Source: Puniceicoccales bacterium | Lineage (GTDB): Bacteria > Verrucomicrobiota > Verrucomicrobiia > Opitutales > UBA953 | Length of the DNA stretch: 52,597 bases | Reading direction: 5' to 3' | Assembly (NCBI GenBank): GCA_031273045.1 | Contig: JAISSQ010000166.1 | Span: forward strand, 1-52,597 | In this document: one piece after another, positions 1-52,597 of the stretch | Layout of the letters: every line of letters begins with the position of its first letter | How positions within the stretch are numbered: the first letter of the stretch is position 1 | The notes under the pieces: model-generated | What the model saw: the letters and a program-made list of their open reading frames with translations, nothing else | Databases searched by the model: none | Told to the model about the DNA's origin: nothing | Made by a program: the position numbers and the translations under genes

Positions 1-7
1 ATCACAC

Positions 8-1591
8 ATGGCACTCACAGCGTTCACGAGCCGGCTCATCGCAGACACGGGCATCAGCACCGGAGACGAGGGAAAGGGGCGTCTCATACCGGAAGTCATC
101 CGGGAACTCCAAGCGTTGCACGGGCGGGCGGACATCGCCGGCGTCGTGCTCAAGGTCAACGGCGGCGCGAACTCCGGCCACACCGTCGGCGGGCTGAAAC
201 TGAACCTGTTGCCGGGGGGCGTCGTCGAGCGCGACGTCGCCGTGCTCGCGCTGGGCGCCGGCGTCGTCGCCGACCCGCGCAAAATCCACTGGGAGGCGCG
301 GCCGGTCGAGGTGCTCGGCCACGCGGTGTATTCGCGGTTGCTCGTGGACGAGCGGGCGCAGGTCAGCGACGTGTCGCACCGGCTGCTCGACCTCGCGTGG
401 GAGGACTACCGCGTCAACGTCCTCGGTCAACCGCCGCGCGGCAGCACGGGACGCGGAATCACGCCCGCTTACGCCGACGAGGTGTCGCAGTTCCAAATCT
501 ATTTCGCCGACTTCCTCGGCGCGGAGGAGACGGCGTTCGGCGCGTTCTCGGCGAAACTCGACGCGCGCATTGACCGCGCCGAGCGTGTCATCGAGCACGT
601 CTGCCGCGTCTCGCCGCCGCGCTGGAACGAGTTCCTCGAAAAACTCACCGCCGCCGAGCAACGCGCCAACGCGCCGGCAATCGAGCGCGGCGTGTTCGAC
701 GCCGCCGAGTTCGACTTCACCCGCTTCGCCGGCTACGCGCCGTTCCGCCTCAACCGCGCCGCTGTCGCCGACGCCTACTGGCGCGCCGGCAGCGCCCTGC
801 GCGCCAACATCGGCGACGTGCGCGAGCGCATTCTCGCCGACCTCGCCGACGGCCGCTTCATCGTCGGCGAATTCGGACAGGCCTACTGGCTCGACAAGCG
901 GCACGGCTTCCCGCCCAACGTCACCGCCTCGCACACCTACACGCCGGAGTTCTTCCAGAGCGCCGGCATCCCCGCGCAACCCGTCCACACCATCGGCGTC
1001 TGCAAGGCCTACGACACCAAGGTCGGCACCCACACCTTCCTCACGCAAATGGACGACGCGCACCCGCTTGCCGCCCACCTCAAACGCCTCGAATACGGCA
1101 CCAGCACTGGCAGACAGCGAATGGTCGGATGGTGCGACTGCGTCGAAAAAGCCGACGCCCTCCGCTACGGCGGCTACAACGACCTCGTCCTCAACAAACT
1201 CGACGCCCTCTCGCCCGCCGGCGACTGGCACGGCGACACCCTGCGCGTCTGCACCGCCTACCGCGACGCCGCCGGCGCGCTCTACCACGGCGTCCCGCGC
1301 GACGATGCCCTGCGCGGCGCGCTCACGCCCGTTTACGCCGAGTTGCCCGGCTGGCGCGAAGACATCGGCACCGTTCGCCGTTTCGCCGATTTGCCGCCGG
1401 CGGCGCGCCGCTACGTCGCGTTCATCGTGAAAACCATCGGCGAACTCGCCTCGCGCGGCGCCGCCGGCACCGCCGCCGGCGACGGCAAAGCCATTTCTTA
1501 CCCGAACCTCCGCTACATCGGCGTCGGCCCCGACCCTGAACAAATCATCAAGGACGTTCCGCCGGCGGCGGAATTGGTGAAAGAAGCGTAG
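8..1591 (+). CDS. purA: Adenylosuccinate synthetase, long divergent form
   Basis: Catalyses the GTP-dependent joining of IMP and aspartate, the first committed step to AMP, in the cytosol. The P-loop GDEGKGR is at residues 19-25, followed by [21 protein letters not shown], a KAYDTKVGT stretch, [11 protein letters not shown] and NKLDAL, in the order expected for PurA. At 527 residues it is roughly 100 longer than the E. coli type; much of the excess lies between the PAYADE and GQAYWLD segments. The frame stays open to the left edge of the window, so a start upstream cannot be excluded. I chose ATG at 8 because the family motif follows soon after. It converges with argH, whose stop lies 21 nt away. 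The family call is firm; the meaning of the extra segment is unknown. Confidence 0.93.
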
Positions 1592-1612
1592 GGGGCCACC
1601 GGTAGCGGCGGT

Positions 1613-3373
1613 TCATTCCGGCGTTCCGGTGTCGGCGAGGCGGCGTTTGTGGGAGCCGGCCTGACGCTCGGCCTGTTCGAGCCGCTTGTTCCAGAGCGCG
1701 ATTTGCAGCGCGACCTGCATGGGACCGGGCATGCCCGTGCGTTCGCGCGAGCGCATGGCGACGCCGAGGTCGAACACGCGCGTCCAGTCCTCGCCGAACG
1801 CGGGGTGGATGGCGCGCACCTGTTCGAGCGTGAGCGCGTTGAGCGGGGTCGCCGTTTTTTCGGCGAGCGCGACGGCGGCGCCGACGGCGTGGTGCGCGGC
1901 GCGGAAGGGCACGCCGCGTTTGACGAGGTAGTCCGCGAGGTCGGTCGCGAGCAGGAGCGGGTCGCTCACGGCGGCGGCGCAGCGGTCGGTGCGGAACGCG
2001 AGACCACGGATGACTTCGGCGAGCACGTTGAGGCACAGCAGCGTGGTGTCGAACGAGTCGAACACCGGCGGTTTGTCCTCCTGCAAGTCGCGGTTGTAGG
2101 TCAGCGGCAGTCCCTTGACGAGGGAGAGCAGGGCAGAGACGTTTCCGTTGAGCCGCGCGCTCTTGCCGCGCATGAGTTCGAGCGCGTCGGGGTTGCGTTT
2201 CTGCGGCATGAGCGAGGAACCGGTGGTGAAGCCCTCCGGCAGCGTGACGAGACCGAACTCCGGCGAACTCCAGATAATCAGGTCTTCGGCGACGCGCGAG
2301 AAATGCGAGCCGCACAGTGCGCAGTTGGTCGCGAACTCGATGAACAGGTCGCGGTCGGCGACGGCGTCCATGCTGTTTTGCGTGAGGCGTGCGCGCTCCT
2401 CGGAGTTTCGGAAACCGAGGCGTCGCGCGGCGAAGTCGCGGTCGATGGGCAGCGTGGTGCCGGCGATTGCGCCGGAGCCGAGCGGGCAGAAGTTGGCGTG
2501 GAGTTTGAACTCGCCGAAGCGGTCGAGGTCGCGCCCGAACATCTCGGCGTAGGCGAGCAGGTGGTGCGCCGCGCTCACCGGTTGCGCGCGCTGCAAGTGC
2601 GTGTAGCCGGGGACGAGGATTTCCTGCGAGCGTTCGGCGAGCGCGACGATTGCGCCGAGCAACGCGCGCAACGCGGCGGAGAGTTCGCCGGCGGCGTGCT
2701 TGAAAAAGAGCCGCATGTCGGTGGCGACTTGGTCATTGCGGCTGCGGCCGGCGTGGAGTTTTTCGGCGGCGGGCGTGCGTTCGGCGAGCGCGCGCTCGAT
2801 GTTCATGTGCACGTCCTCCAAGGCGGTGTCCCACTTGAAGCGACCGGCGGTGATTTTGCGCAGAACGGCGGAGAGCGCGGAGTCAATGGCGAGCCGCTCG
2901 GCACCGGTGAGCAGTCCGCACCGGTGGAGCATGGCGGCGTGCGCGCGGCTGCCTCGGATGTCGAACGGCGCGAGGCGCGCGTCGAACGAGACGGACTCGC
3001 CAATGCGCAGCATGAGCGCCGCCGGCGAGGTCGAGAAACGCCCGCCCCACGTGGGCTGGGCACCGGTGCCGGCGGTCTTGGCGGACGCGGTCTTCGCGGA
3101 CGCTGACTTTTTGGGGGTGGGGGGGACGGAAATTTCCGCAGGCGCGGGCGTTTCCGGCTCTTGGGATGGCACCGGTGGCGGCACCGGCGGCGGTGTTTGC
3201 GACACCTCCGACTGCACCGCCGGCGGTGCTTCCGGCGGCACCGGCGGCGGTGCTTCGGGAGCCGGTTCCGGCGCGTTTTCCGTTTCCGGTTCGCGCGCGG
3301 GAACCGGTGGCAGCGGCGGGAGGGAAGTGGTCTGGGCGGGCGGCTGGGGCGCGGCGTTATTCGTCTCTTCCAT
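1613..3373 (-). CDS. argH: Argininosuccinate lyase with Pro/Ala-rich N-terminal extension
   Basis: Splits argininosuccinate into arginine and fumarate, the last step of arginine synthesis. Residues from about 107 onward are a normal ArgH: a WGGRF start, [31 protein letters not shown], and the superfamily signature [11 protein letters not shown]. The first roughly 105 residues are a Pro/Ala/Val/Glu-rich low-complexity extension (PPPVPP-type runs plus [14 protein letters not shown]) absent from ordinary ArgH. The ORF track starts at 3592. I prefer the ATG at 3373 (MEETNN) because the upstream part is arginine/proline shadow sequence overlapping the divergent gene. The core family is near certain; whether the extension is translated in full, or trimmed by an internal start, is open. 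Confidence 0.92.
3165..3262. repeat. GC-rich low-complexity repeat inside argH extension
   Basis: A short run of imperfect units such as caccggtggcggcaccgg and ccggcggtgctt encodes the proline-rich part of the ArgH extension. It is made of the same ACCGGT/GCCGGC words that are over-represented across the window, so it looks like local expansion of these words in frame. Confidence 0.7.
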
Positions 3374-3462
3374 GCCGGCAAGGAAGCGCGCTGCGACACT
3401 GCCGGCAAACGCGAAAATCGCCGCTCGCGAGCGCGGCGTCGCGCGCGCTACGTTCGCCGGCA
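3374..3462. promoter_or_regulatory. Divergent intergenic region argH / YugP-like gene
   Basis: These 89 nt separate two divergent starts and must hold at least the argH promoter. A perfect 12-bp palindrome, cgctcgcgagcg, lies at 3422-3433 and could be an operator, but in such GC-rich DNA it may be chance. No convincing -10/-35 pair was seen on either strand. Confidence 0.35.
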
Positions 3463-4140
3463 ATGGGCACCATGGCGGCAAAACTCTCGCTCCTGTTGGT
3501 CGCGCTGATTGTGGCGGCGTTCGCGCTGCCGGTGTGCGCGCTCGCGTCGCTGCGCCGCTCGTGGATGAAGGCGTCGAAAAAGCCGTCGGCATGCGGGCGG
3601 CGCGGCGCGGTCTTCGCGATGCTCGTGGCGCGGCGCGCGGGATTGGAGCAGGTCGGCGTCGCCGAGGGCGGACACCTTTTCCGCGAGCATTTCGACACCG
3701 GTGCCGGCGACATCATTTTGAGCCGCGCCGTGCATGATGGGCGGTCTGTGACGGCACTGGCGCACGCGGCACTGCCGGTGGGGACGCTTCTGCTCGCGCA
3801 GGAAAACGCGACCCCGCAACGGCGTCTCGCGCGCTGGAACCGCGCCACGGCGATTTGCGTGAACATTTTCCCCGTGGTGCTCGCGCTGTTTCTGCTGCAC
3901 CCGGCGCTGTTGCGCTGGCTGCCGGTCGCCGGAGTCCTCTTGTGCGTCATGCCGGCGGTGGGGCAGATTTTGACCTATCCGGCGGCGGCGGCGGCGGCGG
4001 AGCGCGTCCTGCGCGCCGTGCGCGAGAACGCGTTGCTTCCGCCGGAGGAAATGCCGGAGTTCGGCGCGGCGTTGCGAACGGCGGCGCGCCGGCAACTCGC
4101 CGCTCCGCTGCTGGACTGCTTCTGGCTGCGCTGGCTGTAG
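3463..4140 (+). CDS. YugP-like membrane protein lacking the zinc metallopeptidase motif
   Basis: A 225-residue protein with an N-terminal membrane segment and two further hydrophobic stretches in its second half. Its layout follows the YugP family of putative neutral zinc metallopeptidases: membrane anchor, a GA(x)nARR(x)GL helix, a 'HxxxHFDTxxxxIxLSxxVxxGRS' strand region, then AH where YugP has AHEVGHA. Here that segment reads AHAALPVG, so the HExxH glutamate and second histidine are missing. I infer a catalytically dead paralogue, perhaps scaffold or regulator. ATG 3463 and ATG 3472 are both possible starts. The longer track ORF from 3166 overlaps the argH coding region and is rejected. 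It ends 92 nt before manA on the same strand. The family assignment is by eye from remembered YugP features and is moderately sure. Confidence 0.65.
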
Positions 4141-4232
4141 CCGTTGCCGGCGGCGCTCCCGTCCGGCGCGCTTCCAGCCGCGCGCTTGCCACCGGCGGCG
4201 TTTGCCGGCAGGGTGCGCGGCTCTTGCTCGCA

Positions 4233-5183
4233 ATGCGTTTTCTCCGGTTCTTGCCAATCTACAAGGAGCGCGTCTGGGGCGGCGACGACTTCGACCGCCA
4301 CCTCGGACGGGCTGTGCCCGCACACAGCAATCCCTACGGCGAGAGTTGGGAGATTTCCGACCGCGACGACGCGCAGTCCGTCGTTGCCGGTGGCGCGTTC
4401 GCCGGCGCGACGCTGCGCTCGCTCATCGCGCAAGAGACCGGCTGGCTCATGGGGCGCGGCTGGCCGCCGGCAGCGCGCTTTCCGCTGTTGGTCAAATGGC
4501 TTTCGTGCCGCGAGCGCCTGAGTTTGCAGGTGCACCCGCCGGAGGAATTGGCGCGGGAACTCGGCGGCGACGCCAAGAACGAACTCTGGTATATCGCCGC
4601 CGCCGAGCCGCACGCCGCGCTCATCGCCGGTTTCAAGCGCGGCGCGACGCGCGAGAAGTTCGCCGCCCTCTTGGAGCGCAACGACCTCGAACCGATTCTG
4701 CACCGCTTTCCCGTCGCCGCCGGTGACGCGCTCTACACGCCCAGCGGGCGCGTGCACGCCATTGACGCCGGCTGCTTCATTCTCGAAGTGCAGCAGAACT
4801 CGGACACCACCTACCGCGTCTATGACTGGGGGCGGCCGCGCGAACTGCACGTCGAGCAGTCGCTGCGCTGCGCCAATTTCAACGACCACGAGCCGGCGCC
4901 GTTGCGCCACTCCGAAGGCGAACTGCTCATCACGGACAGCGCGGGGTTCCGAACGCGCGCGTTCGCGCTCGCCGCCGGTGACGCCCTTCCGCCGCACGCC
5001 GCAGAAACGCCGGCGGTGGTCGGCGTCGTCGCCGGCGAACTCGCCGAGCGCGCGGACGGCTCCGTCCTGCGCGCGGGCGACAATGTCATCCTGCCGGCGG
5101 CGGAACGCTTCGACTTCGTCGCCACGCGCCCGACGCGCGTCCTGCTCACAGACGAATTCGCCGCCGCCGCCGGTGCCGTCTAA
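4233..5183 (+). CDS. manA: Mannose-6-phosphate isomerase, class I
   Basis: Interconverts fructose-6-phosphate and mannose-6-phosphate, feeding GDP-mannose synthesis. The 316-residue protein shows the cupin-type metal site: LSLQVHP near residue 95, KNELWYI soon after (family KxExWY), and a later GRVHAID supplying the last ligand region. It opens with MRFLRFLPIYKERVWGG, matching the usual '...yKexiWGG' start, which fixes ATG 4233 against the much longer track ORF from 3855. It sits directly before gmd and an rmd-like gene, consistent with a nucleotide-sugar supply unit. No Shine-Dalgarno is seen before the start. Confidence 0.9.
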   Translation: MRFLRFLPIYKERVWGGDDFDRHLGRAVPAHSNPYGESWEISDRDDAQSVVAGGAFAGATLRSLIAQETGWLMGRGWPPAARFPLLVKWLSCRERLSLQVHPPEELARELGGDAKNELWYIAAAEPHAALIAGFKRGATREKFAALLERNDLEPILHRFPVAAGDALYTPSGRVHAIDAGCFILEVQQNSDTTYRVYDWGRPRELHVEQSLRCANFNDHEPAPLRHSEGELLITDSAGFRTRAFALAAGDALPPHAAETPAVVGVVAGELAERADGSVLRAGDNVILPAAERFDFVATRPTRVLLTDEFAAAAGAV

Positions 5184-6329
<1,146 letters not shown>

Positions 6330-6414
6330 GCACCGGCACCGGTCGAAACACACCCCGCTAACGTTGACACCGCCGCCGCCCCGTCGCCCCGCCGCTCCGC
6401 TGAAACAAACGTCC

Positions 6415-7422
6415 ATGAACAAGAAAGTCCTCGTCACCGGCTGCAACGGCTTCACCGGACGCTGGCTCGTCCCGCTCCTGCACGAGCGCGGCTTTGATGT
6501 CGTCGGACTCGAACGGGGGTCGGCGGCACCGTTGGCGGCGGCGGCACCGGCAGCACCGGTGACTTCGTCGGCGGGCGAAATCCGGCGCGTCCTGTGCGAC
6601 CTCAACGACGCCGCCCGTCTGCGCGAAGTCGTCGCCGGCATCGCGCCGACGCACGTCCTGCACCTCGCCGCCATCTCCTTCGTCGGCCACGCCGGCGAGG
6701 AGGATTTCTACCGCGTCAACCTCTTCGGCACCCAGAACCTGCTCGACGTCCTCGAAGCGCTCCCCGTCCCGCCCGAAAAGGTCATCCTCGCCAGCACCGC
6801 CAACATTTACGGCACCCCTGCCGACGGGCGCGCCGTCCTCGACGAGTCCGCGCCACCGGCACCGGTGAACCACTACGCCATCAGCAAACTCGCGATGGAG
6901 TTCATGGCGCGCACCCGCTTCGCCCGCCTCCCAATCCTCATCACGCGCCCGTTCAACTACACCGGTCCCGGACAGGCGGAGCACTTCGTCATCCCCAAAA
7001 TCGTCGCCCACTTCCGCCGCCGCGCCCCACGCATCGAACTGGGAAACATCAACGTCAGCCGCGATTTCTCCGACGTGCGCGATGTCGCCCGTTGCTACGC
7101 CGCCCTGCTCGAAACCGGCGACACCACCGGTGACACCGTCGGTGGTGACGCCGCCGCCGGTGGTGGTGCCGCCGGTGGTGCGCCCCGTCCGCGCATCGTC
7201 AACATTTGCAGCGGCACCGGCACTGCCCTGCGCGACATCATCGCGCGCTTGGAGCACCTTGCCGGCTACCGCATTGAGGTCGCCGTCAACCCGCGCTTCG
7301 TCCGCGCCAACGAGATTCCCTCGCTCGTCGGCTCGAACGCCGCCCTGCGCGCCGCCACCGGTGGCGTCGTTCCGCAAATCCCCATCGGGCAAACCCTCGC
7401 CGACATGCTGGCGCAGGGGTGA
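6415..7422 (+). CDS. rmd: GDP-6-deoxy-4-ketomannose reductase-like NAD-dependent epimerase/dehydratase
   Basis: Likely reduces the Gmd product to GDP-D-rhamnose. Extended SDR features are TGCNGFTGRWL at residues 8-18, STANIYG, HYAISKLAMEFM (Tyr/Lys pair) and RPFNYTGPGQ. The C-terminal substrate region has NICSGTGTALRDII. The 335-residue protein carries a Gly/Thr/Ala-rich insertion (TGDTTGDTVGG... about residues 233-256) encoded by CACCGGTG-type repeats where Rmd proteins normally run straight through. ATG 6415 is preferred to a TTG at 6364. It sits 85 nt after gmd on the same strand. Symbol rmd is by family and context; a related epimerase activity cannot be excluded. Confidence 0.8.
   Translation: MNKKVLVTGCNGFTGRWLVPLLHERGFDVVGLERGSAAPLAAAAPAAPVTSSAGEIRRVLCDLNDAARLREVVAGIAPTHVLHLAAISFVGHAGEEDFYRVNLFGTQNLLDVLEALPVPPEKVILASTANIYGTPADGRAVLDESAPPAPVNHYAISKLAMEFMARTRFARLPILITRPFNYTGPGQAEHFVIPKIVAHFRRRAPRIELGNINVSRDFSDVRDVARCYAALLETGDTTGDTVGGDAAAGGGAAGGAPRPRIVNICSGTGTALRDIIARLEHLAGYRIEVAVNPRFVRANEIPSLVGSNAALRAATGGVVPQIPIGQTLADMLAQG
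7114..7181. repeat. GGTG/CCGGTG low-complexity tract inside rmd-like gene
   Basis: About 68 bp made almost wholly of ACCGGTGAC, GGTGGTG and GCCGCCGGTGG units. It encodes a flexible Gly/Thr/Ala stretch in an otherwise conserved reductase and keeps the frame. Confidence 0.7.
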
Positions 7423-7493
7423 GGAAGAGTGCCGCCGGTGAGTGCCGCCGGTTCGGGAACCACCGCCGGCGCGCGCTTGTCTCCCGCGCCCTT

Positions 7494-9047
7494 ATGCCAA
7501 CTCTCCCCGCTCTCTCCGCCAGCCGCGCCGCCGCCGGTGACGCCGCTGCCGCCCCGTTTTTCCCGCGCCGCTCGTTCATCAAGGGAATCCTCGCCGCGGG
7601 CGCGTTCCCGTTCGTCGCGAAGGCGGCGACGCCCTTCTCGTGGGGCGCGAACAAGGGGGCGTCCGCGCCCTCGCAAAAAGTGCGCATCGCCTACATCGGC
7701 ATCGGCAACCAAGGCGCCAGCGACATCGGCGCGCTCGACCGCACGGGGCTGACCGAGGTGGTCGCGCTGTGCGACACCGAAATCGGGCACAAGCGCACGC
7801 AGGGCACGCTCAAAAAGCACCCGGACGCGGCGCGCTTCCGCGACTTCCGCGAACTGTTCGACAAGAAGGGCAAGGAGTTCGACGCCGTGCTGGTCGCCAC
7901 GCCGGACTTCTCGCACTTCCCCGCCGCGATTCTCGCGCTCTCGCAGGGCAAGCACGTGTTCGTCGAGAAGCCCGTCTCGCACACGTTCGACCAGATTGAG
8001 CGGCTCATCGCCGCCGAGAAAAAATACAAGACCAGCACCGGCGGCGCGCTCGTCACCCAGATGGGCAACCAAGGCCACTCGTCGGCGAACTACTACCAGT
8101 TCCGCGAGTGGACGCAGGCGGGGCTGCTCGACGGCGTCACCAAAATCGTCGCGCACATGAACAGCGCGCGCCGCTGGCACTGGACGATTAAGAAGAACTG
8201 GCGCCACCTCGACGCCTTCCTGCCCAAGCAGGACGTCCCCGCGTGGCTCGACTGGGAGGCGTGGCTCGCCACCGCCGGCGGACACGACTTCAACGCCGGT
8301 TACCTCTCCGGCGAATGGCGCTCGTGGTTCGACTTCGGCAACGGCGCGCTGGGCGACTGGGGCGCGCACATCTTCGACACCGCGCACGAGTTCCTCCGCC
8401 TCGGACTGCCCACCGCCGTCACCGCCGTCAAACTCGAAGGCCGCAACCCGTTCGTCTATCCGCAGGCCAGCACGCTACGCTTCCAGTTCGCCGCGCGCGA
8501 CGCCGCAGACCCGAAAAAATTCCCCGCCGTCGAACTGCTCTGGTATGACGGGCAGAAGAACATCCCCAAACTCCCCAAGACCGCCGTGGCGGTCGAGGAG
8601 GACAAGAGCATCCCGAAATCCGGCGGCGGTTCGGACAAGCGCGCCGCGAAAGCGCCCGCCCCAGGCAAGGAAATCTACACCGCCGGCGGCGCGATTTTCC
8701 AAGGCGCCTCGCACGGCTCCGTCCTCAAAGTCATCGAAAGTGGCAAAACCGGCATCTCCAAGAACGCCGCCGACCTGCCGCAATACCGCAAGGACAAGCC
8801 CGACGCGCACTACAAGGGCTTCCTCACCGCCATCATCACCGGCGGCAAAACCACCTCGCCCTTCCACGTCTCCGGCCCACTGTGCCAAACGATGGCGCTG
8901 GGCGTCATCGCGCAGCGCGTGGCAAAGGAAGGCGAAACGCTCGCGTTCGACCCCGTCGCGAAACGCATCACGAACAACGACGCCGCGAACGCCCTCCTCA
9001 CCCACGTCCCGCCCCGCGCCGGCTGGGAACAGTTCTACAAAATGTAG
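7494..9047 (+). CDS. Tat-exported Gfo/Idh/MocA family oxidoreductase
   Basis: A 517-residue predicted NAD(P)-dependent sugar oxidoreductase of the secreted kind common in Planctomycetes and Verrucomicrobia. The N-terminus carries a twin-arginine signal, FPRRSFIKGILAAGAFPFV, before the mature domain. The Rossmann fold begins with IAYIGIGNQGASDIG, and the family mark EKPVSHTF follows. The middle (RRWHWTIKKNW, WLDWEAWL, GALGDWGAHIFD) matches the bacterial-type C-terminal substrate domain. It probably acts in the periplasm on sugars or glycosides, with the cofactor bound before export. ATG 7494 precedes the Tat motif; the track start at 7419 overlaps the upstream stop. It is the last gene of the plus-strand run and converges on the kinase gene. 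Its substrate is unknown. Confidence 0.88.
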   Translation: MPTLPALSASRAAAGDAAAAPFFPRRSFIKGILAAGAFPFVAKAATPFSWGANKGASAPSQKVRIAYIGIGNQGASDIGALDRTGLTEVVALCDTEIGHKRTQGTLKKHPDAARFRDFRELFDKKGKEFDAVLVATPDFSHFPAAILALSQGKHVFVEKPVSHTFDQIERLIAAEKKYKTSTGGALVTQMGNQGHSSANYYQFREWTQAGLLDGVTKIVAHMNSARRWHWTIKKNWRHLDAFLPKQDVPAWLDWEAWLATAGGHDFNAGYLSGEWRSWFDFGNGALGDWGAHIFDTAHEFLRLGLPTAVTAVKLEGRNPFVYPQASTLRFQFAARDAADPKKFPAVELLWYDGQKNIPKLPKTAVAVEEDKSIPKSGGGSDKRAAKAPAPGKEIYTAGGAIFQGASHGSVLKVIESGKTGISKNAADLPQYRKDKPDAHYKGFLTAIITGGKTTSPFHVSGPLCQTMALGVIAQRVAKEGETLAFDPVAKRITNNDAANALLTHVPPRAGWEQFYKM

Positions 9048-9095
9048 GCGAAAAACCGCGCCGCCGCTGCCGGTGGTTGCCCGATGGCGGGGGCG

Positions 9096-9130
9096 CGTTA
9101 TTTCAATTTTTCTTGTTTTTGGAAATAACG
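9096..9130. other. AT-rich stem-loop between convergent genes
   Basis: A perfect 9-bp inverted repeat, cgttatttc and gaaataacg, flanks a 17-nt T-rich loop. It lies between the convergent oxidoreductase and kinase genes. It is AT-rich in a GC-rich setting and is not a classic GC-stem terminator, but could still end transcription or bind a protein. Confidence 0.45.
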
Positions 9131-9150
9131 TCTGCTCTTATTTCCATGTT

Positions 9151-9306
9151 TGGAGTGCCGACTTTCAAGTCGGCTCGGCGGTGGTGCGGCGGTAGCCGCC
9201 ATCCTTTACTCTTTTTTAGAGAAGCAAGGCGGCTGCGCCGCATCTCCTCCAAGCCGACTTGAAAGTCGGCGCTCCATGTGTGGGGCGCTCCGTGTGTATC
9301 GGCTTA
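9151..9306 (+). repeat. Dispersed inverted-repeat element, copy 1
   Basis: Outer arms tggagtgccgactttcaag... (9151-9175) and its reverse complement (9252-9276) match at 24 of 25 positions. Each arm itself contains a ccgactt/aagtcgg hairpin. The inner part (ggtagccgcc... ggcggctgcgccgc) is again roughly inverted around a T-rich centre. The right flank, gcgctcc...tatcggctta, recurs near 26.45 kb and 46.26 kb. The final tta is the complement of the kinase stop codon. No transposase is present, so this is a non-autonomous or structural element. Confidence 0.8.
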
Positions 9307-10863
9307 AATCGGGTGCAGGGAGACGCGCAGGTGGAGGGCTTGGGAGAAGGAGGCGCGGGAGGCGAGGCAGATTTGGTCACCGTCGCTGACCGGTGCGCCG
9401 CGTTCGAGGGCAAGACCGTTCAGAACCGTCCAATTCCGTGTCCCTTTGACGGGAACGACGAGCCATTCGCCGTTTGCCCAGCGCGCCTCGAACTGGGCGG
9501 CTTCGGCGAAAACGCTCTGCGGGGAGCAACGGGCGAGCAGGTCGCGTCCGACCCACGAGGTGTTGCGCACCTCGACGCTTCCGACGTCGCCGGTGAGAAC
9601 GAGCGCGATGGTCGGCGGCGCGGACTTGTCACCGGCGGCGGCGGCGGGCGGGACGAGCGAGGGGACGCGCTGCGCGGGGCGCAGACGCGGAAGCGGGGCG
9701 AATTTTCGCGGCGCCGGCGGCACCGGCGGCAGACCGGAAGCGTCGCTGCCGACGCTTCCGACGGAACTTCCCGCACCGCCCTGACCGGCGGTCGTTCCCG
9801 AACTTCCGCCGGAGCCGACCTGCGCGTGCGTTGGCGGCGCATAGCGCACCGCCGCCGGCGCGAACCCTGCCGCCGGCGCGGTTGCTGCCGGTGCCGGTGG
9901 CGGCGGCGCGTAAACCGTTGCCGGTGGCGGCGTGTCGTCAATGCCGGCGAGTGGCAGGAAGAGTGCGTGCAGTTCGCCCATTTCGGGGCGTTCGCGGGCG
10001 ATGGGTGCGAGGGCGCGCCGCAGACCCTGCGCGGCGGCGATGGCGGCGGCGGGGTCGTTGAGCCGTCCCTGAAAGAGAATTCCCGGCGGGGTGCCGGCGC
10101 GCGCCTTGGCGAGATACTCGGTGGTGTCGGAACTGATGTAGGGGTGTCCTTGCCCCAGCAGTTCGTAGAGGATGAGGGCGGACGTGAACACGTCGGACGC
10201 CAGCACGGGGATGACGCCGCCGCCGAGCAGGTGTTCGGGTGAGTGGTAGTTGGGCGTGCCGATGTAGCCCTGTTTGCCGTGCCACGGGGCGCGCCGGTCG
10301 GCGAAGAAGGCGTAGTCCATGTCAATCAGCAGCGGGCGGAAGCCGACGCCGGCGCGCGTCGGCAACATCTGCACGTTCGCCGGTTTGAGGTCGCCGTGGA
10401 CGATTCCCGCCATGCGCAGCCGCTTCATTCCGGCGAGGAAGACCTTTGCCATGACCACGCGCTGCGGCCAGCGCAGCGTCTCCGGTGCCGCGCGCGCGCG
10501 TCGCAACAAGTGTTCGAGGTCGTGCCCGCCGTCAATGAACTCGAACGCCTGAAAGAGCGTCGGTTCGGGGCTGCCGCCGACGCGCGCCTCGAACAGCGCG
10601 TGGGCGCGCACGCAGTAGTCGCCGACCCCGCTGTCCGCGAGCCGCTTGGTCAGGTCGCGCTGGTGGTTGAAGTAGGAGCGATACCACGACGACGCCGGTG
10701 CCGGCGACGTGTAGCACTTCATGAAGACCTTGGTGCCGGCGGAGTCGAACGCCTCGAAGGAGTTCGCCATCTGCCCACGGTGGAGCATCCGACCGAGGCG
10801 GTAGGTCTCGCCGTTGGGCGGAGACGGGACGAGGACCGAGTTTTCGCGCGGGATTACAGGCAT
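9304..10863 (-). CDS. Ser/Thr protein kinase with probable C-terminal FHA domain
   Basis: A 519-residue cytosolic kinase-like protein. Residues about 20-310 form the kinase: a candidate ATP lysine in VFMKC (K49), the catalytic loop HGDLKPANVQ at 156-165, and GTPNYHSPE at 202-210. The usual DFG is DMD (181-183), so the metal-binding aspartate is kept but the glycine is lost, and HRD is HGD. A Pro/Ala/Gly/Ser-rich linker (about 310-410) leads to a C-terminal segment (SVEVRNTSWVGRDLL... WTVLNGLALERGAPVSDGDQICLA) that looks like an FHA phosphothreonine-binding domain. It starts 9 nt after the VWA gene stop and is probably co-transcribed with it. Its TAA lies at the end of repeat copy 1. The kinase call is strong, the FHA call moderate. 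Confidence 0.85.
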   Translation of the reverse strand: MPVIPRENSVLVPSPPNGETYRLGRMLHRGQMANSFEAFDSAGTKVFMKCYTSPAPASSWYRSYFNHQRDLTKRLADSGVGDYCVRAHALFEARVGGSPEPTLFQAFEFIDGGHDLEHLLRRARAAPETLRWPQRVVMAKVFLAGMKRLRMAGIVHGDLKPANVQMLPTRAGVGFRPLLIDMDYAFFADRRAPWHGKQGYIGTPNYHSPEHLLGGGVIPVLASDVFTSALILYELLGQGHPYISSDTTEYLAKARAGTPPGILFQGRLNDPAAAIAAAQGLRRALAPIARERPEMGELHALFLPLAGIDDTPPPATVYAPPPPAPAATAPAAGFAPAAVRYAPPTHAQVGSGGSSGTTAGQGGAGSSVGSVGSDASGLPPVPPAPRKFAPLPRLRPAQRVPSLVPPAAAAGDKSAPPTIALVLTGDVGSVEVRNTSWVGRDLLARCSPQSVFAEAAQFEARWANGEWLVVPVKGTRNWTVLNGLALERGAPVSDGDQICLASRASFSQALHLRVSLHPI

Positions 10864-10872
10864 GGGCGCGGT

Positions 10873-11706
10873 TCAGGACACCTTTCTATCGACGCCGAGG
10901 ATGCTCGTCTCGTCGCCGGTGGCGCGCCAACGCTCCTGCCCGAAGAGGGGCAGCGGAGCGTCGTCGCCGGGTAATACGCTTTGGGAAGCGGAGACCGATT
11001 TGCCCACGCTTTCCATGAGTTTTGAGAAGTCGAGACCCGCGAGGCCGTTGCCGCTGTCGGGCACGACCTCGTATTCGCAGCCGTCCGCCATCGCGAGGCG
11101 GTAGAAGATTTCGGACTCCGGCGCGACGATGAACAGTTTCACGCGCTTGGCGTGGATTTTGTTCACGAGTTCGGGGACATGCGCGCGCTGGGCGGCGACG
11201 TTGATTCCGGTTTCGACCGCCTCGTCGGTGAGCAGGACGACGGCGCGGCGGCACTCGCGCGCGTCGCGCCACGGGTAGTCGAGCGCGATGTCGAGCGCAG
11301 CCAGCGGCATTTCGTCGCCGCCGGTGCGCACTTCGGCGAGCGCCTGTTTGAACTCGATGACGCTTTGCGTGAAGCAACGGCTCGCGAGGACGGGGTTGCC
11401 GAGGTAGAGCGCGTCGAGGACGGACACGTCCATGCGGACGGAGCGGCACAGGAAGCGGTCGTTTCCGCAGGCGTGCGCGAGGAAGTCGAGCCGGAAGTCC
11501 CAGTCGCGCGAGAGGTCGAAGCGCAGCGTGTCGGCGAGTTTTCCGATGCTTTCCTTCACGCCCTCCAGCATGGGTTCCATGGAGTCGGAGGCGTCGAGCA
11601 CGAAGACGATGTCGGCGGTGGCGCGGTGCCGGCGCGGGCGCGTTGGCGCGGAGGGCAGGACGAAAGTCGGCTCGGAGATGCTCTCCGCCTTGGGTGCGTC
11701 GCTCAT
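10873..11706 (-). CDS. VWA domain protein paired with the kinase
   Basis: A 277-residue soluble von Willebrand A protein. The MIDAS motif DASDS is at residues 38-42 in ADIVFVLDASDSM. The later TGGDEMPLAALDIAL supplies the conserved Thr/Asp region, and VVLLTDEAV is the next conserved strand. There is no signal peptide or membrane segment, so it should act in the cytosol. It lies between the giant autotransporter (50 nt upstream) and the kinase (9 nt downstream), all on the minus strand. The VWA-kinase pairing recalls TerY-type VWA/kinase modules, but the PP2C phosphatase of those modules is absent here. Role unknown; metal-dependent scaffold for kinase signalling is an inference. Confidence 0.85.
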   Translation of the reverse strand: MSDAPKAESISEPTFVLPSAPTRPRRHRATADIVFVLDASDSMEPMLEGVKESIGKLADTLRFDLSRDWDFRLDFLAHACGNDRFLCRSVRMDVSVLDALYLGNPVLASRCFTQSVIEFKQALAEVRTGGDEMPLAALDIALDYPWRDARECRRAVVLLTDEAVETGINVAAQRAHVPELVNKIHAKRVKLFIVAPESEIFYRLAMADGCEYEVVPDSGNGLAGLDFSKLMESVGKSVSASQSVLPGDDAPLPLFGQERWRATGDETSILGVDRKVS

Positions 11707-11756
11707 GGCTGTTGAGGGTTGGAGGTTGCGGGTGGTTGCGGTGGCGGGTGGCGGTT

Positions 11757-14700
11757 TTAGAAGCGCACGCGGAAGGCGGCGTTGAAGTGGTGGGCGGTCT
11801 GGCGGTTGAAGTCGTATTCGAAGGTGTAGGCGGCGCGGAAGGTCCAGTTGTCGCCGAAGTCAATGTCCACGACGGGACCGAGTTGCATGGTTTCCAGCGC
11901 GGTCGAGGGAGCGTTCATGCGGAAGCCGCTGCCGGTGTCGCCGGTGAGGCGGGCGCGGACGGGGGCTTTGCGGTCGAGCAGTTCGTGGGTGTAGGAGGCG
12001 TCGAAGCCGAGGCGCAGGAGCCACGAGGAGCGGGTGGGAACGCGCCAGTTCAGCCCGAAGCCGACGCGCCCGCGCAGCGAGTCCTGCGTGATGGAGTCGT
12101 AGTCCCAGCCGATGACGACCGTCTCGCCGCCGGCACCGACGCCGGTGGCGGCGTAGAGCGGCGAGGAGAATTTCTCGATGTGCGCGCTGACGTATTCGAG
12201 GCCGGCGTAGGGGGTGAGGTGGACGCGGTTGTTGAACGAGAGGGCGAAGCCGCCGAAGAGCGAGCCGCCGAAGTCGTAGCCGTCGGGGCCGTGGCTGTCG
12301 CCGTCATGGAAGCCGCCGCCGACGGCGGTGTTCCGGTGCTTGAGTTCGTAGCCGTTGTAGGCGCCGAAGACGGACGCTTCCGCGAAGAAGATGTCGTCGA
12401 ACATGTAGGAGCCGTAGAACGTGATGCGGGCGGAGTCGAGTTGGGCGCGCTGGCCGCGCGAGCCGTAGCCGGCGTCGGCGCGGCCGTGGGAGTAGCCGAC
12501 GTTGAAGCCGAAGACGACGTCGGGGCCGAAGTTGGCGTCCAATCCTGCGACGGCTCCGTAGGCGGAGTAGTCGAACGGACGGTCGTTGCTGCCGCTGGCG
12601 GCGCCGTTCTTTTCGATGATGCCGGTGCCGAGGATGTAGCCCTGAACGTTGTCCTCCTTACCGTGGATTTTGCGGCCGAAGCGCAGCGATTCGAGGTGGG
12701 CGCGGAGGGTGTTCGTGGCGTCGTGCGCGATGCCGACGGGCATGGCGGTGAGGACGCCGAGCGTCGCCGGCGAGGCGTTCGCGAAGGCGTTCGCGCGGTC
12801 TGCGACGCCGTCGAGGGCGGAGATGAGCGCGAGGGCGGCGTCGCCGTAAGCGGTGTCGCTGAACGAGGAGGAGCCGCCGCCGGTGGCGATGCCGTCAATG
12901 TAGTTGAGGAAGCCGCCGAAGAGTTTGCGGTCGAGCGCGCCGAACAGGTCGTCGTGCCCGATTGCGAAGCGCAGCGTGAGCGCGCCGTCGCCCTTGTTGT
13001 AGGTCATCAACTTGCCGGTCTGGGTGGAGTAGGCGTTGCCGGCGTCGTCGAGCAGCGTGAGCGAGATGTTGCCGGTGGAGTAGTTGCCGTAGAGGTTGGC
13101 GGCGCCGGTGCCGCCGACGGGGTCCTCGTCCACGAGGAACGCGATTTCGCCGCGCTGGGCGAGTTTCTCGTAGAGCGAGCCGGGGATGCGCACTTCGAGC
13201 GTGGCGGCGTTGCCGAGGACGGCGTTGCCGGTGTAGCGCAGCGCGGAGAACGCATAGCCGTCGGCGGTCTCCGCCAGCGCGATGCGCAGCGCGCCTTCGC
13301 CGAGGAAGTTGCCTTCGACGCGCAGGGTTCCGGGAGCGGCGGCGGCGCCAAGGGCGGCGGCCTGCGCGCCGGCGCCGGTGTAGGAGTTCGCGTCGGTGCG
13401 CGGTTCGACGGTGCCGCCGAGCCGGACCTGCAAGTCGCCGCGCAGCGTGCCGGTGCCGTAAAGCGAGCCGCCGGCGTTGACGCGCAGCGTCTTGACGCTC
13501 ACTGCCGGCGACGCGCCGTCGTCGAAGGTGCCGTCGAGCCGCAGCGAGGCGTTCGAGGCGATGGCGAGTGTGCCGCCGAACGTGACGCCTTCGGGCACGG
13601 TGTAGGTGACGGCGGTGGCGCCGGCGGTGCTCGCGGGGGCGAGTTCGACGGTGCCGTCACCGGTGCCGAAGTTGGTGTTGAGGGCGACGCTCGCGTCGTT
13701 CGACCACACGCGCAGCACGCCTTCGCCGCGCGCGTCGAGCGTCGCGTCGCGCACGGTCTCGGAGAGCGACTTGGGCGGGAGCAGGTCGGCGCGGATGGAC
13801 AGCGTGCCCTTGCTGGCGAGCAGCGTGCCGTTGAACACGTCGTCGCCGCCGCTCTCGACAATGCTGTCGAACTCCAGCGTGCCGCCGCCGTCGTATTCGA
13901 CGACGCCGCCGCCCTGCGCGGGGTTCGCGGAGACGAGGGTGATGTTGTTGCCGGTGCGGCCGGACGCGACGCGCGTGAAGCGCAGCGTGGCGTCGGGGTC
14001 GAGCACGACGGTCACGGGGCGCGAGCCGTCGTTGAGCCGGCCGCCGGCGGCGCTCGTCGCGCTGCCGATTTGGACGACCGCGCCGCGGTTGATTCGCAGC
14101 GTTCCCTCGAAGTTGTTCGCCGAACTGGCGAGGATGATTTCTCCGTTGCCGTTCGCGTCGCCCCGCGCGTCGAGCGTCGCCGCCGAGTTGGCTGGGACGG
14201 TGATTGCGCGGGAGAAGGTGATGGCGCCGGTGCGCGAGGTGGCGAGCGTGGCGCCGCCCTCGATGGTGATGGCGGAGGCGACGTCGAGCGCGGCGCGGGT
14301 GTAGCGGCCGTCGCCGTCGCCGACGCTCAACACGCCTTCGCGGATGCTCACGTCGGCGGCGCCGTTGGCGGAGCCGTGGACGGAGAGCAGGCCGGTGAGT
14401 TGGGCGGTGCCGGCGCCGGTCTTGACGAGCGCGCCTTCGCCGACGACGGAGCCGACCTTCACGTTGCCGCCGGAGGCGGGGGCGAGTTCGAGCGCGGCGC
14501 CGCGCGCGACCTCGACGGCGGGCTTGTGCTCCTGCACGTGCCCCGTGCCGTCGGGCACGAACGCGCCGTCGCCGAGCCGCAGCGTGCCTTCGCTGACGGT
14601 CGTCTTGCCGCTGGCGGTGTTGTCGCCGAGCCACGTGGCGGTGCCGGCGCCGGTCTTCACCAACTCGCCGGTGCCGGTGAAATCGTTCCCGAACGTGAAG

Positions 14701-17700
14701 GAGTCCGCGCGGTTGAGTTCGACCCGCGCGTTGTTCTCGACGGCGGCGGTGCCGAGCGTGCCGGCGCCGTCGAGCGCGAGGACGCCTTCGCTCACGCGGA
14801 CGACGCCGCGCAGCGAGTCGTTCGAGGCGGAGATGTTGAGCGCGCCGGTGCCGCGCTTCTCGAAGACGGAGGCGGGGACGGCGGTGGTGGCGATGTTGCC
14901 GTATTGGTCGTAGGTCGCGGGGATGCCGGGCTGCCCGTCAATCACGGCGGCGAAGGTCGAGCCGCCGGTGGTGCCGTTGATTTCGACGACGAACTCGGCG
15001 CCGGCCTCGACGATGATGCGCGCCTGCGGCGGGGTCGGGACGGAGTTCGCGCCGCCGCCGAGGATGAGTTCGCCCTCCGAGACGCGCACGACGCCGTTCA
15101 GCCCGCTCGCGTCGCCGGTGAGCGCGAGTGTGCCGGCGCCGACCTTCGTCAGCGAAAGCGTCACGCCGCTGCCGGCGACGATGTTGCCGGCGAACTCGGT
15201 GATTTCGCCGGCGATGCCCAGCGAGCCGATTTCAAAGGTCTTCCGGCCGTAGATGTCGCTCGTGAGCGTGCTGCCGGCGACGCCGGCGAGGTTGCCGATT
15301 TTCACGGTGCTCTCGCCGCTGATGCCGGTCTGGACGAGCGAGGCGTTGGCGGAGGTGAGGTTGAACGCGGTGCCGGAAAGGTCGGAGACGGCGGCGACGG
15401 AGATGTTCTCCGGCGTCGTGTCCACGAGCAGTTTGCCGGAGGCGACCTCGAAGGCGCCGTGGTAGCCCGCGAAGCGCGTTCCGGTGCCGTTGTCTTTCAA
15501 CCGCAGCGCGGCGCTGCCGGTCTTGACGAGCGTCGCGCCGCCGCCGGCGTTGCTGATGATTTCGCCCGCGAGGACGAACTCGCCGGCACCGTCACCGGAG
15601 TCAATTTCGACGTGCGCGCCGTCGAACACGATGAGCGTGTTGGAAATGGTGCGGGTCTCGGCGAGCGTGGTCTTAGTGGCGCGCGCGAGGATGCCGCCGG
15701 CGAGGATGACGGCGTCCGCGCCCAGCGCGCGGTCGTCGCCGACGGCGAGCGTTCCGGCGTCGAGTTCGACGCCCACGGCGAGTCCGAAGCGTTCCTTGCT
15801 GCCGGAGAAGTCGTTCGCGCCGTAGAGCGTGAGCCGTCCCGTGCCGCGCTTGATGATGTAGCCCTTGCCGGTGATGGCGCCGCCGCTGACCGAGTAGTCG
15901 AGCGCGCTGTTGTCGAAGGTGACGGCGCCAATGTCCACGCCGGCGGGGGCGACGGTGACGTCGCTGCCGGCGGCGGTGTCGTCGAACAGCGCGGTTCCGA
16001 ACGCGGGGTAGGAGGTGAAGTTGTGCGAGGGGTCGAGGAAGTTGGCGTCGGTCGTTTCGACCGACCAGACGGACTGCGAGGTGCCGAGACCTCCGCCCGC
16101 CCAGACGCGCGTGCCGGTGAGCGCGTCGCTGGTGATTTGGAGGTTCACCCAGCCGTCGAGTTTGAGGTCGCGCTGCGAGGCGGCGCCTTCGTCGAGCGTG
16201 ACGGTTCCGGCGTAGGTTTCGGTGATGGCGTAGTCGTAGTCGAGGCCGAGCGAGAGATTTTCGGGCAGGATGATGCTGTCGAGTTTGTAGTCGCCCTCGG
16301 CGTAGTGGATGAGGGCGTATTCGACGGGCGCGCCCGCGCTGCCGGGCTGGATGGCGTTCGCCACGAGTTCGGGGCGCAGCGTGAGTTTCGCCGTGCCGTC
16401 AATGACGAGGCGGCCGACGTCGAGCACGGACGAGGCGTTGCCGGCGCTGGGCGCAGCGGGGTCGGCGTTCTCGTAGCGGTTGAGGGCGAACACGAACTCG
16501 CTGTCGCCGCTCACGCGGACGGTGCCGAGGTTCTCGGTGATGATGCTCTCCTGCTTCACGACGCGCGCGGTGTGGGTCTCGACCTCGTGCGTGGTGGCGT
16601 CCGTCGTCGTCCACGTGTAGGTGATGATGTCGCGCACGGCGTAGCGGGACGCGACGCCCTCTCCGGCGGAGAAGAGCGGCTCGACCTCGCCGCCGGCGGT
16701 GCCGTCGCCAGCGGTGGTGGTCTCGATGACGACGCTCGCGACGGTGCGAAGCCCCGTGGTGCCGTCGGTGGGGACGCCCAGCGCGGCGCGCTTCTCGGCG
16801 ATTTGCGCGTCGGTGAGCGCCTCGCCGGTGTCGGGTTCGGTGACGGCGCCGCGCGCGCGCAGGTAGAACGTGTCCGCGATGTCGGACTTGTCGCCGACGG
16901 TCAGCGTGCCGCCGTTGAAGACGAAGTCGCCGCGCAGGTCGGCGGTGCGCAGCGAGTCAACGAGCGCGTCGCGCATTCCGGCGACCGCCTCGTCGAAGGT
17001 GACGGCGCGGGTCTTGTCTTCGCCGTTGGCGAGTTTCTCCGGCTGGCCGTTTTCGCCGATGACGACGCGGTCGGCGAGTATCGCGGACGCGGCGGAGATG
17101 TCGGGCGCGGTGAACGCTCGGTAGGCGCTGCCGGCGGAGAGGGTCTGCATGCCGCCGGCGGTGCCGAATGTCCACGCGTAGCCGGCGGGCGTGATGTCGA
17201 GTTGCGCGCCGTTGCCGACCGCGATGTCCGCCGCGTAGCGCGGGCGCGCCATGTTGTGGGCGACGCGCAGGATGCCGCCGCTGACGAGCACGCTGCCGGT
17301 GATGTTCACCGCGCCGTCGTAGCGGACGCCGCCGCCGCCGTTGTCGGTCGCCGTCGCGTAAAGCACGAGGACGCCCTCGCCCGCTTTCTCGAAGTTGAAC
17401 GCCGCCTTGCCGGTCTCGCCGATGGTGACGCGGTTGAGCGTGCCGGTGAGTTCCTCGCGCGCCGTTGACTCGTTCACCGGCGCTTCGGGCGAAAGGCCGC
17501 TGGCGGTCTTGTAATAGGTGCCGCCCTCGGCGACGACCCACGTGAGCGTGGGCAACGCGCCGCCGGCGGTGTTGATGACCGCGCTGCCGGCGCCGCCGCT
17601 GCCCAGCGAGAGGTCCGCGACCGTCTGGTTGTGCCCGTTCAGGTCGAGCCGGCCGGTCACCGAATTGCCGCCAAGGATGACGCTCGTGCCGGTGACGATG

Positions 17701-20700
17701 GTGCCGGCGACGATGTCGCCGGATTCGTTGATGTAGTCCGGCGTGTCGAGCACCACCGGCAGCGCGTTGTCGGCGCCGAGTTTGAGCACGCCGGCGGAAA
17801 TCGTGGTGCCGCCGGTGTATTTGTTGCGGCCGAGCGGGTTCGAGGCGGAGCCGGTCGGGCCGTAGTCGAGGACCCACGTGCCGGCGCCGAGCTTCACGAG
17901 CGCGGTCTTCGCCGCGAGGCGCCATTCGGGGTCGGTCAGCGCGACGGCGAGGGTGTTCTCGACAAGTCCGGTCGCGGTCGTCGCGCCGGTGCCGTTGCCG
18001 CCGAGCGTGAGGGAGTAGTCGTTGCCGGTGGAGCCGACTGCCGAGCCGAACGAGACGCCGCCTGTGAGCACCGCCGCGCCGCCGTTGGCTTCGATGGTCG
18101 CGCCCGACCCTTGCAGGAAGAGCGAGTGCGCCGCGCCGAGGCGCGTCACGTCGCCGGCGGGGGTGTCGAGCCGCAGCGTGCCGTCCGCCAGCGCGATGCG
18201 CGCGTTGCCGAAAACGTCGTTGCCGGCGACGCCGTCGCCGCGCACGGGCTTGGTGGCGACGAGCGTCGCGCCGTTCTCGGCGCGGAAGACGCCGGTGGTG
18301 GTGTTGAACTGGTTCGTGACCTCCAGCACGCCGTTGGGGACGGTGATGCTGGCGCTGCCGGTGATGAGCGCGTCGAGCAGTGTGCGCGTGGACGTGCCGT
18401 CAACCGTTTCGGGCGCGCCGGCGTTGCCTTTCACTATCGCGGTGCCGTAGCCGGTGATGGTGCCGCCGCCGGCGAGGATGTTGAAGGTCTGGACGACGAG
18501 GTTGCCGTTGAGGTTGAGCGTCGCGCCGTCCGCCAGCGTGAGGTGCGCGCCCAACTGCGCCTCCTCAAAACTGGTGCCGGTGCCGAGCACGTCCTTCAGC
18601 CGCTCGCTGATGTCGAGGCGCAGCGTCACGCCGTCGCCGACGACGATGCGGGCGGCGACCTTGGTTCCGATGGTCTCGGAGAATTCGGGGACGGCGGAGA
18701 GGGTCTCGTCAACGTCGAGGGTGTCGGGGTCGTCCGCGACGGCGGCGACGGCGGGGGCGGTGACGGTGCCGCCGCGCACGGTGAAGACGGGACCGCCGGT
18801 GACGTCGGGGTCGAAGGTGCCTTCCGGCGCGCTGGCGAGGGTGAGCGTGGCGGTGTCGCCGGTGCCGGCGGCTTGGGTGACGCGGGAGAGTTGCGTGGCG
18901 CCGGCGGTGGCGATGGAGGCGTTCGCGGAGAAGGTGAGGTCGGGGAGCGTGCCGCCGCCGACGCTGTCGAGGACCGCGCCGAGGCGCAGTCCGGTGGCGG
19001 TGTCGGTCGCGCCTTCGCCGGCGATGGCGAACGCGGTGGGGAATTTCTCGACGCCGGTGAGGGCGTAGGCGCGCGCGCCGGTGGTGGCGTTGGTGATTTG
19101 GAGGACGGCGCGGGCGGTGGTCGCCGCGTCGTCGCCGTAGTTGCCGCCGGCGATGTCGAAGGTGCCGGCGACGCCGGCGACGCTCTCGACGGTCGCGCTT
19201 CTCGGCGTTCCCAGCGCGGCGGGGTCGGGGACGCGCAGGATGCCTTCGCTGACGATGAGCGCGCCGGTCTGCGTGTTGGCGGCGGCGCCGGCGGCGAGGG
19301 CGAGCGTCTGGACGCCGTCGCCGCGCTTGGTGATGTTGAGCGGGCCGTCGGGTCCGTCCGCGAGTGTGCCGAGGAACTCATAGTCGCCGCCGGCGCGGGG
19401 CGCGATGACGAGCGTCGCGGGGCTGTCGCCAACGGCGTCGAACGTGGTGCCGTCCGGCTCGTAGGTGTTGTTGTCGCGAACGCTGGCGACGAGGCCGTCG
19501 CCGGTGAGGCCGCCGACGGTCACTTCCGCCGCGTCGAGCAGGAAGCGCGCGCCGGCGGCGACTTCCACCGAGCCGCCGTTCGAGGAGCCGCCGGTGGCGA
19601 AGGTGTTCGCGGCGACAAGCGCACCTTCGGCGACGCGCGCGCCGCCGGTGGCGTTGCTCGCGCCTTCAAGGCGGAGGACGCCGCCGCCGCGCTTCACGAG
19701 TGTGCCCGCGCCGCTCGCGCTGCCGGTGAGTGTGAGTTTGCCGGCGGTGACTTCGCCGGTGGCGGGGTCGGTGAACGCGGCGACGCGGATTTCCGCCTCC
19801 TCCGCGTCGTAGCGCAGCGGGTTGGCGAGCGTGAACGTCGCCGGCGCCGCCGCGAGTTGCGCGTAGGCGGTGATGGCGTTCGTCGTCGGGTGGACGTGCA
19901 ACGGGGCGGCGGCGAGGAGGACGCCGCCGGCGAAGGTGATGGCGCCGGTTCCCAGCGCGCCGGCTTCGGAGACGGCGAGCGCGCCGCCGACGAGCGTGGT
20001 GCCGCCGGTGTAGGTGTTGCCGCCGGCGATGTGCCACAGTCCGGTGCCTTCCTTCACGAGGGAGAGCGCGGCGAGGGTCGAGGCGTTGTCGCCCGCGCGG
20101 TCGGCGAGTTTGATGGCGAGGACGCCGCCGGCGGTGACGCCAGCGCCGGCGGTGTCGTCGTTCGCGCCGAGGACATCGCCGTCGGCGGTCAGAACGCCGG
20201 TGCCGGCGTTGCCGCGCAGGGTGAGGGCGCGCGCGCCGCCGCCGAGGAGGGTGACGGTCTTGCTGGCGGCGGTGACTTGGGTGGCGGAGGAGGCGTTCGC
20301 GCCGCCTTTGAAGAGGAAGCGCGAGCCGGGCAGGAGCGGGTTCGCGGCGATGGCGGTCGTCGCTTCGAGGAAGGCACCGGCGGCGCCGATTGCGAAGGCG
20401 CGGTCGGTCTGCGCCTGCGCGTAGTATTCCGCCGCCGGCGCGAGGATGAGGCCGCCGCCGTTGAGGGTGATGGAGGTGTCCGAGGCGCCGGCGCCGATGA
20501 GCGAGGCCTGTCCGGCGGCGCCGATGAGTTGGGCTTTTCCGGCGTTCGTGTCGCCCAGCAACTTGATTGCGCCGCCTTGGACGAGGACGGTGCCGCGAAA
20601 ATCGTTCAGGCCGGCGCTGCTCTCGGAGCGGGTGATGACGAGCGTGCCCGCGCCCTGCTTGGTCAGCGAGGTGTGGTCGCCGGTGATGTGGCCGCCGGTG

Positions 20701-23700
20701 AGTTGGAAGGTGTAGGTCTTCGTGTTGTTCACGAGGACGGAGAACGGTTCGACGTTCTCGGCGACGAGGACGACGTGGTTGGCGTCGGAGTTGATGTGCA
20801 CGTCGTCGAAAATCACCGCCGATTTTTCGATGACGGCGGTCGAGGCGTCGGCGTCGTGCGTGTAGATGGTGTAGGAGCCGTTGTCGTCAATCCACACGGG
20901 GCCGCTGCCGGCGCTCTCGCCCCATTTGTTGGCGCCGGTGGCGTTGCCGGGCGCCCAGTAGAGCACCTGCGAGACGGTCTCGATGCTCACGACGATGCTG
21001 GTGCCGGTGCCGGTGGAGAGGGTGATGTTGGCGCGGTTCGCGTTCTGGGTCTCCGAGAGGTCGAGTTCAAACGATTCGAGGAGGTTGCCGGTGGGGACGA
21101 TCGCCTTAATCAGCGTGAAGTTGCCGCCGCCGAGGGTGGTGACGTCGCCGCCGACGAGTTTGATGTAGTTGGTGCCGGTGGCGGTGAAGGAGCCGGTGAC
21201 CTCAAGGTAGTCCGTGTCAACGACGCCGTTGTAGTCCTCGCCGAACTGCAGTTCGAGGGTGGCGTTGTTGAAGGTGATGTTCGAGACGATGGCGTGCTCG
21301 CGGACTGCGGGGCTGGCGTTGTGGCCGATTTTGAGCGTGTGCCCGTCGGTGACGATGAACTGGGGCGGGGTGGCGGTGGGAACGTCCACGGTGACCGCGA
21401 GCACGGCGGGCGTGGCATCGTTCTCGCCGCCGATGACGGACACGCCGTCGCCGGCGAGCGTGAGCGACTGTCCGTAGGAGTTGCGCAACTTCAACTGCGC
21501 GCCGGCGGCAATCTGGAGCGACGAAATGGTGAAGGGCGACTTCTCGGTGATTTCGAGGACGCCCTCCTCGACGCGGATGTCGCCGGTGAACAGGTTCAGG
21601 CCGGCGGTGATGGAGACGGTCGCGCTGCCCGCTTTGGCGAGGGTGCCGGTGCCGCCGATTTTCTCGGCGGTGGCGAAGTCAACGGTGCGGTCGAAGAGCA
21701 GCGTGCCGGCGTCGCCGATTTGGACGGCGGTGTCGTAGGTGCTGCGGGGGTTGAGCGCGGTGCTCTGGTCGGTGAACGCGACGGTGCCTTCGGCGATGTT
21801 CGTCGTGCCGCCGAAATTCCACGTGCCGACGATGATGGTGCCGGTGCCGACCTTGTTGAGAGTCACCAAGCCGAAGCCGCGGGTCTCGCTTTGCTGGTGG
21901 TTGAGGATGACATTGGAGGTGTCGAGAACGGCGTCGCCCTGAACGTCAATGGTGACGCTCGTGGCGGCGGTGCCGGTGAGGGAACCGAGACCGACCTGAC
22001 CATACCATGCGGTAGCCCATGCGGCAGGGGTCGAACCGCCGGCGGGTGGCGCGTAAGACGGGTTGCCGGAGAGCAGGTAGGAAGTGGTCTCATGCGCGCC
22101 GGTGGCAGGGTTGTCCCACGACTTCACGGTGAGGGACGTGACGATGTTTAGGGCATGCCAGTCGGCGTTGATGCCGCCGCCCGTCAGGGCGGTGCCCGCT
22201 TCAAGGGTCAGGTTGGCGATGGGCACCCAACCGAGGCCGTAAAGTTCGCCGCCGGTGACGGTCACGGGGGCGGTAATCGTCACATCGGCGCGTGGCGCAC
22301 CCTGACTTCCGATGGTCATCACAGCGCCTGACTCGACCTGCACGGAGCGGACATTCTTAAAGAAGCCGTGGGTGTTGGTGTAATTGAGTTCGTAGAAATT
22401 GCCACCGGTGGAACCTGTGCAACGAATGTGGAAAATGCCATCTTTGACGATGACATCCCCGGACGGACCGCCGGCGTTCGCGGGCAAGTTCAGCACAAGC
22501 ATGCCCGGACCTTCCTTGACGAGCGTCAGCGGAACACTGGTGGTGTCGAGGATGGGGCTGGAGATAAACAATATCTCGTCGGTCGCTGTAATGGGGTTCC
22601 ACGACGCACCGTAAACGTCAACGCCGCCGGGAACGAGTCGGCTCCCTTCGCCGGTGCCGACGGTGTCAATGACGAGCGTTCCCGTGCTTGAAGTGATTTT
22701 CCCACCGGAGACGAAACTGTTGGCTAGGTCGTTCGCGGTGGTCGGCGATGCGTAGGACGTTATGCGCGAGGTGTCGAGGGTGCCGGACAGACGCAGACCG
22801 TTCCACAGTTCGATTCCCTTGATTTTTGTGGTGCCGGTAGCGGCAATCTGGTTCGCAGCAGTGGTTCCTCCGGCGATATCGAAAACGAACGAGGCGTTGC
22901 TCCAATCCACGTCACTGGTGCCACCGATAGTTGCCGTAGCCGTCGCAGAATTGGGCAGGAGGACGACGCCGGAGAAGGAATTCTCCGAGCCGTAGAGTGT
23001 AATACCCTTTGTCCAAGTTCCGCCGCCCCAACCAAGGACAAGCAAGCCGTTGCCGCTGACGTTGCCGTAAAGACGCGCTTCCCACTGTCCGCCAGAATTA
23101 CTGGCGTAATGCCCCCAATCGCTGGAGTTTCCGATGACGCCGTTTTTGCCGATGAAGGCAAGAGGGGCGTCAACTACGATGTCATTGTAGAGGATGTGCG
23201 GAACCTTGGGACGCTGTTGGGGACTGCTCTGCAAGCCGCCGTTGGGGTTGTCGTAGTTGACGCCCGCGAAGACGATTGCCGGCGGCGCGGTCAGGGAGGT
23301 GGTGTCGCCGATGCCGAGGGTTATGGGACCCGTTCCGAAGACGGTGTAGTTGTAGTAGGTGCCGATGGAAACGCTGGAACCGGAAGTCCAAGCGGGGTTC
23401 TGGACGAAATACCATTCTTCGCGGAACTCGCCCTCCGCGATGATGGTGCCGCCAGTGTGGGTATTGTTCACGCGCCCCTCGACCCAACCGGTGCCTTTCT
23501 TCGTGACGACCGCGCCGCCGGCGATGGCGTTGGGACCGGCGGGGTTGCCGGTGGTGTTGGCGGACAGGGTGTAATTGTGCCCGCTGTCGGTGTAGAATGT
23601 CGCCGCGAGGGGCTTCACCTCGCCGGAAATTACGATGCTCTGGCTGGAAGCGAGGACGGGGAAAATCGCCAGCGAGCCGTTCACGAACGCGGACGAGTTG

Positions 23701-26129
23701 CCGCCGGCGTCGTCAAAGTTCTGCGAGCCGGCGACTTCCCAGCGGCTATCGGTGGTCGTGTTCGTCCACGTCAACTCGTCCGCCTGAATGCGAATGGACA
23801 GTCCGGGCAGGGGGTCGGAGGCACCGCTGACGGTGACGACGAACTGCGCCGTGCTGCCGACGGGGGCGCCGATGATGGCGTTCGCCAGCGCAAGATTCGT
23901 CGGCGAGGAGTAGTTGTTCGGGTCGGACAGCGCGCCGGTGGTGGCGTCGAGCGCAAGGATGCGGACGTCCGAGTTGGCGTTCGCCAGCAGGCGGTTGTAA
24001 GTGTGCGAGACGTCGAGCGTCAGACCGGAGCCGAGGTGCAACTGCCCCGTGACGGTCGAGCCGCCGGCGGTGGCACCGTCCAGAATGGGGCGCAGCGTGC
24101 TGCCGTCGCCAAGGTAGAGGTCGCCGAAGGTGCCGCCGGCGGTCTCCAAAACCGCGCCGCCGTTGACGGTGGTCGTGCCTTCAATGGTGCCGGAGACGGT
24201 GGCGGTGCCGGTCTCCACGGTCAGCCCGACCGTGCTCGCCAGCGCGCCGGAGAACGTTGTCCGCGTGTCGGCGGCGGTGAGGCGGAGGGTGACGGGGCCG
24301 GTGAAGCGGTTCGCGAAAACGCGGTCAACGGGCGCGGAAAAAACGAGTTCGGCGGCGCCGGCGGGGTCGAAGGCGACGGTTGCGGCGGGGTTCGCCAGCG
24401 AGCCGGCGAGGGGCGTTGTGCCGGCGCCGGCGCGCGCGGCGGCTTCCTCCGCCGTCTCGTCAAAGGTGAATTCGCGACCGGCTTCGACGAGGATGTTTCC
24501 GGCGAAGGGCGAGGCGGCGGTGAGGAACGAGAACTTGCCCGCCGGTGCCGTGTCGCTGCCGGCGGCGAGCGCGGTCAGGTAAACGTCGCCGGTGCCGCCC
24601 AGCGCGCCTTGGTAAAAAAGCGTGTTCGCGCCGCCGAAGGCGACGACGGCGTTGGCGGAAACGTTCACGGTGGCGGTGGCGGGGAAGGTGCCGGACTGCG
24701 CGAACGCAAGGGTGCCTTCGAGGACGTTCGTGGTCAGGAGGACGCTGGAACCGGCGAGGATGAGCGAGCCGGCACCGGTCTTGTTCAGCGCGGCACCACC
24801 GGTGAACGCGCCGGCGAAGACCACGGTGTCCAACTCCGACGGGTCCGAATAGGTGTCCGAGTAAGTGAACGATTTCGGCGAAATCGAGAGCGGGTCGGTC
24901 GTGTCGGGGTCCAGCCCGTAATCCGCCGCCGTGCCGCGAATCCACGAGAAGTTGCGTGTGCCGACTTTGACGGTGACACCGCCGCCGCCGGCACTGCTGC
25001 CGGCAAGGTTCAGGTTGCCGGTGATGGGCGTGTCGGGACGCTCCGGGTCGTTGAAGAGTTGGATAACCGTGGAGCCGTTCGCCAGCGCCGCGCCGGTGCC
25101 CAACGCGCTGCCGCGAATGAAAAACGTGCCCGAAGTGAGCGTCAGCGTCACGTTTGTCACCCAGTTGTTCGTCTCGGCGGCACCGCCGGTGTAGCCGTCG
25201 GACGTGAGGGCGACGGAGTGCGTGCCGGCGTCAATGGACACCGGCGAGCGGAAGGTCAGACCGAGCACGGTGTCGGTGGTGAGACCGCTGAACGGCATGC
25301 TGGTGCCGTTGGCGTGCCACCAGAGGGCTTGCCCGAACGAGACCGCGCCGGAGCCGCCGAAATAGCGACCGCCGGTGGGACCGTAAATCGTGCCGGTGAA
25401 CTGCGAGGCGTCGCAGGCGAAATTGATTCCGTAGGCGTCGTTGCCGTGGTGGCGCAGGCGGATGTTACCGCCGCCGGTGAGCGTCGAGAGAATGGTGAGG
25501 TTCGCGTTCGGCCACGTGTAGGAACCCTCGTCCACGAGAATGGCGAGTTTTTCGAGCGGCTGCTTCGTTCCGGTGTCAATGACGCCGCCGGTGAGGAACC
25601 AGCGCGCCGTGCCGTCGTTGGTGTGGGCGTAATTGTCGTTGAGGTTCCACAGACCGTCGGCGGCATCGTCCGGATTGGCGATGTAAAGCCCCGCCGGCGG
25701 AATGGTTGTCGTGGTTCCGTTCGCCCAATTGTTCAGTTCGACACCCTCCAATTTGCGGTCGCCCACGAGATGGATGACCCCCGAAAGCGTAATCGTGTAG
25801 GCCTGATTGTTCGCCGTCGCCGGTGCCCACAGCACGTAGAGGTCGCCGCTGGCGTCCGTGCCTGCGTAAGGCGTGGAATCCCAGTTCGCCTCGTTGCTCC
25901 ACGTGCCGCTCGACCCGCCGGCCCAAACCTTCACGTCCGCCCCCGACGCCGCCGGCGCCACCGCGTCCAGCAACGACGCCCCCGCCGACGCGGCGGAACC
26001 GTCGTCACCGGCGCCGCCGGCGGCGAGGATTGCGGCGGCTGCGGCGAGCCACCGGCGCGGCGCGCGGGCTGCCCGCGTCTGGCGAACGGGATTTTCTTGA
26101 AGGGAGGGGGAGACGTTTCTGCGGAGCAT
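11757..26129 (-). CDS. Giant autotransporter with beta-strand repeat passenger
   Basis: A 4790-residue type V secreted protein. The N-terminus (MLRRNVSPSLQ... RRWLAAAAAILAAGGAG) is an arginine-rich signal peptide. The passenger holds dozens of autotransporter-associated beta-strand repeats, recognisable as 'LxKxGxGxLxLxG...G...VxxGxLxL' (LTKVGAGTLALTG, LVKTGAGTATWLG), predicting a very long beta-helix. Roughly residues 4510-4790 (FDYSAYGAVAGLDANFG... to a terminal FRVRF) form the outer-membrane beta-barrel, with the usual aromatic last residue. The track ORF begins 609 nt upstream, but the ATG at 26129 is the one next to a signal peptide. Genes for a VWA protein and a kinase follow closely. 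Part of the passenger (about 22.2-23.3 kb) has lower GC than the rest. Ligand unknown; an adhesin or surface-layer role is likely. Confidence 0.92.
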   Translation of the reverse strand: MLRRNVSPSLQENPVRQTRAARAPRRWLAAAAAILAAGGAGDDGSAASAGASLLDAVAPAASGADVKVWAGGSSGTWSNEANWDSTPYAGTDASGDLYVLWAPATANNQAYTITLSGVIHLVGDRKLEGVELNNWANGTTTTIPPAGLYIANPDDAADGLWNLNDNYAHTNDGTARWFLTGGVIDTGTKQPLEKLAILVDEGSYTWPNANLTILSTLTGGGNIRLRHHGNDAYGINFACDASQFTGTIYGPTGGRYFGGSGAVSFGQALWWHANGTSMPFSGLTTDTVLGLTFRSPVSIDAGTHSVALTSDGYTGGAAETNNWVTNVTLTLTSGTFFIRGSALGTGAALANGSTVIQLFNDPERPDTPITGNLNLAGSSAGGGGVTVKVGTRNFSWIRGTAADYGLDPDTTDPLSISPKSFTYSDTYSDPSELDTVVFAGAFTGGAALNKTGAGSLILAGSSVLLTTNVLEGTLAFAQSGTFPATATVNVSANAVVAFGGANTLFYQGALGGTGDVYLTALAAGSDTAPAGKFSFLTAASPFAGNILVEAGREFTFDETAEEAAARAGAGTTPLAGSLANPAATVAFDPAGAAELVFSAPVDRVFANRFTGPVTLRLTAADTRTTFSGALASTVGLTVETGTATVSGTIEGTTTVNGGAVLETAGGTFGDLYLGDGSTLRPILDGATAGGSTVTGQLHLGSGLTLDVSHTYNRLLANANSDVRILALDATTGALSDPNNYSSPTNLALANAIIGAPVGSTAQFVVTVSGASDPLPGLSIRIQADELTWTNTTTDSRWEVAGSQNFDDAGGNSSAFVNGSLAIFPVLASSQSIVISGEVKPLAATFYTDSGHNYTLSANTTGNPAGPNAIAGGAVVTKKGTGWVEGRVNNTHTGGTIIAEGEFREEWYFVQNPAWTSGSSVSIGTYYNYTVFGTGPITLGIGDTTSLTAPPAIVFAGVNYDNPNGGLQSSPQQRPKVPHILYNDIVVDAPLAFIGKNGVIGNSSDWGHYASNSGGQWEARLYGNVSGNGLLVLGWGGGTWTKGITLYGSENSFSGVVLLPNSATATATIGGTSDVDWSNASFVFDIAGGTTAANQIAATGTTKIKGIELWNGLRLSGTLDTSRITSYASPTTANDLANSFVSGGKITSSTGTLVIDTVGTGEGSRLVPGGVDVYGASWNPITATDEILFISSPILDTTSVPLTLVKEGPGMLVLNLPANAGGPSGDVIVKDGIFHIRCTGSTGGNFYELNYTNTHGFFKNVRSVQVESGAVMTIGSQGAPRADVTITAPVTVTGGELYGLGWVPIANLTLEAGTALTGGGINADWHALNIVTSLTVKSWDNPATGAHETTSYLLSGNPSYAPPAGGSTPAAWATAWYGQVGLGSLTGTAATSVTIDVQGDAVLDTSNVILNHQQSETRGFGLVTLNKVGTGTIIVGTWNFGGTTNIAEGTVAFTDQSTALNPRSTYDTAVQIGDAGTLLFDRTVDFATAEKIGGTGTLAKAGSATVSITAGLNLFTGDIRVEEGVLEITEKSPFTISSLQIAAGAQLKLRNSYGQSLTLAGDGVSVIGGENDATPAVLAVTVDVPTATPPQFIVTDGHTLKIGHNASPAVREHAIVSNITFNNATLELQFGEDYNGVVDTDYLEVTGSFTATGTNYIKLVGGDVTTLGGGNFTLIKAIVPTGNLLESFELDLSETQNANRANITLSTGTGTSIVVSIETVSQVLYWAPGNATGANKWGESAGSGPVWIDDNGSYTIYTHDADASTAVIEKSAVIFDDVHINSDANHVVLVAENVEPFSVLVNNTKTYTFQLTGGHITGDHTSLTKQGAGTLVITRSESSAGLNDFRGTVLVQGGAIKLLGDTNAGKAQLIGAAGQASLIGAGASDTSITLNGGGLILAPAAEYYAQAQTDRAFAIGAAGAFLEATTAIAANPLLPGSRFLFKGGANASSATQVTAASKTVTLLGGGARALTLRGNAGTGVLTADGDVLGANDDTAGAGVTAGGVLAIKLADRAGDNASTLAALSLVKEGTGLWHIAGGNTYTGGTTLVGGALAVSEAGALGTGAITFAGGVLLAAAPLHVHPTTNAITAYAQLAAAPATFTLANPLRYDAEEAEIRVAAFTDPATGEVTAGKLTLTGSASGAGTLVKRGGGVLRLEGASNATGGARVAEGALVAANTFATGGSSNGGSVEVAAGARFLLDAAEVTVGGLTGDGLVASVRDNNTYEPDGTTFDAVGDSPATLVIAPRAGGDYEFLGTLADGPDGPLNITKRGDGVQTLALAAGAAANTQTGALIVSEGILRVPDPAALGTPRSATVESVAGVAGTFDIAGGNYGDDAATTARAVLQITNATTGARAYALTGVEKFPTAFAIAGEGATDTATGLRLGAVLDSVGGGTLPDLTFSANASIATAGATQLSRVTQAAGTGDTATLTLASAPEGTFDPDVTGGPVFTVRGGTVTAPAVAAVADDPDTLDVDETLSAVPEFSETIGTKVAARIVVGDGVTLRLDISERLKDVLGTGTSFEEAQLGAHLTLADGATLNLNGNLVVQTFNILAGGGTITGYGTAIVKGNAGAPETVDGTSTRTLLDALITGSASITVPNGVLEVTNQFNTTTGVFRAENGATLVATKPVRGDGVAGNDVFGNARIALADGTLRLDTPAGDVTRLGAAHSLFLQGSGATIEANGGAAVLTGGVSFGSAVGSTGNDYSLTLGGNGTGATTATGLVENTLAVALTDPEWRLAAKTALVKLGAGTWVLDYGPTGSASNPLGRNKYTGGTTISAGVLKLGADNALPVVLDTPDYINESGDIVAGTIVTGTSVILGGNSVTGRLDLNGHNQTVADLSLGSGGAGSAVINTAGGALPTLTWVVAEGGTYYKTASGLSPEAPVNESTAREELTGTLNRVTIGETGKAAFNFEKAGEGVLVLYATATDNGGGGVRYDGAVNITGSVLVSGGILRVAHNMARPRYAADIAVGNGAQLDITPAGYAWTFGTAGGMQTLSAGSAYRAFTAPDISAASAILADRVVIGENGQPEKLANGEDKTRAVTFDEAVAGMRDALVDSLRTADLRGDFVFNGGTLTVGDKSDIADTFYLRARGAVTEPDTGEALTDAQIAEKRAALGVPTDGTTGLRTVASVVIETTTAGDGTAGGEVEPLFSAGEGVASRYAVRDIITYTWTTTDATTHEVETHTARVVKQESIITENLGTVRVSGDSEFVFALNRYENADPAAPSAGNASSVLDVGRLVIDGTAKLTLRPELVANAIQPGSAGAPVEYALIHYAEGDYKLDSIILPENLSLGLDYDYAITETYAGTVTLDEGAASQRDLKLDGWVNLQITSDALTGTRVWAGGGLGTSQSVWSVETTDANFLDPSHNFTSYPAFGTALFDDTAAGSDVTVAPAGVDIGAVTFDNSALDYSVSGGAITGKGYIIKRGTGRLTLYGANDFSGSKERFGLAVGVELDAGTLAVGDDRALGADAVILAGGILARATKTTLAETRTISNTLIVFDGAHVEIDSGDGAGEFVLAGEIISNAGGGATLVKTGSAALRLKDNGTGTRFAGYHGAFEVASGKLLVDTTPENISVAAVSDLSGTAFNLTSANASLVQTGISGESTVKIGNLAGVAGSTLTSDIYGRKTFEIGSLGIAGEITEFAGNIVAGSGVTLSLTKVGAGTLALTGDASGLNGVVRVSEGELILGGGANSVPTPPQARIIVEAGAEFVVEINGTTGGSTFAAVIDGQPGIPATYDQYGNIATTAVPASVFEKRGTGALNISASNDSLRGVVRVSEGVLALDGAGTLGTAAVENNARVELNRADSFTFGNDFTGTGELVKTGAGTATWLGDNTASGKTTVSEGTLRLGDGAFVPDGTGHVQEHKPAVEVARGAALELAPASGGNVKVGSVVGEGALVKTGAGTAQLTGLLSVHGSANGAADVSIREGVLSVGDGDGRYTRAALDVASAITIEGGATLATSRTGAITFSRAITVPANSAATLDARGDANGNGEIILASSANNFEGTLRINRGAVVQIGSATSAAGGRLNDGSRPVTVVLDPDATLRFTRVASGRTGNNITLVSANPAQGGGVVEYDGGGTLEFDSIVESGGDDVFNGTLLASKGTLSIRADLLPPKSLSETVRDATLDARGEGVLRVWSNDASVALNTNFGTGDGTVELAPASTAGATAVTYTVPEGVTFGGTLAIASNASLRLDGTFDDGASPAVSVKTLRVNAGGSLYGTGTLRGDLQVRLGGTVEPRTDANSYTGAGAQAAALGAAAAPGTLRVEGNFLGEGALRIALAETADGYAFSALRYTGNAVLGNAATLEVRIPGSLYEKLAQRGEIAFLVDEDPVGGTGAANLYGNYSTGNISLTLLDDAGNAYSTQTGKLMTYNKGDGALTLRFAIGHDDLFGALDRKLFGGFLNYIDGIATGGGSSSFSDTAYGDAALALISALDGVADRANAFANASPATLGVLTAMPVGIAHDATNTLRAHLESLRFGRKIHGKEDNVQGYILGTGIIEKNGAASGSNDRPFDYSAYGAVAGLDANFGPDVVFGFNVGYSHGRADAGYGSRGQRAQLDSARITFYGSYMFDDIFFAEASVFGAYNGYELKHRNTAVGGGFHDGDSHGPDGYDFGGSLFGGFALSFNNRVHLTPYAGLEYVSAHIEKFSSPLYAATGVGAGGETVVIGWDYDSITQDSLRGRVGFGLNWRVPTRSSWLLRLGFDASYTHELLDRKAPVRARLTGDTGSGFRMNAPSTALETMQLGPVVDIDFGDNWTFRAAYTFEYDFNRQTAHHFNAAFRVRF

Positions 26130-26444
26130 GACGGATGGGAGATTGCTGGGTAAAAGGATGAGGGAAGAAGGATGAAGGATGAAGGCGGAGGGATGAAAAA
26201 ATGCGGGGAGACAGGACGGCGGCGGCGGTGAGATTGGGGGCAGGGCGGCGGCGGAGGTGGTCGCGAGGTTAGGGGGGAGAGATAGTGGCGGCGGTGGTCG
26301 AAGGAAAGGGGGACGGAGTTTTTCGGGGAGGCAAAAAGGGAGATTTTGGGCGGAAAAATGCCCGTTCGCGCCACAAGCGCAAGGAAGGTTTTTGCCATTG
26401 GATGCGGTGCCGCCGCCGACACGCCAAGGCGATACGCCACGCCG
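26130..26444. promoter_or_regulatory. Purine-rich leader region upstream of autotransporter
   Basis: This 315-nt gap on the 5' side of the autotransporter contains no supported gene. The plus strand from about 26140 to 26345 is strongly purine-rich (agggaagaaggatgaagg-type repeats, gggggagagatag), so the leader transcript would be pyrimidine-rich. Short gaaggatga direct repeats occur near 26165-26190. No Shine-Dalgarno precedes the start. The promoter is presumably here but no clear -10/-35 was seen. Confidence 0.4.
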
Positions 26445-26596
26445 ATACACACATGGAGCACCGCACATGGAGCGCCGACTTTCACGTCGGCTCGCCCGTT
26501 CTATGCGGCGCAGCCGCCACTCTTTTTTTGGAATTGCAAGGGGGTTGCGCCGCAACACTGCCGTGCCGACTGGATAGTGGGCGCTCCATGTGTGTG
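26445..26596 (-). repeat. Dispersed inverted-repeat element, copy 2
   Basis: Read on the minus strand it contains catggagcgcccact... then a centre gcgccgcaac/ggcggctgcgccgc, and ends gaaagtcggcgctccatgtg...gtgtgtatcggc, which aligns with copy 1 in its own orientation. The outer arms (26466-26494 and 26561-26590) are inverted but less perfect than in copy 1. It overlaps the 3' end of uxuA and supplies that gene's last codons and stop. Confidence 0.75.
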
Positions 26597-27877
26597 GCGC
26601 AGTCCGAGAAAGAGTCCGCGCAGTTCGGAAAGACCGCGCATGCGCCCGATGCACGGGTAGCCCGGCGTGACGCCTTCCGGTTTGCCGAGGTCGTCCAAAA
26701 TCTTCCAGCCGTGGTCGGAGCGAAACGGCATGCGCCACGCACCGCCGGTGCCTTCTTCACCGGCACCGCCGGCACCGCCGTTTCGCGCGTCTTGCGCGTC
26801 CAGCAGGGCGGCGGCGACGGCCGGCATGTCAACGGAGTCGGCGCCGCCGAGGTGGGCGTCCTCGTGGAAGGAGCCGTCGGGGAGGCGGCGCGTTGCGCGC
26901 AGGTGCGCGGCGTGGATGCGCGGGGCGAAACGGCGCGCCATGCGCGGCAGGTCGTTGTCGGCGCGCGCGCCCAGCGAGCCGGTGCACAGGCACAGGCCGT
27001 TCGCCGGCGACGGCACCGCCGCGAGCAGGCGGGCGATTTGCTCCTCGGTCGAGACGATGCGCGGCAGTCCGAGCACGGGGAACGGCGGGTCGTCGGGGTG
27101 GATGGCGAGGACGACGCCGGCGCGCTCGGCGGCGGGGACGATGGCGTCGAGGAAGCGCGCGAGGTTCGCGAAGAGCGCGTCCTCGCCGACGCCCTCGTAG
27201 CGGGCGAGCATCGCGCGGATGTCGTCGAGCGACAGCCCCCATTTGCAGCCGGGAAAAACGTCAATTATGTCGGCGACGAAGCGTTCGCGCTCGTTGCCGG
27301 TGAGGTCGTCCCACCACGTCTTGGCGCGGGCGACGCGCTCCGTTCCGTGCTCGGCGGCGGCACCGGCGCGGCGCAGCGCGAAGACGTCGAACGCGGCGAG
27401 GCGCACGGGGTCGAAGTGGAGGCACTCGGCGCCGTTCGGCAGGACGTGGCGCATGTCGGTGCGCATCCAGTCGAGCGCGGGCATGAAGTTGTAGATGACC
27501 GTGCGGACACCCTCGTCGGCGAGGTTGCGCAGGGTTTCGGCGTAGTTGCGCAGCAGCGCGGCGTCACCGGCAGTGCCGGTCTTGATGTCCTCGTGGACGG
27601 GCACGGACTCGACGACGCTCCAGCGCAGGCCGGCGCGTTCGAGGAGTTCGCGGCGCTCGCGGATTGCCTCGCGCGGCCAGACCTCGCCGTAGGGGATTTG
27701 GTGGAGCGCGGTGAACACGCCCTCGGCGCCGGACTGGCGCAGCCACGCGGGCGGCACGGGGTCGTTCGGACCGAACCAGCGCATGCACGGTTCGGGCAGG
27801 AGTGCGGCGGTGGCGTTGCCGGTGGCGGCGATGGAAGCGTTGCCGGTGGCGGTGCCGGCGGTGGCGGCGGCACTCAT
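26501..27877 (-). CDS. uxuA: Mannonate dehydratase with repeat-derived C-terminus
   Basis: Dehydrates D-mannonate to 2-keto-3-deoxygluconate in glucuronate breakdown. Family landmarks are RWFGPNDPV, TALHQIPYGEVW, LAIHPDDPPFPVLGLPRIVS, PSPANGLCLCTGSLGARADND, HAAHLR and RSDHG, which give the metal-binding TIM-barrel site. The native protein should end near ELRGLFLGLR. Instead about 30 further residues (THGAPTIQSARQCCG...) are translated from repeat copy 2. The first 31 residues (SAAATAGTATG...) are low complexity encoded by gccggcaccgcc units; M32 (27784) would give the normal UxuA start. The upstream ATG overlaps the rph stop by 4 nt, favouring it. The active site is complete, so it is probably functional. 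Confidence 0.9.
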   Translation of the reverse strand: MSAAATAGTATGNASIAATGNATAALLPEPCMRWFGPNDPVPPAWLRQSGAEGVFTALHQIPYGEVWPREAIRERRELLERAGLRWSVVESVPVHEDIKTGTAGDAALLRNYAETLRNLADEGVRTVIYNFMPALDWMRTDMRHVLPNGAECLHFDPVRLAAFDVFALRRAGAAAEHGTERVARAKTWWDDLTGNERERFVADIIDVFPGCKWGLSLDDIRAMLARYEGVGEDALFANLARFLDAIVPAAERAGVVLAIHPDDPPFPVLGLPRIVSTEEQIARLLAAVPSPANGLCLCTGSLGARADNDLPRMARRFAPRIHAAHLRATRRLPDGSFHEDAHLGGADSVDMPAVAAALLDAQDARNGGAGGAGEEGTGGAWRMPFRSDHGWKILDDLGKPEGVTPGYPCIGRMRGLSELRGLFLGLRHTHGAPTIQSARQCCGATPLQFQKKSGGCAA

Positions 27878-28638
27878 TGGGCGCCTCCCGCCTCGGAGAG
27901 CGCGGCGGCAATGGCGGCGTTTTGCAGCGCGGAAATCTCCGCCAAGCCCTTTTTCGCGAGCGCGAGCAGCGCGTCCAATTCGCCCGCGCTGAAGGTCGCC
28001 TCCTCGCCCGAACCCTGCACTTCGACGAAGCGGCCGTCGCCGGTCATGACGATGTTGGCGTCAACGGCGGCGGCACTGTCCTCGGCGTAGTTGAGGTCGA
28101 GAACGGGAACGTCTTCCCAGATGCCGGCGCTGACGGCGGCGACGCTGCCGGTGAAGGGCGAGGCGGCGAGTTTGCCGGCGGCGATGAGGCGTCCGACGGC
28201 GATTTGCGCGGCGACATAGGCGCCGGATATGGAGGCGGTGCGCGTGCCGCCGTCGGCTTGCAGCACGTCGCAGTCAATCCAGAGCGTGAAGCCGTCGAGT
28301 TTGGACAGGTCGAGGACGGCGCGCAGGGAGCGGCCGATGAGGCGCTGGATTTCGACGGAGCGGCCGTCCTGCTTTCCGCGCGCGATGTCGCGCTGCTTCC
28401 GCTCGGCGGTCGAGTAGGGCAACATTGAGTATTCGGCGGTGAGCCAGCCGCCGGCGACGCCCTGCGCCTTCATCCACGAGGGGACTTTCGCCTCAAGCGA
28501 GGCGGCGCAGATGACGCGCGTGTTGCCGAATGCGGCGAGGACGGAACCGGTGGCGGCGGGCGCGAAACCGGGCTGGAAGGAGATTGGGCGCGTCTGGTCG
28601 AAGGCGCGGCCGTCGGGACGGGATTTTGGTTCAGACAT
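27874..28638 (-). CDS. rph: Ribonuclease PH
   Basis: Phosphorolytic 3'-5' exoribonuclease that trims tRNA 3' ends. The 254-residue protein has the full set of family marks: RPDGRAFDQTRPISF, GNTRVICAASLE, PSWMKAQGVAGGWLTAEYSMLPYST, RKQRD...GRSVEIQRLIGRSLRAV, WIDCDVLQADGGTRTASI and VDANIVMTGDG. ATG 28638 is chosen over the track start at 28779 because RPDGR follows within ten residues and the upstream part overlaps the neighbour. It lies 23 nt after a GT39-like gene and overlaps uxuA by 4 nt (ATGA), so a housekeeping RNase shares a transcript with sugar genes. Confidence 0.95.
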   Translation of the reverse strand: MSEPKSRPDGRAFDQTRPISFQPGFAPAATGSVLAAFGNTRVICAASLEAKVPSWMKAQGVAGGWLTAEYSMLPYSTAERKQRDIARGKQDGRSVEIQRLIGRSLRAVLDLSKLDGFTLWIDCDVLQADGGTRTASISGAYVAAQIAVGRLIAAGKLAASPFTGSVAAVSAGIWEDVPVLDLNYAEDSAAAVDANIVMTGDGRFVEVQGSGEEATFSAGELDALLALAKKGLAEISALQNAAIAAALSEAGGAQ

Positions 28639-28661
28639 GATTTTTTGGCGTGATTGGCGTG

Positions 28662-30560
28662 TCAGTGTGTTTGGACAGGTTTGGCGGACGGCGGTTGCGG
28701 CAGTTGCGGCACCGGCGCGGGTTCGGAAATGTAAAAGCGGATTTTTCCGCCGATGCGCTTGTGTTCGGAGCGCAGCCACGGGTCGAGCAGGGCGGCGGGC
28801 ACGACTTTGTAGAGAACGACGGAAGGCGTCGCGGCTACGGGGCGGGCGGCGGCACCAAGCGCGGAAAGAAAATGCGAGCGCATTTCCGCGCTACCGGTGC
28901 CGACAACCACCCATGCGACGGCGTCGGGATGGGAAGCCCACGAGAACGCGCGGGCAGGGGCGGGTGTCTCGGCGGGGAAAAGTTCGAGGAATCGGCGACC
29001 CCAAAAACGCTCGAACGCCGGCGGCTTGCCTCCGGCGGTGGCGGCGGTCCGGTGCTCCAAATGCAACCCCGCCTGTTCGGGAAGATGAAAACGCAAAATC
29101 TCCTCGCGTCCGGCGTTCTCGACATCCGCGAGCATGAAAACCAAGTCGCGCGGGCGCGCCTCGCGTTGGATTGCGCCGACGATTGCGTCGTGCTCCGCAT
29201 TCAGTGTCCTTTCGACAACAAGCGCGCCGGGCAGAGTGACAAACAACCAGATGACAAGCATGCTGCCGGTGACGGCGGGAAATAAGAAACGAACGCGCGA
29301 GCGCGAGGCGGAGCATTTCGCGACTTCGATTGCAAAGAACGCCCAAAGGATTCCATAAACGGGAAAGAAATATCGGTGCTCGATGAGGTTGCGTTTGAGA
29401 AAACCGTAAAGCAACATGGCGGCGAAAAGCAGCAACGGCGCGAGCAACGCGACCGGAAAAAAGAAATCCCTTGTTGTCTGCCCACCGGTAGTGCCCGATT
29501 TTTGACGCCGCCAGAACGCGACAACCGCGCCGCAAAAGAGGGCGAGAAGAAACCACGAGCAGAGAAATCCGACGACCGTGGAGTCGTCGGGGTCGAACGC
29601 GAACAAAACATAGCGGACGCAGCGTCCAAGCGTCATCGGGGGTATCCAAAAATCGGCGGAGGCGTTTTGAAAATGGCGGAGCGGGACGGAAATCCACGGG
29701 AGGTAGAGCAGAAACATGACGGCACCGGTGACAACAATTGGCAATCGCTCCGGGCGACGTTTCCAAATGGCGAACAGCGCGAGAAAGAAACCGCCGAGCG
29801 CGACAAACGCGCCGGCGTAGTAATGCGTGTAGGCGGCGCAAACGCCGAAGAACGCAAAGCCGACGCACGCAAGCACTTTCGCGCGCGGACGGTCTGCGTT
29901 GAGAATGCGCCACGCGCACAAGGCCGTCAGCGTCACAAAGAAAAACGCGAGCGTGTAGCCGCGAATGTCCGTCGCGTATTTGACAAACGCGCCGACGGTG
30001 TTCACGGAAAGCAAAAACACGGTTCCGGCGCGCAAAGAGTATTCCCGATTGAGAAAAAGCGACAGCGCGCCAATCGTCAGCACCATGGGAACAACGGAAA
30101 AGATTTCCAATGAGTTGACGCCGAACCCAAAGAGAAGCGTCCAGATTTTCGCGAGCAGATAATAAAGCGGAGGATGGACGTCGGTCTGCTGGACGGCAAT
30201 GATTTCCGACAGCGAGAAGTTTTTGAGTGTTAACAGCGTGAATGTCTCGTCCACCCAAAGGCGTTCGCCCATGAGCGCGAGGGAAATGGTCGTTGCGACA
30301 AATCCGAAAAACAAGACGCCCTGAAAGAAGAAATGCCGGCAGCGGTCGTCTCCAATGGAATCCGGAACGGAACGGCACCGGTGGCGGCGGCGGAAAAACA
30401 AAACTCCGGCGAACGCTGCGCAGAGAATGAGCGCGGAAAACAAAAGCGATGTTTGCCCGTGCCAGAGCGCGGGAACACCCTGCGGGCGCGGCGAGCGCGA
30501 GGAAAAGACAAACTGCTCGACTTGGCTGGCAGCAAAAGAGAGAAACGGGAAAAGTGTCAT
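28662..30560 (-). CDS. GT39-like polytopic glycosyltransferase (paralogue A)
   Basis: A 632-residue integral membrane protein with about ten or more hydrophobic segments in its first 460 residues and a soluble C-terminal part. The first periplasmic loop has LWVDETFTLL, with the acidic residue typical of GT-C enzymes of the PMT/ArnT type, and DVHPPLYYLLAK follows. Such enzymes move a sugar from a polyprenyl-phosphate carrier to an acceptor outside the cytoplasmic membrane. It is clearly related to the product of 36911-38533 over HPPLYYL, DIRGYTLAF, THYYAGA and YLPW segments and in the C-terminal tail (AWVVV...FLSALG). It overlaps the upstream acyltransferase gene by 4 nt. Sugar and acceptor unknown. 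Confidence 0.8.
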   Translation of the reverse strand: MTLFPFLSFAASQVEQFVFSSRSPRPQGVPALWHGQTSLLFSALILCAAFAGVLFFRRRHRCRSVPDSIGDDRCRHFFFQGVLFFGFVATTISLALMGERLWVDETFTLLTLKNFSLSEIIAVQQTDVHPPLYYLLAKIWTLLFGFGVNSLEIFSVVPMVLTIGALSLFLNREYSLRAGTVFLLSVNTVGAFVKYATDIRGYTLAFFFVTLTALCAWRILNADRPRAKVLACVGFAFFGVCAAYTHYYAGAFVALGGFFLALFAIWKRRPERLPIVVTGAVMFLLYLPWISVPLRHFQNASADFWIPPMTLGRCVRYVLFAFDPDDSTVVGFLCSWFLLALFCGAVVAFWRRQKSGTTGGQTTRDFFFPVALLAPLLLFAAMLLYGFLKRNLIEHRYFFPVYGILWAFFAIEVAKCSASRSRVRFLFPAVTGSMLVIWLFVTLPGALVVERTLNAEHDAIVGAIQREARPRDLVFMLADVENAGREEILRFHLPEQAGLHLEHRTAATAGGKPPAFERFWGRRFLELFPAETPAPARAFSWASHPDAVAWVVVGTGSAEMRSHFLSALGAAARPVAATPSVVLYKVVPAALLDPWLRSEHKRIGGKIRFYISEPAPVPQLPQPPSAKPVQTH

Positions 30561-32602
30561 GGCGCGGGAGCAGGTTGAGGATTATGTCTTTGATTTTGCG
30601 GCGGGTGTTGCGCCGCCGGTGATTGCGACGGAAGCGTCGTGTCGAGCAATTTGTCAAACAGCGGGCGCGTGAGTTCCGCTCCGGCATCGCAAAGATGGTC
30701 ATCGTCACCATAGAGAAATTTCCCGTTCTCCAAATAGCGCACGCTGCCGTCCGCATTGAGGAAAAGCGCGTCGGGGCGGACAACTAAAAAGCGACTTTCG
30801 CGCTTTGCAAGTTCTTCAAGCGCGGCGGTGACGCGCCGCCGTTTTTGCTCGCGGTAGCAAGGGAAGACGGACGGGAATTTTCCGTCGCGCCGGTGGAAGA
30901 AACGCATGGAGTCAAGGAACGAGACGCGGTCACCGATTTCCAATGTCGGCACCTGCGCGACAATTGCGATTTTCAGCCCCGTTTCGCGCGTGGCGTCGAG
31001 CAGTTCTTGCACGGAGGCGCAAAGCGCGTCCGGCTCGCAAATGGCAATCGGGTCGGCGATGATGAGCAATTTTGATTTCCACGTTCTGCTCCATTTCAGG
31101 ATGTCCGCGCGCAGGTCGTTCCCGATTTTGTTGCTTCCGAACGGCGAGGTTCCATAGCGGCAGAGAAACGCGATAGGGATGTCTTTTGCGACGCAGACGT
31201 CGTCGAGCACGCGCGCATACATAAGGGCATGGGAACTGCCGGCGAGGACGACTTCCGGCGTTTGGGAATTGGATTTTGCGGACGGGCGGACAAGCGCGGC
31301 GCGGTCGGGCGTGAGGAACGCCGTTGGGCGCGGCGGAAAACGGCGCTCGTCCCAAGCACCGGCGTTAAATTTATCCGTCACATACAAATCGCCGAACCAG
31401 TCAATTTTCCCAAGGACGTTCGCTTCTTTCGGGAACGGTTTGATTTCCCCGAAATAGTAGCAAAGCGAGAAGGTTGTGATGAACATTCCGGCGATAATCG
31501 CGAGGCGGCGTTCCCGCCCTTTTCTTCGGCGGCGCAGTGGACATTCGACAAAATAGTAGGCGGCGACGCCGAGAATAATCCCCAAAATCCCGCCGGCAAC
31601 GGCACCGGTGCGCTCGGAGCCATGGGCATACGTCCAGAGAATGCTCGTGAGCACAATTGCCGGCCAATGCCAGAGATAAAGCGAGTAGGAAACCTTTCCG
31701 ATTGCCGCGAGCGGGCGCGCTTGGAGCGCGCGAAGCAAAAATGAATGCTTGGCGCGCAGCGAAAAGAGAACCAACGCCGAGCCGATGACCGGCAGCGCGG
31801 CTATCCATCCGGGGAACGGCGCCCAGCGCGGAATGAAAAAATAAGAACCGATAATCAGCACGAGACCGGCAACGCCGGACACTGTGCGCCGACCCGCGAC
31901 AAGTCCGTCGAACGGGCGCGTCACCAGCGCAAGAACACCGCCGGCGAGCAATTCCCAGAAGCGCGTGTGCGGCAAATAAAACGCGGACGCCTGATTGTGC
32001 GCGGTCAGCCAGACGGAGCACAGAAAACTTGCGAGAATTAACAACGCGAGAAAGGGAACAAAGAAACGTTTTAGGGAAAATCCGAACCAAAGCAGGAGCG
32101 GGAAGAAAAGATAAAATTGCTCCTCGACGCCGAGCGACCAGTAGTGGATGAACGGGGCACCGTCGGCGGCAACGCCCCAGTAATCGCCGAGATGCGTCCG
32201 CGCAAAAAAGTTCGGGAGCGCGATGAGCGAGAACAAGCCGTGGCGACCGGAGAAATTCGCGCACTCCGGCGGCAGAAAGAGCGCGGCGACGATGATAGTC
32301 GCGGCGATGGCGAGCACCGCGTTCGGAAGCAGACGCTGGATGCGCCGCAGGTAGAATTCCAGAAAGAACCCGCGCGCGGACGGGTTGCCTTGCAAATCCT
32401 TTTGCAGGATGGCGGTGATGAGAAAACCGGAGAGGACAAAGAAAACATCCACGCCGACATAGCCGCCGGTCAGGGATTCGGGGAAAACGTGAAAGATGAA
32501 CACGCCAGCGATGGCAAGCGCGCGCAAGCCATCAAGACCGGGGATGTGCCCACGGGAAATCTTCTCCACCGGCAACGACGCATTGCTTCGCGCTTCGCTC
32601 AT
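30557..32602 (-). CDS. OafA/YrhL-type acyltransferase with C-terminal SGNH domain
   Basis: Membrane O-acyltransferase of the acyltransferase-3 family, 681 residues. The N-terminal roughly 370 residues contain GLDGLRALAIAGVFIFHVF (the conserved His region), GVDVFFVLSGFLI and HYWSLGVEEQFYLFFP. The C-terminal part is an SGNH hydrolase-like domain: VVLAGSSHALMYARV is the block with the nucleophile serine, and GDDDHLCDAGAEL supplies the Asp-x-x-His pair. These two-domain proteins usually acetylate surface polysaccharides such as O-antigen or peptidoglycan. Start and stop overlap the neighbouring genes by 4 nt on both sides. The acceptor is presumably the glycan made by this cluster. Confidence 0.92.
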   Translation of the reverse strand: MSEARSNASLPVEKISRGHIPGLDGLRALAIAGVFIFHVFPESLTGGYVGVDVFFVLSGFLITAILQKDLQGNPSARGFFLEFYLRRIQRLLPNAVLAIAATIIVAALFLPPECANFSGRHGLFSLIALPNFFARTHLGDYWGVAADGAPFIHYWSLGVEEQFYLFFPLLLWFGFSLKRFFVPFLALLILASFLCSVWLTAHNQASAFYLPHTRFWELLAGGVLALVTRPFDGLVAGRRTVSGVAGLVLIIGSYFFIPRWAPFPGWIAALPVIGSALVLFSLRAKHSFLLRALQARPLAAIGKVSYSLYLWHWPAIVLTSILWTYAHGSERTGAVAGGILGIILGVAAYYFVECPLRRRRKGRERRLAIIAGMFITTFSLCYYFGEIKPFPKEANVLGKIDWFGDLYVTDKFNAGAWDERRFPPRPTAFLTPDRAALVRPSAKSNSQTPEVVLAGSSHALMYARVLDDVCVAKDIPIAFLCRYGTSPFGSNKIGNDLRADILKWSRTWKSKLLIIADPIAICEPDALCASVQELLDATRETGLKIAIVAQVPTLEIGDRVSFLDSMRFFHRRDGKFPSVFPCYREQKRRRVTAALEELAKRESRFLVVRPDALFLNADGSVRYLENGKFLYGDDDHLCDAGAELTRPLFDKLLDTTLPSQSPAAQHPPQNQRHNPQPAPAP

Positions 32603-33873
32603 TGGGTGCCTCCCTTTTCCTGCGCTGAATGACGCGGCGTTTTGTCACCGGCAGTGCGGAAAAGACGGATTTTCTCGCACCATCCGAATGCCATGCCAAG
32701 CAACGCGCTCACAACGAAAACAAAGACGAAATCAAGAATAAGACCACCGCGCGCCAATCGTGTCGGAACATTGCCAAAATTGTAGATGAAGACATACAAC
32801 AGGACGAAGGCAAAAGGATGAAAGAGGACTATGGCGTAGCCATTCTTAATGTAAGAGCGGAAGAGGAAGTCAAAAATCTTCAGGGTCCCGCAAGAACGCA
32901 GAAAGTTGAGGAATTTGAGAATTTTACTTCGCGCACAGAAGAACAGGGAGAATACGCCGAGTGAGTAGGCGAGAAAAATAAAATTGGGCGGGAACTTGTT
33001 CCCCTGCATGTCGAGGGCATAAGGGAAGAATTTCGGGCGCAACTCCATTTTTTGCAGGTCAAAAAAGCAAACAAAAGCGAGGAAGGCAAAAGAAACGCCG
33101 GCAACGCGACACGCAATCTTGCGCGCGCGCTTCTCGCGGCTTGCGATTCGCGCCTCATCCGAGATTTCCTCTTTGTTCCAATGTGTTTGGAACGCAACGC
33201 CGAGTGTCATCCAGAAGGAATAGAAGCAAAAATTTTTGACGAGATAGAGCGCGAGCGGGGAAACCGTTTTGTCGGTGACGAAGAGCAGAAGAAAGTTCGC
33301 GAAGAGAAGCACGCCCAGAAGTCGGAGTGTGTTTTTTCTTCCGCGCCGGCAGAGCGAATGCAGGAGCGGAAAGGCGCAGACCACGAGCAGATAAATCGGA
33401 ACGAACCAAACCGCCCACCAGAGGAACAAAAGGCGGCAATCGCCGGCAACGGAGAATCCGCTCACAGAAAACGGAAGCAAAAATTGCCACAGGAGGGCGC
33501 GAACGGGGGAGGCGTGCGGTTCGCCGAAACCCAGCGCGTTGCCGGTGAGCACGACGACGCCAAGACAAATCGCCGCATAGAGGACATAAGGGATGAAAAT
33601 GCGCTGTAGTCGGTTAAGATAGAACTCACGCAACGAGCGGCGGCGCGCAAGCGCGTTCGACCAACCGGCAAGAAAGAAAATCAGCGGCATCTCCAACAAA
33701 AAGAATGACTTGAACAGTGCCGGCCATCCGTGGGCAAGGTGCGGAAACCAGTAAAGGCAATGAACAAAAATCACCCAGACGATTGAAAGCCCGCGAAGGG
33801 TGTCAAGGGTCGGGTCGCGCGGACGCGCGGCGGGTGTCTGGAAAATTGGAAGCGGATGCGAAGAAATTTCCAT
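32599..33873 (-). CDS. Acyltransferase family 3 membrane protein
   Basis: A 424-residue polytopic protein with about ten hydrophobic segments. DTLRGLSIVWVIFVHCLYW near residue 25 carries the arginine and histidine typical of the acyltransferase-3 family, and LIFFLAGWSNA and REFYLNRLQRIFIPYVLYA follow as in fucose 4-O-acetylase-like proteins. It lacks an SGNH domain. It starts 15 nt after the preceding membrane gene and overlaps the OafA-type gene by 4 nt. It probably adds an acyl group to a surface glycan sugar. The nearby gmd/rmd pathway makes a deoxysugar acceptor possible but unproven. Confidence 0.8.
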   Translation of the reverse strand: MEISSHPLPIFQTPAARPRDPTLDTLRGLSIVWVIFVHCLYWFPHLAHGWPALFKSFFLLEMPLIFFLAGWSNALARRRSLREFYLNRLQRIFIPYVLYAAICLGVVVLTGNALGFGEPHASPVRALLWQFLLPFSVSGFSVAGDCRLLFLWWAVWFVPIYLLVVCAFPLLHSLCRRGRKNTLRLLGVLLFANFLLLFVTDKTVSPLALYLVKNFCFYSFWMTLGVAFQTHWNKEEISDEARIASREKRARKIACRVAGVSFAFLAFVCFFDLQKMELRPKFFPYALDMQGNKFPPNFIFLAYSLGVFSLFFCARSKILKFLNFLRSCGTLKIFDFLFRSYIKNGYAIVLFHPFAFVLLYVFIYNFGNVPTRLARGGLILDFVFVFVVSALLGMAFGWCEKIRLFRTAGDKTPRHSAQEKGGTQ

Positions 33874-33888
33874 GTTCTGTTTTGTGAA

Positions 33889-35379
33889 TTATTGGCGGCG
33901 CAGGTAGGTGTCAAAAAGATTTCCGCCGGTTCCTTGCGAAACGTAGTAGGCGCAGGAAGGGTTGTCGCCAAAACAACTGCCGATGCCTCCGGCGCGCAAG
34001 GGTTCGCCATGCCGGACAAAGTAACTCGCGCGCGTCTTGCGGAGCGAAGTTGCCATTTCGAGAAGCGGCGCGACCGCGCCGACGCATAGCACCAGAACGA
34101 GCAGCGCGCCGCGCGGACGACGGATGGAGGCGGCGTCCAGTTCGTTCGCCGTCCGAATAACGAGCAGCATGACAAAGAACGCCAGCGGCAGAACGACGCG
34201 CCACGCAAAATCGTAGAGCGGTCCGATTTGAATAAACAGGAGAACCGCGCAGGGGAGCGCAAGCACGGCAAGCATTTTCCCTTGATTTTCGCCTTTGACC
34301 GCCTGTTTGCAAAGAACGAGATAGACAAGGAACTCAAAAACAACAAAGAGCGCGAATTTAAGGAAATTCTCGCCGGTGAGCGGCAGAATGGAGCGACCGG
34401 CGGCGGTGTTGTTTGACAGGTAGAAGAGGCCAAGGACGGCGGCGACGCCGCATGCGGTGATGTTCGGAATGGAAACGTTCGCCAAAATGCGGGAGGGAAT
34501 TGTTTGCGAAGCGGCACCGGTGGTTTTGCCGCGCAGCGCAAGGTAGAACGCCGCCGGTAGCATCCCGATAGCGGGAAACGGGGCGAACATGAGCAGGAGC
34601 GCGCAAATGAAAAACAAGGCGGTCTTTGCGCGCTGGTTGAGCAGAAGCGCAAAGGCGACCCAAAACGGAACCACTTGGTTGTAAATATAGAAGAGCGAAC
34701 TGGTGTTGGAAAGATTCTCAAACACCTGCAACGACTTTTCTAACACCATTGCCGGCGGCAGGATTTCGCTGACGATTGCGAAGTCCAAAAATTTAAGAAT
34801 GGCGTAGATGAACACGTCCCAGCCGTCGAAAAGGATAAAAATGAAAACAGCCCGCAGGGTTGCGCGCCCCACAAGAAAAAAGAGCAGACCGAATGCCGTC
34901 GCGACACCGGTGAACGCCCACGCAAATTGCGCGACAAAGCCAAGGGAAAGCGAACCGGTGACTTTGGCGAGCAGTGCCGGCGGTAGCCAGAAACCAAAAT
35001 AATAGACGAGCGAGCGGACAGCGGCGGTGCCGGTGGCATCGGTGGCGTCGGCACTTTGCACCGGCCATGAGTGGTTGACCAAATCGGTGAAGAGCGCGTT
35101 TCGGAAAGCATGGTCCCAGCGGTTCTGCCACGCGAGGCCGCCGACGCCCGACAAAAGAACCCAGAAAAAGAGAATTGCGCCAATCGCGAGCAGTTTCTTT
35201 TTATCCACTGTGAGCGTGCGCTCGCCGGTGGCGCGCATAGCAAAAAAGATTGAGGCGAGGACTGCGATGGAGAGCGGGATGGCGACAAGCGGGCGGCACC
35301 AGTTGAGCAGAAAGAGCAGCACCGGCAGCGCGAGCCAGACATAGGCAAGCAGCGAGAATTGTTTGAGCGAGAACGTCAT
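33889..35379 (-). CDS. Polytopic membrane protein of the glycan cluster
   Basis: A 496-residue protein with about a dozen hydrophobic segments and no motif that I can name with confidence. Its size, a long polar loop (AWQNRWDHAFRNALFTDLVNHSWP, containing acidic and His residues after the first segments) and its position between GT39-like genes suggest another GT-C glycosyltransferase or a polymerase/flippase-like partner. The start at 35379 (MTFSLKQFS) overlaps the upstream stop by 4 nt; the track start ten codons earlier is less likely. The tail ends CFGDNPSCAYYVSQG..., with a CxxxxxxC pair. Function unassigned. Confidence 0.75.
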   Translation of the reverse strand: MTFSLKQFSLLAYVWLALPVLLFLLNWCRPLVAIPLSIAVLASIFFAMRATGERTLTVDKKKLLAIGAILFFWVLLSGVGGLAWQNRWDHAFRNALFTDLVNHSWPVQSADATDATGTAAVRSLVYYFGFWLPPALLAKVTGSLSLGFVAQFAWAFTGVATAFGLLFFLVGRATLRAVFIFILFDGWDVFIYAILKFLDFAIVSEILPPAMVLEKSLQVFENLSNTSSLFYIYNQVVPFWVAFALLLNQRAKTALFFICALLLMFAPFPAIGMLPAAFYLALRGKTTGAASQTIPSRILANVSIPNITACGVAAVLGLFYLSNNTAAGRSILPLTGENFLKFALFVVFEFLVYLVLCKQAVKGENQGKMLAVLALPCAVLLFIQIGPLYDFAWRVVLPLAFFVMLLVIRTANELDAASIRRPRGALLVLVLCVGAVAPLLEMATSLRKTRASYFVRHGEPLRAGGIGSCFGDNPSCAYYVSQGTGGNLFDTYLRRQ

Positions 35380-36914
35380 TGCTTGCCTCCCTCCGGGGAC
35401 AAGAGCCACGCTTCGACATCGGGATAACCTGTGGGAAGCGGGCGGTATTTTTCAGAGAGCAGGGCACCGAGGGAAACCATGTCCGCCGTGCTCTGGACAC
35501 CGGTGCCCTGCAAAATCAATTTTGGCAGAAGTTTTGCGGCACCGGTGGCGTAATCCTGCTGCACGCGCGACGAGTTGATCAGCGGATAGGGGAACGCGCC
35601 GGCGCATTCCCGCCGCGTGTGCAGATAAATGTATGAGGCGTAGCCGCGAACAAGGATTTTGTCGGCGGGGGTTGTGTTTGATTCGACTATCTCACGGATG
35701 CGCGCCATCTTCGCACGCCGCTCGTTCGGAACAAAGCGACAGCGGCTCGGCTGAAACTCCAAATCCGAATAGTTGCGAAGGAGGTTTCGGGTTTCGTAAG
35801 GGAAATAGACGGCGTTGATGAACAGGAACGCCGCCGCGACAAGCACGCTGCCGGTGACGGGAGCGAAGCGCTCGGAAAGGTTGCCGGCGATTGCGAAAAG
35901 GTGCGCGAACCCGATTGCGAAAAACGGAGCACAGATAATCAGATAGTAGGAGAATGTCCCGCCGACGAGACAGGCGCAGACGGAGAAAAACAAGCCGAGC
36001 GAGATTGCGCCGCCTCTGTCTTTTCTTGAAAAGGCGAACAGGAGGCAACCCGTGAGCGGAAGCGCGAAAAGAACGGTGTTCTTTTTCAGAAACCAAAGTA
36101 GCGTCCCGCCGCCGGTGGCTGTGAACTTGTATTCAAAGAGGTTGAAGTAAAACGCCCCATACCAGAAATCGCCAAGCGTGCGCGTCAGAAGAAAATAGAC
36201 GAGGAAAGGCAGAAACGCAAGTGCCGCCGCAAGAGCGGCGAACGCGCTCGCGGAGAGTGCCGGAACCCATTCGCGGGCAACAAGTTCGCCGGCACCGGCG
36301 GGGGCGTCCGCCTTTTCGCTTTGCAATGTTTTTAGCAGAACGGCAATCCACAGGCCGCCCCATGCCGCGACGAGGGTCAGTTTGATAAGCAGGACGAGCG
36401 TGAAAGAAACGCCGATGAGCGCAAGTTGGGCGCGGGACAGGGCGAGACCATTTTTCACGGAGCGGGCGCAAAAATAAGTCGTCGCGCAGATAAAAGGCAG
36501 TGCCCATTCCTCGGTGACGTTCCCGCCGTTCAGGACGGGACACAAAAAGAGCAACGCGGAAATCGTTCCAAGCAATGACTGGCGCGCGGGAAAATAGAGC
36601 AGCAACAATTTGTGAATGGACACGGCGGCGGTGGAAAGCGCGAGCAGTTCAAGAACCCAAATCCCGACAAAATTTCCTCCGGCAAGAAACATGCCGGCAG
36701 CGTCAATCAGATAGAGGAACGGTCCCTTGTGGTCGAGGGCATCCAAATAAGCATGACGTCCGGCAAGCACCTGTTTTGCGACATAGATGTAGGCGCTTGA
36801 ATCCATTCCGATAACGTCGCCGCCGAAGGGTGCAAGCGTCGCTCCCAGAAGGACAATAAGGCAGACGCCGAAAAGGATGTAGCGAGACCGGAACTCCTTC
36901 GAGAAAATCGTCAT
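35376..36914 (-). CDS. Putative GT39-like membrane glycosyltransferase
   Basis: A 512-residue polytopic protein. The first extracytoplasmic loop reads GMDSSAYIYVAKQVLAGRHAYLDALDHKGPFLYLIDAAG. The early aspartate and the 'DHKGPFLYL' segment are what one sees in PMT/ArnT-like GT-C enzymes that use polyprenyl-phosphate sugars. About ten hydrophobic segments follow, then a soluble tail of roughly 120 residues. Both ends overlap neighbouring genes by 4 nt. It is not a close paralogue of the two GT39-like genes with HPPLYYL, so it may use another donor or acceptor. Confidence 0.75.
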   Translation of the reverse strand: MTIFSKEFRSRYILFGVCLIVLLGATLAPFGGDVIGMDSSAYIYVAKQVLAGRHAYLDALDHKGPFLYLIDAAGMFLAGGNFVGIWVLELLALSTAAVSIHKLLLLYFPARQSLLGTISALLFLCPVLNGGNVTEEWALPFICATTYFCARSVKNGLALSRAQLALIGVSFTLVLLIKLTLVAAWGGLWIAVLLKTLQSEKADAPAGAGELVAREWVPALSASAFAALAAALAFLPFLVYFLLTRTLGDFWYGAFYFNLFEYKFTATGGGTLLWFLKKNTVLFALPLTGCLLFAFSRKDRGGAISLGLFFSVCACLVGGTFSYYLIICAPFFAIGFAHLFAIAGNLSERFAPVTGSVLVAAAFLFINAVYFPYETRNLLRNYSDLEFQPSRCRFVPNERRAKMARIREIVESNTTPADKILVRGYASYIYLHTRRECAGAFPYPLINSSRVQQDYATGAAKLLPKLILQGTGVQSTADMVSLGALLSEKYRPLPTGYPDVEAWLLSPEGGKQ

Positions 36915-38533
36915 GGCGTTCCTTTCGTTTTGCTTCGCGACGCTTCCGCTTGGAGAAAGTGGTGGAGTTTTTGGGCGGGAAACACCCGATAAATTTCCGC
37001 GCGTTCCGGTCGTTCCGCTCCGGCGGGGAATTTTTCAACGGCGGCACCGCCGAGCGCGTCCAAAAACCGTTCCCGACTTTTTTCGCCGCGAAAAACGACC
37101 ACCCATGCGGCGCAGTTTTCCCATTTTTTCCATGCTTCCAAATCCCGCACCTCGGCGAACGGAACGAGGGATGCCTTGTCATAGACCTTGCGGTAATGGG
37201 CGTCACCACCGATGCCGTCACTGTATCCAAGACGCAGATAAACATTGGGTGTTTGGGGGAAGAGAAACGCAAGGGTCAGGCGCGTCACCCCGCTTGTGAT
37301 TGGCTCGTCGCCGACGACTGAAAAAATGTCGTCCGGCTTTTTCTCTCTGGCGAGCAAACCATAAAAGGCATCGAATTTTTGATCTTGCTCTTGTTCCGCC
37401 CTCACGGCGTTTGGAATGGTTGTTGTGAACGCGCAAATGGCAAAGAGAGACGCCGCCAGCACCTTGACTGTCTTGTTTTTGTTCCGCCCCAATTCGATGG
37501 CAAGAAACATCCAGACAAGTCCGTAGGCGGGAAAGAGATAGCGCAGGAGCAGCAGCGGATGATTGGACAGAAGCCCGTGCAACACCATGAGTGCGTAAAG
37601 GATTGCAGGGCAGGAGACCAGCGCGAACGCGAAGTAATCCTGTTTTTCCTTGCGCCGGAGGAAAAATCCGGCGAGCAGGAACGCGAGCAATGCGAACGCG
37701 AGTGCGCACAATGCCGCCGGCAGCGGCGAGAACACCCCCTCGGACGACCAAAAAAGACCGATTAGCGGCCATAGCAAATCCTTGAACGAGAACGGCGGCA
37801 GCCAGAAATTCCTTGTCGCCGAAGTTGCGATATTCAGGAATGCGGGAAGCCACGGCAAATAGAGCAGGACCACGGCAAAACCAACGGTGAGCAAACGACG
37901 GAGTTTTTCCCGTTCATGGACAAGCGTATGAAGAAAAAGCAACGCACCGCCGATTGCGCAAATGGCGCCGGCGTAGTAATGCGTTCCGGCGGCAAGCAAC
38001 ATGCTCGCGCCCAACCCGACGCAAACTCCAAGACGCGGTATTTGCTGTTTGACAAAATACCAACCGAAGATGCTTGCCGCGGAGACAAACAGGAACGCCA
38101 GCGTGTAGTCGCGGATGTCGAGGGAGTAGTAGAAAACGAAGAAGTTGGCGTTTGCAATCAACGGGAAAAGCACCGCCGCCGTGCGCGAGAATTCGCGCCG
38201 GAGGAATGCTGAAACCAATGCCAGCGCGAGAAAGAACGGAACGATGCTCGCAACCTCCATGCTTCCGGTTGACGCTCCGAAAACAGACGCCCAAGCCCGT
38301 GCGTAAAGATAGTAAAGCGGCGGATGCGTGTCCTCGCGGCACAGGGAAATGATTTCCGAAAACGGGTGTTGAATCGTCGCGAGCGTGTGGGTCTCGTCAA
38401 TAAAAACGCCGTCGCCCAGCCCCGTCATCCAGAGCGAAACGCCAAGGAAAAGACCGGAGAAGAGCGCGACGAGAAGAAGGGCGAGAGCGTTTTTTTTCGC
38501 ACTTCCCAAACCTGTTGAGCCGAGAGTTTTCAT
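36911..38533 (-). CDS. GT39-like polytopic glycosyltransferase (paralogue B)
   Basis: A 540-residue relative of the 28662-30560 product. Shared features are FIDETHTLATI after the first membrane segment (WVDETFTLLTL in the paralogue), DTHPPLYYLYAR, DIRDYTLAFLFV, GTHYYAGA and NFWLPPFSF, plus a soluble tail with AAWVVVFRGEKSRERFLDALGG. The DE pair is the likely catalytic acid region of this GT-C family. Start and stop each overlap adjacent genes by 4 nt. The two copies differ enough to be old duplicates, probably adding sugars at different steps. Confidence 0.8.
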   Translation of the reverse strand: MKTLGSTGLGSAKKNALALLLVALFSGLFLGVSLWMTGLGDGVFIDETHTLATIQHPFSEIISLCREDTHPPLYYLYARAWASVFGASTGSMEVASIVPFFLALALVSAFLRREFSRTAAVLFPLIANANFFVFYYSLDIRDYTLAFLFVSAASIFGWYFVKQQIPRLGVCVGLGASMLLAAGTHYYAGAICAIGGALLFLHTLVHEREKLRRLLTVGFAVVLLYLPWLPAFLNIATSATRNFWLPPFSFKDLLWPLIGLFWSSEGVFSPLPAALCALAFALLAFLLAGFFLRRKEKQDYFAFALVSCPAILYALMVLHGLLSNHPLLLLRYLFPAYGLVWMFLAIELGRNKNKTVKVLAASLFAICAFTTTIPNAVRAEQEQDQKFDAFYGLLAREKKPDDIFSVVGDEPITSGVTRLTLAFLFPQTPNVYLRLGYSDGIGGDAHYRKVYDKASLVPFAEVRDLEAWKKWENCAAWVVVFRGEKSRERFLDALGGAAVEKFPAGAERPERAEIYRVFPAQKLHHFLQAEASRSKTKGTP

Positions 38534-40305
38534 TCTTTTTTCTTTTGCGGCTCCTTTCCGGTTGTCCTTTGCCCAGCCGCCGGTGCCCAGAGCGCGAAAT
38601 AATCGTTCTCAAACACGGGGCGATACTCGTTCCTCCGAAGAAAATCCTTCAGGACGCGGAGGCGTTCGCGGCTGAAGAGCGGGTAGTCCAGTTTCGTTTC
38701 ATCAAGATAGTTCCTTTGCAAGTCAAACCGCCCCGCGCCGCGAGATTGTTTTGATATGACAACAAACGGACGTTCCGGTTCGCGCTGCTCCGCTTCGCTT
38801 AATTTCTTTGCGAACAGCGACGCCGGGTAGAACAGCGGCCACGATGTCCGCGCGTAGGGGCGCGTGTCGGTCAGGTAATGCACGAGCGGAATGGACTCGT
38901 AGCACAAAAGCGCGTCACCGGCGGCGACATGCTTTTTTAGTTCGGAGAGAAGGGAGTCGAGATTTTCAGCCGTCGCCGGTTTGACAAATACTCCGCGCAG
39001 GAGCGTGGAATTTTTGATTTGCGCCGTCCGTTCGGTGATCCGCCCGGGCGCGAAAAACGGGTTGCACGCCGCCTGATGGCTTGCAACAGCGAAAAATGCG
39101 GCGAACGCGACGCAGAGCACCGGCAGCACATTCGTTCTGTCGGCGGTTCGGGACAGTACGGTCTCCACGAGCAATGCGCAGGAAAACGGGAACGCAAGCC
39201 AGACGGCATACATTCCCGCCGAATAGATGTAGCAATCCGAACCGAACGGAAAGAGGACGAGCAGTAGCAATCCCGCCGCGCACAGCAGTGTTTTTTCCCG
39301 CTGGACGCGCGCGATTTTGGTGAGAAGGAACGCGCCGCCGGTGACGATTGCGATGAAGTAGAAGGCAAAGAATCGCGCTGTCCAAAATTGGTAGTTGAGC
39401 AGGAAGGCGAGCACGAGGAACGCGGCAAGAAGAACGGCGGCGCGAACGGGTCTCGCGGTGATTCTTGAAAGCGCGAAGACAGTCAAAACAAGGGTGAGCG
39501 GAATGCTCCACGGAACGCCGTTCTGGAACACTTTCAGGTAGTTGTGAAAGGCGTAGGAGAGCATGTTCGCAATGCCATGCGCGTCGGCACCGTCGGCTCC
39601 CTTTGCGAAAAGAATTTCCAATGCGTTTCGCAGCACGTCGCCCTGCCCCAGAGTGAAAACGAGGAGTAGCGGTGCGAGCAGTCCGCAGATTGCACCGCCG
39701 GTGAACGCCGCGCCTTGTCTCGCGAGTTGGCGGAGCGCGCCATCTTCTTGCCGACACAGAAGATAGTTCAGGACGATGAGCGCGGCAAGCGAAAGTCCGA
39801 GAAGGTTTGGAACGCGGGCAAAGATGCTTGCGGAAAGAACAAAGCCGGCGAAGAAAACGGGGAGCAGGCGCGTCTCGCGCAATCCTTTCAGGAGCAGGAA
39901 GACGCCGAGCAGTAGCAAAAAAACGCTGAAAGGATTGTAGAAAAAATGCGCCGGCAGACCGGCGTGGCTGAACACGACAAGGGCGACCGAGAGGAGCGCG
40001 GTTTCGGGAGAGAAAACGCGCCGCAGGCAAAGAAAAACGAGAGCGGCGGTGGCTGTCTCAAACAAAAGACCGAGGACGCGCACCCAGAGCAACCCGCCTT
40101 CGGGGAAAACATGCATCCAGACGGAACCGACAAGCCCGCTCAACCAATAGAGAAAGTCAAATTCATGCGCTTCGGGGTGGGAAAAAAATTGCTGATAGAA
40201 GGAGAGGTGCCAGCCGGTGTCCGCCGGCTCAAGCCCGAAGAAAATCCACACCATCTGCCAGAGGGCGAGCGCGGCAAAAAAAGCGACTGCCGGTAGCGTG
40301 CGCAT
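38530..40305 (-). CDS. Large polytopic membrane protein, glycan cluster
   Basis: A 591-residue protein with a dozen or so hydrophobic segments and a soluble C-terminal third. The first loop (FFGLEPADTGWHLSFYQQFFSHPEAHEFDFLYWLSG) holds an acidic residue right after the first membrane helix, as in GT-C glycosyltransferases. No named motif was recognised, so a glycosyltransferase role is inference from topology and context. The end overlaps the next gene by 4 nt. Upstream, 85 nt with an AAGGCGGCAAAGGCGGCGAAGGC-like short repeat separate it from the GT2 stop. It is the first of the run of overlapping membrane genes. Confidence 0.75.
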   Translation of the reverse strand: MRTLPAVAFFAALALWQMVWIFFGLEPADTGWHLSFYQQFFSHPEAHEFDFLYWLSGLVGSVWMHVFPEGGLLWVRVLGLLFETATAALVFLCLRRVFSPETALLSVALVVFSHAGLPAHFFYNPFSVFLLLLGVFLLLKGLRETRLLPVFFAGFVLSASIFARVPNLLGLSLAALIVLNYLLCRQEDGALRQLARQGAAFTGGAICGLLAPLLLVFTLGQGDVLRNALEILFAKGADGADAHGIANMLSYAFHNYLKVFQNGVPWSIPLTLVLTVFALSRITARPVRAAVLLAAFLVLAFLLNYQFWTARFFAFYFIAIVTGGAFLLTKIARVQREKTLLCAAGLLLLVLFPFGSDCYIYSAGMYAVWLAFPFSCALLVETVLSRTADRTNVLPVLCVAFAAFFAVASHQAACNPFFAPGRITERTAQIKNSTLLRGVFVKPATAENLDSLLSELKKHVAAGDALLCYESIPLVHYLTDTRPYARTSWPLFYPASLFAKKLSEAEQREPERPFVVISKQSRGAGRFDLQRNYLDETKLDYPLFSRERLRVLKDFLRRNEYRPVFENDYFALWAPAAGQRTTGKEPQKKKE

Positions 40306-40390
40306 AAGGTGTTTTTGTTGAGGACGGGGGGAAGCGGGAGGAGCGGACGGGCGGGCGGTAGCGAAGGCGGCAAAGGCGGCGAAGGCGCGT

Positions 40391-41167
40391 TTATTCCGAA
40401 CGCGCTTTCAGTTGGCGTTTTATGGCGCAAAAATCGCCAACGGCCTTCCAACCGATTTTGAAAATGCGCCGCAGGTTGATGGAGTTCACTCCGCCCTGCC
40501 TCGGTTTGAAAGTGATGGGCTCCCAAACGCAACGCTCCTTCCATTTGACGGCGATGGTGCTGACGAGCACGTTTGAAAGGAAGAAATCCTTCGGAATGAC
40601 CGCCAGAATCTTTGCCAGACGACCAGCGCGCATGAGGCGGAAAGGCGTGTTGGCGTCGCGCACCTTCTCCCCGAATATCAACCAGATAACGAGTTTCAGA
40701 ACCTTGGTGACAACGATGCGCGAAAAGCCGTCCTGCCGTCCGCCGCGCGAACCGATGATGAAATCAAAGTCGGCGCGTTTTTCCCAGAATTTCCAGAATT
40801 CATCGGGGTCGGTCTGACCGTCGCTGTCGGTCTGGAAAATGTATTTCGCGCCGAGTTCGATTGCCTTGTTGTAGGCGAAAAGGCAGGTCGCGCCGTGACC
40901 GGAGTTCGGTTTGTCGAGCGCGATGAGGCGCGGAAATTTTAACACATTTCCCTCGACGGTTCTTTTTTCGAGTTCGTGCAAAATCGCGCTCGTGTTGTCC
41001 TTGCTACCGTCATTGACGATGAGTAGCCGCGCGTCGCCGCCGATTTTTTCCACAACAGGATGCCATTGGGCGACAACGGCTTCGATGTTGTCCTGCTCGT
41101 TGTAGGCGGGCATGACAAGGAAAAGGGCGGTGTCGCTATTGGAGGGGGCGTTTGGGTCGGTGCTCAC
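40391..41167 (-). CDS. Glycosyltransferase family 2, polyprenyl-phosphate sugar synthase-like
   Basis: A 258-residue soluble GT-A enzyme resembling dolichol/undecaprenyl-phosphate mannosyltransferases. PAYNEQDNIEAVV and IVNDGSKDNTSAIL form the nucleotide-sugar site, and QTDSDGQTDPDEF contains the DxD metal motif. FRLMRAG and later basic segments match the GT2 DPM1-like pattern; there is no C-terminal membrane domain. The first ATG in frame (MPAYNEQ) would cut off the first beta strand, so I take GTG 41167, which also clears the upstream stop at 41257. It probably loads a polyprenyl phosphate with the sugar used by the GT39-like enzymes encoded downstream. Confidence 0.85.
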   Translation of the reverse strand: MSTDPNAPSNSDTALFLVMPAYNEQDNIEAVVAQWHPVVEKIGGDARLLIVNDGSKDNTSAILHELEKRTVEGNVLKFPRLIALDKPNSGHGATCLFAYNKAIELGAKYIFQTDSDGQTDPDEFWKFWEKRADFDFIIGSRGGRQDGFSRIVVTKVLKLVIWLIFGEKVRDANTPFRLMRAGRLAKILAVIPKDFFLSNVLVSTIAVKWKERCVWEPITFKPRQGGVNSINLRRIFKIGWKAVGDFCAIKRQLKARSE

Positions 41168-41256
41168 GGGAACACGGAAAGAGCGGAAAGAAAGCGAGTC
41201 AAGAGGGATTTCTTTTGGGAGACACCCGTGTCGAACACAAACGCCGGCGGCACATT

Positions 41257-44200
41257 TTACGGTCTGCCGAACCAGTTTGCGCTTTGGACGGTGCGCTGGC
41301 GTTCCTCGCGCTCGTCGGAGAGGGAACCTTTGAACCACGCTTTGGCGTGGAAGTTGTAAGGGGCGCCCGCCGGCAGTGCGCGTTGGAAGGGCAGCGCGAG
41401 GGCTTGCGGGCGGCCGGCGGGGACGGCGGTGTCGGGGCGTTCGTGGCAGCCGACGCAGCCCTTCTGCTCGCCCGGGCGGACGTTAATCCAGACGAGTTGG
41501 TTGCCGACGACGTTGCGGTCGGCGTCGAGCACTTGCAGGGCGAGGAACTTGTCGGCGGGGACGGTCAGCGCGAACGAGCCGTCGGGCGCGAGGGGGACGA
41601 TTGCGAGGTCGCGCGCGAACGCGCCGCCGTGGTTTTTCCACGCGAACTCGCCGGGGATGGTGTGCGTGGCGTGGCGGGTGACTTGGGGCAGCGCTTCGAC
41701 GACGCGCAGGAGGCGGCTGTGCCGGCGCACGCGCTCGTCCTGCGTGTGGAAGACGCTTTGGCAGTAGAGCGAGCCGGTGTGCTGCGAGGTTCGCGCGGCG
41801 GGGTCGTCGGGCAACGCCGGCGGTCGCGCTCGCGGGCGCAACGGGCGCGGTTCGAAGCAGGCGACGCCCGGCTCGGCGTGGAGACGGGTGAGTTCGCCGG
41901 TGGCGACGTCGAGCGTGCAAATGGCGTGGGCGACGCCGTCCTTGGGGAACTGCGCGTTCTCGAAGACCTTTGGTTTCTCGCCGGCGGCGACGAGCAGCGT
42001 GTGGCGGTCGAGTGGGAAGGCACCGGTGATGGCGAACGGGTCGTTGCCGCCTTTGCGCAGGAACTTTTCGCGCAACAGCCGCTCGCCGTGGCGTCCCTGC
42101 GTGAGGACGGGACCGGCGGGCGTTGTGAGCAGCACCTGTCCGTCGTAAAACGGCTGCGGTTGCGTGAGGCGCAGGACGCGGTGTCGCGCGCCGGTCGGGG
42201 ACATATCGCCGCCGGCGAACCAGCCGCCGTAGCCGCCGGCAATCTTCGCCCAGAAGCCGCGCCGTTCGGGGCCGTAGAGCGTCTGCGCGCGCGTGCCGTC
42301 GGGGTTCACGGCGAGCAGGTTGAACTCGGTTTTCATCCGCGAGTAAAACAGTTCGAGGCGCGTGAAGAGAATGCGCCCGTCGTGCCCGACGGACGGCTCG
42401 GCGTCGCGCCCGAAGTTGAAGCCGATGTTCTGGATGTCGGAGCCGTCGGCGCGCATCACGCACAGCCCCGTGCACGGGTAACCGTGGTATTCGTCGCGCG
42501 TGCCGAGGCGCGTCGAGGCGAAGGCGATGCGACCGTCGGGCAACTCCACCGGCGACACGTCGTGGAAGCGTCCGCGCGTGACCTGCGCGAGGCCGGAGCC
42601 GTCGGCGTTGACGCGCCAGATGTGCCACCACGGTTCGGCGCGTTCGCGGCGCGTGAACCACACGACGCGCCCGTCGTAGGAGACCTCGCACTCGCCGACG
42701 TAGCCGTCGGTGAATCGCGTGAGCGGCGAGACGGTGCCGGCGGCGGTGTCGAGGACGAACAGGTTGTCGCCCGGTCGGTAAACGGGACCGCTGTCGGTGG
42801 TCATATAACACTGCCGCCACGGGTCCATTTGGAACGGGTTGTTCGGCGGCGTGACCGCGCCTTTGATGAAGACGATTTTTTGCGGAAGCGGGGAACGGGG
42901 AGCGGGGAGAGTTTGCGCTGCCGGTGGCACCACCGGTGGCGTTTCTTTTGCCGGCAGCGGCGCGACGCCGTGCCGCCAGAGTTCCTCGCGCGCGGCGATG
43001 CGAATGCTGTGGAACGGATTGTCGCGCTCAGCGAGACGCAGCGCGTCGAGCGCGCCGGCGGTGCCGATTTGCCCCAGCGCGAACGCGGCGCGGTGGCGGA
43101 TGCCCAGCGAGTTCTCGTCGCACGGGTCGTTCAAAATCGCCGCCAACGCCGGCACCGACGCCGCGTCGCGCAGCCCGCCCAGTGCCATAATCAACGCCTC
43201 GCGGTGGCGCGGCGTCGGGTCGTTGAACTCGCCCTGCCCCTGCCGGTTTCCGTTCGACGGATGCGGCGGCGCCGCGAACTCGCCGAACGACGCCTCCGGC
43301 CGCGACTCCGCCAACCGCCGGCGCAACGCCGGCACCGCCGCCGGCGCGTCGCCGATGAACAGCAGCGTCTTCGCCGCGTTGATGCGCACCCAGTGGTCGC
43401 GGTGGTCGAGCAACTCAATGAGGCGCGGCACCGCCTCGCGCTCGCGGCACAACGCCGCCACGACATTCGCGTTGAACGGTGCCGAGCGCGGCATACTCGC
43501 GAGGAAGCCGCCGGCGGCGGCGCCGCGTTGCCTGTTCTCCGGCGCAACCGCCGGCACCTTCGCCACTGCCGGCGGCGGCAGCGACGCCGTCGCTTCGAGC
43601 ACCGCGAAAGCGTGCTCCAAAATGCGCTCCCGCTCGCCGCAGCGCGACAGCAACGCCCGCGTGATTTTTTGAAACGGCTCCTCCTCGTAGAAAACGAGCC
43701 GGTCAATATCGAGCGGAATCTGCTGCGCGATGAGCGGCGCGTTTTTGCGCAGCGCGGCGAGCGCGTCGCCGTCGAACTCGAACCGCGACAGCGCGAACAG
43801 CACCGCGTAGGCGGCGGCGAAAATGCGGTCTCGCGAGTCCAGATGCGGGTGGTCGCTCGGATGCGCCGCCTGCGCGATGAACGGCGTCTCGCGCCGCAGC
43901 ACCTTGTCGTCGAGATGCCGCGCGTGCGGCGGGAACACCGCCAGCAACGCCAGCGCGACGCGGTTCCGTACCGCCGGCGACACCCCCTCGCTCTGCGCGA
44001 ACTCCCCCAGCGCGTCCGCCGCATAGCGCGTCCACTGCGGATTCCTCAACAACACTAACAACCCCTCCAACGCCCGCGCCCGCTCCGCCGGCGACACCGC
44101 CGGTGGCACCAGTGACGACGCTGCCGCCGGCGACGACGCTGCCGGCAACGCTGCCGGTAGCGCCGCCGCTCGCCCCAACGCCCGAATTGCCGTCTGGATT

Positions 44201-44793
44201 TTCACCTTCTCATCGGCGTCCGTAATCTGCCGCCACTTTAACACCGGTGCCGGTTTGCTTTTCTCCGCCGCCTTCCGCCCCTTCGCATTCTTCCCTCTGG
44301 CCACCGGCAACTGACCACTGACCACCACCTTCTCCGTCACCGGCGCCACGACCTTCAACGCCGCCGGCACCGACAGCGCGGCGAGCGAGCGCAAATTTTC
44401 GAGCGCGATTTCCGCGCTACGCCGCACCGCCCAATCGCGGTCGTTCTTCGCGACAGCCGCCAACGCCGGTGCCGCCGCCGCTTCCGTTCCGCACCAACCC
44501 AGCGACAACGCTGCCGCCCTGCGCACCGCCGGCGACGCATCCGCGAGTGCCGTGACCAACGCCGGCACCGCCGCCGCCGCCCGCATATAGCCGAGTGCCT
44601 CCGCCGCCCGTTGCCGCTCCGCCGCATCGCCCCCGCGCAATTTCCCGACGCGCAGGAGCACCTCTTCGCGAAACGGATTTCGCCCGTCAACACCGGTGCC
44701 ACCGGTGGCGCCGGACGCACCGGCGGCGGCGAAGAAGCCGAGAAACAGGAGAGCCAAAAACGAGACCGGCAAAAACAGGAGGCGACAGCGCAT
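41257..44793 (-). CDS. HEAT-repeat / beta-propeller protein with CxxCH motif, HzsA-related
   Basis: An exported 1178-residue protein. MRCRLLFLPVSFLALLFLGFFAAAGA is a signal peptide. Residues about 35-580 are HEAT-like helical repeats (AVPALVTALADASPAVRRAAALSLG). A TolB/PD40-like propeller follows from NPFQMDPWRQCYMTTDSGPVYRPGDNLFVLD, with blades such as GPDGRIAF-type 'PDGRIAFASTRLG' and 'GHDGRILFTR'. Near the C-terminus KGCVGCHE is a single c-type haem motif. This propeller-CxxCH arrangement is that of proteins related to hydrazine synthase alpha, widespread in Planctomycetes and Verrucomicrobia without hydrazine chemistry. ATG 44793 is chosen because it starts the signal peptide. Two TGPs of low complexity sit in the HEAT part. 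Substrate unknown. Confidence 0.8.
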   Translation of the reverse strand: MRCRLLFLPVSFLALLFLGFFAAAGASGATGGTGVDGRNPFREEVLLRVGKLRGGDAAERQRAAEALGYMRAAAAVPALVTALADASPAVRRAAALSLGWCGTEAAAAPALAAVAKNDRDWAVRRSAEIALENLRSLAALSVPAALKVVAPVTEKVVVSGQLPVARGKNAKGRKAAEKSKPAPVLKWRQITDADEKVKIQTAIRALGRAAALPAALPAASSPAAASSLVPPAVSPAERARALEGLLVLLRNPQWTRYAADALGEFAQSEGVSPAVRNRVALALLAVFPPHARHLDDKVLRRETPFIAQAAHPSDHPHLDSRDRIFAAAYAVLFALSRFEFDGDALAALRKNAPLIAQQIPLDIDRLVFYEEEPFQKITRALLSRCGERERILEHAFAVLEATASLPPPAVAKVPAVAPENRQRGAAAGGFLASMPRSAPFNANVVAALCREREAVPRLIELLDHRDHWVRINAAKTLLFIGDAPAAVPALRRRLAESRPEASFGEFAAPPHPSNGNRQGQGEFNDPTPRHREALIMALGGLRDAASVPALAAILNDPCDENSLGIRHRAAFALGQIGTAGALDALRLAERDNPFHSIRIAAREELWRHGVAPLPAKETPPVVPPAAQTLPAPRSPLPQKIVFIKGAVTPPNNPFQMDPWRQCYMTTDSGPVYRPGDNLFVLDTAAGTVSPLTRFTDGYVGECEVSYDGRVVWFTRRERAEPWWHIWRVNADGSGLAQVTRGRFHDVSPVELPDGRIAFASTRLGTRDEYHGYPCTGLCVMRADGSDIQNIGFNFGRDAEPSVGHDGRILFTRLELFYSRMKTEFNLLAVNPDGTRAQTLYGPERRGFWAKIAGGYGGWFAGGDMSPTGARHRVLRLTQPQPFYDGQVLLTTPAGPVLTQGRHGERLLREKFLRKGGNDPFAITGAFPLDRHTLLVAAGEKPKVFENAQFPKDGVAHAICTLDVATGELTRLHAEPGVACFEPRPLRPRARPPALPDDPAARTSQHTGSLYCQSVFHTQDERVRRHSRLLRVVEALPQVTRHATHTIPGEFAWKNHGGAFARDLAIVPLAPDGSFALTVPADKFLALQVLDADRNVVGNQLVWINVRPGEQKGCVGCHERPDTAVPAGRPQALALPFQRALPAGAPYNFHAKAWFKGSLSDEREERQRTVQSANWFGRP

Positions 44794-44845
44794 TCGCCCT
44801 TCGACACCCGCTTCCCGCCAAAGTTTTCCGCACCACCGGCAACAC

Positions 44846-45946
44846 TCACGCCGTCCGGCGCAGAAGCCACAGGAAGAACGGTCCGCCAAGCAGCGCGGAG
44901 ACGATGCCGATGCGCAGGTTGCCGGCGTGACGTCCGACGATGTCGCAGAAGAGCAGGAAGCCCGCGCCACCGGCGAGCGACCACGGCACAAGGCGGCGAT
45001 TCTCCGCGCCGAGCAGGAGGCGCAAAATGTGCGGGACAACCAAGCCGACGAAGCCGACCGGTCCCACCACCGCCGTCGCCAGCGCGGTCATCACCGTCGA
45101 GAGCACGACGAGTTCGCGGCGCAGCGCGGCGGTGTCCACGCCGAGCGAGCGCGCCTCGTCCGCGCCGGCACTGAGCAAATCCATCGGGCGTCCGAGGCGG
45201 CACAGGAGCGCGCCGCAGACCACCACCGGTGCCGCGATGGCGACGTGCTCCCACGTCCGCCCCTCCAACCCGCCGAGCAGCCAGAACAGGATTTGCGCGT
45301 TGCGCTCGAAGGTCTGCACGGTGCCGGAAAGGGCGTAACTGGCGACCGCGCCGAGGATGGCGTTGAGCGCGACGCCGGAGAGCAGCAACCGCTCGGTGCC
45401 GGCGCCGAGACGCGAGAGCGCAAGCACGGCGGCGGTGGCGGCGAACGCGCCGAGTATCGCCGCCGCCGGAACCGCGAGCAGCGTTTGCGCGGCGAGACCC
45501 AACGCGATGGCGGCGGTGGCACCGGCGGTGGCACCGGCGGTGACGCCGAGCAGTCCGGGGCTGGCGAGCGAGTTGCGGAAGAACGCCTGCATGACGAGAC
45601 CGCTCGCGGAAAGCGCGGCGCCGGCGAGCATCGTCACCAGCAGGCGCGGCAGCCGGATGTCGCGCAGGGTCGTCGCCGCCAGCGGGTCGTCGCCGGTGAC
45701 GCCCCGCCAGATTTCGGAGAGCGGGAAATCACCGGTGGCGAGCGACGCCGCCGCGAGCACGGCAAGCAACGCGCCACCGGCGGCGGCGTGCAACGCAATC
45801 GAGGCGCGCGGCTTCGCGACCGGCACTGCGGGCGCGGCGGGCGCGGCGGGGACGACCGGCGCGGTTGTCAGCGCGTTGGATTGCGCGGCGACTGGCGCGA
45901 CGTGCGGCGCGGCGGGCGATTCGGGCGCGGCGGGCGGCGGGTTCAT
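44846..45946 (-). CDS. FecCD/BtuC-family ABC transporter permease
   Basis: Inner-membrane permease for uptake of iron-siderophore, haem or cobalamin. The 366-residue protein has about ten hydrophobic segments and family marks DIRLPRLLVTMLAGAALSASGLVMQAFFRNSLASPGLLGVTAGA, GxxxNxxxG-type VALNAILGAV, RSLGVDTAALRRE (coupling loop to the ATPase) and GPVGFVGLVVPHILR. The first 50 residues are an Ala/Pro/Val-rich extension before the first membrane helix. No ATPase or binding-protein gene is next to it: the genes on either side encode the HzsA-related protein and CoaB. Partners must be outside this window or shared. Confidence 0.92.
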   Translation of the reverse strand: MNPPPAAPESPAAPHVAPVAAQSNALTTAPVVPAAPAAPAVPVAKPRASIALHAAAGGALLAVLAAASLATGDFPLSEIWRGVTGDDPLAATTLRDIRLPRLLVTMLAGAALSASGLVMQAFFRNSLASPGLLGVTAGATAGATAAIALGLAAQTLLAVPAAAILGAFAATAAVLALSRLGAGTERLLLSGVALNAILGAVASYALSGTVQTFERNAQILFWLLGGLEGRTWEHVAIAAPVVVCGALLCRLGRPMDLLSAGADEARSLGVDTAALRRELVVLSTVMTALATAVVGPVGFVGLVVPHILRLLLGAENRRLVPWSLAGGAGFLLFCDIVGRHAGNLRIGIVSALLGGPFFLWLLRRTA

Positions 45947-46003
45947 TGCGCCGTGAACTTACAGGGAACACCACCGGAACACCAAGAAATCACATCGCGG
46001 GAT

Positions 46004-46267
46004 AGCCCCGAAGGGGCGGCATAACATAGGCAGGGGCGTTAGCCCCTGTTTTCGTCGCCTCCAACCACAATGCGAACCGCGAAGCGGTGGCATAAAAATC
46101 CGAGGGCTCACGCCCTCGGTGCTGTATGCCACCGCTTCGCGGTTCACGGTTTTGTTTGCGCTATTACAGGGGTTCCGTCGCTTCGCGACTTCACCCCTGC
46201 CTATGTTATGTCGCCCCTTCGGGGCTGGGCGTGCTCCCAGCAATGCGGCGCTCCATGTATCGGCTTA
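46004..46267 (+). repeat. Nested inverted-repeat element, copy 3 end
   Basis: Outer 33-bp arms at 46004-46036 and 46194-46226 are reverse complements with one mismatch. Inside them, a perfect 20-bp pair (46074-46093 / 46126-46145, gaaccgcgaagcggtggcat) surrounds an 8-bp hairpin ccgagggc-tcac-gccctcgg. Each outer arm has its own hairpins, for example caggggc-gtta-gcccctg. The right flank gcggcgctccatgtatcggctta matches the end of copies 1 and 2, and its tta is the coaB stop. It fills most of the 318-nt gap between the FecCD-type permease gene and coaB; no gene is supported here. Confidence 0.8.
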
Positions 46268-46981
46268 CCGGTGGCGCAGGATTTCGCCGACGAGGAAGGC
46301 GGCGACTTGCGCTTTCGGAGCGGGGCCGAACGCGCTACGCCCGCCACCGGCGGTGAGCAAAATGATGCGGTTCGCGTCCGCGCCGAACGCGCTGTCCGGC
46401 GCGTCCGGCGCGCCGACTTTGTTGGCGGCAATCATGTCGAGTTTTTTGGCGACGAGTTTCGTCCGCGCGTGCGTCTCGACATCGTCCGTTTCCGCCGCGA
46501 ACCCGACGACGATTTGTCCCGCGCGTTTTTTTGCCGCGAGGGTGCGCAGAATGTCCGGCACCGGTTCAAACTCCGCTATCAAGGGCACGTCCTCCTTTTT
46601 GACTTTGAGCGGGGCGCGCGTCTTCGGGCGGAAATCGCACACCGCCGCCGTCATGATGAGAATGTCGCAGCGCGGAAAGAGCGCGTCCGCCGCCGCCAGC
46701 ATTTCGGCACCGGTGGTGACTTGGGTCACGCGCGCGCCGGCGGGAGCGGCAAGCGAGACCGGTCCGCTCACGAGTTCCACTTCGCAACCGGCGGCGACGG
46801 CGGCGGCGGCGATGGCGTAGCCCATTTTCCCCGACGATGGGTTGGAAATGAAGCGCACGGGGTCGAAGAATTCCCGCGTTGGTCCGGCGGTTACGAGGAT
46901 GCGCGGCAACGGCTGCGGCGACGGAACCGGCACCGGTGGCGGTGCCGAATTCGGCGGGGGAATTGACGGCGAACGCTGCAT
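46265..46981 (-). CDS. coaB: Phosphopantothenate-cysteine ligase, stand-alone
   Basis: Joins cysteine to 4'-phosphopantothenate in coenzyme A synthesis. The signature [31 protein letters not shown] begins near residue 28. The nucleotide-binding part continues through [13 protein letters not shown] and the lysine cluster LKVKKED, and VGFAAETDD and ANKVGAP follow. Only the CoaB half of the common CoaBC fusion is present, so CoaC must be encoded elsewhere. The N-terminus has a short proline-rich tail. ATG 46981 is preferred to the track start at 47287, which overlaps the Bat-like gene. It lies 43 nt after that gene on the same strand. Its TAA coincides with the end of repeat copy 3. Confidence 0.9.
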
Positions 46982-47024
46982 GAGACGGCTTGTATTTGCT
47001 CCTCTCTGAAAAGGAAAGTCGCCG

Positions 47025-49187
47025 TTACCACGTGCGTCCCTTGGGCGCGTTCGGGGCGGCGGGCTGGGGGGAATTGGCGGCGTCGCGCTCCTGCATGCGC
47101 CGGAAGAGGGTGCCCGGGGCGTCGCCCTTTTTGACGCGCTGGAGGCGTTGCATGGCTTGCAGGACGGCGGTGTCGGCGTTCGGCGGGATGGCGGAGTCGC
47201 CGCCGGCGGTGACGCCGCCGACGCGCTGTTTGTCGCCACCGGTGGCGGGCTTTTTTGACGGGTCCGGCGCGGCGGCGGCTTTTTCACCGGCCTTGTCCTC
47301 CGGCTTCCTCACGTCCTTTTTCTCCTGTGCGGCGGCGTCTTTGGCGGCGTCCTTCTCCTTGGAGAGGTCGCCGAACGCCTTTTTGCCGTCGGTCTTGCGC
47401 GGTTCGCCGGATTTCTGTTCGCCGGACGGTTTTTGAGAATTCTGCGGGTCGCTGCCGGCGGACTGTTGCGAATCCTGCCCGGACTGCTGCTTCGCGCCGT
47501 CCTTCTGTTCGCCGTCCTTCTGCTGCCCGTCTTGCTTCTGCCCGTCCTGCTTCGGCTCGCCGGATTTCTGTTCTTGTTCGCCGGATTTTTGCTGTCCGCC
47601 TTGTTGCTGTTCGCCCTGCTTTGGGTCGCCGTCTTTCTTCTGCCCGTCCTGCTGCTCCTTTTTGTCGTCCTGTTTCTGTTCGTTTTGGGGCGGGTCGTCC
47701 GGCTTGCGTTTGAGGGCTTCGAGGGCGGCGCGGAGTTTTTGCCAGTCGGCGGCGGCGGGGGCGGCGCGTTCGCCTTGGGCGACGGCTTCAAGAGCGTCGT
47801 CAACGGGCGCTGCCGGCGCGGGTTCGTTGTTGTGGGCGGCGCGGTAAGCGTTGCCGTAGGCGAGAGTGGCTTCGGCGAGCGCGACGGCATCGGCGGGGGC
47901 GAGGGCGTCCTTTTGGGCAAGGTTTCCGACGAGCGCGGCGAGCGCGGCGGCAGGGGAGGGAACGGGAGGGGGGGGAGCGGTTTCGGCGGCGGCGGAAGAA
48001 GGGATAAGGGCGGCGAGCAGGAGGGCGGCGGCGGCGGTTCCGAATGCGGTTCCGAACGCGCCGGTGGTGGCGGGTTTCGTCGCCGGTGCCGGTGCGAGGG
48101 GGAGTTTTCCGGCGCGGGGGCGGACGGGGAATTCGCGCCACAGCGAGAGCAACAGGAGCAGTAGCGCGGGGGCGAGCGCCCACTGGAAGCGTTCGATGGG
48201 GCGGGCGCGGCGTTCGGCGGCGAACGTGCCTTTCGCGCCTTTCGCGACCGTCTCCTTGATGAGCGCGGCGATGTCAACCCAGTGGCTGGCGTCGCGGTAT
48301 TCACCGCCGGTGGCGGCGGCGAGTTCGCGCAGTGTGCGCGGTTCGAGGCGCGAGAGGACGACGGCGCCGGCGTCATCCTTGAGCAGCCCGCCGCCCGATT
48401 CGGCGGGAAGCGTCGCGCCGGCGGCGGTGCCGACGCCGAGGGCGAGCACGTGCGCGCCGCGCTTCTTCAACTCCGCCGCCGGCGCGCGCCACGGGTTCGC
48501 GGGGTCCGCCTCGCCATCGCTCAACACGACGAGGAAGCGGTCGGCGTCGCCGGTGGAGAAGGCGTCGAGCGCGGTCTTGAGCATTGCGGCGTAGTTGGTG
48601 CCGGACTGCGGGATGTAGTCGGGTTTGAGAACGGGCAGGAACTCGCGGAAAATCTCGTAATCGGGGCTTAACGGCACTTGGAGGAACGCGGTGCCGGCGA
48701 AGACGATGAGGCCGGCGCGGTCGCCTTTGAGCGAGTCGAGCAGCGTGCGCGTAAGCAGGCGGGAGCGTTCGAGGCGGGTGGGGCGGACGTCGTTGGCGAG
48801 CATCGAGCGCGACAGGTCGAGAGCGACGAGGACTTCGCGGGAGTGCTCGAAGGCGGGTTGCTCGACTTTGCCCCACTGCGGACGGGCAAGCGCGGTGACG
48901 CCCAGCGCGAGGGCGAGCGCGAGCAGGACGCGCACAGGGCGGCGTCGCGCGGTAAAGCCGGCGGCGGTGGCACCGTCGGGAACGGCGAAGCGTCCGCCGG
49001 CGGCAACGGTGAGGATTTTCTCGCCGATTGCGTCGGTGTTGGCACTGCCATCACCGGCACCGCCGGCGGCACCACCGGTGCTACCGCCGACGCTTTCCCC
49101 GCTTCGTCGCCGGCGCCAGAGGTCAACGGCGAGCAGGAGCAACGGAACGGCGAGGAGCCAGAGCAGACGCGGTTCGTGGAAGGTCAT
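47025..49187 (-). CDS. BatB/BatC-like VWA protein with long Gln/Lys/Gly-rich tail
   Basis: A 720-residue inner-membrane protein. It starts FHEPRLLWLLAVPLLLLAVDLWRRRR, the BatA/BatB-type anchor; a second membrane segment at about 86-100 precedes the VWA domain with MIDAS DLSRS at 124-128 in VLVALDLSRSML. SGTNYAAMLKTALDAF and LVVLSDGEADP complete the fold. A membrane helix near 335-350 and another near 385-405 (AAALLLAALIPSSAAAET) lead to a BatC-like part with a weak helical repeat and then about 200 residues rich in Q, K, D and G (KQDGQKQDGQQKDGEQKDG). Bat operons in aerotolerance loci keep BatB and BatC as separate genes and sit beside MoxR; no MoxR or BatA is next to this one. coaB follows after 43 nt. 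Confidence 0.85.
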   Translation of the reverse strand: MTFHEPRLLWLLAVPLLLLAVDLWRRRRSGESVGGSTGGAAGGAGDGSANTDAIGEKILTVAAGGRFAVPDGATAAGFTARRRPVRVLLALALALGVTALARPQWGKVEQPAFEHSREVLVALDLSRSMLANDVRPTRLERSRLLTRTLLDSLKGDRAGLIVFAGTAFLQVPLSPDYEIFREFLPVLKPDYIPQSGTNYAAMLKTALDAFSTGDADRFLVVLSDGEADPANPWRAPAAELKKRGAHVLALGVGTAAGATLPAESGGGLLKDDAGAVVLSRLEPRTLRELAAATGGEYRDASHWVDIAALIKETVAKGAKGTFAAERRARPIERFQWALAPALLLLLLSLWREFPVRPRAGKLPLAPAPATKPATTGAFGTAFGTAAAALLLAALIPSSAAAETAPPPPVPSPAAALAALVGNLAQKDALAPADAVALAEATLAYGNAYRAAHNNEPAPAAPVDDALEAVAQGERAAPAAADWQKLRAALEALKRKPDDPPQNEQKQDDKKEQQDGQKKDGDPKQGEQQQGGQQKSGEQEQKSGEPKQDGQKQDGQQKDGEQKDGAKQQSGQDSQQSAGSDPQNSQKPSGEQKSGEPRKTDGKKAFGDLSKEKDAAKDAAAQEKKDVRKPEDKAGEKAAAAPDPSKKPATGGDKQRVGGVTAGGDSAIPPNADTAVLQAMQRLQRVKKGDAPGTLFRRMQERDAANSPQPAAPNAPKGRTW

Positions 49188-49326
49188 GGGGAAAAAACAG
49201 TGAGGATGCGACTCCGACCGGCGGCGGCGCGCGGTGGGAGGGCGGGGCAGGCAATCGGGGACGGGCGCGGGACAGGGGCAGGGGCGGGAAGTGGAGCGTG
49301 GGGAGGAGCGTCTGGGAGGGCGCGCG

Positions 49327-49521
49327 TTACGCCGCGCCGGAGGTGCTCAACACTTCGCGCGGGTCGAGACCCACGACTTTTCCGCGATGCACGATGTAAA
49401 GGAGTTGTCCAAATTGCATGGCCTTTCGGGCGGCGGCGATGCGGGCGCGTTTAAGCGCGGCAAAAAGTTGCTTCGTGCGCCGATACCGAATGGGACGGGT
49501 AGGTTCGTTCTGGCTGGTCAT
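49327..49521 (-). CDS. Small basic protein overlapping the zeta-like gene
   Basis: A 64-residue protein (MTSQNEPTRPIRYRRTKQL...) whose ATG overlaps the TGA of the zeta-like kinase by 4 nt, so translation is probably coupled. The middle is strongly basic (KRARIAAARKAMQFG) and the end (LLYIVHRGKVVGLDPREVLSTSG) looks like a short beta hairpin. No family was recognised. Its place suggests an antitoxin or regulatory partner of the kinase, but zeta antitoxins usually come first in the operon, so this is a weak inference. The upstream Met three codons earlier in the track is less likely. Confidence 0.65.
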   Translation of the reverse strand: MTSQNEPTRPIRYRRTKQLFAALKRARIAAARKAMQFGQLLYIVHRGKVVGLDPREVLSTSGAA

Positions 49522-50051
49522 AGTTTCCAACCGCGGAAGATGCGGTTCTCGCCCTTCGCGTCAAGCAATTCCTGCGTGCTGGCGTCAAACACCCACCAAT
49601 CGTCCGCCAAGCCCTTGTAAAGCGAGTTGAAGTTGCGCCAACTGCGCCCGATGCGGCGCCGAATGGCGTCTTCGGGGACGGCGTGACCGCCTTGGGCGAC
49701 GCGCGCGGCGACGCGGTGGATGGCGAGTTCGGGGGCGTCGAGGCGCAGGTAGGCGATTTCGAGCCGGTAGCCGCGCCGCTTCCACGTCTTGAACAGGAAG
49801 GCGTGCGTGAGGCCGGAGAGGGTGGACTCGATGGCGAAGTCGGCACCGGAGGCGACACAGTCCGCCATTTCGCCGAGGGCGATGCGGGCTGCGGAGCGCG
49901 TGGCGATGTCTGGTTTGAAGGGGGAGAGGCCGCGGGCGATTTCGTCGGTGTTGATGAAGCGCAACACCCGCGCCTCCTGCGGCAGGTATTCGTGGGCGAA
50001 AGTGGTTTTGCCGGAGCCGTTGGGGCCGCCGATTACGATGCAAAGTGGCAT
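49518..50051 (-). CDS. Zeta toxin-like P-loop kinase
   Basis: A 177-residue P-loop protein of the zeta family. Walker A is GGPNGSGKTT at residues 8-17; INTDEIARGLSPF, the substrate-side FAIESTLSG, and RVAQGGHAVPEDAIRRRIGRSWRNF follow in the order typical of chromosomal zeta-like ATPases. Classical zeta toxins phosphorylate UDP-N-acetylglucosamine and block cell-wall synthesis; whether this short form does so is not known. M17 of the track ORF (50051) is the natural start, five residues before the first strand. It is divergent from sdhC and followed by a small overlapping gene. No epsilon-type antitoxin was recognised. Confidence 0.85.
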   Translation of the reverse strand: MPLCIVIGGPNGSGKTTFAHEYLPQEARVLRFINTDEIARGLSPFKPDIATRSAARIALGEMADCVASGADFAIESTLSGLTHAFLFKTWKRRGYRLEIAYLRLDAPELAIHRVAARVAQGGHAVPEDAIRRRIGRSWRNFNSLYKGLADDWWVFDASTQELLDAKGENRIFRGWKL

Positions 50052-50140
50052 GAGTGGGTTTCCCCGTATGCGGGAAAGGCGGGCGCGGCGCACGGACAAA
50101 TTTTCGCAGGGGACACCGCCGGTGGTGCCCTCCCGAACCT

Positions 50141-50190
50141 CGCTGAACGCCGTCGAACCCCGCCGAACGCCGCCGAACGCCGCCGCCGGC
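50141..50190. repeat. 10-bp tandem repeat upstream of sdhC
   Basis: Four consecutive 10-bp units cgctgaacgc, cgtcgaaccc, cgccgaacgc, cgccgaacgc are followed by cgccgccggc. The period equals about one DNA helical turn. It lies in the 260-nt divergent gap between the zeta-like gene and sdhC. Confidence 0.6.
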
Positions 50191-50247
50191 GGTGTTTTTC
50201 GGGTTCGACAAACGGCGCGCGGGCGGCATTTTGCCCCACTTCAATTT

Positions 50248-50269
50248 TTGCCCCGCGCGGGGCAATTTT
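50248..50269. promoter_or_regulatory. Perfect GC palindrome flanked by T/A runs before sdhC
   Basis: ttgccccgcgcggggcaa (50248-50265) is a perfect 18-bp palindrome followed by TTTT and preceded by AATTT. It looks like a terminator hairpin, but it sits 46 nt before the sdhC start in a divergent promoter region, so an operator or a leader hairpin controlling sdhC is more plausible. Confidence 0.5.
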
Positions 50270-50311
50270 CCCACCACACCTCACTCAATCCAAATCACAC
50301 TGACAACCACC

Positions 50312-51256
50312 ATGTCCGCAACGTGTCCAAACTGCACCCTCCGCGTGCCCTCCATCGCCAAGAAATACGTGATGGCGGTCACCGGCGCCGTCCTCGCCGG
50401 CTTCGCGCTCGTCCACATGATTGGCAACCTGCAAATGTTCCAGTCGCCGGAGCACATCAACGTGTATGCGCACTTCCTGCAGCACCTGCCGCCGCCGGCG
50501 TTGTGGGGCTTCCGCGCCGTCATGCTGCTGTGCGTGGCGTTGCACGCCGCGACGGGGCTTTGGCTCGCGGTCGAAAACCGCGCGGCGCGCGGCTCCGAGC
50601 AATACGCGGTGAAGCAGTCGCGGGTGGCGACGCTTTTCGCGAAGGCGATGCCCTACACGGGGCTGGTGTTGCTGGCGTTCGTGGTGTTCCACATTTTCCA
50701 CTACACGGTGAAGGCGCCGGCGTCGCTGGGAACGGGCGCGTTCAAGAGCGTGATGGAGGATAACGTGCACTCGAAGTTGTTCGGCGTGTTCGACTACCCG
50801 ATTTTCAAGGGCGAGACGGTGAACGACGCCTACAACATGGTCGTGACGGGCTTTTCGTCGGCACCGGTGGCGCTGTTTTACGTGCTGGCGATGGCGTTGC
50901 TGTGCGCGCACCTCGGTCACGGCATCGCGAGCGCGTTCCAGACGGTCGGCCTGCGCAACGAGAAGTGGCGCGGCATCCTCGCGAAGGTTGGACTCGCTTA
51001 CGGCGTGGTCGTGTTCGCGGGGCTGGCGGCGGTGCCGCTGGGCGTCCTCGCCGGAAAGGCCGCGCCGGAGACCAAGTGCCCCTTGGCGATTAAGGCGAAG
51101 TTCGCTGCCGGTGCCGACAGCAAGACCGCTGCCGGCGCGCCGGTGTTCACGCCGTGCGGCCGCGTCGTCACCAAGCCCGCGCCGTCGCCGTGCTGCAAGG
51201 GTGCCGCGAACCCCGCCGCCGGCAGCGTCACCGGCAGTTCCGCCGCCGCAAAATAA
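50312..51256 (+). CDS. sdhC: Succinate dehydrogenase cytochrome b subunit with Cys-bearing termini
   Basis: Membrane anchor of succinate dehydrogenase/fumarate reductase (b558 type), binding haem and quinone. The 314-residue protein has five hydrophobic segments: KKYVMAVTGAVLAGFALVHMIGNLQMF, FRAVMLLCVALHAATGLWLAVENRAAR, YTGLVLLAFVVFHIFHYTVK, ALFYVLAMALLCAHLGHGIASAFQTVG and VGLAYGVVVFAGLAAVPLGVL. The histidines in helices 1-4 are the likely haem ligands. It is longer than usual: the start has a CPNC pair and the tail of about 65 residues has four or more cysteines and Ala/Pro repeats. sdhA and sdhB do not follow; rhaT does, 51 nt on. ATG 50312 is chosen over the long track ORF because the family start lies just downstream. 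Confidence 0.88.
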   Translation: MSATCPNCTLRVPSIAKKYVMAVTGAVLAGFALVHMIGNLQMFQSPEHINVYAHFLQHLPPPALWGFRAVMLLCVALHAATGLWLAVENRAARGSEQYAVKQSRVATLFAKAMPYTGLVLLAFVVFHIFHYTVKAPASLGTGAFKSVMEDNVHSKLFGVFDYPIFKGETVNDAYNMVVTGFSSAPVALFYVLAMALLCAHLGHGIASAFQTVGLRNEKWRGILAKVGLAYGVVVFAGLAAVPLGVLAGKAAPETKCPLAIKAKFAAGADSKTAAGAPVFTPCGRVVTKPAPSPCCKGAANPAAGSVTGSSAAAK

Positions 51257-51307
51257 CCGCAAATTCCTCGTCCCCGTTTCCCTTCACCCACACCACACTC
51301 GCTCAAC

Positions 51308-52597
51308 ATGCCTCTCGCAAATGCCGCGGCGACAGCCGCAAATCCCGTTCTCGGCGTCATCTTCCACTGGATTGGCGGTGCCGCCGCCGGTTCGTTTTAT
51401 GTGCCCTACAAGGGCGTTAAAAAATGGGCGTGGGAGGTCTATTGGCTCGTTGGCGGATTCTTCTCGTGGATTATCTGCCCGCTGTTTTTCGGCTGGTTGG
51501 TCGCGACGAACGGCGCCGGCGAGCACGTCATTTTCAAAATCTACGGCGAACTGCTTTCGGCGACGAACGCGACGCTTGCAGCCAGTTCGCAGGCGCAGGG
51601 CTTGTCGCTCTTCGTCTGGCCGTTCCTGTTCGGAATGATGTGGGGCGTCGGCAACGCGACGTTCGGCCTCTCGATGCGCTACCTCGGCATGTCGCTCGGT
51701 CAGGGCGTCGCGCTCGGCTACTGCACGGTCTTCGGCATGCTGATGCCGCCGATTCTGAAGAGCGTCGCCGGCGTCGGCGCGGCGGACACCAAGGGCATTG
51801 GCGACATCATCGGCAGCACCGGCGGGCAGGTGACGCTCGTCGGTCTGGCGGTGACGGTCGCCGGCATTGTCATCGCCGCCAAAGCGGGCATGACGAAGGA
51901 GAACGAGATGCCCGAAGCCGAGAAGAAGAAGGCGGTGCCGGAGTTCAACTTCAAGCGCGGCCTGCTCGTGGCGACGTTCTCCGGCATTTTGAGCGCCGGA
52001 ATGGCTTACGCGCTCGCCGCCGGCAGCCCGATTGAAACGGCGTTCAAAGGCGCCGGCGTTGACCCGCTCTGGGCGGGCATTCCGCGCCTGCTCGTGATTC
52101 TGCTCGGCGGCTTCACCTCGAACTTCGCGTGGTGCGCCTACCTCAATTGGAAGAACAAGACCGGCTACCAATACCTCGCGTCGCACCTGCGACCGGGCAG
52201 CGCGTTGACGCCGGCGGCGACCGCCAATCTCGAACGCGCCGCCGAAGCGAAAGCCGCCGCCGGTGGCGCACCGTCGGAAGACCTGCGCATCCCGCGGTTG
52301 AGCAACCTGCTGTTCTCCGCGCTCGCCGGTGCCACGTGGTATTTCCAATTCTTCTTCTACAGCATGGGCGAGTCGAAGATGGGCGACTTCAACTACGCGA
52401 GTTGGACACTCCACATGGCGAGCATCATCATCTTCGCGACGCTCTGCGGCGTGATTTTCAAGGAATGGAGCGGCGTCAGCAAAAAGGCGCGCCTGCTCAT
52501 CACCGCCGGCATTTCGACGCTCGTCTTCTCAACCGTCATCATCGGTTGCGCCAACTGGATTGAGAAACAAACGAAAGACGCCGCGCAGGAAACCAAG
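51308..52597 (+). CDS. rhaT: L-rhamnose/proton symporter, 3' end missing
   Basis: Imports L-rhamnose with protons across the inner membrane. The open frame runs 430 codons from ATG 51308 to the window edge without a stop, which is why it is missing from the ORF track. Family features include a first helix region ANPVLGVIFHWIGGAAAGSFYVPYKGVKKWAWEVYW, then SWIICPLFFGWL, FVWPFLFGMMWGVGNATFGLSMRYLGMSLGQGVALGYC and WYFQFFFYSMGESKMG. About ten hydrophobic segments are visible. The cytoplasmic loop contains a charged stretch (EMPEAEKKKAVPEFNFKRG) and an Ala-rich insertion near residue 320. It lies 51 nt after sdhC and may share its transcript. Little of the protein should be missing. Confidence 0.93.
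   Translation, partial: MPLANAAATAANPVLGVIFHWIGGAAAGSFYVPYKGVKKWAWEVYWLVGGFFSWIICPLFFGWLVATNGAGEHVIFKIYGELLSATNATLAASSQAQGLSLFVWPFLFGMMWGVGNATFGLSMRYLGMSLGQGVALGYCTVFGMLMPPILKSVAGVGAADTKGIGDIIGSTGGQVTLVGLAVTVAGIVIAAKAGMTKENEMPEAEKKKAVPEFNFKRGLLVATFSGILSAGMAYALAAGSPIETAFKGAGVDPLWAGIPRLLVILLGGFTSNFAWCAYLNWKNKTGYQYLASHLRPGSALTPAATANLERAAEAKAAAGGAPSEDLRIPRLSNLLFSALAGATWYFQFFFYSMGESKMGDFNYASWTLHMASIIIFATLCGVIFKEWSGVSKKARLLITAGISTLVFSTVIIGCANWIEKQTKDAAQETK

Follow-up and report, generated by a model that had tools for sequence, protein, structure and literature searches.

A GT-C-rich, operon-like gene block of a gut Puniceicoccales bacterium with a predicted role in outer-face glycan assembly and acylation

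Introduction

The question raised by this locus is what a row of eight minus-strand genes, encoding one GT2 glycosyltransferase, five polytopic proteins and two acyltransferases, would build in a gut bacterium of a poorly studied lineage. The genes lie on a stretch of 52,597 nucleotides (the window), which is contig C74 of a 3.1-Mb metagenome-assembled genome that is 84% complete. The favored answer, with a probability of roughly 0.7, is that the block assembles and acylates a glycan on the outer face of the inner membrane from lipid-carried sugars by charging, flipping, GT-C transfer and acylation. A preliminary description of the DNA had already proposed such a GT-C-based pathway with acyl decoration, and the proposal is supported by the fold of gene 3, the paralogy of gene 8, gene 4 and, weakly, gene 2.

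Results

Organization and composition of the block

An ORF check of the window found the eight minus-strand genes within 28662-41167 with the ends first noted, together with all five of the exact 4-nt ATGA overlaps described before (Table 1); the sixth junction, previously listed as 15 nt, is a gap of that length and not an overlap. Genes 1 and 2 are separated by 85 nt, and rph (RNase PH) lies downstream of gene 8 at a spacing of 23 nt. The idea that 4-nt overlaps are peculiar to the block was rejected because the adjoining rph and uxuA are also joined by an ATGA overlap (27874-27877), making this an ordinary junction type here. Given that overlap and the rph spacing, the block could be transcribed together with these host genes.

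What goes beyond chance is the identical overlap at five of the seven junctions and a GC3 of 0.63-0.70 common to all eight genes, compared with 0.81-0.89 in most other window genes examined. The composition of membrane proteins alone cannot account for the low values, as a FecCD-type transporter in the window with nine predicted membrane segments has a GC3 within the higher range. The common low GC3 marks the block as compositionally one unit; one flanking ORF (5454-6674), which has no Pfam match, is also low at 0.68. A search for terminal repeats flanking the block, a sign of recent insertion, gave none that was convincing, the window holds no tRNA genes, and a promoter and terminator scan was uninformative. 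The eight genes form a real, coherent, operon-like block that was probably acquired. The gene upstream of the block (41257-45039) unusually combines HEAT repeats with a C-terminal match to the middle domain of hydrazine synthase alpha (PF18582).

Table 1. Features of the block in window coordinates
Feature	Coordinates	Strand	Basis or property
Gene 1, GT2 (GT-A) glycosyltransferase, 258 aa, predicted polyprenyl-phosphate sugar synthase	40391..41167	-	Glycos_transf_2 and PDB matches
Gene 2, polytopic protein, 591 aa, probable GT-C	38530..40305	-	weak PMT_2 match
Gene 3, GT-C glycosyltransferase, 540 aa	36911..38533	-	AlphaFold2 model and PDB matches
Gene 4, polytopic protein, 512 aa, probable GT-C	35376..36914	-	poor model and PMT_2 match
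Gene 5, polytopic protein, 496 aa, Amuc_2091 family	33889..35379	-	homology to Amuc_2091
Gene 6, membrane acyltransferase 3 (AT3), 424 aa	32599..33873	-	Acyl_transf_3, E=3e-18
Gene 7, AT3-SGNH acyltransferase, OafA-like architecture, 681 aa	30557..32602	-	Pfam
Gene 8, GT-C glycosyltransferase, 632 aa, gene 3 paralogue	28662..30560	-	PMT_2 match and identity to gene 3
ATGA overlaps, 4 nt, five	38530-38533, 36911-36914, 35376-35379, 32599-32602, 30557-30560	-	
Intergenic gap, 15 nt, genes 5 and 6	33874-33888		
Compositional island	28662..41167		GC 54-59%, GC3 0.63-0.70, in 67-72% GC region

Polytopic proteins with predicted GT-C folds

The AlphaFold2 model of gene 3 (pLDDT 80.7) has the GT-C fold, with its 26 best PDB matches all being GT-C enzymes and ArnT placed first (E=1.6e-9). 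A GT-C-fold transferase is a defining component of multi-component transmembrane glycosylation systems, the known class to which the block probably belongs. The broad PMT_2 family (PF13231, gathering cut-off 26.1 bits) is matched by gene 3 at 22.8 bits with hmmscan and at 26.8 bits in a six-frame search, above the cut-off in the latter only, and by gene 8, which is 31% identical to gene 3 in alignment, at 28.7 bits, above the cut-off. The family of these two proteins has conserved W-x-D-E and D-x-H-P-P motifs in which the D, E, H and first P are invariant, and gene 3 also carries an invariant R-x-Y motif.

Gene 4 falls just under the PMT_2 cut-off with 24.7 bits in the six-frame search and has as invariant residues D38, Y56, D58 and a D61-H-K-G motif. 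The 17 best PDB matches of its model are all GT-C or GT-C-related (PIG-U) proteins, the best at E=2e-3, and this low-confidence model (pLDDT 44, built from three sequences) gives a hint that gene 4 is probably a GT-C. The preliminary description had suggested structure prediction for gene 4, and had named transporters or unrelated folds in most of the polytopic proteins as the outcome that would speak against it; GT-C folds came first for gene 4, but at the low pLDDT, and such an outcome is absent in genes 3 and 4, the two proteins modeled. Gene 2 is a probable GT-C by its weak PMT_2 similarity (18.0 bits with hmmscan, 21.4 bits in the six-frame search). When the profiles of genes 2, 4 and 5 were compared with each other and with that of the gene 3 family, nothing convincing emerged apart from a 60-column match between genes 2 and 4 (probability 78%), and searching the PDB with sequence profiles of the four polytopic families gave no match.

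The former naming of three proteins as GT39-like relies on weak PMT_2 matches, and the solved structure closest to gene 3 is ArnT, of GT83, so that placement in PMT/GT39 is tentative; a Pfam scan of genes 2, 3, 4, 5 and 8 gave no match to the MIR domain, a trait of eukaryotic PMTs. The same PMT_2 similarity bears on the reading that the block glycosylates protein, by PMT-like O-mannosylation or pilin-type arabinosylation, with the neighboring giant autotransporter as one conceivable target. An autotransporter-like ORF of 4993 aa is present in the window with the block upstream of it, and O-glycosylation of pilin with lipid-donated arabinofuranose has been mentioned (PMC11127046). This reading is nevertheless very unlikely, as the PMT_2 profile is broad, the best structural match ArnT is a lipid A-modifying enzyme and not a PMT, and no protein-specific feature was found. 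The autotransporter ORF has a host-like GC3 (0.88) with rph and uxuA in between, and the earlier suggestion that the glycan possibly decorates this protein found no supporting evidence.

Gene 1 and the candidate sugar

Gene 1 belongs to Pfam Glycos_transf_2 (E=1e-12) and has ArnC (2.5e-9) and the GtrB-type sll0501 as its best PDB chains. Its start is taken to be GTG 41167 or nearby, with no ATG present ahead of the first β strand. The sequence resembles polyprenyl-phosphate sugar synthases, and the predicted activity is the charging of polyprenyl phosphate. A membrane anchor is usual in GtrB and ArnC; gene 1 is without a C-terminal one and could be an ordinary cytoplasmic transferase instead.

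Among 18 gene 1 relatives from other genomes of the class, 11 have a UDP-galactopyranose mutase gene within 200 bp, often overlapping, compared with 2/32 among the remaining GT2 proteins of the loci sampled, a rough comparison as the control loci came from other searches. This linkage suggests galactofuranose as a plausible sugar for gene 1, and a UDP-galactopyranose mutase above the curated cut-off is present in its own genome on contig C6. In the tree gene 1 falls inside a supported set of nine (99/99), five of them mutase-linked, and pairs directly with a long-branched protein of genome G251, which also carries the closest gene 5 relative.

Mycobacterial galactofuranosyltransferases are also of the GT2 family, and with the mutase linkage this would suit a gene 1 product that acts as a cytoplasmic galactofuranosyltransferase, using UDP-Galf directly on a glycan while other donors serve the GT-Cs. 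Gene 1 has lipid-sugar synthases as its closest solved structures and stands in an operon of membrane transferases, which makes this alternative unlikely. A doubtful extension of the favored pathway of lipid-carried sugars is that the GT2 subfamily makes lipid-linked galactofuranose, which the GT-Cs, perhaps including the Amuc_2091 family, would use on the outer face; a limited literature search found no description of a polyprenyl-phosphate-galactofuranose donor, and the linkage of the subfamily with the mutase offers a simple testable prediction of a new one. Polytopic proteins are found near the GT2 in three loci of this subfamily elsewhere (L126, L130 and L131).

Two of these loci, L126 and L130, belong to other genomes of this class and have the mutase gene and the relative of gene 1 in a single run together with genes for a small and a polytopic protein; in L126 the polytopic protein has a GT-C-like W-I-D-E motif close to its start. 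Both are compact candidate systems for the galactofuranose idea. Mutase genes in the sister genomes G008 (contig C45, L014:15440-16351) and G007 (contig C7, L188) match only some three quarters of the GLF profile and contain a stop codon inside the matched stretch; they may be broken or short forms.

Gene 5 and the Amuc_2091 family

Neither gene 5 nor any of 24 relatives gives a meaningful match in Pfam, and the invariant residues D89, R93 and W105-P106 of gene 5 are all in one predicted loop. Among the 286 genomes of the class that were searched, relatives of gene 5 occur in just one other genus. The relative in genome G134, at contig C1:2,542,369-2,543,943 (L176:9370-10944), has exactly the published coordinates of amuc_2091, and G134 is therefore taken as Akkermansia muciniphila; the gene is entered as a 'hypothetical protein' in the table of the cps1 capsule locus of A. 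muciniphila MucT (PMC13343947). No match to gene 5 was found in phage records, and the positive-inside rule favors no orientation for its topology (15 vs 15 charges). Gene 5 is a possible GT-C and may be Wzy-like. Extracytoplasmic sugar transfer is put forward as a candidate function for this family, which includes a hypothetical gene of the A. muciniphila capsule locus.

Supporting genes elsewhere in the genome

Inside the block neither a flippase nor a sugar-nucleotide gene was recognized, and self-sufficiency of the locus finds no support, with flippase candidates encoded on other contigs. Three GtrA-family matches are present in the genome, one on C139 directly adjoining a gene 3 paralogue, one on C169 adjoining and convergent with a gene 2 paralogue (36%), and one on C180 fused behind a HAD domain. 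Upstream of the latter, in an overlapping gene (L195:9064-11119), is a UbiA protein that scores 209.8 bits against the decaprenyl-phosphate phosphoribosyltransferase model NF008977 (cut-off 234). Together these two genes possibly supply a lipid-linked pentose with its synthase, phosphatase and flippase. Linkage of a UbiA-type polyprenyl phosphoribose synthase to a GT-C gene was not found, the candidate on C180 being outside the block.

Paralogues of gene 3 occur on four other contigs, that on C20 being near a sugar epimerase. The scattered supporting genes are mostly low in GC3 too (0.59-0.78), with the C20 epimerase (0.88), a 725-aa protein on C20 (0.82) and the C169 GtrA (0.81) as exceptions. 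A related island in G008 (L014/L026) brings GT-Cs together on one contig with a HAD-UbiA fusion protein, a sugar epimerase and the shortened mutase, and closely resembles the three-component pentofuranose systems already described (PMC11127046). On contig C144 (L011:5158-9337) a formyltransferase-like gene, an AT3 acyltransferase and a gene 3 paralogue stand in a row, forming a second small sugar-modification cluster.

Acyltransferases and the question of side-chain decoration

Genes 6 and 7 both match Acyl_transf_3, in agreement with the two acyltransferases first noted, and are of the AT3/OafA type, in which a C-terminal SGNH domain is optional. Gene 7 (Acyl_transf_3, E=2e-28) has this domain (E=1e-16) and a partial match to SucT that is under the SucT cut-off.

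An AT3-SGNH protein, an AT3, a GT2 and a GT-C make up the parts list of seroconversion modules, and the block may tentatively be viewed as a side-chain decoration cluster of the gtrABC/OafA kind, in which the polymer is classically made elsewhere and the block would add sugars and acyl groups after polymerization. A post-polymerization three-component system has been described (PMC11127046), and the gene 5 relative Amuc_2091 sits in a Wzy-dependent capsule locus. Against this, five polytopic proteins are many for side chains, and a search of the whole genome for the Wzx family (PF01943) gave 0 matches, compared with matches in 13 of 14 control genomes, and located no polymer-assembly locus. 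The search agrees with the preliminary description, which had seen no Wzx, and with the genome 84% complete such absences are weak evidence. Decoration would be a narrower form of the favored outer-face assembly, and the two overlap.

Discussion

In the proposed outer-face assembly pathway, gene 1 would load a sugar, plausibly galactofuranose, onto polyprenyl phosphate in the cytoplasm, and a flippase encoded elsewhere, putatively one of the GtrA candidates on C139, C169 and C180, would turn the lipid-sugar to the periplasm. The GT-Cs (genes 3 and 8, the probable genes 2 and 4, and perhaps gene 5) would move sugars one by one, in a presumed order, onto the presumed acceptor, a growing or exported surface glycan, and the AT3 enzymes of genes 6 and 7 would add acyl groups to the product. 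A second donor, polyprenyl-phosphate pentofuranose, may perhaps be supplied by the UbiA and HAD-GtrA proteins of C180. One unlinked GtrA flippase can serve several GT-A/GT-C pairs, as known in lactococci (review, PMC8035078). The block is noteworthy for the unusual pairing of a single predicted charging enzyme with as many as five membrane transferases, for its dispersed supporting genes and for the Amuc_2091 family, and brings to light a glycan system rich in GT-Cs in a gut lineage that has been little studied.

The three-component pentofuranose systems of Citrobacter youngae O1/O2 consist of a PPPRS, a MATE flippase, a GT136 GT-C and an epimerase (PMC11127046). The pathway predicted here shares with them a lipid-linked donor, a GT-C transferase and extracytoplasmic sugar addition, and the genome also encodes a phosphoribosyltransferase-like UbiA, a HAD protein and a sugar epimerase. 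In contrast to C. youngae, these parts are spread over different contigs, a GtrA-like protein fused to HAD is the candidate flippase, and up to five polytopic transferases are in an operon with a GT2 and two acyltransferases. The Gtr/Csd-type systems (GtrA-GtrB-Gtr*, CsbB-GtcA-YfhO and CsdCD-CflA; PMC8035078) resemble the block in having a GT-A charging enzyme, here predicted, an unlinked GtrA flippase, here a candidate, and GT-C transferases, but differ from its GT-A to polytopic ratio of 1:5, anchorless GT2 and included acyltransferases. In the undecaprenyl-phosphate aminoarabinose pathway, ArnC is nearest to gene 1 in the PDB by sequence and ArnT is nearest to gene 3 by fold, whereas the block has no ArnA/B/D and gene 3 has ∼15% identity to ArnT in the structural alignment. 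The cps1 locus of A. muciniphila is related through gene 5 and Amuc_2091 and through the acyltransferases in both loci, and is described as Wzx/Wzy-dependent (PMC13343947), unlike the present genome in which no Wzx was found.

A genome scan with the gene 3 family gave as its five best named matches metagenome-assembled genomes of Desulfobulbaceae, Dysgonamonadaceae, Spirochaetaceae, Fibrimonadaceae and Puniceicoccales at 29-32% identity. The sample codes of these five genomes look like termite series, and the spread over five groups would fit an old sharing of such genes in one habitat.
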